36,006 bases of DNA from contig JAKSCL010000265.1 in NCBI GenBank assembly GCA_022360615.1, positions 1 to 36,006 on the forward strand, written 5' to 3'. Each line of letters begins with the position of its first letter. Positions within the stretch are counted from its first letter, which is position 1. The position numbers and the translations under genes were made by a program. Under the pieces are notes generated by a model, which saw nothing but the letters and a program-made list of their open reading frames with translations, ran no database searches and had not been told where the DNA came from. Source of the stretch: Hyphomicrobiales bacterium (GTDB lineage: Bacteria > Pseudomonadota > Alphaproteobacteria > Rhizobiales > JAKSCL01). Shown here one piece after another: positions 1 through 36,006 of this stretch.

Positions 1-1
1 C

Positions 2-1915
2 CGCCTGTTCTCCGGCATCGACGCATCTGAATTCTTCGGCAACATCGTCAACGAAGGCCTGGTCCAGTCCGACGAAGGCGACGGCATCGACATCGGCGAG
101 AACGTCGAACTCCGCGGCAATATCGAGAACGAGGGCACGATCCGGGCCGAGGACGACGGCATCGACGTCGACGGCGACGTGATCGGTCAAATCGCCAATA
201 GCGGCGAAATCATCTCCGGCGACATCGGGATCAGCTTCGATGCCGGCGCCGCGCTGTCCGGCGATGTCGTGAACGATGGCACAATCGAGGCTGGGGGAAC
301 CGGCATCGAGTTTGGCTTGAGCCCTCTTCTCGGCGGCGGGCCCGACTCGGGCGCTTTCGTATCCGGCAACGTGGTGAATGAGGGCCGAATCACCGCAGGT
401 GGCGACGGCATCGATCTCGTCGACGGCACCGAATTCGTCGGAGACATTGTCAACGAAGGCAGCATCGTCGCCGAGGGCGACGGCCTCGATCTGGATGACG
501 GCGTCAGCTTCATCGGCGACATCGTCAACAACGGAACGATCGTGTCCGACGACGACGGTATCGATATCGACGATATCGCCGAATTCAACGGACAGATCGT
601 CAACAACGGCACCGTCACCGGCGATGCAGATGGAAACGGTTTGGGATCTGCCTTCGATGGCGACAACGCCGCAGTCGACCTGACGGTCGTCAACAACGGC
701 GTGTTCAACGGCGGCGTTCTGCTCAGTAGCGGCAATGACGTCTTCGACGGCGCCAACGGCCAAGTGAACGGCGTGGTCGACGGCGGTGCCGGAGACGACG
801 AGATCATCGTCGGTGATGGCGACAACCAGTTGATCGGCGGGCTCGGCAACGACACCCTGGACGGCGGTAGCGGAACCGACACGGCCCGCTACGATGACGA
901 GGACGTCGGCGTGACCGTCAACCTCGCCAATGGTACCGCGACGCGGGAGACAGGCTTCCAAGTCTCGATCCAGAACCTGCCGCTGGTGAACCCCAATGGC
1001 GGCATCGGTGCGGCAGCCATCGTCAGCCAGGCAGCCCTCGGGAACCTCTATTTCAATATCCATACCTCGGACTTCCCGGGTGGCGAGTTGCGCGGCAACC
1101 TGACCGAACTGGTCAGCGACGAGACGGTGGACGGCATCCGGACCCTGGTGGTGCGCGCCGACCTAAACGGCGAATCCGAAGTTCAGGACCCGCCGGTCGA
1201 AACCGATGCCTCCGGGACGGGAACGGTCACCTTCGTGGTCGCTGCCGACGGTTCGGTCACCTACAGCACGGATATCTCCGTGAGCGGTCTGAACACGGAC
1301 GACCTGCTGCCGGTCGACATCGGCAACGGCACTCTGAGCCCGATCCATCTGCACAACGCGCCCCCGGACGCCAACGGCCCTGTGGTCGTCGACATCGCCA
1401 GCGATGCCGGTTTCGATGTGGCCAACGGTGAGGACGCCTTCACCTTGGCGGCCGGTTTCGATCAGATTTCCGAAACCGACAGCCTGGATGACATCGAAAA
1501 CGTCGTCGGTTCGAACGATGCCGATAGCATCACCGGCGATGAAGAGGATAACAGGCTCGAAGGCCTCGACGGCGACGATGAACTGCTTGGCGGTGGCGGA
1601 GAGGACACCCTGCTCGGCGGCACCGGAGAGGACACCCTCGACGGCGGCGGCGGCATCGACGTTCTGACCGGCGGCAGCGATGCGGACACCTTCGTCTTCG
1701 AGAACGGCACGAGGGAAGACGATGTCACCGACTTTGAGGATGGGGTCGATCAGCTCGACGTCTCGGCCTTCTTCGACGATGCGGCCGATGCCGTGGCGGC
1801 GGCACGCCAGGACGGAGCCGACACCGTGATCGAACTCGACCTTGGCGCCGGCGACTCGGTGCGCCTTGTCGGCGTCGATCTCGGGCAGATCGACGAAACG
1901 GATTTCCTCGTCTGA
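2..1915 (+). CDS. RTX / CHRD-domain type I secreted protein, 5' end outside window
   Basis: The frame is open from the first bases, so this is the C-terminal 637 residues of a larger protein; a GTG at 179 is internal. Bases 38 to about 660 encode eight copies of a 25-residue repeat (75-nt period) of the type G-[ND]-I-V-N-x-G-x-I followed by an acidic D-G-I-D segment, the look of a parallel beta-helix. Next come RTX nonapeptides (GGAGDDEII, GGLGNDTLD) at about 780-880, a CHRD-like domain at about 950-1420 (contains NLYFNIHTSDFPGGELRG), a second RTX block at about 1530-1690, and a C-terminus ending DFLV. RTX repeats bind calcium after export, and the acidic composition with the hydrophobic C-terminal end fits a type I secretion substrate. 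The dedicated ABC transporter and adaptor follow directly. Role on the cell surface or outside is unknown; adhesin or matrix protein is a guess. Confidence 0.85.
   Translation, partial: RLFSGIDASEFFGNIVNEGLVQSDEGDGIDIGENVELRGNIENEGTIRAEDDGIDVDGDVIGQIANSGEIISGDIGISFDAGAALSGDVVNDGTIEAGGTGIEFGLSPLLGGGPDSGAFVSGNVVNEGRITAGGDGIDLVDGTEFVGDIVNEGSIVAEGDGLDLDDGVSFIGDIVNNGTIVSDDDGIDIDDIAEFNGQIVNNGTVTGDADGNGLGSAFDGDNAAVDLTVVNNGVFNGGVLLSSGNDVFDGANGQVNGVVDGGAGDDEIIVGDGDNQLIGGLGNDTLDGGSGTDTARYDDEDVGVTVNLANGTATRETGFQVSIQNLPLVNPNGGIGAAAIVSQAALGNLYFNIHTSDFPGGELRGNLTELVSDETVDGIRTLVVRADLNGESEVQDPPVETDASGTGTVTFVVAADGSVTYSTDISVSGLNTDDLLPVDIGNGTLSPIHLHNAPPDANGPVVVDIASDAGFDVANGEDAFTLAAGFDQISETDSLDDIENVVGSNDADSITGDEEDNRLEGLDGDDELLGGGGEDTLLGGTGEDTLDGGGGIDVLTGGSDADTFVFENGTREDDVTDFEDGVDQLDVSAFFDDAADAVAAARQDGADTVIELDLGAGDSVRLVGVDLGQIDETDFLV
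38..660 (+). repeat. 75-nt tandem repeat encoding 25-residue beta-helix-like units
   Basis: Repeat units begin at 38, 116, 185, 260, 365, 440, 515 and 590. Spacing is 75 nt for four of the seven intervals; the others are 78, 69 and 105 nt. Each unit starts with Gly-(Asn/Asp/Gln)-(Ile/Val)-(Val/Glu/Ala)-Asn-x-Gly and carries an acidic D-G-I-D type segment mid-unit. The copies are diverged at the DNA level, so this is an old protein repeat and not a recent slippage expansion. It probably continues upstream of the window. Confidence 0.8.
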
Positions 1916-1931
1916 TCACAACCCTTGGGGA

Positions 1932-1955
1932 GGGGCCGGCGCGGCGGCCGGCCCC
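1932..1955 (+). other. GC-rich stem-loop between RTX gene and its transporter
   Basis: Two 9-base arms, GGGGCCGGC at 1932-1940 and GCCGGCCCC at 1947-1955, enclose a 6-base loop. It lies 17 nt after the RTX stop and 31 nt before the next ATG. There is no T-run after it, so it is not a classic intrinsic terminator. It may act as a partial terminator or protect the upstream mRNA, giving more secreted protein than transporter. Confidence 0.6.
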
Positions 1956-1986
1956 CGATCCCAGTCATCCATAGGAAACGGGAAGG

Positions 1987-3780
1987 ATGGGGAAAGCGCC
2001 GCGTTTTCCCGTTCGAAGCGCAGGAAGAGCCCCCATGAAAGCGGAAAGACGATCAGAAGCCGGGGCGGCGCTGGGTGCCTGCACATCCGGGCTCGCCATG
2101 ACCGGGCTGTTCAGCCTGGTGATCAATCTCCTCATGCTGGTCAGCCCCCTCTACATGATGCAGATCTATGACCGCGTACTGACCAGCCACAGCGAAGAAA
2201 CCCTTGTCGCCCTCACCGTCCTGGTCTTCGGGCTGTTGGCGATCATGGGCCTTCTGGAGCTTATCCGCTCGCGCATCCTGGTACGCGTGGGCGCCAGGAT
2301 CGAGCGCGGTCTTGACGGCCGCGTCTTCGAGAGCCTGGTCTTCCGCTCGGTCCATGGGCGCGAGAACAACGACGATCAGCCGCTACGAGATCTGCGCGCA
2401 CTGCGGGAATTTCTCTCCGGGCCCGGACCCTCTGCTTTCTTCGATTCGCCCTGGGTGCCGATTTACATCGGCGTCATCTATCTGCTGCACCCGGTCCTCG
2501 CCCTGGTCGCGGCGGTCGGGGCGCTCTTCCTTTTCTGCATCGCGCTGTTGAACGACATCATCACCCGGCGGCCGCTGGGCCATGCGAGCCACCGCTATTC
2601 CGAAAGCAGCGTCATGGCCGCCGCCGGCCAGCGCAATGCCGAGGTACTCAGCGCCATGGGGATGCTGGACGGTTTGCGCCGGCGCTGGCTGCAGCGGCAA
2701 CGCGACGGCCTGAACCACCAGGCTCGGGCCAGCGACCGGGCCGGCTTGCTGACCGCCACATCGAAGACCAGCCGCCTGGTCCTTCAGACCGCCATCCTGG
2801 GGGTTGGCGCAGCCCTGGTGATCCAAGACGCCATCACCCCCGGGGCCATGATCGCCGCCTCCATCATCTTGGGCCGTGCCCTGGCGCCGGTGGAACAGGC
2901 GATCAGCCAGTGGCGCGGTTTCGTCGCCGCACGCGGCGCCTATGGCCGCCTCGCCAAATTGCTCCACGATCATCCGTCGCCCGATCCGCGTCTCGCATTG
3001 CCGAGAGCCAAGTGCGTTTTGAATGTCGATCATGTGAGCGCCGGTCCGCCGGCGGCTCGGCGCCCGGTGGTCTCCGGCCTCAATTTCGCCCTTTCCGCCG
3101 GCGACGCCCTTGCGGTAATCGGCCCAAGCGCTTCGGGCAAGTCGACCTTGGCGCGCTTGTTGACAGGGGTTTGGCTGCCCCAGAACGGCAGCCTGCGTCT
3201 CGATGGCGTCGCTCTGGACCAGTGGGACCCCGACGACCTGGGCGTGCAGATCGGCTACCTGCCACAGGATGTCGAGCTTTTCGATGGCACGGTGGCGGAG
3301 AACATAGCCCGCCTGGATGAGAGCGCGGAGCCCGAGGCCATCGTCGCAGCCGCCAAGCTGGCTGGCTGTCACCGCATGATCCTGGACCTGCCAGAGGGCT
3401 ACAACACGCTGATCGGCGAAGCCGGCAACAAGCTTTCCGGCGGCCAGCGCCAGCGTCTCGGTCTGGCCCGCGCGGTCTATGGCGATCCCTTCCTGGTGGT
3501 GCTCGACGAGCCCAACGCCAACCTCGACGTTGACGGCGACCGCGCCTTGACCAACGCCATCGGCGAGATGAAAGAGCGCGGCCAGATCGTCGTCGTCATG
3601 GCCCATCGACCCAGCGCCATCGCTGCTGCCGACCACCTGCTGGTTTTGCAGAACGGCCGCCAGAAGGCCTTTGGACCGAAGAACCAGGTCCTCGCCGCCA
3701 CGACCAAGCCTTTGCCAGGCGCCCAAAGTGGCGGCCGCACTGGCAACGTCACAACCCTGCCCCTGAGGAATCAGTCATGA
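1987..3780 (+). CDS. Type I secretion ABC permease/ATPase (PrtD/AprD type)
   Basis: Inner-membrane exporter that energises type I secretion. The N-terminal half (about residues 35-310) carries the hydrophobic segments of an ABC exporter membrane domain, including SPLYMMQIYDRVL, typical of the PrtD/HasD/AprD group. The nucleotide-binding domain follows, with Walker A GPSASGKST at 379-387, signature LSGGQRQR at 483-490 and Walker B LVVLDEP at 503-509. There is no N-terminal C39 peptidase domain, as expected for RTX exporters. The ATG at 1987 gives 597 residues; an in-frame ATG at 2035 with AGGAAG upstream is an equally plausible start. The stop overlaps the next start (ATGA), so the two genes are translationally coupled. 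The substrate is almost certainly the RTX protein just upstream. Confidence 0.92.
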   Translation: MGKAPRFPVRSAGRAPMKAERRSEAGAALGACTSGLAMTGLFSLVINLLMLVSPLYMMQIYDRVLTSHSEETLVALTVLVFGLLAIMGLLELIRSRILVRVGARIERGLDGRVFESLVFRSVHGRENNDDQPLRDLRALREFLSGPGPSAFFDSPWVPIYIGVIYLLHPVLALVAAVGALFLFCIALLNDIITRRPLGHASHRYSESSVMAAAGQRNAEVLSAMGMLDGLRRRWLQRQRDGLNHQARASDRAGLLTATSKTSRLVLQTAILGVGAALVIQDAITPGAMIAASIILGRALAPVEQAISQWRGFVAARGAYGRLAKLLHDHPSPDPRLALPRAKCVLNVDHVSAGPPAARRPVVSGLNFALSAGDALAVIGPSASGKSTLARLLTGVWLPQNGSLRLDGVALDQWDPDDLGVQIGYLPQDVELFDGTVAENIARLDESAEPEAIVAAAKLAGCHRMILDLPEGYNTLIGEAGNKLSGGQRQRLGLARAVYGDPFLVVLDEPNANLDVDGDRALTNAIGEMKERGQIVVVMAHRPSAIAAADHLLVLQNGRQKAFGPKNQVLAATTKPLPGAQSGGRTGNVTTLPLRNQS

Positions 3781-5123
3781 GCAACGCTCTCGTTCTTTCA
3801 CCCGACGAACGTGAAAAACTGCCGGTGCACAGAAACGCCCGCGACGGTCTTGGGTTCCACATCTGGGGTGGCCTGATCGTCCTGCTTGCTCTGGTCGGCG
3901 GTCTGGCCGGCTGGTCGGTAAGCGCCAGGCTGGATGGCGCGGTCGTCGTGCCTGGGACATTCATCGTGGAATCCAACCGGCTGACGATCCAGCATCTGGA
4001 AGGTGGCATCGTCAGCGATATTCTGGTGGATGAGGGCGAGACCGTACGCCAGGGCCAGCCCCTGGTTCGGCTGGACAGTACCGTCGACAGCGCCAACCTA
4101 GGCGTCGTTGAAAGCCAGCTCCACGACCTTTTGGCACGCCGGGCACGGCTTCTGGCCGAGAGCAAGGGCGAGCCGGAAATCGCGTTCCCACCATCCTTGA
4201 TGGCGCGTCAGCACGATTCCGGGATACTCGCCATCCTTCTCGGCCAACAGGAGCTTTTCGCCATCCGGCAGACCAGCCGCGCCAGCGCGGCCAATCTCAA
4301 CCGCCAACGTATTCAACGTTTCGGGGAAGAGATTGCGGGCCTCCGCGCGCAGCGGGCCTCCAACCACAAGGAGATCGCCCTCATCGATCAGGAACTGCTC
4401 GGTCTGCGCAAGCTCTATGGGAAAGGCTACTCCACCCTGCCCCGGCTGCTGGCCCTGGAGCGGCAGGCCGAACGGATTCGCGGCCAGGTAGCCGAGCACG
4501 ATGCCAGCATAGCCCGGGCCCGCAATGAGATCGAGGAACTGAAGCTGGAGCTGGTTCAGCGCGAGCAGGATTTCCGCGAGGCGGCAACTGCCGAACTGCG
4601 CCAGATCGAACCGCAGATCGCGACCTTGCGGGAGCGTCAGGTCGCCGCCGCTCAACGGCTCAAACGCATCGCGGTCGTTGCGCCCCGGGACGGTGTTGTC
4701 GTCGGCCTGCAGGTAAACACAATCGGCGGCGTGATCGCACCGGGCGCGGCAATCCTTGATCTTCTGCCGGCCGGAGAAGACCTGGTTATCGAGGCGCGGG
4801 TTCCCACGCAAGACGTCGACCGGATTACGCGGGGCCAAGCTTCGCGGGTGAGGCTCTCGGCCTTTGATCAGGCGGCGACGCCGGAGGTATCAGGCGAGGT
4901 CATCTCGGTATCGGCAGACAGTTTTACCGACGAGATAAGCGGTGACCGCTATTACAACGCCCGCATCCGGCTGGGGGATAGGGCTGCTTGGTCGGCAGCC
5001 GACATTGATTTAGTGCCCGGCATGCCCGCTGAGGTTTTCATCCAGACCGGCAGCCGCACCGCGCTCAGCTACTTCGTCAAACCCCTGACCGACCGGTTGT
5101 CGCGCGCCTTCACCGAAGGCTGA
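3777..5123 (+). CDS. HlyD-family type I secretion membrane-fusion protein (PrtE type)
   Basis: Periplasmic adaptor that links the ABC exporter to an outer-membrane channel. A short cytoplasmic N-terminus (about 28 residues) is followed by one membrane segment (about 29-50). A lipoyl-like half-motif (QHLEGGIVSDILVDEGETV), a long alpha-helical coiled-coil hairpin at about 105-290, the second lipoyl half (VVAPRDGVVVGL) and a beta-barrel region follow. The 448-residue length is normal for the family. Its ATG overlaps the stop of the transporter gene by 4 nt. No TolC homologue follows; the next gene is an unrelated-looking LysR regulator, so the outer-membrane channel must be encoded elsewhere. 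Confidence 0.92.
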   Translation: MSNALVLSPDEREKLPVHRNARDGLGFHIWGGLIVLLALVGGLAGWSVSARLDGAVVVPGTFIVESNRLTIQHLEGGIVSDILVDEGETVRQGQPLVRLDSTVDSANLGVVESQLHDLLARRARLLAESKGEPEIAFPPSLMARQHDSGILAILLGQQELFAIRQTSRASAANLNRQRIQRFGEEIAGLRAQRASNHKEIALIDQELLGLRKLYGKGYSTLPRLLALERQAERIRGQVAEHDASIARARNEIEELKLELVQREQDFREAATAELRQIEPQIATLRERQVAAAQRLKRIAVVAPRDGVVVGLQVNTIGGVIAPGAAILDLLPAGEDLVIEARVPTQDVDRITRGQASRVRLSAFDQAATPEVSGEVISVSADSFTDEISGDRYYNARIRLGDRAAWSAADIDLVPGMPAEVFIQTGSRTALSYFVKPLTDRLSRAFTEG

Positions 5124-5251
5124 CGCCTAAGGATCGCAATACAGGAAAATCATCCGAAACACGAAAGCTTCAACGAATCGTGACACCCGCCGGCGGGAGA
5201 TTTCGGTTATTCTTCACAACCGGCGGGGGCTTCCAGCGGTACGATCCGCAT

Positions 5252-6256
5252 ATGCATAAGCTGAACTGGGACGATTTTCGCTTTGTTCTCGCGGTCGCGC
5301 GCCAAGGATCTCTCTCTGCGGCCGCGCGCACCCTGCGGGTATCGCAGCCGACCGTCGGGCGGCGTATCGAACAGCTGGAGCAGCAGGTGGGGCAGGCGCT
5401 CTTCGAGCGGGACTGCCAAGGTGTTCGTCTGAACGGCACAGGTCAGGCGATCCTGCGCTTCATCGAAGCCATGGACCGCGAAGCGGAAGGCGTCGGCAAC
5501 TATCTGTCGGATAGCAATCGGGCGCCGCGGCCCACTGTGCGCGTAGCAACCACCTTCAACCTTGCAAACTTCTGGCTGACCGGGAAAATCGCCGCCCTCG
5601 CCGCGCGCAATCCGGCAATTCGCTTCGAGGTACAGGTCGGGATTCAGAAAGCCGACCTCCAACGCTATTGCGCCGACATCGCGCTGCGTATGGGCGACCC
5701 GGACGACGAGACCCTGTTTGGCCGCCGTGTTGGCCAGGTTCATTGCGGGCTTTATGCCAGCCAGGTTTATCTTGCCACCCACGGCCAACCGGAAGGCCTG
5801 CCGGACTTGCGGCAACATCGGATCGTCGGCGCCGCCGGGGCTGTCGAGAACCTGCCGCAATGCGCGGCCCTGCGCGAGATCACCGGCAGTGCGGGTTGCG
5901 ATTTCTTTGCTGACAACACCAATGTCCAGCTCACGGCTGCCAAGGCCGGCCTCGGCATTGCGCCCCTGCCCTGTTATATCGCAGCCGGAGAAGCGGGACT
6001 GGTCCGGGTTGTGCCCGAGGTCTTCGATATCCCCGTCGACCTCTGGGTTTTGATCAACCGCGACCTGAAAGACAGCAGACCGGTGCGCGAAACCTACGAC
6101 TTCATCTTGCGCGAGGCGGTGAAGGATTCCCAGCTGTTCAAGGGGATGGAAGAAAGCAATGCCAATCGCACAAAAGGCCAGGCTGGGAAACTCGTTGTGG
6201 TGCGTACGCTCCCAAAAGAGCCTATCCGCGTGAACGCACCCAATTCAGTTCGATAG
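5252..6256 (+). CDS. LysR-family transcriptional regulator
   Basis: DNA-binding regulator of 334 residues. The N-terminal winged helix-turn-helix is clear (residues 8-66, with SLSAAARTLRVSQPTVGRRI at 20-39), followed by a substrate-binding effector domain to about residue 290. The frame is open to 5180, but the ATG at 5252 puts the HTH at the canonical distance from the N-terminus, so I use that start. The last 40 residues or so form a basic tail beyond the usual domain end. It stands alone between the secretion genes and the convergent tauC; its target and inducer cannot be read from the sequence. Confidence 0.88.
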   Translation: MHKLNWDDFRFVLAVARQGSLSAAARTLRVSQPTVGRRIEQLEQQVGQALFERDCQGVRLNGTGQAILRFIEAMDREAEGVGNYLSDSNRAPRPTVRVATTFNLANFWLTGKIAALAARNPAIRFEVQVGIQKADLQRYCADIALRMGDPDDETLFGRRVGQVHCGLYASQVYLATHGQPEGLPDLRQHRIVGAAGAVENLPQCAALREITGSAGCDFFADNTNVQLTAAKAGLGIAPLPCYIAAGEAGLVRVVPEVFDIPVDLWVLINRDLKDSRPVRETYDFILREAVKDSQLFKGMEESNANRTKGQAGKLVVVRTLPKEPIRVNAPNSVR

Positions 6257-6285
6257 AGCCCGGACCTCCAAAGGCAGAGGGAAGC

Positions 6286-6373
6286 GTTCCGACAAAGTGA
6301 AATCGCTCTAGGTGTTTGTTTTTTCGCGTGTCCGGACGGAAAACCGGTATCCACTTTTCCTGAACACGACCTA
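6286..6373. repeat. Rhizobial-type palindromic intergenic repeat (RIME-like)
   Basis: Between the convergent LysR and tauC genes lies a block running from an AATCGCTCTAGG-like end, through a T-rich stretch and the perfect palindrome GTCCGGAC (6330-6337), to GGAAAACCGGTATCCACTTT and a CCTAG end. The outer ends form an imperfect inverted repeat (CTAGGT against ACCTAG). This pattern matches a repeat I know from intergenic regions of Rhizobium, Mesorhizobium and relatives. It is the best lineage marker in the window. Assignment is by memory of the pattern, not by a search. Confidence 0.6.
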
Positions 6374-6417
6374 GCAGAATCCCATATGCCATGGGAGCCA
6401 GATGTCTATCTCGCACC

Positions 6418-7689
6418 TTAGCTCCGGCCTTTCCACGGCACGAGCAAACGCTCCACCTGGCGCATCAAAATGTCGATTCCATAACCGATAATGCCGATGA
6501 GCACGATCCCCATGATCACGATATCCGTCTGCTGAAACTTGGAGGCGGCAATGATCATCTTGCCGGCACCCTTTTCGGCAGCAACGAGTTCGGCAGCGAC
6601 CACCGTGCCCCAGCATACGCCCATCGCCACCCGCGCGCCGGTGAAGATTTCAGGCAGCGAATTCGGCACAATCACTTTCGTCAAGACCTGCCATTTCTTG
6701 GCACCGAGCGAATAAGCCGCATGAACCTTGGAAATGTTGACGCCCGAAACGCCCGCGCGCGCGGCAATCGTCATGATCCACAACGCGGCGAGAAAGAGCA
6801 ACGAGATCTTGCCGGTTTCCCAGATCCCGAACCAGATGATCACAAGCGGAATAAGCGCAAGCGGGGGAACCGGCCGCATGAACTCGACGATCGGATCGAA
6901 CCAGCCCCTGAACCAGCCCGACAAACCCATCGCATAGCCGAGAGGAATACCGACAAGAGCGCCCGCGAGGAAACCGGCAATAACCCGGAAGAGAGACCAA
7001 AACAGGTTCTCCATGAGCGTGACGTTCTGATAGCCCTCATTGGCGATTTCGATAAGCCGGTCCCAAACGGCTTCGGGCGCTGGCAGCCATATCGGCTCCA
7101 TCTGCCAGCCTTTGGAAGGCTCGAAATTGAGACTGCCGCGCGGCGTTAGCCGCACCTCACCGTCGGCAACCGAAACCGGTTGTCCGACTTCGATCGGTTG
7201 ACCGTCGACTTCGATCACCCGGTAGCCATCTTCACCGCCGCCATCGTCATTGTCCCTGACGCGGATGAGCCTGCTGCGCCAAGCGCCCACCGTTGCGGCA
7301 TTGTCATTGGCGAACCCCGTGGAGGCGCTTTCATCGATCTCCGGCTCATCGACGGTTTCATCGAACCTGTGCACACGGACAAAAACGGTGGCGCTATCTG
7401 TCTCGCCAGCGGCATTGACCGCCGTGTAGGAAAAACTCGTATCGCCGACAAACGGACCGGGCACATGCACGGGTACGATTTTTGAGCCAGTGAAAGCGCC
7501 CCAGATCAGAAAAATCGAGATAACGGAGATGACCGATGCGGCGCGGTTAGCCTTAACCGCGCTTTCGTCGCCAAACGTAACCGTCTTGAGGCTTGTGAAA
7601 TCCCTTGCGTGGTGAACGAAACGCTCAGCCTGGTGGACGATGAAGAAGGCGATAGCGAAGATCGCCACATAAAACAGAAGAATTGTCAT
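6418..7689 (-). CDS. tauC: Taurine-type ABC transporter permease with periplasmic insert
   Basis: Inner-membrane permease of the SsuC/TauC family, 423 residues, about 150 longer than E. coli TauC. The C-terminal domain (about 225-420) is a standard BPD_transp_1 permease with the ATPase-contacting loop AAYSLGAKKWQVL near 324-336. In front are two extra membrane segments (about 1-20 and 52-68) and a predicted periplasmic stretch of about 130 residues. Parts of that stretch read like cadherin/Ig-type beta domains (GDTSFSYTAVNAAGETDSAT at 82-101; DGEVRLTPRGSLNFEP at 176-191). Its ATG overlaps the stop of tauB by 4 nt. I believe marine alphaproteobacterial relatives share this long form, so the frame is probably intact. 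The taurine substrate is inferred from the binding protein and regulator. Confidence 0.8.
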   Translation of the reverse strand: MTILLFYVAIFAIAFFIVHQAERFVHHARDFTSLKTVTFGDESAVKANRAASVISVISIFLIWGAFTGSKIVPVHVPGPFVGDTSFSYTAVNAAGETDSATVFVRVHRFDETVDEPEIDESASTGFANDNAATVGAWRSRLIRVRDNDDGGGEDGYRVIEVDGQPIEVGQPVSVADGEVRLTPRGSLNFEPSKGWQMEPIWLPAPEAVWDRLIEIANEGYQNVTLMENLFWSLFRVIAGFLAGALVGIPLGYAMGLSGWFRGWFDPIVEFMRPVPPLALIPLVIIWFGIWETGKISLLFLAALWIMTIAARAGVSGVNISKVHAAYSLGAKKWQVLTKVIVPNSLPEIFTGARVAMGVCWGTVVAAELVAAEKGAGKMIIAASKFQQTDIVIMGIVLIGIIGYGIDILMRQVERLLVPWKGRS

Positions 7690-8492
7690 GCAGCGCTCTT
7701 CGCCCGGCCCATAATTTCCTCCTCCATGTCCCAGATCAGGGACAGGATTTCCTCACGCGTCTCCGCGTAGCCATCCATCTTCTTCACTTCGCGGAGATCG
7801 GCATCGACAGCGATATCTGCGAACGGTAGCTGGTACTCCTTATGGATGCGGCCCGGCCGCGGCGCCATAACGATAAGCCGTTCACCAAGAAGCAAGGCTT
7901 CCTCCACCGAATGGGTGATCAGGATGACGGTCTTGCCCGTCTCCTTCCAGAGCTTCAGGACAAGCCCCTGCATCTTCTCCCGCGTCAGGGCGTCCAGCGC
8001 GCCAAGCGGTTCGTCCATCAAAATCACGTCGGGATCATTCGCAAGACAGCGGGCAAGCGCCACACGCTGCTGCATGCCGCCGGAAAGCTCGTAAACCGCC
8101 TTGTCCTTGAAATCGCCGAGGCCGGTGACGTCCAGAAGGTGGTCGACGATCCCGTCGATCTCCTTTTTGGGCATCTTCTTCATCTCAGGCCCAAAAGCCA
8201 CATTCTTGCGGACATTCATCCATTCAAAAAGCGCGCCCTGCTGAAAGACCATGCCCCTTTCCGGTCCAGGACCCTTAACCGGCACGCTGTGAAGCGCGAT
8301 CCGCCCCTCGGTCGGGGCCAAAAAGCCAGCAACGATATTGAGAAGCGTGGTCTTGCCGCAGCCGGACGGCCCGAGAACGGACATCAATTCCCCGGCCTTC
8401 AATTCCAGCGAAACATTTTTCAGTGCTTGAACGAAATCCCCCGTCGGAAGCTCGAAGCGCATCGATACGTCGTCGATAACAAGGCCGGACAT
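7686..8492 (-). CDS. tauB: Taurine-type ABC transporter ATP-binding protein
   Basis: Cytoplasmic ATPase of 268 residues in the NitT/TauT (SsuB/TauB) family. It has Walker A GPSGCGKTT at 41-49, signature LSGGMQQR at 136-143 and Walker B ILMDEP at 157-162, followed by an ITHS switch-histidine motif. It powers import through TauC. It is the middle gene of the leftward tauA-tauB-tauC operon: 71 nt downstream of tauA, with a stem-loop in the gap, and overlapping tauC by 4 nt. Family assignment is firm; substrate is inferred. Confidence 0.87.
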   Translation of the reverse strand: MSGLVIDDVSMRFELPTGDFVQALKNVSLELKAGELMSVLGPSGCGKTTLLNIVAGFLAPTEGRIALHSVPVKGPGPERGMVFQQGALFEWMNVRKNVAFGPEMKKMPKKEIDGIVDHLLDVTGLGDFKDKAVYELSGGMQQRVALARCLANDPDVILMDEPLGALDALTREKMQGLVLKLWKETGKTVILITHSVEEALLLGERLIVMAPRPGRIHKEYQLPFADIAVDADLREVKKMDGYAETREEILSLIWDMEEEIMGRAKSAA

Positions 8493-8524
8493 GACAGCAA
8501 TCCTTCACGGAACCCGATATGGAA

Positions 8525-8547
8525 CGGGCCGCCCAACAGGCGGCCCG
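8525..8547 (-). other. Stem-loop between tauA and tauB
   Basis: Perfect 9-bp stem, CGGGCCGCC at 8525-8533 and GGCGGCCCG at 8539-8547, with a 5-base loop. It lies in the 71-nt gap after tauA. No T-run follows on the minus strand. Such hairpins after binding-protein genes commonly stabilise the upstream mRNA or reduce read-through, so TauA would be made in excess over TauBC. Confidence 0.65.
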
Positions 8548-8563
8548 CTCACCGTTTCATCAC

Positions 8564-9568
8564 CTAGTTGGTCGCGACGGCCTCTAGGAAGCTCTTGTCC
8601 ACCGCGCTTTCATAGGAATCGCGGGCCGATGGCATACTGCCTTGTTCCACGAAGAAATCTCCAACCTCTTTCAAAAAGGTCTGGGTTCCACCGCCAAGCC
8701 ACTGCTCCGAGAGCTGTTCCTCAACCGACGGAAAAGCAAAGCCGGCAAGCGTCGCCTTCGCAACGTCCTTATCCATACCGGCATCTTTGGCGATCACCGG
8801 AAGCATCTCCTCCGGGTTTTCCTTCCATTTGGCGTTCATCTCAGCGGTCACCTTGAGGAACTTCGTAAGAAGCTCCGGTTGTTCGGCCGCGAAGTTTGCC
8901 GGAACGCTTGTGACATCGAAAACCTGAATGCCAAGTTCTTCTTTTTCGGCACCGGTCAGAAGCGTGTTGCCATGCTCCTTCATGCGGCGCAGCGCGCCGC
9001 CCCAGCCGCAGACCATATCAAGATTGCCCTGGGCAAACGCCGCCGCGCCATCCGGCGGCGCCATGTCGACGACATTCATCGTGCTGATGTCGACGCCGAA
9101 ATGTTCCATCTGCTTCAGAAAGCCGAAATGCGCAGCCGTCCCGATCGGGACACCGACCTGCTTGCCTTCGAGTTCGCTGGCATTGCCTTTGTCGATCTCA
9201 AGCTCCGAGTAGACAACACAGTTGTCATTCTCGGAGTAGGAAACCGCGACGTCGACGACTTGAATATCCTGGCCCGCCGATGCGGCGACGACGAAAGGCG
9301 GAACACCTTGGCTAATCGAGATATGGACATCGCCGGACGCCATCGCGGCGGACATCGCCGTGCCCGTGTCGAAGGAACGCCAGTTGATCTTTACGCCCAG
9401 TTCCTCCTCGTAAATCCCCTTCACTTTTGCGTATTGAAACGGCATCGGCCATTCCAGGAAATACGCAACCGTCAACTCCTCCACATCGGCCTTTGCCGGA
9501 GAGAACGCGATGCCTCCCATCACCGCAGCCGCAGTGAGCACGCTGAGCATTTTGTGCCTTTTAATCAT
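8564..9568 (-). CDS. tauA: Taurine-type ABC transporter substrate-binding protein
   Basis: Periplasmic binding protein, 334 residues, with a Sec signal peptide (about 1-27, cleavage after AKA). The mature protein begins with a TVAYFLEWPMPFQYAK segment and has DTGTAMSAAMASGDVHIS. I recognise this as the roseobacter-type TauA of the NitT/TauT family. The frame could start at a GTG at 9577, but the ATG at 9568 has AGAGAGG at proper spacing, so I use it. It is the first gene of the tauABC operon, divergent from a TauR-type regulator. Taurine or a close N-methylated derivative is the likely ligand; other sulfonates are not excluded. Confidence 0.83.
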   Translation of the reverse strand: MIKRHKMLSVLTAAAVMGGIAFSPAKADVEELTVAYFLEWPMPFQYAKVKGIYEEELGVKINWRSFDTGTAMSAAMASGDVHISISQGVPPFVVAASAGQDIQVVDVAVSYSENDNCVVYSELEIDKGNASELEGKQVGVPIGTAAHFGFLKQMEHFGVDISTMNVVDMAPPDGAAAFAQGNLDMVCGWGGALRRMKEHGNTLLTGAEKEELGIQVFDVTSVPANFAAEQPELLTKFLKVTAEMNAKWKENPEEMLPVIAKDAGMDKDVAKATLAGFAFPSVEEQLSEQWLGGGTQTFLKEVGDFFVEQGSMPSARDSYESAVDKSFLEAVATN

Positions 9569-9840
9569 CAAGTTCACCTCTCTGGTTGAAATCTGGTTGT
9601 CTGCTTTGGCCGATGCGCGGGTTATCCACCGAAGTCCTCGCGCTGCACCTTGTATGAAAGATCGCCTCTCCCTCGCTTTCGAAAAACGGTTTCGTTTCTG
9701 CCCGCCAACGTCGAAAGTTTAAGCGCAAACATCCAAGCAGAAGCCTCTGCCATGCTGGCCGCGTTGCGCCCCAAACGTGATTTTTTGATTGTGAACGCTC
9801 ACGACCTGCCTACAACCGCATTTACGAGTTTTCCAACCGT

Positions 9841-9884
9841 CTACAACTAAACGCATCAGACAAGACGGCATCCGTTTAGTCCAG
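9841..9884. promoter_or_regulatory. Candidate TauR operator for tauABC (inverted half-sites)
   Basis: ACTAAACG at 9846-9853 and CGTTTAGT at 9873-9880 form a perfect 8-bp inverted repeat, 27 bp centre to centre. The right arm, read on the minus strand, extends to CTGGACTAAACGG (9884 to 9872). That resembles the CTGGAC(T)TAA box I recall for Rhodobacter capsulatus TauR. It sits between the divergent tauA and tauR genes. Binding is inferred from similarity and position only. Confidence 0.5.
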
Positions 9885-10038
9885 AGTATTGCATAGTCAC
9901 TGCCTGAGTAAATTTGCAGCACATCCACCCCGTATTACGGCGGATGTCCTGTTTGAAACGGCCCTCCAGTGTTCTGGTTCAATATTTTCACCGCTTTCAT
10001 AACCCTTGATTTTGCCGCAAGCTATGGTCTCATGACAG

Positions 10039-10063
10039 GTCCAGATTGCACGAAATGCTGGAC
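10039..10063. promoter_or_regulatory. Candidate TauR autoregulatory site
   Basis: GTCCAG at 10039-10044 and CTGGAC at 10058-10063 form an inverted pair of the same hexamer seen at 9879-9884 (arms extend to GGTCCAG / CTGGACC). The site is about 35-55 bp upstream of the tauR start codon, a position suited to autoregulation by a MocR-type protein. Confidence 0.45.
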
Positions 10064-10095
10064 CAGATAGCCAAGGACAAGCGGGAAAGGGCCGG

Positions 10096-11553
10096 GTGCG
10101 GGAGAGTTTGTTTCACGTAGAGCGCTTGGAGGCGGCGACGCTCCAGGCCCAAATCCGCGAAATGCTTGTGACGGCAGTCGTGACCGGCCATCTCCCGGAA
10201 GGCACGCCGGTGCCCTCGACCCGGGCCATGGCAAAACGCCTGAAAGTTTCAAGGAACACCGTGATATCCGCCTATCAGGCGCTTGCCGAAGATGGCTATT
10301 TGATCCCCCGCGAACGGTCGGGCTTCTATGTTGCCAACGATCTGGCGGTCCCGAGCACGGTGTCTGCCGCAGCGAATACCGCGCCGCAAGCGATTGATTG
10401 GACCGCTCGGCTCCGTGTGCAGCCGAGCCTGCAGGACAACATCACAAAGCCGTCCAATTGGCAGGAATACCCCTATCCCTTTATCTATGGACAGGTCGAT
10501 CTTGACCAGTTCCCGATCACGGCATGGCGAGACTGCATGCGCCAGGCAATGGGAAGGAAATGGCTGGGCGCGTGGACCGACGACCGCTTCACCGAAGACG
10601 ATCCCATGCTGATCGAACAGATCCGCAAGCGCATTTTGATGCGCAGGGGCGTTCTCGTTGAACAAGGCGAAATCCTTGTAACGTTAGGTGCGCAGAACGC
10701 TCTCCACATTCTTGCAAACCTTCTGGTCAAACCGGACCGGCAGTTTGCGATGGAGGATCCCGGCTATCCCGACATGCGCAATCTGGTTGACTTGCTGGGC
10801 GGTAAGTTGCGTTCCGTTCCCGTCGATGACGAAGGTCTTGAGACTGAAAAACTCGGCGACGCCGATTTGGCTTTCGTAACCCCCAGCCATCAGCTGCCAA
10901 CCAACGCCACGATGAGTCTCGACCGGCGGCGCAGCCTTTTGCGCTGGGCCGAGGCGAATGACGCACTGATCATCGAGGACGACTACGAGGCAGAAACGAA
11001 CTACGCCGGCGAACCGACGCCAGCGCTCAAATCGCTCGACCGCGCAGGGCGCGTCATCTATGTCGGAAGCTTCTCGAAGTCTCTTTTGCCGGGCATCCGG
11101 CTCGGCTTCATTGCCGGGCCAGCGCCCTTGTTGCAGGAGGCGCGCGCCTATCGCCGCCTCATGCTCCGCCACCCGCCCGGAAACAATCAGCGCGCAGTTG
11201 CACTGTTTCTGGCCCTTGGCCACCACGACGCCCTGGTTGGCCGCTTGCGCAAGATCTATGCGGCCCGGGAACGCGTCATGCGGGAGGCACTTGAAACCCA
11301 GTTGCCCGGCTGGGCCCGGTCTCACGGTTTCGGGGGCACGTCGTTTTGGATGGAAGGGCCGCCGCGCTTCGATGCCAATCTGCTTAGCAAACACGCGCGC
11401 GCAGAAGGCATTTTGATCGAACCGGGCGAGGTTCATTTCAGCCATGGCCCTGCCGGCCGCAACACCTTCCGCCTCGGCTTTTCATCCATCCCGGAAGAGC
11501 GCATTGCGCCGGGCATTAAGCGTCTCGCGGCGGTAGCGCTCGAAATGGTTTAA
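10096..11553 (+). CDS. tauR: MocR-family regulator (GntR-HTH fused to aminotransferase domain), TauR type
   Basis: A 485-residue transcription factor. Residues about 10-80 form a GntR winged helix-turn-helix (PSTRAMAKRLKVSRNTVISAYQAL), then a linker, then a fold-type-I aminotransferase-like domain (about 115-480). The pyridoxal-phosphate lysine is in SFSKSLLPGIRLG, Lys328, so cofactor binding should be intact. The start is a GTG with AAAGG upstream. TauR proteins of this family activate taurine genes; here the gene is divergent from tauABC. The rightward GcvT-fused dehydrogenase genes begin 300 nt downstream and may belong to the same regulon. Family is certain; the TauR assignment rests on context and candidate boxes. 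Confidence 0.8.
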   Translation: MRESLFHVERLEAATLQAQIREMLVTAVVTGHLPEGTPVPSTRAMAKRLKVSRNTVISAYQALAEDGYLIPRERSGFYVANDLAVPSTVSAAANTAPQAIDWTARLRVQPSLQDNITKPSNWQEYPYPFIYGQVDLDQFPITAWRDCMRQAMGRKWLGAWTDDRFTEDDPMLIEQIRKRILMRRGVLVEQGEILVTLGAQNALHILANLLVKPDRQFAMEDPGYPDMRNLVDLLGGKLRSVPVDDEGLETEKLGDADLAFVTPSHQLPTNATMSLDRRRSLLRWAEANDALIIEDDYEAETNYAGEPTPALKSLDRAGRVIYVGSFSKSLLPGIRLGFIAGPAPLLQEARAYRRLMLRHPPGNNQRAVALFLALGHHDALVGRLRKIYAARERVMREALETQLPGWARSHGFGGTSFWMEGPPRFDANLLSKHARAEGILIEPGEVHFSHGPAGRNTFRLGFSSIPEERIAPGIKRLAAVALEMV

Positions 11554-11853
11554 AACAATCAGCATTCAAGCCCCAGGGATAGCGCGTATCGGGTCTTGAC
11601 ATGGATTGGGCAGAGGGAGCGCCTGGAATGCCAGGTTTTCCCAATCTGGACCTGTTCGCTCTCCATCCTCTGCATCTACCATCGCATTACGCTACGCGTA
11701 TGCGCCAGGCTTCACCTTTATGAGCAAAACGAAACCGAGACATTGATAAGCGTTCATGGGCGTGCTTTCCGGCTGGGCCTTCATACCCGGCCCGGCCCGT
11801 TCGCCCTGTAAACCGCTTTTGATCGCCTTGGAAACGAGAACAGGAATTGCACC
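11554..11853 (+). other. Intergenic leader of the dehydrogenase pair
   Basis: 300 nt with no credible gene. A small hairpin, CCTGG (11622-11626) and CCAGG (11631-11635) followed by TTTT, could be a weak terminator for tauR. A TTGACA at 11596-11601 has no matching -10 box. An AGGA at about 11841 serves as ribosome-binding site for the gene at 11854. No second CTGGAC-type box is obvious. Confidence 0.4.
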
Positions 11854-14304
11854 ATGGCATCCATGCCGTCCACCGCCCGCGTCGTTATCATAGGGGGCGG
11901 CGCGGTCGGCGCGTCAGCGCTCTATCATCTCGCAAAGGCAGGATGGACCGATTGCCTGCTCCTGGAAAAAAACGAATTGACGGCGGGTTCGACCTGGCAT
12001 GCCGCAGGCAATGTCCCGACCTTTTCAAGCTCTTGGTCGATCATGAACATGCAACGCTATTCGACCGAACTCTACCGGGGCCTCGGCGAAGCGGTCGACT
12101 ATCCCATGAACTACCATGTGACCGGCTCGATACGGCTGAGCCATTCGAAGGAACGGCTCCTGGAGTTCAAGCGGGTCGCCGGCATGGGCCGTTATCAGGG
12201 CATGGAGATCGATATCCTCTCGCCCGATGAGATCAAGAATTGGCATCCTTTCACCGAAACGCACGATCTCTCAGGCGCACTCTATGATCCTTACGATGGT
12301 GACATCGACCCGGCGCAGCTGACGCAGGCCCTTGCAAAGGGCGCACGCGACCTTGGCGCACAAATCGTCCGCTTTTGTCCGGTCACGGCTGCGCGCCGCG
12401 ACGGCGATGAATGGGTGCTCTCGACACCCCAGGGCGAGGTGCGCTGCGAGTATGTGGTGAATGCGGCGGGATATTATGCGGGACAGATCGGCCAAATGTT
12501 CGGCCGGGACGTGCCCATGATGGTGATGAGCCACCAATACCTTTTGTTCGAGGACATTCCGGAAATCGAGGAGTGGTCCAAGGAAAAGGGCGCAAAGCTG
12601 CCTCTCCTGCGCGACGTGGACAGCTCCTACTATCTGCGCCAAGAGCACTACGGCATGAATCTGGGGCCTTATGAGCGCAACTGCCGGGCGCACTGGACCA
12701 CGTCCGACGATCCCATGCCGAAGGACTTCTCCTTTCAGCTCTTTCAAGACGATCTCGACCGGATCGAATGGTACTTGAACGATGCAGCCGAACGGGTGCC
12801 ATTGCTCCAGACCGCGGGGCTTTCCAAGGTGATCAATGGCCCGATTCCCTATACGCCGGACGGCTACCCGTTGATCGGGCCGATGCCCGGCGTGCCGAAC
12901 GCCTTTGAGGCGTGCGTCTTCACCTTTGGGATTTGCCAGGCCGGCGGCGCAGGCAAGGTGCTCGCGGAGTGGATCGTCGAGGGCGGGACCGAATGGGATA
13001 TGTGGTCATGCGACCCGCGCCGCTTCACCGCCTTTTGCGACGAAGACTATTGCATCGCCAAGGGCATGGAGGTCTACGGGCACGAATACGCGATGCACTT
13101 TCCGCATTACGAATGGCCGGCGGGACGCGGCAAAAAGCTGTCGCCCATCCATGACCAGCTGCTGAGCCTCGGCGGCCAGATGGGCGCTTGCAATGGCTGG
13201 GAACGGGCCAATTGGTTCGCCAAAGACGGCGACGACACCTCGCTCGAAGCGGCCGAGACCTGGGCGCGCGAAGGGCCCTGGGAACCGCGCGTGCGCGAGG
13301 AATGCGAAGCGGTCAGGGATACCGCGGGCCTACTCGACCTGCCGGGCTTCTCCCGGTTTCACCTGAAGGGCGAAGGCGTGGCCGCTTGGCTGTCCCGACA
13401 AATCACCGGCGCCGTGCCGCGCGTGGGCCGGATCGGGCTCGGTTACTTCGCCGACCGCAGGGGCCGCATTGTGACCGAGATGTCGATGGTCCGCCTCGCT
13501 GAGAACGAACTCCTCCTGATGACCGCCGCCCCGGCGCAATGGCACGATTTCGAACTCCTGCAATCGCGCCTGCCCAGGGACGGTTCCTTGACGCTCGAAG
13601 ACAAGACCGAAGCCTATTCCTGCCAAATCCTGACCGGACCGAAATCCCGCGAGATTCTGGCCGGCGTTTGCGGCGCGGACCTGACGCTGCCCTGGCTGAG
13701 CTGGCAGAAATCGGAGATTGCCGGGAAACCGGTCTCCCTTTTCCGTGTGTCTTATGCCGGAGAGCTGGGCTGGGAGGTTCACACGGCCATGGATGACATA
13801 TCCGCCGTGAACGAGGCGCTGATCGCCGCCGGGGGACCACACGGCCTCAAACCTATTGGGATGTATGCGTTGAATGCCCTGCGTCTTGAAAAGGGCTACC
13901 GCGCTTGGAAGCTCGATCTTTCGAGCGACTACAGCATCTTGGAGGGCGGGCTCGACCGTTTCGTGAAATTCGACAAGTCTGAGGATTTCATCGGCAAGGA
14001 AGCCCTCCTTTCGGAGAAGCAGCGCGGTATCGCCAAGCGCTTCGTAACCCTGATCGTCCGGGACAACGACCACGATGCGCCCTACATGTCGGCGCTTTGG
14101 CAAAATGGCGCGGTCGTGGGCGAAACCACATCCGGCGGCTGGGGTTACCGGGTCGATGCATCGATAGCGCTCGGTATGCTGCGTGCCGATCTCGCCGCTC
14201 CGGGCACCGAGCTTGAGGTTGAAATCTTCGGTGAGCGCTATCTAGCGGTCGTTCAGCCGGACCGGCCGCTCTGGGACCCTGAAAACGCAAGACTACGCGC
14301 ATGA
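11854..14304 (+). CDS. Dimethylglycine/sarcosine dehydrogenase-like FAD-GcvT fusion (first copy)
   Basis: An 816-residue two-part enzyme. The N-terminal half (about 8-400) is a DAO-type FAD domain with the dinucleotide motif VVIIGGGAVGAS. It has the STWHAAG motif, whose His49 aligns with the histidine that carries covalent FAD in dimethylglycine dehydrogenase. The C-terminal half (about 430-810) is a GcvT-like folate-binding domain with GLKPIGMYALNALRLEKGYR. Known relatives oxidise N-methyl amines and pass the methyl carbon to tetrahydrofolate. Near the end the usual EAGL is EGGL and the GxDI-type segment reads KLDLS, so it may differ in specificity from the next gene. It overlaps that gene by 4 nt (ATGA). 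The substrate is not known. Confidence 0.85.
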   Translation: MASMPSTARVVIIGGGAVGASALYHLAKAGWTDCLLLEKNELTAGSTWHAAGNVPTFSSSWSIMNMQRYSTELYRGLGEAVDYPMNYHVTGSIRLSHSKERLLEFKRVAGMGRYQGMEIDILSPDEIKNWHPFTETHDLSGALYDPYDGDIDPAQLTQALAKGARDLGAQIVRFCPVTAARRDGDEWVLSTPQGEVRCEYVVNAAGYYAGQIGQMFGRDVPMMVMSHQYLLFEDIPEIEEWSKEKGAKLPLLRDVDSSYYLRQEHYGMNLGPYERNCRAHWTTSDDPMPKDFSFQLFQDDLDRIEWYLNDAAERVPLLQTAGLSKVINGPIPYTPDGYPLIGPMPGVPNAFEACVFTFGICQAGGAGKVLAEWIVEGGTEWDMWSCDPRRFTAFCDEDYCIAKGMEVYGHEYAMHFPHYEWPAGRGKKLSPIHDQLLSLGGQMGACNGWERANWFAKDGDDTSLEAAETWAREGPWEPRVREECEAVRDTAGLLDLPGFSRFHLKGEGVAAWLSRQITGAVPRVGRIGLGYFADRRGRIVTEMSMVRLAENELLLMTAAPAQWHDFELLQSRLPRDGSLTLEDKTEAYSCQILTGPKSREILAGVCGADLTLPWLSWQKSEIAGKPVSLFRVSYAGELGWEVHTAMDDISAVNEALIAAGGPHGLKPIGMYALNALRLEKGYRAWKLDLSSDYSILEGGLDRFVKFDKSEDFIGKEALLSEKQRGIAKRFVTLIVRDNDHDAPYMSALWQNGAVVGETTSGGWGYRVDASIALGMLRADLAAPGTELEVEIFGERYLAVVQPDRPLWDPENARLRA

Positions 14305-16748
14305 CAAAAGCAATTCCCACACAGGCCAGAGCAGTCATCATCGGGGGCGGCGTTGCTGGCTGCTCCGTCGCCTATCACCTGGCAAAACTCGGTTGGTCCG
14401 ATGTCGTGCTTCTGGAACGCAAACAACTTACCTCCGGGACGACATGGCATGCAGCCGGCCTGATTGCCCAGCTACGGGCGAGCAAGAACATGACGAGGCT
14501 CGCCAAATACAGCCAGGAGCTTTACGGCAACCTGGAGAAAGAGACAGATGTCGCAACCGGCTTCCGGCGATGCGGATCGATCACCGTCGCACTGACGCAC
14601 GAGCGCAAAGAGGAAATCTACCGGCAGGCCTCCATGGCGCGTGCCTTCGGCGTGGAGGTGGAGGAGATCTCCGCCGATGACGTCAAAACCCGTTATGCGT
14701 ACGTCAACACGAAGGATGTAACGGGGGCCGTTTACCTGCCCAAGGACGGCCAAGGCGACCCGGCCAATATCGCGCTCGCGCTTGCAAAAGGCGCTAAACA
14801 AAACGGCGCGCAGATTTTCGAAGGCGCGCGCGTCACCGCCATTCATCGATCGCAAGGGCGGGTCAGGGGCGTATCGTGGGAGACGGACGGTGAAGAAGGC
14901 AGAACCGGTGCAGACTTCGTGGTCAATTGCGGTGGCATGTGGGCCCACGAACTCGGACGCATGGCGGATGTGACTGTACCGCTTCACGCCTGCGAGCACT
15001 TTTATATCGTTACCGACAGCATACCCGGCCTATCGCAACTCCCGGTCCTGCGCGTTCCCGACGAATGCGCCTATTACAAGGAAGATGCAGGCAAAATCCT
15101 TCTCGGCGCCTTTGAGCCGGAAGCGAAACCGTGGGGCATGGACGGCATTCCCGCCGATTTCTGTTTCGATCAGCTGCCTGAGGATTTCGACCACTTCGAA
15201 CCCATCCTCGAAAAAGCGGTAAACCGCTTTCCTGTTCTGGAACAGACTGGCATTCACACCTTCTTCAACGGACCGGAGAGCTTTACGCCGGACGATGCCT
15301 ACCATCTCGGTGAAGCGCCCAATCTGAAGGGTTATTTCGTCTGCGCCGGATTCAATTCCATCGGCATTCAGTCCGCTGGCGGTGCGGGCATGGCCCTCGC
15401 CGAATGGATGGAAAACGGCCGCCCTCCCTTTGACCTGGCGGATGTCGACATCAGACGGATGCAGCCGTTTCAGGGCAACAAAACCTATCTCTTTGAACGC
15501 GTGAAGGAGACGCTCGGTCTTCTTTATGCCGATCACTTCCCCTATCGCCAGATGGCGACGGCACGCGGCATCAGGCGCTCGCCCATCCACGAACACCTAA
15601 AAGCGCAAGGCGCGGTCTTCGGCGAGGCAGCCGGTTGGGAACGCGCCAACTGGTTCGCGCGGGAAGGCCAGGAGCGCGCCTATCACTACTCGTGGAAACG
15701 CCAGAACTGGTTCGGCAACGCCCGCGAGGAGCATCTTGCGGTCCGCAACAATGTCGGCCTCTATGACATGACCTCGTTCGGCAAGATCCGTGTCGAAGGA
15801 CCGGATGCCGAGGCGTATCTCAACTATGTTTGCGGAAACGATGTCTCCGTGCCGGCTGGCAAGATCGTCTATACCCAGTTCCTGAACGGCGCTGGCGGTA
15901 TTGAGGCCGATGTTACGGTCACGAGGCTGTCCGAGACGTCTTATGTGGTTGTCACGCCGGCAGCGACGGTTCAGCGCGAACTTCACTGGATGCGCAAACA
16001 TTTGGAAGGCTTCAACACCGTCTTGCTGGATGCGACATCATCGGAATGCGTGCTTGCGGTGATGGGGCCGAACGCCCGGGCGCTGCTGCAAAAAGTGAGC
16101 CCCCATGACTGGTCGAACGCCAACCATCCCTTCGGCACGGCTCACGAGATCGAACTGGGCATGGGTCTCGCCCGCGCACACCGTGTCACCTATGTGGGCG
16201 AACTTGGCTGGGAACTTTACATCCCCGCCGAAATGGCCGCGCACGCCTTTGAGACCCTATGGGCGGCCGGACAGGATGTCGGGCTGAAGCTCTGCGGCAT
16301 GCACATGATGGATTCTTGCCGCATCGAAAAAGCCTTTCGCCATTTCGGCCATGACATCACAGACGAGGACCATGTTCTCGAGGCGGGGCTTGGCTTCGCC
16401 GTCAAACTCAATAAGCCGGAATTCATCGGGCGGGATGCGGTCCTGCGAAAGAAGGAGGAAGGTCTTGCCAGCCGGCTTGTCCAGTTCCTGCTCAAGGACC
16501 CGGAGCCATTGCTCTTCCATCATGAACCGGTCATCCGCGATGGCGAGGTCGTATCATACTTAACCTCGGGCAATTACGGTCACCAATTGGGTGCGGCTGT
16601 CGGACTGGGCTACGTGCCCTGCAAAGGCGAAACCACCGACCAACTGCTTGCCTCGCATTACGAAATTGAGATCGCGGGCACACGCGTAAAGGCTGAAGCA
16701 TCGCTGAAGCCGCTTTACGATCCGAAATCGGAGCGGGTACGCATTTAG
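14301..16748 (+). CDS. Dimethylglycine/sarcosine dehydrogenase-like FAD-GcvT fusion (second copy)
   Basis: An 815-residue paralogue of the preceding gene with the same layout: FAD domain with AVIIGGGVAGCS, covalent-FAD motif TTWHAAG (His50), and a GcvT-like C-terminal half. The latter has the canonical RIEKAFRHFGHDIT segment followed by LEAGL. Residues after the FAD-histidine motif differ from the first copy (LIAQLRAS against NVPTFSSS), which argues for different substrates or successive steps. The start codon overlaps the upstream stop, so the two proteins are made together. No glyA, fold or soxBDAG genes are adjacent. It could be a second demethylase or act on a different N-methyl compound. 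Confidence 0.85.
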   Translation: MTKAIPTQARAVIIGGGVAGCSVAYHLAKLGWSDVVLLERKQLTSGTTWHAAGLIAQLRASKNMTRLAKYSQELYGNLEKETDVATGFRRCGSITVALTHERKEEIYRQASMARAFGVEVEEISADDVKTRYAYVNTKDVTGAVYLPKDGQGDPANIALALAKGAKQNGAQIFEGARVTAIHRSQGRVRGVSWETDGEEGRTGADFVVNCGGMWAHELGRMADVTVPLHACEHFYIVTDSIPGLSQLPVLRVPDECAYYKEDAGKILLGAFEPEAKPWGMDGIPADFCFDQLPEDFDHFEPILEKAVNRFPVLEQTGIHTFFNGPESFTPDDAYHLGEAPNLKGYFVCAGFNSIGIQSAGGAGMALAEWMENGRPPFDLADVDIRRMQPFQGNKTYLFERVKETLGLLYADHFPYRQMATARGIRRSPIHEHLKAQGAVFGEAAGWERANWFAREGQERAYHYSWKRQNWFGNAREEHLAVRNNVGLYDMTSFGKIRVEGPDAEAYLNYVCGNDVSVPAGKIVYTQFLNGAGGIEADVTVTRLSETSYVVVTPAATVQRELHWMRKHLEGFNTVLLDATSSECVLAVMGPNARALLQKVSPHDWSNANHPFGTAHEIELGMGLARAHRVTYVGELGWELYIPAEMAAHAFETLWAAGQDVGLKLCGMHMMDSCRIEKAFRHFGHDITDEDHVLEAGLGFAVKLNKPEFIGRDAVLRKKEEGLASRLVQFLLKDPEPLLFHHEPVIRDGEVVSYLTSGNYGHQLGAAVGLGYVPCKGETTDQLLASHYEIEIAGTRVKAEASLKPLYDPKSERVRI

Positions 16749-16808
16749 GCGTTTCCCCAGCCGCCGCGCCGTGGGATCAAAGGCAATATCATGGCTCTGT
16801 GACAGCGC

Positions 16809-17276
16809 CTAAAACGGATCGAGGCCAAACACCGGGATGTCGTCAGGGCGGGGGCCGGGCGCAGGCCAATGGAAGCGCCGGTCGCTCTCTTGAATGGCCA
16901 CGTCGTTGATACTGGCTTCGCGCCGGCACATCAGGCCGCTTTCGTCGAACTCCCAATTCTCATTGCCGTAAGAGCGCCACCACTGGCCGTCGGCATCGTG
17001 CCATTCATAACGGAACCGCACGGCGATGCGGTTGCCTGTAAAGGCATGCAAGTCCTTGATCAGGCGGTACTCGCGTTCCTTTTCCCATTTGCGGGTGAGA
17101 AACGCGACGATTGCCTCGCGCCCCTGAAAGAACTCAGACCGGTTCCGCCATTGGCTGTCCTCGGTATAAGCGAGGCTGACCTTCACCGGATCGCGGTGGT
17201 TCCAGGCGTCTTCGGCCATGCGCACCTTCTGGCGCGCTGTTTCCTCGGTGAAAGGAGGGAAAGGCGGACGGGACAT
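16809..17276 (-). CDS. DUF1348 / NTF2-like small protein
   Basis: A 155-residue cytoplasmic protein with no signal or membrane segment. The sequence ([40 protein letters not shown]) matches the DUF1348 family, a SnoaL/NTF2-like cone fold. Its reaction is unknown. It lies on the same strand as the cyanate operon, 89 nt after cynS, but a strong terminator separates them. It therefore may need read-through or its own promoter. The ribosome-binding site is weak. Confidence 0.8.
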
Positions 17277-17302
17277 GGGATAGTCTCGTAAGGACAGCGA
17301 GC

Positions 17303-17336
17303 AGGGAAAAGAAAGGCGCGGGGGAACCCGCGCCTT
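17303..17336 (-). terminator. Rho-independent terminator of the cyanate operon
   Basis: Read on the minus strand, a perfect 10-bp stem (17313-17322 paired with 17327-17336, arm AAGGCGCGGG) with a 4-base loop is followed by a T-rich run (TCTTTTCCC). It starts 29 nt after the cynS stop. This is the only textbook intrinsic terminator I found in the window. Confidence 0.85.
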
Positions 17337-17365
17337 CGTTGCTTGTTTTAGGGCTCGCGTTCCGC

Positions 17366-17842
17366 CTACCAGGAATTGTAAGCCAGGAACTTGCCGGACA
17401 TTTCGATCTTCACCCGGTCGCCCTTAGGGTTCGGCACGCGCGTGATGAACATGTCGAAATCGATTGCCGACATGATGCCATCGCCGAACTCTTCATGGAT
17501 GAGCGCTTTGATCGTGGGACCGTAAACACCCACGATCTCATAGAGACGATAGACGCAAGGGTCTGTCGGCACGGTCTGCGGCCAGACCTTGTTCGGGCAT
17601 TCCTCCAACACGCCGACGGCGTCCGCCGGCAGGCCGAGCAAGGAGACGACGGCTTCCGCTTTTTCCTTCGGCATGGAGTTCATCCCGACGCAGGCCGAGT
17701 GGGTCCACACGGGAGACATGCCGATCTTCTCGGCGATCGCCTCCCACGTGAGACCCGCTTGCTTCTTCGCAGCAAGGATCAGGGCCGCCACATCGTCTTT
17801 GGTCATCATGGATTCTGCTGCAGTCACAGTCATCTGGTTCAT
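17366..17842 (-). CDS. cynS: Cyanate hydratase (cyanase)
   Basis: Cyanase converts cyanate and bicarbonate to carbamate and CO2; the carbamate then gives ammonia and CO2. The protein has 158 residues, the usual size of about 156. It has the N-terminal helical domain ([19 protein letters not shown]) and the C-terminal active-site domain. The three catalytic residues of E. coli cyanase (Arg96, Glu99, Ser122) are matched by Arg99 and Glu102 in [11 protein letters not shown] and Ser125 in GIMSAIDF. It is the fourth gene of the cynABDS operon, 15 nt after cynD. The ATG at 17842 has GAGGAA close upstream. Assignment is firm. Confidence 0.96.
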
Positions 17843-17857
17843 GGTTTCCTCGCTATT

Positions 17858-18763
17858 TCATTGGTTGATTGCGTAAAGAGGGGGGCGGCCCGATTGCTCT
17901 TCGTCGATACCTTCGCCGAAGCGCACGGTTTCCGGCTGGCCGTTCGGCGTCGTGTTTGCTGAACCGGCAAGCTCTTTGGAGCGGCGGGCAAGGAAGTGCA
18001 CGAGATGGTTGCGCACCTTGTAGTAGTTGGGGTGCTCAACGATCTCATCGCGCGAGCGGGGCCGCGGAATGCCCACTTCGACCGATTCCGCCACACGCGC
18101 CTGGGGGCCGTTCGTCATCAAGAGAATGCGATCCGCCAGATAGATGGCCTCATCCACGTCATGCGTGATCATGAAGACCGTCTGCCCGGTGCCGCGCCAT
18201 ATCTTGAGAAGCTCGTCCTGGATCGTTCCCCTCGTGAGCGCATCGAGCGCCCCGAACGGCTCGTCCAAAAGCAGCAATTCGGGATGGATCGCGAAGGCGC
18301 GCGCAATCGACACCCGCTGGCGCATGCCGCCCGAAAGCTGGGAGGGTTTGCGCAGCTCCGCTCCGCCCGACAGGCCCACCATCTCAAGATATTTGTAGGA
18401 ATGGGCCATCACCTTGTCGCGCGGCCAATCCTTATGACGGGCCTTGACCGCGAAGGTGACGTTTTTAAGCGCCGAGAGCCACGGCAGAAGCGAGTAGTTC
18501 TGGAAGACGACGCCACGGTCGAGGCTCGGCCCTCTCACCTCTTTCCCATTCATGATCACGGCGCCTTCGGTCGCCTCGTCGAGGCCGGCCAAAACATTCA
18601 TGATCGTCGATTTGCCGCAACCGGAGTGACCGATGATGCAGACGAACTCACCCTTCTCGATCCCCAAGCTGACATTTTCGAAGACGGTCAGCGGCTCTGC
18701 GGTGTTGCCTGGAGAGGGAAAGCGTTTCGCAAGCCCCTCGATGCTGAGGAATGGTTTTGGCAT
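17858..18763 (-). CDS. cynD: Cyanate/nitrate-type ABC transporter ATP-binding protein
   Basis: Cytoplasmic ATPase of 301 residues in the NrtD/CmpD/CynD group. It has Walker A GHSGCGKST at 45-53, signature LSGGMRQR at 143-150, Walker B LLLLDEP at 163-169 and the switch histidine in MITHD (His201). The C-terminal tail of about 45 residues goes beyond the catalytic core. It sits 9 nt after cynB and just before cynS. The gene order cynA-cynB-cynD-cynS matches known cyanate operons, so cyanate is the likely substrate, though nitrate/nitrite-type relatives are close. Confidence 0.9.
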   Translation of the reverse strand: MPKPFLSIEGLAKRFPSPGNTAEPLTVFENVSLGIEKGEFVCIIGHSGCGKSTIMNVLAGLDEATEGAVIMNGKEVRGPSLDRGVVFQNYSLLPWLSALKNVTFAVKARHKDWPRDKVMAHSYKYLEMVGLSGGAELRKPSQLSGGMRQRVSIARAFAIHPELLLLDEPFGALDALTRGTIQDELLKIWRGTGQTVFMITHDVDEAIYLADRILLMTNGPQARVAESVEVGIPRPRSRDEIVEHPNYYKVRNHLVHFLARRSKELAGSANTTPNGQPETVRFGEGIDEEQSGRPPLYAINQ

Positions 18764-18772
18764 TGCTTGCCC

Positions 18773-19618
18773 TCACTCGCTGTATTGGAGACTGCGCTGC
18801 ACGGCGCCGAAGATCGCATCGAGGAGCATGCCGACGATACCGATCATCAGGATCGAGAAGATCACCGAGGTGAGGTCGAGATTGTTCCACTCGTTCCAGA
18901 CATAGTAGCCAATCCCCGTGCCGCCCACAAGCATCTCGGCGGCCACGATGACCAGCCACGCAATTCCGATGGAAATGCGCATTCCGGTCAAAATGGTGGG
19001 CGCTGCCGCAGGCAGGATCACCAGGAAGGCCGTCTTCAAAGACCCCAATTCATGGGTGCGGGCCACGTTGATCCAGTCTTTTCGCACATTGGCCACCCCG
19101 AACGCGGTATTGATCAGCATCGGCCATATGGAGCAGATGAAAATCACGAAGATCGCAGAGGCTTGGCTGTCGCCGATGACGAACAGCGCGAGCGGCATCC
19201 AGGCAAGTGGCGAGATGGGCTTGAGAATCTGGATGTAAGGATCGAGCGCCCTGTACATCAGCGGCGACATGCCGATCAAAAAACCAAGCGGAATGGCAAT
19301 CGCGGCCGCCAGGAAATAACCGGTCAGAACGCGGTAGAGCGAGTAGCCGATCTGGATGCCGATCCCCTTGTCGTTGGGTCCGGCATCGTAAAACGGGTCG
19401 GAGAGCTGCTCCCAGGCTTTCGTCAGGACCTCCGAGGGAGGCGGAATGCCGGCTTTCGGCGCGCCGCCCCCAGTGAGGAGTTCATACTCGGTGAGTTCGC
19501 CCGCGTCCTGTTCAGGCGGGATGGCAAGCTCCCAGGCAAAGAGAGCAACCGCGAGAATGGCGATCGAAAGAATGATCGATCGCATGCGCAAGGAGAGGGT
19601 TATAGCCGTACTCGCCAT
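18773..19618 (-). CDS. cynB: Cyanate/nitrate-type ABC transporter permease
   Basis: Inner-membrane permease of 281 residues in the NrtB/CynB group. A membrane segment near residues 12-32 is followed by a periplasmic stretch. The BPD_transp_1 domain then has five or so further segments and the ATPase-contact loop ARTHELGSLKTAFLVILP. The start lies 3 nt after the cynA stop, so the genes are tightly coupled. Unlike tauC in this window it has the normal family length. Confidence 0.9.
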   Translation of the reverse strand: MASTAITLSLRMRSIILSIAILAVALFAWELAIPPEQDAGELTEYELLTGGGAPKAGIPPPSEVLTKAWEQLSDPFYDAGPNDKGIGIQIGYSLYRVLTGYFLAAAIAIPLGFLIGMSPLMYRALDPYIQILKPISPLAWMPLALFVIGDSQASAIFVIFICSIWPMLINTAFGVANVRKDWINVARTHELGSLKTAFLVILPAAAPTILTGMRISIGIAWLVIVAAEMLVGGTGIGYYVWNEWNNLDLTSVIFSILMIGIVGMLLDAIFGAVQRSLQYSE

Positions 19619-19621
19619 GGC

Positions 19622-21016
19622 CTATGCCCTGCCGATGGCGAACGATTGGACATACGCCTCCGGTTTATCCGGATCGAACTCCTTGCCCATGATCGTGTAT
19701 TTCTCATAGGTCTCCGTCGGCGCCTCATAGCCGAGCTCGCGCATGATCCGCGCGCAGTCGGCAGCCAGATAGACCTCTTCGGCGACCGCCTTGTAGTCGA
19801 TATCGCCTTCGATATAGCCCCAGCGCTTCATCTGGGTGAGGATCCAAACGCCCATGGAGTGCCAGGGGAAGGGATCGAAATCGATCCGGTCCGGCACATT
19901 CTGGACATTGCCGAGCCCGTCGGCGAAACGCCCGGTGAGCACCTGCTGAACCACCGGGACCGGCTGGTTGAGGTAGTTGGTCGGTGAGATGGCTTCCGCG
20001 ATCTCCACCCGGTTTTCCGCCTGGGCCGCGTATTGCGTGGCGTCGACGATCGCTTTCAAAAGCGCGCCATAGGTGTTCGGCAGTTCAACGGCAAACGCCC
20101 GGCTTGAGGCGAACGCACAGCACGGATGCCCTTCCCAGATGTCCTTTGTCAGGATGTGGATGAAGCCGATCTTTTCCCAAACGGCGCGCTGGTTGAAGGG
20201 GTCGGGCGAGAGATAACCGTCGAGGTTTCCGGCGCGCAGATTGGCGACCATTTCCGGCGGCGGCACAACGCGGATCTGAATGTCCTGATCGGGATCGAGG
20301 CCGTGCTCCGCGACATAGTAGCGAAGCAGGAAATTGTGCATCGAGTATTCGAACGGAACGCCGAATTTGAAACCCTTCCACTGTTTCGGGTCGCGCTTCT
20401 CCAGGTGATCGTTGTGGAGGACGATCGCCTGCCCGTTGATGTTCTCAACCGCCGGCATGATGTAGGGCTCGGCTGTCGACCCGGCGCCCAAGGTCATGGC
20501 GAGCGGCATAGGGGTCAGCATGTGGCTCGCGTCATACTCGCCGTTGAGCGACTTGTCCCGGGCAACGGCCCAGCCGGCCGTTTTGATGACATCCGCGCTA
20601 AGCCCGTGCTTTTCGTAAAACCCGAGCGGCTGCGCCATGATGATGGGCGTTGCGCAGGTAATCGGCACAAAACCGATATTCAGGTCGGTTTTTTCCGGCG
20701 CGCCCAAGGTGTCGAGAAGCAACGCCTTTGCCTTGTCGAGCGGGAACACCGAGGCGAGCGCCGCAGCAAGCGTGGTGCCGCCAAGCATCTTCGCGAAAGA
20801 CCGCCGGGAAAACTCGTTTTGGCCGAAGACGGAGCGAACGACTGCGCTTTCGATGGCGCGCTCCATCATGGCTTCCGTGTCTTTGGGCAGATCGTCATCA
20901 TGGGGCGCGTCGTGGTGGTGGGTATGCCCCTCGGTGCAGGTTTTGCATTCACACGCTGCGCCGTGGACCAGATCGACGTCGCCATCATAAGGGTCGCCAA
21001 GACTCTTCACTGCCAT
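19622..21016 (-). CDS. cynA: Cyanate/nitrate-type ABC substrate-binding protein, Tat-exported
   Basis: A 464-residue NrtA/CmpA/CynA-type binding protein (contains LNIGFVPITCATPIIMAQPL). The frame extends to 21145, but the ATG at 21016 has AGAAAGGA upstream and lies about 80 nt after the predicted sigma-54 start site, so I use it. Export is probably by Tat: RRSFAKML (Arg71-Arg72) precedes a hydrophobic stretch ending near residue 98. The twin arginines sit unusually far in, behind about 70 residues containing Cys22, Cys24, Cys27 and a His cluster (31-39). I recall a similar Cys/His-rich leader in relatives. It is first in cynABDS. Confidence 0.9.
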   Translation of the reverse strand: MAVKSLGDPYDGDVDLVHGAACECKTCTEGHTHHHDAPHDDDLPKDTEAMMERAIESAVVRSVFGQNEFSRRSFAKMLGGTTLAAALASVFPLDKAKALLLDTLGAPEKTDLNIGFVPITCATPIIMAQPLGFYEKHGLSADVIKTAGWAVARDKSLNGEYDASHMLTPMPLAMTLGAGSTAEPYIMPAVENINGQAIVLHNDHLEKRDPKQWKGFKFGVPFEYSMHNFLLRYYVAEHGLDPDQDIQIRVVPPPEMVANLRAGNLDGYLSPDPFNQRAVWEKIGFIHILTKDIWEGHPCCAFASSRAFAVELPNTYGALLKAIVDATQYAAQAENRVEIAEAISPTNYLNQPVPVVQQVLTGRFADGLGNVQNVPDRIDFDPFPWHSMGVWILTQMKRWGYIEGDIDYKAVAEEVYLAADCARIMRELGYEAPTETYEKYTIMGKEFDPDKPEAYVQSFAIGRA

Positions 21017-21105
21017 GGGGGGTCCTTTCTGCCTGTGCCGTGTCCGTTTCGAAGTCGGCTTCCAATCGCCGGATGCCGCCTGCTGCGGCGGACTGGTCCC
21101 CATTT

Positions 21106-21123
21106 GGCAAGCTTCGTGCCAAA
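21106..21123 (-). promoter_or_regulatory. Sigma-54 promoter of the cyanate operon
   Basis: On the minus strand the sequence reads TTTGGCACGAAGCTTGCC. It matches the -24/-12 consensus TGGCACG-N4-TTGC with GG and GC exactly 10 nt apart (GG at 21119-21120, GC at 21107-21108). The start of transcription would fall near 21096, leaving a leader of about 80 nt before cynA. The divergent gene encodes a sigma-54 activator, which makes a chance match unlikely. Confidence 0.85.
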
Positions 21124-21186
21124 GTGAACGAAACGTTAAAGCCAAGTGATTTCAAGCAGTAAGGACGGGTTGGCGTTTCCAAGGAA

Positions 21187-21221
21187 ATTGTGCAATTTTG
21201 TAATTTACGAAATTGCACAAT
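21187..21221. promoter_or_regulatory. 35-bp dyad, likely upstream activator site for CynF
   Basis: Perfect 12-bp arms ATTGTGCAATTT (21187-21198) and AAATTGCACAAT (21210-21221) flank an 11-base centre that is itself nearly symmetric (GTAA-T-TTAC). Sixteen of 17 base pairs of the whole 35-bp site are symmetric. The centre lies about 108 bp upstream of the predicted cynA start site, the normal distance for a sigma-54 enhancer. It also lies just upstream of cynF, so the protein may control its own gene. Confidence 0.8.
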
Positions 21222-21273
21222 CCGGATCACGAAATTGAGTAATCGGGCAGCATCGGATCACGACAAACTGCGA

Positions 21274-23151
21274 ATGAACATCAGAGCCGCAACGGCCAGT
21301 CATGAATGGTTCGCTGCGGCGGTCTCATTCGTGCCCCTGCCCTGCCTGGTCGTCGACCCGTCTTCGGACCGCATCGTTGCGGCCAATGGCGCGGCGTGCC
21401 GCTTGTTTGGTCATGACGTGCTCGCCGCTAGAAGCTTTGCCGCCCTTCATCCCGGATGCGAGCCGGACATCGCCGTCTTCGCCGAGGAAGCGCTTTATCG
21501 CGGAGAGGCTTGGACGAGGCGGATTGACGGCCGCCATCACTCGGGCGCCGAGCTTGCCCTTGAATACGATGGCAAAGCCATCAACCGGGACGGCGCCGTT
21601 TATCTTGTTCTGACAGCATGCGATCTCGTCGAGCATTCACGCCGGGGGGTTGAGGCCGACGATGCCCATACGGCGCGCGCGGGCATCATGGAATGGAATC
21701 GCCTTCAACGTTTCTTCCAGGACATGGCGCGGCTGAATGATCTGATCCTCACCTCGGCCGGCGATGGGATCTATGGTGTCGATGCGGAAGGTAAAACGAC
21801 CTTTGTGAACCCGGCCGCGGAAAAGATGCTGGGTTGGAGCGCTGCCGATCTCATCGGCCGCGATATGCATTCGCTCATCCACCACAAACATCCCAACGGC
21901 TCGCCTTATCCCGTTGAGCACTGCCCGATCTACAATGCGTTCCGCCATGCCCGGATCAATAGGGTCGAAGATGAGATGTTCTGGCGAAAGGACGGAAAGC
22001 CCATCAGGGTCGAATACACCTCGACCCCGATCCTTGACGGGGATGATGTTCTGGGCGCCGTGATCCTGTTCCGCGATATTTCGCAACGCAAGGAGCAGGA
22101 ACGTCAGCTCACCGAAGCGCTGGCGGAAGTCGATCGGTTAAAAAGCCGCCTTGAGATGGAGAATGCCTATCTGCAGGAGGAAATCCGCGCCCAAAGCAAC
22201 CACCGCGAGATCATCGGAAACTCGGCGGCAATCGCGGAAACCATCCGCCAGATCGAACTGGTTGCGCCGACCGATGCCAATGTCCTGATCATCGGAGACA
22301 GCGGCACTGGCAAGGAACTCGTCGCCCAGGCCATTCACGACGACAGCGCGCGGCGCGAACGCCCGCTCATCCGGGTAAATTGCGCAGCCATCCCGCGCGA
22401 GCTTTTTGAAAGCGAGTTTTTCGGCCATGTGCGGGGCGCATTCACAAGCGCATTGCGCGATCGCGTGGGCCGGTTTGAGCTTGCAGATGGCGGCACACTC
22501 TTTCTGGACGAAGTGGGCGAAATCCCCATGGAGTTGCAAGGCAAGCTCTTACGTGTCCTCCAAGACAAGCGCTTCGAGCGCGTTGGCGAGGACACGACGA
22601 GAAAAGCAAATGTCCGGATCATCGCGGCCACCAACCGCAACCTTCAGACCGAGGTGGAGGCCGGGCGTTTTCGCGAAGACCTCTATTTCCGGCTGAATGT
22701 CTTTCCGGTCATGTTGAGGCCGTTACGCGAACGCCCCGATGATATTCCGCGTTTGGCCGAGCACTTCCTCAAGCTTTGCAGCAGGCGGCTTAACATTCCC
22801 AAGCCGACGCTCTCGCGGGCAAATGTTGCGGCCCTCATGGCCTATGATTGGCCGGGAAACGCCCGGGAACTGGAAAACGTGATTGAGCGGGCGGTGATCC
22901 TGTCGCAAGGCGGCCGCCTGAATTTTGAGCTTCCCACCGACACACCGCGCATCGCGGTGATCGACGATGTGCCGGAAACGCAAAAAATAGAAACGGAAGC
23001 AGAAATGCGCGAACGGGAGCGGGCGAACATCATCGCCGCCGTCGAAGCAGCCGGCGGCCGGGTTTCGGGCGAAGGTGGCGCTGCGGAACGCCTGGAGATG
23101 AAACCGACAACACTCTATTCGCGCCTGCGGCGGCTAGGCTTGCGCCAGTAG
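21274..23151 (+). CDS. cynF: Sigma-54-dependent activator with two PAS domains, CynF type
   Basis: A 625-residue enhancer-binding protein. A first PAS-like domain (about 8-120) is followed by a clear second PAS domain (about 152-270) and a short coiled coil (about 272-308). The AAA+ domain has Walker A GDSGTGKE at 341-348 and Walker B Asp412-Glu413. A Fis-type helix-turn-helix closes the protein. The sigma-54 contact loop, normally GAFTGA, reads GAFTSA (388-393, Ser392). The frame runs back to a GTG at 21190, but that lies inside the 35-bp dyad, so the ATG at 21274 is preferred. A sigma-54 activator named CynF accompanies cynABDS in Pseudomonas pseudoalcaligenes; the gene order here supports the same role. 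What its PAS domains sense is unknown. Confidence 0.85.
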   Translation: MNIRAATASHEWFAAAVSFVPLPCLVVDPSSDRIVAANGAACRLFGHDVLAARSFAALHPGCEPDIAVFAEEALYRGEAWTRRIDGRHHSGAELALEYDGKAINRDGAVYLVLTACDLVEHSRRGVEADDAHTARAGIMEWNRLQRFFQDMARLNDLILTSAGDGIYGVDAEGKTTFVNPAAEKMLGWSAADLIGRDMHSLIHHKHPNGSPYPVEHCPIYNAFRHARINRVEDEMFWRKDGKPIRVEYTSTPILDGDDVLGAVILFRDISQRKEQERQLTEALAEVDRLKSRLEMENAYLQEEIRAQSNHREIIGNSAAIAETIRQIELVAPTDANVLIIGDSGTGKELVAQAIHDDSARRERPLIRVNCAAIPRELFESEFFGHVRGAFTSALRDRVGRFELADGGTLFLDEVGEIPMELQGKLLRVLQDKRFERVGEDTTRKANVRIIAATNRNLQTEVEAGRFREDLYFRLNVFPVMLRPLRERPDDIPRLAEHFLKLCSRRLNIPKPTLSRANVAALMAYDWPGNARELENVIERAVILSQGGRLNFELPTDTPRIAVIDDVPETQKIETEAEMRERERANIIAAVEAAGGRVSGEGGAAERLEMKPTTLYSRLRRLGLRQ

Positions 23152-23160
23152 CGTCGCATT

Positions 23161-23188
23161 GCGCTTTCGACGACGGTCCGGAAAGCGC
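23161..23188 (+). terminator. Possible terminator hairpin of cynF
   Basis: Perfect 8-bp inverted repeat, GCGCTTTC (23161-23168) and GAAAGCGC (23181-23188), 9 nt after the cynF stop, with a 12-base loop. No T-run follows, so this may be a processing or partial termination signal. Confidence 0.4.
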
Positions 23189-23317
23189 CTGCAAGGACTT
23201 AAGGCTTACTTATCGATATCGGCCCGGTTTGAAGCGGCTGATAGCACGTGCAGATCTCCTTGTTCTCCGAAAGCGAGTAAACTTGTTCAGCCGAAACTTC
23301 GACTTTAGAACGCCACA

Positions 23318-24091
23318 ATGAGCAAGTTGACCGAGCAAGTGTACCGGCACATGCGGCGGCAGATCATGTCCGGGAATTGGGCGCCGGGAGCGCAAATCAA
23401 GGAAGAGCACATGGCGAGCGAACTGGGGGTGAGCCGCTCGCCCGTTCGCGCCGCTTTTCAGCGTCTGATCGAGGACGGACTGTTGATCAGCCACCGAAGC
23501 CGCGGTGCGTTCGTGGCCGAGTGGACCGATCGCGACATCGACGAAATCTTCGAATTGCGCATTCTTCTGGAATCGCATGCTGCCGGTCTTGCCGCTGTCA
23601 ACGCGTCTGCTGAGCAGATTGCCGTGCTGCATTCCGCGACCGAAACCATGCAGCGCTTTGCACGCCAAAAACCGCTCAATTATCTGGGTGACATGCAAGC
23701 GGCGAACAGCCTCTTCCACCGCGTCATTCTTGAGGCCAGCGGTTCGCCGCGGCTGCGCGCACTGGCCACGACCTTGGTCGATATTCCCATGGTGGTCGGC
23801 GCATTTTACCTCTACAGCGATGTTGATATACAGCGGTCCATTCAGCACCATCTGGACTTGCTGGAGGCCATCGGACAACGCGACCGCGACCTGGCCCAAC
23901 GGATCATGAGCATTCACCTGCGTATGGCCTATCTTGCCTTCATGCGCTCGCGCCAGGTCACCGGCACGGAACGGGGCGATCAGAGCGTCGCAAGCTTCGT
24001 TCTCTCTGAGACTGAGCCGCATCCTGACGATCCCGAAGCGGCAGTGACGTTTGGTCCGGACGCTTCATGCGGTGACCGCAACGCCGATTAG
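23318..24091 (+). CDS. GntR-family regulator, FadR/FCD type
   Basis: A 257-residue repressor-type regulator. The N-terminal winged helix (residues about 5-68) contains MASELGVSRSPVRAAFQRL, and the C-terminal FCD domain (about 72-215) is helical. Likely metal ligands of the FCD pocket are seen at His134, His178 and His200. Such proteins usually respond to small carboxylates. It is convergent with the tctA-type gene 19 nt away and is the likely controller of the transporter and dehydrogenase genes at 24111-31031. About 40 C-terminal residues lie beyond the domain. Confidence 0.85.
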   Translation: MSKLTEQVYRHMRRQIMSGNWAPGAQIKEEHMASELGVSRSPVRAAFQRLIEDGLLISHRSRGAFVAEWTDRDIDEIFELRILLESHAAGLAAVNASAEQIAVLHSATETMQRFARQKPLNYLGDMQAANSLFHRVILEASGSPRLRALATTLVDIPMVVGAFYLYSDVDIQRSIQHHLDLLEAIGQRDRDLAQRIMSIHLRMAYLAFMRSRQVTGTERGDQSVASFVLSETEPHPDDPEAAVTFGPDASCGDRNAD

Positions 24092-24110
24092 GCCATCGGC
24101 GCAGCCCGCC

Positions 24111-25643
24111 TTAACCATCCACCTGCACCGGATGCTCGTCCTTACCGCGCTTGGGTTTTCCAGGCGCCAAGCGGCGCACTAGAGGCGCAATCACCATGAT
24201 AATGGTGAGGGCAACGAGAATGAGTGAGATCGCGCTCGAAAAGAGAAATGAAAAATCGCCGCGCGAAATCAGAAGCGAACGTCTCAGCTCAGCCTCGGCC
24301 ATGGGCCCCAATATCACCGCGAGCACAGCCGGCGCGAGCGGCATGCGCAGCCGTTCCATCAAGAAGCCGATTACTCCGATGAAGAGCATCAGCCAAACGT
24401 CGAACATGCTGTTGTTGATGGCGTAGATGCCGATTGTCGACATGGCGATGATCATGGGCGCCAAAAGCAGAGGCGGCATCTGAAGCACATAGATGAAAAG
24501 GCGCGCGCCGAACCAGCCGATGAAGAAAAGCAAGACGGCCGTGATGAGCATCGCCAGCATGAAACCGTAGGTCACCGGTGCCGTATCCCGGAAAAGCGCC
24601 GGACCCGGCTGCATGCCGTGAACCAGAAGTCCGCCAAGGATCACCGCGGCCACGGCGTTGCCGGGGATGCCGAGTGTAAGGGCCGGGATCAGGGCTGAAG
24701 CGTTGTCGGCATTGTTGGCGCACTCGGAGGCGGCGACGCCCTCTGGCGCGCCTTTTCCAAACCGCTCCGGCTCGCGCGCGGCGCGCCGCGTTTCGTTCCA
24801 GGAGATGATCGAGGCAATGTTACCGCCCGTCCCCGGCACGATGCCGATGGCAACGCCGATACCGGACGCCCGGATCCAGGTTGGAATGAGCGAACGCCAG
24901 GCAAATCGCTCGGATGCGTCCTCAGCCTTGCTTGCCATGCCCCGGGCGAGCTCCGTTGGATTCACAAGCATGGCCTTTGCCGCAAGCTCGAATGCAGGCG
25001 GAATCGCGTAAAGGCCGGTCAAGAGGACCAGGATGCCGATCCCGCTGGTGAGCTCCAATACGTCGAATGTGAAGCGCTCGTTCCCCGTGAGCTGATCGAT
25101 CCCGACAGTGCCGATAATCAGCCCGAAACCGGCGCTTAGGAGCCCTTTTACGGGATTTTCGGCCAAAAGCACCGAAATGGCGGTGAGCCCGAAAACCGCC
25201 AGCCAAAACACTTCCGCCGGACCGAAAAGCAGCGCGACGCTTGCAAGGGGCGGGGCAAGCAGGATCAGCGTAAGCGCACTGACAATGCCTCCAAGCGCGG
25301 AAGACACAAGAGCAATCCGCATCGCTTGGACGCCATGGCCCTGCTGCGCCATGGGATAACCGTCGAAGGTGGTCGCAATGCCCGCGGGCGTGCCCGGGAT
25401 TCTCAACAGAATTGCGGGAATCGAACCGCCATACATGGCCCCATTGTAGATACCGGCCATCAGTCCGAGGGCCACCAGCGGCGGCATCGTAAAGGTGAGC
25501 GGAATGAGGACAGCAATCCCCATTGTCGTCGAGAGACCCGGCAGCGCGCCGATGGCCACGCCCGCCGCCGTGCCGACAACCATCGCCAGCATGACATCGA
25601 ACGCGAAAACAAGCGGCAAGGCCTGGAGGAGATAATCAACCAT
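24111..25643 (-). CDS. Tripartite tricarboxylate transporter, large permease (TctA family)
   Basis: A 510-residue inner-membrane protein with about 12 hydrophobic segments. The N-terminal signature region of TctA proteins is present: GALPGLSTTMGIAVLIPL and, further on, GAMYGGSIPAILLRIPGTPAG. A second conserved block near the middle reads GIVPGTGGNIASIISW. It forms the transport channel with the small TctB subunit, fed by a periplasmic binding protein and driven by an ion gradient. It is last in the leftward operon, 9 nt after the TctB gene. The substrate is a carboxylate; which one is not shown. Confidence 0.93.
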   Translation of the reverse strand: MVDYLLQALPLVFAFDVMLAMVVGTAAGVAIGALPGLSTTMGIAVLIPLTFTMPPLVALGLMAGIYNGAMYGGSIPAILLRIPGTPAGIATTFDGYPMAQQGHGVQAMRIALVSSALGGIVSALTLILLAPPLASVALLFGPAEVFWLAVFGLTAISVLLAENPVKGLLSAGFGLIIGTVGIDQLTGNERFTFDVLELTSGIGILVLLTGLYAIPPAFELAAKAMLVNPTELARGMASKAEDASERFAWRSLIPTWIRASGIGVAIGIVPGTGGNIASIISWNETRRAAREPERFGKGAPEGVAASECANNADNASALIPALTLGIPGNAVAAVILGGLLVHGMQPGPALFRDTAPVTYGFMLAMLITAVLLFFIGWFGARLFIYVLQMPPLLLAPMIIAMSTIGIYAINNSMFDVWLMLFIGVIGFLMERLRMPLAPAVLAVILGPMAEAELRRSLLISRGDFSFLFSSAISLILVALTIIMVIAPLVRRLAPGKPKRGKDEHPVQVDG

Positions 25644-25652
25644 GCCGCAGGC

Positions 25653-26105
25653 TCAGGCCAAAAGCGCGTGCCAGATCTCAACCGGCAGAGGCCGGTTAAG
25701 GATCACCACGAAGAACAGATAGAGGATGCCCACAAAAACAAGGGCACCAACCGCGAGCCCCCGCGCACTCCTGTAGCCGAGGACAAAAGCGATCCCCGGG
25801 ACAAGGACGATAAAGCTGGTGAAGAAGCCAAACGCTGGGATCGCAACCGCCAGCGCGAGCGCGCCGAACGCGATAATCGCCAGCCGCCGCGCTTCCACCC
25901 GCTCGATCCGCAACCGGTCCTTGTCGTGAAAATGCGCAATGCCAGACTGAACGGCCCAAACCAGGCTCAGTATGGCCATTGCGACAAAAACCGTTGTCGG
26001 CAGATAGGCTGAGCCTCTTGGAAAACCGGAAGCATGAACGGCACCGGCAACAGATAGGCCCATCAAGCCAAGCGCCACCATCGTTTCGAGCGTTGCACGC
26101 TGCAT
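25653..26105 (-). CDS. Tripartite tricarboxylate transporter, small permease (TctB family)
   Basis: A 150-residue inner-membrane protein with four hydrophobic segments, the usual size and pattern of TctB. Sequence in this family is poorly conserved, so the call rests on size, topology and position between the binding protein and TctA genes. The gene starts 38 nt beyond the stem-loop that follows the binding-protein gene. Confidence 0.88.
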   Translation of the reverse strand: MQRATLETMVALGLMGLSVAGAVHASGFPRGSAYLPTTVFVAMAILSLVWAVQSGIAHFHDKDRLRIERVEARRLAIIAFGALALAVAIPAFGFFTSFIVLVPGIAFVLGYRSARGLAVGALVFVGILYLFFVVILNRPLPVEIWHALLA

Positions 26106-26142
26106 GAACGAGGCTTTCTCATGTATGGCGGGGAGAAAACGG

Positions 26143-26176
26143 CCAGCACCGCCTCATGGAAAGCGGGCGGTGCTGG
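26143..26176 (-). other. Stem-loop between binding-protein gene and TctB gene
   Basis: Perfect 11-bp stem, CCAGCACCGCC (26143-26153) with GGCGGTGCTGG (26166-26176), and a 12-base loop. It begins 17 nt after the TctC-type stop. On the minus strand it is followed by CCGTTTTCT, so it may work as a leaky terminator. This would reduce membrane subunits relative to the binding protein. Confidence 0.65.
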
Positions 26177-26192
26177 TTGATTGAAGCCGGTC

Positions 26193-27161
26193 TTACTGCT
26201 CGGCCCAAGGGCTCTCCTGCCAGAGGTTGAGATAACCCTCACGCAGTGCGTTGAGCGTGTCGCTATAGGCCTGCGGGCCCATGAAACGAAGCGGCAGCGA
26301 CTGATCGGCAGCAATCTGCTGGAACTCCGGATCGTTGATGGCTTGCTCGATCGCGCTCGCCACTTTTTGCAGAACCTCGTCCGGCACGCCGGCCGGTGCA
26401 CCGATGCCGCGGATGGAGCCTTGGACGATATCGTAACCTTGCTCCCTGAACGTCGGTACGTCCGGGGTCACCGGCCAACGTTCTTCAGCCATTTGGCCGA
26501 GCGGGCGGACCCGCCCCTCCTCAATGAAGGATACGGCCTCGCTCATGTTAAACACACCGAGCGAGATATGCCCTCCAAGCAACGCCGCACGCACGGCAGA
26601 TGCGCCTGGGAAGGGAACATGGGTCAATTCGATACCAGCTGCGCGCTGCAAGGCGAGCGCGGCGAGATGGTCGTCAGAACCGATACCGGTAGTGCCGAAG
26701 GTCACCGCATTTGGATGCTCCTTGGCATAGGCAATCAATTCGTCAAGCGTCTCGAACTCGCTTTCCGAACGCACGTGAAAGCCACCGGGATCGTCCACCA
26801 CACTGGCGATGGGCGCGATATTCTCCAATTCGTAGCGGGTGTCGCGCTCGATTGGAATCGTGATCAGATTTGGCGTGTTCAAAAAACCGATCGTGTATCC
26901 GTCAGGCTCGGCCTGGGCGATGGCGGTAAAGCCGACCTCGCCACCGGCGCCTGGTTTGTTAACGACGGTGATGGAACCGTCGAGATACTTCTCGATGAAA
27001 GGGGCAAGCGAACGCGCGGCCACGTCCGTGCCGCCGCCGGGACTGAAAGCAACGATCATGGTGATCGGGCGCTCTGGGTAGTCCGCCTGCGCGAAGCTGG
27101 CGCCCGCGAGGGTGAAGATGCCAACGGCACCAGCAGTTAGGACATGTCGCAAAAATCGCAT
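26193..27161 (-). CDS. Tripartite tricarboxylate transporter, substrate-binding protein (TctC/Bug family)
   Basis: A 322-residue periplasmic protein with a Sec signal (about 1-26, cleavage after AQA). The mature protein begins YPERPITMIVAFSPGGGTD, the hallmark start of Bug/TctC receptors, followed by NKPGAGGEVG. A frame extends to 27224, but the ATG at 27161 has a strong GGGAGGAG site 5 nt upstream and gives a proper signal peptide. It is the first gene of the leftward transporter operon and is divergent from the catabolic genes starting at 27393. Confidence 0.93.
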   Translation of the reverse strand: MRFLRHVLTAGAVGIFTLAGASFAQADYPERPITMIVAFSPGGGTDVAARSLAPFIEKYLDGSITVVNKPGAGGEVGFTAIAQAEPDGYTIGFLNTPNLITIPIERDTRYELENIAPIASVVDDPGGFHVRSESEFETLDELIAYAKEHPNAVTFGTTGIGSDDHLAALALQRAAGIELTHVPFPGASAVRAALLGGHISLGVFNMSEAVSFIEEGRVRPLGQMAEERWPVTPDVPTFREQGYDIVQGSIRGIGAPAGVPDEVLQKVASAIEQAINDPEFQQIAADQSLPLRFMGPQAYSDTLNALREGYLNLWQESPWAEQ

Positions 27162-27392
27162 TCTTCTCCTCCCAAGAGTTTTGCTTACTGCGAAGATTTG
27201 TATTTTTTTTGTCTGAAACATCAAATCATTTATCGCGGCTCGCTTGCAAGAGATTTCTTCTCCCGCACTGATTTAGTTCTAAAATCCTGAATTTATTCGG
27301 CGCGCGTGATATGCGGGAATAGAGGATGGACAAGAAAGCACTGGACAGACATCCTTTATTGTATTTTTTTTGCACGAAATAGAGGAGGAAAC
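27162..27392. promoter_or_regulatory. Divergent promoter region, transporter / dehydrogenase genes
   Basis: The 231 nt between the two divergent operons is AT-rich compared with its surroundings. It contains a 14-bp direct repeat TTGTATTTTTTTTG at 27198-27211 and 27359-27372; each copy is followed after 3 nt by GAAA. It also holds the palindrome CTTGCAAG (27243-27250), extending to TCGCTTGCAAGAGA with one mismatched pair. The palindrome is the best candidate operator for the GntR regulator encoded at 23318. No clear -35/-10 pair could be assigned. Confidence 0.5.
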
Positions 27393-28292
27393 ATGCGGAC
27401 GGCAGTGATTGGCATCGGTGAAGTCGGACGGTGTTTCGCGCCCGCTCTGGCACCCCTGAGCGATGGCCCTCTGGCGCTGTGCGATCGCATCCCGTCGCCC
27501 GCATCGAAGGAACTGGCCCACCGCCTGAACACCAGCATCACCAGTTGCGTTGCCGATGCCATTGCCGCCAGCGACGTGATCGTGAGCTGCGTGCATGGGT
27601 CCAGTGCTCCAGCAGTGGCCGAAGCGGTTGCAGCCGCCGGTGCCCATGAGAAGGTCCTGTTGGATTTCGCGACGGCGCCGCCGCACGTGAAACGCGAGGC
27701 GGCCGGTCTCGTGAAAGCAGGCGGTCATCATTATGTGGACGGCGCCATTATGGGTGCCGTTTCGATCGGCGGCGCGGCGACACCGCTTCTTGCAGCCGGT
27801 GACCGCAGCGCCGAAGCCGTCGAAAGGGCCGAGAACTTTTTTCAAAGCGCCGGTTTCCGTCTCCAATGGTTGGCGGACGGGATGCCTGGCGATGCCGCCT
27901 CGTTGAAGCTTTTGCGCAGCGTCTTCACCAAGGGCATGGAAGCGCTTGCCGTGGAGTGTCTCGTCGCTGCCGAACACTTCGGGGTACGGCACGCGCTTTA
28001 TGATGTGCTTGCCGATGTGGATGCGGCACCGCTTCCTCAGTATCTCGAAATGCTTGTCACGACGCACTTGTTGCATTCCGCGCGCCGGCTGACGGAGATC
28101 GAGCAGGCGGAAGCCCAATTGCGGGATGCTGGCCTTCCGGTTCATTTGCTGCCGGGTGCGCGCGAACGTTTTGCCACGACGGCGGAAACAACCGCGCATC
28201 TGGGTATGACAAACGCACCGTCCATTGGCGACGCGCTTCAAACCCTAAAGGCCATCGGAGCGCCAACCGCACCAACCGCGGCCATCTCTTAG
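27393..28292 (+). CDS. 6-phosphogluconate dehydrogenase-like NAD(P) oxidoreductase (DUF1932)
   Basis: A 299-residue cytoplasmic enzyme. It begins with a Rossmann motif MRTAVIGIGEVG (GxGxxG at 7-12). The NAD-binding domain of the 6PGDH/3-hydroxyisobutyrate dehydrogenase group follows, then a C-terminal domain with the DUF1932 pattern SLKLLRSVFTKGMEAL, whose lysine is the probable catalytic residue. The frame extends upstream to 27306, but AGGAGG sits 6 nt before the ATG at 27393. It is the first gene of the rightward catabolic set and probably oxidises a beta-hydroxy acid; the exact substrate is unknown. Confidence 0.85.
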   Translation: MRTAVIGIGEVGRCFAPALAPLSDGPLALCDRIPSPASKELAHRLNTSITSCVADAIAASDVIVSCVHGSSAPAVAEAVAAAGAHEKVLLDFATAPPHVKREAAGLVKAGGHHYVDGAIMGAVSIGGAATPLLAAGDRSAEAVERAENFFQSAGFRLQWLADGMPGDAASLKLLRSVFTKGMEALAVECLVAAEHFGVRHALYDVLADVDAAPLPQYLEMLVTTHLLHSARRLTEIEQAEAQLRDAGLPVHLLPGARERFATTAETTAHLGMTNAPSIGDALQTLKAIGAPTAPTAAIS

Positions 28293-28382
28293 AACCCAGG
28301 CAACGGCCCCGGTGGCCGCCTCCCCTCAACCTCTGGCCAACACACCCACCCAACAAAACCACACACAAGGGAGCGTTTTACA
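28293..28382 (+). other. Small hairpin and C-rich, G-poor leader before RraA-type gene
   Basis: A 5-bp hairpin (CGGCC 28304-28308, GGCCG 28314-28318) is followed by 28321-28370, which has 24 C and 4 G in 50 nt and little predicted structure. C-rich, G-poor RNA is the type that Rho factor binds. It may allow early termination between the first dehydrogenase gene and the aldolase gene. Confidence 0.4.
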
Positions 28383-29030
28383 ATGGCGTCAACTGTCGCA
28401 AACGATGTTCAGGAAAAACTGGCCGCACTCGGAACGGCAACGGTCCACGAAGCGCAAGGACAAACCGGGGCGATGATCAGCACGATCAAGCCGATCGACC
28501 CTTTGCGGCGGCTTGCCGGTCCCGCATTGACGGTCGATGCCCGCCCCTCGGACAATCTGATGATCCACCATGCCATCACCAAGGCCCGTCCGGGTGACGT
28601 GCTTGTCGTTGATGCAAAAGGCTTTCTGGAGGGCGGCGCCTGGGGCGACATTCTCACCCTCGCAGCGCAGCAGGCGGGCATCGCCGGTCTTGTCATCGAC
28701 GGTTCGGTCCGCGATGCGGAGGCGATTGTCGAAATGGGTTTCCCGGTCTTTTGCCGCGGGCTTTCCATCAAAGGCACCAACAAGGAACAGCCGGGGCAGG
28801 TCAACGAGCCGATCGTATGCGGCGGCATTTCCGTCAATCCCGGCGACCTCATCCTCGGTGACCGCGACGGCGTGGTAGCGGTGTCCCCCGGCCGCGCCAA
28901 GGATGTGCTCGCTGCCGCCGAGGCCCGCGAGGCCAAGGAAGAGAATATCCGCGCGGAGTTGAAGGCGGGCAAAACCACGGTTGAGATTCTGGGTCTCGAG
29001 CCGACACTCAACCGGCTGGGCGTAAACTGA
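28383..29030 (+). CDS. RraA-family aldolase/decarboxylase (HMG/CHA aldolase type)
   Basis: A 215-residue protein of the RraA/LigK fold. Class II HMG/CHA aldolases in this family cleave 4-hydroxy-2-oxo acids to pyruvate and also decarboxylate oxaloacetate. The catalytic segment DGSVRD (106-111, Arg110-Asp111) and the phosphate/metal region GGAWGDILTLAA (84-95) are present. No RNase-E context suggests the RNA-degradation regulator role of true RraA. It is preceded by a 90-nt C-rich gap and followed 2 nt later by a 2-hydroxyacid dehydrogenase gene, so a metabolic aldolase role is more likely. Confidence 0.85.
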   Translation: MASTVANDVQEKLAALGTATVHEAQGQTGAMISTIKPIDPLRRLAGPALTVDARPSDNLMIHHAITKARPGDVLVVDAKGFLEGGAWGDILTLAAQQAGIAGLVIDGSVRDAEAIVEMGFPVFCRGLSIKGTNKEQPGQVNEPIVCGGISVNPGDLILGDRDGVVAVSPGRAKDVLAAAEAREAKEENIRAELKAGKTTVEILGLEPTLNRLGVN

Positions 29031-29032
29031 AC

Positions 29033-29938
29033 ATGCCGGTCATCGGCGTCCTCGAGCCGATCGCAGACAGTGCCTTTGCGCATTTGAGGCGGCACGCCGC
29101 GGTGCTGCCGCCTCCGGCCGCCGGCTGGCAGGAGCAGGCGGATGCAATCATCGTGCGCGCTGCGCCGGTGGATGGTGACGCCATTCGCACCGCGAAACGT
29201 CTCAAGGTCATCGGAAAGCATGGCGTCGGCACTGACACCATCGACCTTGCAGCGGCGGCAGAGCGTGGCATCCGGGTCCTTAACACGCCGGCTGCAAATG
29301 CCGACGCGGTGGCGGAGCTGACAATCGGCCTCGCGCTATCGGTTTTGCGTTCCATTGCCTGGCACGATCGCGGGGTCCGGACCGGTCTGGAATCACCGGC
29401 GCCGCGCGTGGGGCGGGAGCTCAAAGGTGCGCGGCTGGGATTGATTGGGCTCGGCACAATCGGCCAGCGCGTCGCCCATCTCGCCTGTCACGGCTTCGGT
29501 GCCGTCATCCGGGCCTATGATCCATTCGTGACATCCCCTCCGCCATCCCTTCCCATCGCCATGGCCGGCGATCTTGCAGCATTATGCCGGGAGGCCGACA
29601 TCCTTTCGGTTCACGTGCCCTTGACATCGGCGACACGCGGGCTGGTGGACGCAGAGCTCCTCTCAACGCTGCCCGAAGGCGCTGTCGTCATCAACACGGG
29701 GCGCGGCGGTGTGGTTGATGAGGCCGCGCTTCTTGCTGCCCTGCGGAAGGGGCGCATCGCCGGTGCCGGTCTCGACGTGTTCGAAGACGAACCGCCGGCA
29801 CCTGGCCTCGCTCTCTTGGAGCATCCCAATGTCGTCGCGACGCCGCATATTGGCGCATCGACGGCGGAAGCTTTAGAACGCATGGGCCATTCCGTCGCCG
29901 AGCAGGTGCTCGATGCGCTTGGCATTCCGCAACGCTAG
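29033..29938 (+). CDS. D-isomer-specific 2-hydroxyacid dehydrogenase
   Basis: A 301-residue NAD(P)-dependent enzyme that interconverts a 2-hydroxy acid and a 2-oxo acid. It has the Rossmann motif GLGTIG (139-144) and the catalytic triad typical of the family: Arg224 in NTGRGG, Glu253 in DVFEDEP, His272 in TPHIGAS. It starts 2 nt after the aldolase gene and is followed, after 13 nt, by a dehydrogenase of an unrelated fold. (S)-sulfolactate dehydrogenase SlcC belongs to this family, but phosphoglycerate and glyoxylate-type relatives are equally possible from sequence alone. Confidence 0.9.
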   Translation: MPVIGVLEPIADSAFAHLRRHAAVLPPPAAGWQEQADAIIVRAAPVDGDAIRTAKRLKVIGKHGVGTDTIDLAAAAERGIRVLNTPAANADAVAELTIGLALSVLRSIAWHDRGVRTGLESPAPRVGRELKGARLGLIGLGTIGQRVAHLACHGFGAVIRAYDPFVTSPPPSLPIAMAGDLAALCREADILSVHVPLTSATRGLVDAELLSTLPEGAVVINTGRGGVVDEAALLAALRKGRIAGAGLDVFEDEPPAPGLALLEHPNVVATPHIGASTAEALERMGHSVAEQVLDALGIPQR

Positions 29939-29951
29939 GAGAGGATCAATC

Positions 29952-31031
29952 ATGCCTGAGAACGCCCATGCGTTGCCGCCCGTTCCAGTCGCTCTTTTGC
30001 GCTGTGAAACGGCGCGCATTTTCAAAGGCTATGGTCTGCCTGAAGCAGACGCCGAATATGTTGCGAATGTTCTGGTGGAAGCCGATTTGCGCGGTGTTCA
30101 TTCCCACGGCGTCACACGGGTTCCGATCTACACCGAACGCCTCTCACGCGGTCTCTTCAACGCGCGGCCCGATATCCGCGTTGTACAAACGGGCGCGGCG
30201 ATCGCCTCAATCGATGGCGACAACGGTATGGGTGCCGTCGTTGCCCGCAAAGCCGTCCAAACCGCCACGGAGATCGCATCGACAGCGGGCAGTGCCGTTA
30301 TCGGCGTCAAGAAGACGAACCATTTCGGCATCGCCGCGATCTATGCCGAAGAGCTCGTTGCCCAAGGTTTGATTGCCCTCGTCACCTCGAATGCGCCACC
30401 CACAATGGCGCCTTATGGCGGCCGCCAGGCGTTTTTCGGCACCAATCCGATGGCGTTCGGGGTGCCAACGCCGGGCGAACGGACGATTCTCGCCGACATG
30501 GCGACCTCCACGGTCGCGCGCGGCAAGATCATCCTTGCGCGCCAGCGCGGTGAAGACATTCCGCCCGGATGGGCACTGGACACCGAAGGGCGTCCCACCA
30601 CCGACGCCGATGCCGCGCTGAAAGGTGTCGTTCTGCCCTTCGGCGGCGCGAAGGGCTCGGCCATCGCCTTGCTTGTCGACGTCCTGTCCGCCGTCATGAC
30701 CGGCGCGGGGTTCGGCACGGACCTCCCCGATTTTTACGAGGACCTCGACCGGCCTGGCAATATTGGTCACTTTTTCATGGCCATCGACCCGGCCCGGTTT
30801 GAGGCCGGCGATGCGTTTTTGAAAAGGATCGGCCGTTACATCGAAATGATCGCCGACTGCCCTCCGGCGGAAGGTTTCGGCGAAGTGCTCTTGCCGGGAG
30901 AGGTGGAGGCGCAGAAGCGGTCTCATCATTTGGCCCATGGCGTCGTGCTGTCACCGGACATTTTGAACGGCATGGCCAAGGCCGCAGAGCGCGTCGGCGT
31001 AGCACTTAGTCTTCAGACCGCCGCTCAGTAA
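29952..31031 (+). CDS. LDH2/ComC-family malate/L-lactate-type dehydrogenase
   Basis: A 359-residue NAD(P)-dependent enzyme of the YlbC/ComC/MDH-LDH2 family, whose fold is unrelated to Rossmann dehydrogenases. Conserved blocks are DLRGVHSHGVTRVPIY (45-60), the catalytic-histidine segment KTNHFGIAA (His124) and TNPMAFGVP. The frame could start at 29913, overlapping the upstream gene, but AGGAGAGG precedes the ATG at 29952. Known members reduce malate, sulfopyruvate, ureidoglycolate or 2,3-diketogulonate. Pairing with a D-specific dehydrogenase suggests that both enantiomers of one substrate are handled. Confidence 0.9.
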   Translation: MPENAHALPPVPVALLRCETARIFKGYGLPEADAEYVANVLVEADLRGVHSHGVTRVPIYTERLSRGLFNARPDIRVVQTGAAIASIDGDNGMGAVVARKAVQTATEIASTAGSAVIGVKKTNHFGIAAIYAEELVAQGLIALVTSNAPPTMAPYGGRQAFFGTNPMAFGVPTPGERTILADMATSTVARGKIILARQRGEDIPPGWALDTEGRPTTDADAALKGVVLPFGGAKGSAIALLVDVLSAVMTGAGFGTDLPDFYEDLDRPGNIGHFFMAIDPARFEAGDAFLKRIGRYIEMIADCPPAEGFGEVLLPGEVEAQKRSHHLAHGVVLSPDILNGMAKAAERVGVALSLQTAAQ

Positions 31032-31207
31032 ACAAAACGCGCTACAAATGTCGAACTGTCGGCTTTTAGAAGCGCAGTCCAAGTTTTGTCTGTCCCACAT
31101 ACGGCCGGCATAAACAGCAGAGGCGGCCCGCCGCATCGACTCATTCCGTGAAGTCATGTAGCGTGTGGCGTCAATCACGCCTGCGTTATTGGCCCTTGCC
31201 TGCATTG

Positions 31208-31672
31208 ATGCCGAACAACCGCGCCACATCCCGCTTCCACCTCGGACAGCTTGCCCGGGACAAACTGGTGCACGTGCTTGCGGTCTTCGCGCTTCTCGGG
31301 CAGCTCTTTGCGCAAACGCTGACGCCCGTCTGGGCGCAAGGCGCGGCGGCGGGCGTGGACGGTCCGGTCATCGTCCTTTGTATCCGGGGCGAATTCCGTT
31401 ACGTCCCGCTCGAAGCCTTCGAAAGCGGAAAACCGCTGCACGACATCCTTGCCGATGAGGATGCCGCCAACGGCACGACCGATACACCGCAAAAGAAAGT
31501 CAGCATCTGCCCGGCCTGTTTCGCAGGACCCCCAGCCGTCCTCGCCGATGTTTCCTTCTCGCTCCCGGCGGTTTTCGTTTCCGCTCCAAAAACGGATGCA
31601 CAGCCGGTCTTGCCACTCGAGGCCGGAGCCGCGGTTCTGCCGCCGTCCCGGGGACCGCCAAACACAGCTTGA
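31208..31672 (+). CDS. DUF2946-like exported protein
   Basis: About 154 residues. A basic N-terminus and one hydrophobic stretch (VHVLAVFALLGQLFAQTLTP, about 21-40) look like a signal peptide or anchor. After it come Cys58 and a CPAC motif (Cys101, Cys104). This pattern of a lone Cys, a C-P-x-C pair and a Pro-rich tail resembles DUF2946, a family often found next to copper-type TonB receptors; such a receptor gene follows. The start is uncertain: a GTG at 31148 is also possible and neither has a good ribosome-binding site. A periplasmic copper-binding role is inference. Confidence 0.55.
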   Translation: MPNNRATSRFHLGQLARDKLVHVLAVFALLGQLFAQTLTPVWAQGAAAGVDGPVIVLCIRGEFRYVPLEAFESGKPLHDILADEDAANGTTDTPQKKVSICPACFAGPPAVLADVSFSLPAVFVSAPKTDAQPVLPLEAGAAVLPPSRGPPNTA

Positions 31673-31811
31673 CGCGTGAAGGCGCCACTTAACGCGGCCG
31701 CCTCATTTTCCCGGTCACACATCCCATCATTTTGTTTCGCCCGGCCAACTGTGCCGCGTTTGGGCCTAGCGCCCGCGCGCCGCATGCCCGTGGCATTTGA
31801 GAGCTTAGACA

Positions 31812-33974
31812 ATGATTCAGTCCGCGCACCAAAAGCGCTGTACCCGGATGGTACGCATCAAAACCGGTTTCCCTATGCTCTGTTCGATTTTTACCTGCGC
31901 GCTCTGTACAACCGCTCTTGGACTCGGTGCACCTGCCCACGGACAGGCGCTCAATTCGGGCATCCCGTTCTCGCAGGTCCAAGGCGGCATGGTGCAGCCG
32001 CGGCACAACAGCCCGGTCAAGCAGTTCGACGCGTTCAGAGGAGCAGGGCTCGACGGCCCGCGCATGCCCGGCATGGGCGTGCGTTCCGTGGCCCCGTTCA
32101 TCCCGCGGCTGCGCCAGCACAGGGATGCCGGGCCTCTGCCTATCACACCCCTCACCAGTCTCGACCGGGCGCCTGGCGACATGCCTTACCGCAACGACCA
32201 TGTCCGCCTCCCCAAGGGCGAGCTCGAAGCGCTGCGGCGCTCCAAGCGCTGGGTGAAACCGGCGGTTGGTTACGCATCGCCCGGCGACACCGTCGAAGCC
32301 TTCGGTCAGGGCGCCTTCCGCAGCCCGGAGTTCTATGTCCGCGCCTTCGGCCGCTTTGCCGAAGCGGGCAACAGTTTCGAGGACGGCAACGGCAATGATG
32401 TGCCGTTCGAATATGAACGCAACGCCCAGCAGTTCATCCTCGGCTGGACGCCCGATCCGTCCTTCGAATTGTTCGGCACGTTCTTGCGCGACGAAATCGA
32501 CGACGACAGAACGCCTTCCGCCAATCTGGACAATGTGGAGACGGACCGCCTTGTCGGCCGCCTCGGCTTTGAAGACCGGAAAGGCGTGGGCGCGTTCGAC
32601 CGTGTCCGCGGCGAAATCCGCTACCGGGACTCAGAGCGGCGGAACAACAATTTCGACGTCCGGGGCTTCACCTTCCAGCCGGGCACGCGCCGGGTTGAGG
32701 TGAACAATGAACGCCGCTTCCTCGATGGCCGGATCTTCGGCGATGTCACCGGCGGCACGGTCGATCACCGGCTCGGTTTCGACTGGGTGATCGAGGAGCG
32801 TGACGGCGTCCGCCGGACCGACAGCGTGCCGTCGGTTGCCGATCCGCAAAGCGATATCGTCTCGGCGCAGCTCTTTCCCGATATCGCGATTTTCGAAGGC
32901 GGGCCGACCTGGGAAGGGGCCTACAGCGTCTCGGAGAACGACCATCTGAGGGCCGGTCTTGGCTACCGGTTCGTCAGCGCCGATGCGAGCGATGCCGATG
33001 ATGCGGGGGAAGGCGTGTTCGCAACGCTGGCACCCGGCGTCATCGCGACGCCGCGCAACGCCTACGATTACTATTACGGCGAGACCGACATCCATCAGAC
33101 CGATCACCTGTTCAACGCCAGGCTGCTCTATCAGCGCGAATATGCCGATGACCGGCTGACCTTCTTCGGGGAGATTGCGCGTGTCGACCGCGCCGCCGAC
33201 AGCAAGGAGCGTTACTGGGGGGCGCTGACCCCACCCGCGCAGGCCTCGAACCGGCTTGTCGGGAACCCCGGTCTCGATCCCGAACGCCACTACCAGGCGG
33301 CCGTTGGTTTCGTCTTCGACGGTCCGGACTGGAAAGCTTTCGGGCGCACGAAACGGACCGGCCAGACGATCCAGACCGGCGCATGGAATATTTCCGGCGC
33401 GGTGCGCGTGTCTCACGTGAACGACTTCATCACCCGAGACCGGGCGCGGCTCCAATCCGGCGTGTTGCAGAATGACGGCGCGCTCATCTTCCGCAATGTC
33501 GATGCGAATCTGGTCACGGCGGAAGCGGACGCGAAATGGAACGTGACCCGCAACATCTCAGCGGGCGCCAACCTCATCTACACCTTTGCCGAAAACACAA
33601 GCGACGACCGGCCGCTCTATGGCATCGCGCCGCTTGAAGCGAACCTGCTGCTTCAATACAGCGACCGGCTCGGCACGGTCGGGGAGTGGTCGGTCGGCGG
33701 TAAACTCCGCCTCGTGGCCGATCAGAATAGGGTCGACGACAACCCGGCAACCGGCGCCGGTTTCGACGAAGGCGAGACGGAGAGCTTCGCCGTCCTCGAC
33801 CTTTATGCGGGCCTTCAGATCATGGACCGCGCCGCGCTGCGTATCGGCATCGAGAACGTGCTTGATGCGGCCTATCAGGAGCACGTCGCCCGCGACACGG
33901 TCGATTCCATCCAAAGGAACCGCATCAACGCGCCCGGCCGTTCGGTCTTTGTCCGCGGACTCGTCACATTTTGA
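31812..33974 (+). CDS. TonB-dependent copper-receptor-like outer-membrane barrel, apparently plugless
   Basis: A 720-residue outer-membrane protein with a signal-like N-terminus (hydrophobic to AHGQA, about residue 45) and a C-terminal phenylalanine (RGLVTF), the usual barrel-insertion signal. The barrel region reads like the OprC/NosA copper receptor family. Examples are ILGWTPDPSFELFG, the segment VRGEIRYRDSERRNNNFDVR, WSVGGKLRLVADQNRV and IGIENVLDAAYQEH. About 100 residues between the signal and the first barrel-like segments do not look like a TonB plug, and I see no TonB box. A GAGAG lies 8 nt before the ATG at 31812; an ATG at 31848 would give a more typical signal peptide. Copper as ligand is inferred from the family. 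Confidence 0.75.
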   Translation: MIQSAHQKRCTRMVRIKTGFPMLCSIFTCALCTTALGLGAPAHGQALNSGIPFSQVQGGMVQPRHNSPVKQFDAFRGAGLDGPRMPGMGVRSVAPFIPRLRQHRDAGPLPITPLTSLDRAPGDMPYRNDHVRLPKGELEALRRSKRWVKPAVGYASPGDTVEAFGQGAFRSPEFYVRAFGRFAEAGNSFEDGNGNDVPFEYERNAQQFILGWTPDPSFELFGTFLRDEIDDDRTPSANLDNVETDRLVGRLGFEDRKGVGAFDRVRGEIRYRDSERRNNNFDVRGFTFQPGTRRVEVNNERRFLDGRIFGDVTGGTVDHRLGFDWVIEERDGVRRTDSVPSVADPQSDIVSAQLFPDIAIFEGGPTWEGAYSVSENDHLRAGLGYRFVSADASDADDAGEGVFATLAPGVIATPRNAYDYYYGETDIHQTDHLFNARLLYQREYADDRLTFFGEIARVDRAADSKERYWGALTPPAQASNRLVGNPGLDPERHYQAAVGFVFDGPDWKAFGRTKRTGQTIQTGAWNISGAVRVSHVNDFITRDRARLQSGVLQNDGALIFRNVDANLVTAEADAKWNVTRNISAGANLIYTFAENTSDDRPLYGIAPLEANLLLQYSDRLGTVGEWSVGGKLRLVADQNRVDDNPATGAGFDEGETESFAVLDLYAGLQIMDRAALRIGIENVLDAAYQEHVARDTVDSIQRNRINAPGRSVFVRGLVTF

Positions 33975-34029
33975 GGCCGTTTCCACCACACCCGGCATCC
34001 ATCTCCATCCTATAAAGGGAGCGACGATC

Positions 34030-35046
34030 ATGTCCCACGGCATAACCCGCCGGACCGCATTCGCACTTGGCGCAGCAGCAGGTGTTTCGGCCCTCATTCC
34101 GGGGGGTCGCGGCGGTTTAAGACCGGCCCGAGCAGAAGCCGCAACCGACACGCTGACACTATACGGTGCGCCGATCGGTGTATCCCTGCCGCTCGCCCAC
34201 CTTGTCGACGGTAACGCGCTCCGCCCGGCTGTCGGCAACACCGGCCTTACCATCTGGCGTTCGCCGGACGAAATGCGCGCCGGTGTCGCGGCGGGCCGGA
34301 TCGAAATCACCACGTCACCGGCCCCGGCGGCCGCCAATCTCTACAACCGCGGAACCGGCATGCGGCTCGCCGCCGTGCTCACGACTGGCATGCTCTATCT
34401 CATGACCACGGACGAGGCGATCACACGCATCGAGGATCTCGCTGGCAAGAAAGTGCTCGTGCCGTTCCGGGGCGACATGCCGGACCGGGTTTTCCAGTTG
34501 CTGCTCGAGTCGGCCGGAATGACGGTCAGCGATGTTGCAATAGACTATGTGGCGACGCCGCGCGAGGCGGCGCAGCTTCTTGTCGCCGGACAGGCACCTG
34601 CCGCCATTCTGCAGGAGCCGGCCGCGACCATGGCGATGATGCGGGGCCTGTCGCAGTCGGTTCGCGTGCGCCGCGCCATCAACCTGCAAACGGCCTTTGG
34701 CGAGGCAACCGGACGCGGCGCCGATATTCCCATGGCCGTCCTGATCGTGCGCGACAGCATTCGCGAGAGAGTTCCCGGTCTTCCGGCCCGTCTCGTCGGC
34801 GCGTTGAAACGTTCGACCCGCTGGGTCAACAACAATCCGGCATCCGCCGCCCAACTCGGCGAAGACTATATGGGGCTGAGGGCACCGGTCCTTGAGCGGT
34901 CGATCCCGCACATGAATCTGAGCGTGCGCACGCCTGCGGAAGCCCGCAGCCATCTGGAGTTCTTCTACGGCATGCTTGGGCGGCAATCCGCCAGGCTTCT
35001 GGGCGGGCGTCTCCCCGACAGCGGGTTCTATCTCGATGTGGGCTAA
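34030..35046 (+). CDS. NitT/TauT-type ABC transporter substrate-binding protein, Tat signal
   Basis: A 338-residue periplasmic binding protein. The N-terminus MSHGITRRTAFALGAAAG carries twin arginines before a hydrophobic stretch, indicating Tat export and possibly folding with a bound cofactor before export. The remainder has an SsuA/THI5-like layout (PRGD-like segment VPFRGDMPDRVFQLLLESAG). The open frame runs far upstream through the receptor gene, but AGGGAG precedes the ATG at 34030. It follows the receptor by 55 nt and overlaps the permease gene, so outer- and inner-membrane uptake steps appear to be co-expressed. The ligand is unknown. Confidence 0.82.
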   Translation: MSHGITRRTAFALGAAAGVSALIPGGRGGLRPARAEAATDTLTLYGAPIGVSLPLAHLVDGNALRPAVGNTGLTIWRSPDEMRAGVAAGRIEITTSPAPAAANLYNRGTGMRLAAVLTTGMLYLMTTDEAITRIEDLAGKKVLVPFRGDMPDRVFQLLLESAGMTVSDVAIDYVATPREAAQLLVAGQAPAAILQEPAATMAMMRGLSQSVRVRRAINLQTAFGEATGRGADIPMAVLIVRDSIRERVPGLPARLVGALKRSTRWVNNNPASAAQLGEDYMGLRAPVLERSIPHMNLSVRTPAEARSHLEFFYGMLGRQSARLLGGRLPDSGFYLDVG

Positions 35047-35842
35047 GGCGCGGAACAAAACAGCGCAAGGAGGCGCGCGCGCGGGACAAACCCGGGCGGC
35101 CCCATCCTGGACCTGGACCGTGGTGGGGCTCGCGCTTGCAGTCGCTTTATGGGGATGGGGAAGCACCCAACTGAGCTCCATCGCGCTTCCATCCCCGGTT
35201 GAGACGGCAGAAGCGCTTGCGCGCCTCACTGCAACCGGCGCGGCGTTCCCTGCGCTTCTTGAGACCGGATTACGGGTCATCGCCGCGTTTTCAGCAGCCC
35301 TTGCCATCGGCGCTGGCCTGGGGCTTGCCGCAGGCTTTGCGGTTCCGGTGCGCGCGGCGATTGGCCCGCTCGTCACAATGCTCCTCGCCGTACCGCCCAT
35401 TGCCTGGGTGGTTCTCGCCTTGATCTGGTTCGGCACCGGCAGTCCGGCTGTCATGTTCACCGTCTTCATCGCGGTTCTGCCGATCATCTTTCTGGCTGCC
35501 GTTGAGGGCGTGCGCACCGTCGATCCGGAACTCTCGGAAATGGCCAAGGCCTTCCGCATGACCCGCCGCCAGATGCTGCGTCACGTTACGCTCCCGCACC
35601 TCGGCTCCTATCTGCTGCCTGCATGCATCACCGCGTTCGGCATCGCCTGGAAAGTGTGCGTCATGGCCGAGCTGTTGTCTGCCCGGGAAGGCGTCGGATC
35701 GGGACTGGCGGATGCGCGCGCCAATCTCGACACGGCGGAGACCTTTGCCTGGCTTATCATCGTCGTATCGGCATTTCTGTTGATCGAGGCGCTCGTGCTG
35801 CGGCCGGCGCATCGGTGGCTTCAACCCTGGCGGGCGGCATAG
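35036..35842 (+). CDS. NitT/TauT-type ABC transporter permease
   Basis: A 268-residue inner-membrane permease with about six hydrophobic segments and the ATPase-contact loop MAKAFRMTRRQMLRHVTLP. The ATG at 35036 gives a short basic N-terminus (MWAKARNKTAQGG) before the first membrane segment; it overlaps the stop of the binding-protein gene by 11 nt, implying translational coupling. A longer frame from 34976 would overlap more and lacks support. It is of normal length, without the insert seen in tauC. Confidence 0.88.
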   Translation: MWAKARNKTAQGGARAGQTRAAPSWTWTVVGLALAVALWGWGSTQLSSIALPSPVETAEALARLTATGAAFPALLETGLRVIAAFSAALAIGAGLGLAAGFAVPVRAAIGPLVTMLLAVPPIAWVVLALIWFGTGSPAVMFTVFIAVLPIIFLAAVEGVRTVDPELSEMAKAFRMTRRQMLRHVTLPHLGSYLLPACITAFGIAWKVCVMAELLSAREGVGSGLADARANLDTAETFAWLIIVVSAFLLIEALVLRPAHRWLQPWRAA

Positions 35843-35846
35843 CGCG

Positions 35847-36006
35847 ATGCATATGATCCCGGACCCGCCAGCCATCACCGCTAACGGCGTACATGTCGAG
35901 ATCGGCGGCGAAACGATACTGGAGGGAACCTCATTCTCGGCGGGAGATGCCGAGCGAATCGCCATCCTCGGCGCATCCGGCTGCGGAAAAACAACGCTGC
36001 TGCGCG
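35847..36006 (+). CDS. ABC transporter ATP-binding protein, 3' end outside window
   Basis: Only the first 53 residues are present. From the ATG at 35847 (a second in-frame ATG at 35853 is possible) the frame shows Walker A GASGCGKTT at 42-50. It starts 4 nt after the permease stop and completes the ABC transporter of the binding protein and permease upstream. The rest of the gene is cut by the window end. Confidence 0.85.
   Translation, partial: MHMIPDPPAITANGVHVEIGGETILEGTSFSAGDAERIAILGASGCGKTTLLR

Follow-up and report, generated by a model that had tools for sequence, protein, structure and literature searches.

The window analysed here, i.e., the whole stretch of 36,006 nt taken from contig JAKSCL010000265.1 of the Hyphomicrobiales assembly GCA_022360615.1, was studied in particular at positions 8,564-16,748. 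The initial annotation had placed a taurine-type importer and a TauR-type regulator beside two tandem dimethylglycine dehydrogenase (DMGDH)-like enzymes in this part, and domain and profile searches located every one of these elements. The tauCBA operon, on the minus strand, spans 6418-9577 and extends past the span first given for it. As the initial annotation had also stated, neither tpa, xsc nor tauXY was found in the window. No quaternary-amine demethylase lies beside the DMG pair there either. The features are:

6418-7689, minus strand: tauC-like permease (TauC model, 227 bits over residues 197-422)
7686-8492, minus strand: tauB-like ATPase (TauB model, 268 bits)
8564-9577, minus strand: tauA-like substrate-binding protein (closest PDB match E. 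coli TauA, 6ssy)
10035-10048, minus strand: candidate TauR-type box, CAATCTGGACCTGT, between tauA and tauR
10096-11553, plus strand: TauR-like regulator of the MocR family
11642-11655, plus strand: second candidate TauR-type box, CAATCTGGACCTGT, about 200 bp upstream of DMG1
11854-14304, plus strand: DMG1, DMGDH-like enzyme with FAD and folate domains, predicted to perform the dimethyl to monomethyl step (human DMGDH 5l46, E 1e-171)
14301-16748, plus strand: DMG2, second DMGDH-like enzyme, predicted to perform the monomethyl to free amine step (rat DMGDH 4pab, E 2e-131; dimethylglycine oxidase, DMGO, 1pj5, E 1e-118)

The importer belongs to a separate TauABC subfamily, which is present in 21 of 385 genomes of the class and shares about 30% identity with annotated TauA; the TauA of the window scores 168.6 bits on TIGR01729, below the equivalog cut-off of 304. 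Its permease carries an N-terminal extension of about 190 aa that is kept at full length only in this subfamily, and its ATPase is 73-79% identical to the TauB proteins encoded beside tpa/xsc in Salaquimonas (locus L045) and Paracoccus seriniphilus (L219). The subfamily usually adjoins tpa (L045, L250, L251, L254, L226, L265 and L266), tauR or, in further loci, xsc. Relative to the ligand residues of E. coli TauA, Gly61, Gly79 and Asp205 are kept, while E106 is replaced by Asp, Gln30 by Phe and Thr132 by Ala; Asp205, an amine-binding residue, sets TauA apart from SsuA, and Thr132 bonds the amine (PMC6906117). Position 132 is hydrophobic in all 28 subfamily members compared. Because the same hydrophobic pocket also occurs in loci that have tpa/xsc and no demethylase, it does not prove that the ligand is methylated.

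The regulator combines a GntR domain with a fold-type-I aminotransferase domain (Aminotran_1_2) and is 41-43% identical to the tpa-adjoining regulators of L045 and P. denitrificans (41% to the latter). It is the only good match in its genome to the L045 regulator, which lies between tpa and xsc (424 bits vs 66 for the next). NCBIfam labels it PdxR (364, cut-off 320), and the tpa/xsc-flanked regulator of L045 receives the same label (351). An identical 14-nt box precedes both tauA/tauR and DMG1; the motif ATCTGGACYT occurs three times in the window against an expectation of 0.06. Relative to the R. capsulatus TauR consensus CTGGACYTAA (PMC5320631), the box agrees at 8 of 10 positions, with CTGGACCT exact at both candidate sites and the final AA unmatched. 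The repeats are not clearly paired, and an arrangement of clear paired operator repeats was rejected in favour of single strong boxes. The same box precedes xsc in L037 and L101, and a version differing at one position precedes tpa in L250. Judged from these boxes, the importer, the regulator and the DMG pair are under what looks like one switch. The TauR-like regulator, the importer, the CTGGACY core of the candidate operator and the tauCBA/tauR layout are shared with the TauR-tpa-xsc-tauABC dissimilation loci of Rhodobacter and Paracoccus (PMC5320631), except that the window lacks tpa/xsc and has DMG1-DMG2 in their place.

DMG1 (816 aa) and DMG2 (815 aa) each contain DAO, FAO_M, GCV_T and GCV_T_C domains, above all Pfam cut-offs, and their folds are certain from solved homologues. 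The ATG of DMG2 overlaps the stop of DMG1 by 4 nt, ATGA (GCGCATGACAAAA), in agreement with the translational coupling first proposed for the two genes. Only about 35% identical to one another, the paralogues diverge, as had been observed at the outset, right after the FAD-histidine motif: WHAAGN is invariant among DMG1 orthologs and WHAAGL among DMG2 orthologs. Alignment to human DMGDH and 1pj5 assigns the FAD-linking histidine (H49 in DMG1, H50 in DMG2), the His/Tyr dyad (H227/Y260 and H233/Y258) and the folate-site acid (E542 and D537), all of which are invariant in the respective orthologs. This architecture is common to mammalian DMGDH (5l46, 4pab) and Arthrobacter DMGO (1pj5); here, by contrast, the enzymes are two tandem paralogues adjoining taurine genes, and their substrate is an inference. 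No convincing taurine-specific residue was found in DMG1 or DMG2, and no DMG1 residue marks the taurine-linked members.

Eight further genomes of the order carry DMG1, and all of them keep the arrangement DMG1-DMG2, as do about 75 of 80 GTDB loci, a conservation that excludes chance as the source of the ordered pair. Of these 80 loci with the DMG1 ortholog, only two have taurine genes within 10 kb; MttB-like genes are present in 33, homocysteine-methyltransferase-like genes in 29 and Rieske genes in nine. Most orthologous pairs adjoin quaternary-amine demethylases and no taurine genes. Because the pair is commonest in such loci, dimethylglycine/sarcosine or another methylated amine may be its substrate. 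In the DMG1 tree, the members linked to tauABC and/or xsc require five separate placements, at least four of them forced by well-supported branches, and a single origin was rejected. These placements comprise the window with Salaquimonas L045 (tauCBA/tpa-tauR-xsc, then DMG1-DMG2); L040 of genome G008 (tauABC-DMG3-DMG1-DMG2 in one direction, with tpa adjoining) with P. seriniphilus L219 (tauABC-cupin-DMG1-DMG2-etfBA-folD-purU, then xsc); L038 (tauCBA/XRE-DMG1-DMG2); L037 and L101 (DMG pair and xsc); and L264/L270 of genome G168 (tauABC-mttB; DMG1-DMG2; pta-xsc; AptA). From the presence of the TauABC subfamily in the 21 genomes, chance adjacency to the pair would be about 0.0003 per DMG locus, compared with at least five cases seen among about 100 DMG loci.

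The source genome is 93% complete, and statements about it refer to targeted searches. These found xsc, split over two contig ends, together with ackA, SauS and an AptA-type omega-aminotransferase (AptA, 700 bits); no close Tpa (best 33%), TauD or MttB was found. The initial annotation had suggested that the local task may be making taurine and not breaking it down; this is not supported, given xsc, ackA and the AptA-type enzyme in the genome and the relatives that keep xsc/tpa beside the pair. Its wider reading, i.e., import and demethylation of methylated taurines, draws support from the recurrent tauABC/tpa/xsc linkage, the TauR-type boxes and the neighbours of the TauABC subfamily.

With an importer, a regulator of the TauR type and a pair of folate-linked N-demethylases apparently governed by one switch, uptake and demethylation of methylated taurines before taurine use is suggested, and we consider it probable that TauR controls both the uptake of N-methylated taurines and their demethylation in two steps, the product entering the xsc route. 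TauABC would import N,N-dimethyltaurine and/or N-methyltaurine and, in MttB-bearing relatives, possibly trimethyltaurine as well. The FAD of DMG1 would oxidise one N-methyl group to an iminium, the carbon passing to tetrahydrofolate as 5,10-methylene-THF, and DMG2 would repeat the same chemistry on the next methyl group to give taurine. An aminotransferase encoded elsewhere (AptA-like here, Tpa in relatives) would then deaminate taurine to sulfoacetaldehyde, which Xsc would split into acetyl phosphate and sulfite.

The most serious competitor is that the pair supplies the dimethylglycine and sarcosine dehydrogenases for a glycine-betaine route and was brought under TauR by loss of intervening genes from an L045-like ancestor, its substrates remaining as they were. 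The pair is the only one in the genome, DMG1 lacks taurine-specific residues, and a GbcA-like Rieske gene on another contig (C206; 544 bits, cut-off 670) would make dimethylglycine. Moreover, L045 has taurine and betaine modules side by side, its pair being served by a separate LysR regulator (LysR-DMG1-DMG2-MttB) and lacking an upstream TauR box, and betaine use in Ruegeria pomeroyi is served by a dimethylglycine/sarcosine dehydrogenase pair (PMC4744692). However, this explanation does not account for the recurrence of tauABC/xsc next to the pair at four or more positions in the tree, for the single operon of L040 or for the L219 locus; the genome already has two SoxBDAG sets for sarcosine, and C206 has no recognisable betaine genes as neighbours. 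Nor are the methyltransferases adjoining the pair of known betaine types: the homocysteine methyltransferase reaches 75 bits against a betaine-model cut-off of 338 and was rejected as a betaine methyltransferase. In their PF06253 scores, the methyltransferases next to the pair also separate from the main group (about 350-380 vs 590-795 bits). We regard the betaine explanation as unlikely.

Less probable still is the import by TauABC and demethylation by the pair of another N-methylated zwitterion, e.g., a derivative of beta-alanine or another omega-amino acid, with the taurine genes co-regulated because both compounds are encountered by the same cells. Beta-alanine is a substrate of AptA-type transaminases, and some loci of the importer subfamily (L224, L227, L252) have neither tpa nor xsc but aldehyde dehydrogenases or unrelated enzymes as neighbours; yet the sulfoacetaldehyde-specific xsc stands next to the pair in L037, L101, L045, L219 and L270, and the box of DMG1 is also found at taurine genes. 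That an intact taurine importer and regulator merely happen to neighbour an unrelated betaine-type pair would fit the 300-bp gap between tauR and DMG1 and the frequency of the pair in other contexts, but given the 14-nt box common to tauA/tauR and DMG1 and the linkage repeated in separate lineages it is very improbable.

For the methylated-taurine reading, a related system is the N-methyltaurine dehydrogenase of Alcaligenes faecalis and Paracoccus versutus, through which N-methyltaurine is used via sulfoacetaldehyde and Xsc. That route oxidises the ethyl side and releases methylamine, whereas here the methyl group would pass onto folate and taurine would be formed. Marine algae and animals contain methylated taurines; the open literature searched yielded nothing relevant on N-methyltaurine or dimethyltaurine catabolism and no bacterial genes for demethylation of methylated taurines. 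The betaine system of R. pomeroyi (SPO3400/SPO3396; MtgBCDE; PMC4744692, PMC12478193), likened here by description, uses successive dimethylglycine and sarcosine dehydrogenases after a quaternary-amine methyltransferase and has no tauABC, TauR or xsc. The chances are about even that the loci represent an undescribed route, comprising import by the TauABC subfamily, an optional MttB-type enzyme that takes the first methyl group off taurine betaine, folate-linked demethylation by DMG1 and then DMG2, and finally Tpa/AptA and Xsc, the DMG genes belonging to the TauR regulon; the pair would then be a portable remover of the second and third methyl groups, combined by different lineages with different importers and first-step demethylases. 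Such a route would connect the metabolism of one-carbon units, nitrogen and sulfonate sulfur within a single regulon, give a substrate to enzyme pairs annotated merely as ‘FAD-dependent oxidoreductase’, and be directly testable in the culture-collection strain P. seriniphilus DSM 14827. In strain SC52, DMG3-etfBA-folD-purU and tauR-tpa/tauABC lie on one plasmid stretch.

The importer, regulator and tandem enzyme pair named in the initial annotation were all found in the window, an entire contig (C306) of a draft genome (3.9 Mb, 418 contigs, 92.6% complete), with the importer operon reaching left beyond the annotated span, its left end at 6418 and not at 8564:

6418-7689, minus strand: tauC
7686-8492, minus strand: tauB
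8564-9577, minus strand: tauA
10035-10048, minus strand: predicted TauR-type box CAATCTGGACCTGT, between tauA and tauR
10096-11553, plus strand: MocR-type regulator gene (tauR)
11642-11655, plus strand: predicted TauR-type box CAATCTGGACCTGT, ~200 bp upstream of DMG1
11854-14304, plus strand: DMG1
14301-16748, plus strand: DMG2

DMG1 and DMG2, the two dimethylglycine-dehydrogenase-like enzymes, have genes that overlap by 4 nt, share ~35% identity and both contain DAO, FAO_M, GCV_T and GCV_T_C domains. As the annotation held, they diverge past the FAD-histidine motif (WHAAGN versus WHAAGL), each form being invariant within its own orthologs. DMG1 comes closest to mammalian dimethylglycine dehydrogenase (DMGDH); DMGDH and Arthrobacter dimethylglycine oxidase are about equally close to DMG2. 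By alignment, the covalent-FAD His, the catalytic His/Tyr dyad and the folate-site acid (dyad H225/Y259 and acid D552 in dimethylglycine oxidase) correspond to H49, H227, Y260 and E542 in DMG1 and to H50, H233, Y258 and D537 in DMG2; with these residues kept, both are expected to function as FAD- and folate-linked N-demethylases. Residues specific for taurine were not apparent in the pair. A further DMG2-like enzyme (40%) is encoded on contig C313 of the source genome (L044, 10806-14560), where its gene overlaps a class III aminotransferase gene and adjoins amino-acid ABC transporter genes.

The pair is conserved: DMG1 has orthologs (56-74%) in eight other genomes of the order, with DMG2 after it in each, and in ~75 of 80 GTDB loci with DMG1, chiefly from Rhizobiaceae and Rhodobacteraceae, DMG2 follows. 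Of these 80 loci, 33 have an MttB-like protein beside the pair, 29 a homocysteine-methyltransferase-like one, whose gene often separates DMG1 from DMG2, and 9 a Rieske enzyme, with none of the three in 14; the pair therefore usually represents the second and third steps in quaternary-amine demethylation. Even there glycine betaine is not a given as substrate, because the homocysteine-S-methyltransferase-like gene (e.g., L068, 13467-14354) fits the betaine and MmuM models poorly, falling far under the former, and because the MttB proteins beside the pair score low on PF06253 (345-383 bits, versus 588-795 bits for another group that these genomes encode). This low-scoring subgroup, separated by score from the other, recurs beside DMG1-DMG2 (L264, 2196-3809; L223, 12977-14521; L039, 1154-2770).

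Besides the window, linkage of the pair to taurine genes was seen in the following loci (a slash divides gene blocks):

L045 (Salaquimonas MAG): tauCBA / tpa, tauR, xsc, then LysR / DMG1, DMG2, MttB
L040: tauABC, DMG3, DMG1, DMG2, SDR, tpa
L038: tauCBA / XRE, DMG1, DMG2
L037 and L101: XRE, DMG1, DMG2, xsc
L219 (Paracoccus seriniphilus plasmid): XRE, tauABC, cupin, DMG1, DMG2, etfB, etfA, folD, purU, then xsc
G168 (genome; single 25-kb contig): tauABC-mttB; DMG1-DMG2; pta-xsc; AptA-type aminotransferase

The L045 aminotransferase shares 79.5% identity with a protein that carries the annotation Tpa, and the P. seriniphilus plasmid carries tpa too, away from this gene run. DMG3, a third type (~40% to DMG1, 74% among its own members; L040, 8925-11348; L225, 2611-5046; L249, 7826-10261), lies repeatedly beside the window's TauABC subfamily, with etfBA-folD-purU or MttB: in strain SC52 it and etfBA-folD-purU adjoin tauR-tpa / tauABC, and in Ruegeria conchae it and MttB adjoin tauABC. 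On the DMG1 tree the taurine-linked members occupy five places, and strongly supported branches force at least four of these (three places in an earlier tree without L219 and G168); the exact places of L038 and L270 (G168) are unsure, since both are long branches. The importer subfamily occurs in 21 of 385 genomes of the class, and by our own rough estimate, which ignores relatedness and takes 20 kb as the neighbourhood and 4 Mb as the genome size, chance adjacency would be ~0.0003 per DMG locus, versus at least five in ~100 loci (G168, found via TauA, was left out of the count).

The window regulator scores above the threshold of the PdxR model, as does the L045 regulator between tpa and xsc, which makes that name uninformative. 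Searched against the source genome, the L045 regulator has the window regulator as its sole strong match (424 bits; next 66), and the latter is 41% identical to a P. denitrificans regulator adjoining tpa. The known TauR site is CTGGACYTAA (PMC5320631). The 14-mer CAATCTGGACCTGT occurs twice in the window, and ATCTGGACYT three times against 0.06 expected, a flattering figure because the string was picked post hoc from the published consensus; the third copy (23850) lies outside the locus. Ahead of xsc, the box recurs in both L037 and L101; ahead of tpa in L250 it has one mismatch, and L045 has two copies between tauA and tpa.

The window TauA scores 168.6 bits versus a taurine equivalog cut-off of 304 and belongs to a sharply separated subfamily (60-75% to six plasmid records, then ~32% and below to annotated TauA). 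Among 20 genome loci, tpa and/or xsc adjoin the wider-subfamily importer in L250, L251, L254, L257, L261, L263, L265 and L266. Relative to the taurine contacts of E. coli TauA (PMC6906117), all 28 subfamily members keep Gly61, Gly79 and Asp205, with Glu106 replaced by Asp; Phe stands in place of Gln30, and Thr132 gives way to Ala, Val, Ile or Met. A ligand with a methylated amine would fit the absence of the threonine that bonds the amine, a hint at most, because loci without demethylases share this absence. TauC of this subfamily, the window protein included, has ~190 extra N-terminal residues absent from ordinary TauC, in which a pair of hydrophobic segments and a region weakly resembling an Ig-like domain (Big_9, E 4e-4) were recognised; the G168 protein has 642 aa.

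Targeted searches of the source genome found xsc, split between the ends of two contigs (C76 and C273), and no Tpa above ~33-35% identity. The split xsc belongs to a sulfoacetate-type cluster (L193, L194) with a Tct-like transporter, succinyl-CoA-ligase-like subunits, ackA and the acylating sulfoacetaldehyde dehydrogenase SauS (787 bits, cut-off 600); an AptA-type omega-aminotransferase lies on C162 (700 bits, cut-off 500). With these genes, taurine formed in the organism could be degraded. MttB and TauD were not found in the source genome.

One account covers most simply the type of importer, the box found at both sites and the repeated linkage to taurine genes: under TauR control, N-methylated taurines would be imported and lose their methyl groups in steps, feeding the sulfoacetaldehyde route. 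The window layout could have arisen if an L045-like ancestor lost tpa, xsc and lysR, placing DMG1-DMG2 behind tauR. Such a history also suits a less probable alternative, a dimethylglycine/sarcosine enzyme pair captured by TauR. Dimethylglycine from a GbcA-like Rieske enzyme (C206) might need DMG1, but sarcosine does not need DMG2, since the genome has two heterotetrameric sarcosine oxidases, one split across two contigs. Each component (FAD/folate demethylases, TauABC, TauR, Xsc) is of a known kind; the open literature searched yielded no description of them combined for methylated taurines. The known N-methyltaurine route of Alcaligenes and Paracoccus versutus releases methylamine, unlike the proposed demethylation.

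Adjoining the locus is a cyanate/nitrate unit (17366-21145) of cyanase CynS, above cut-off, and an NrtABC-type importer, with a divergent sigma-54-type regulator at 21190-23151.
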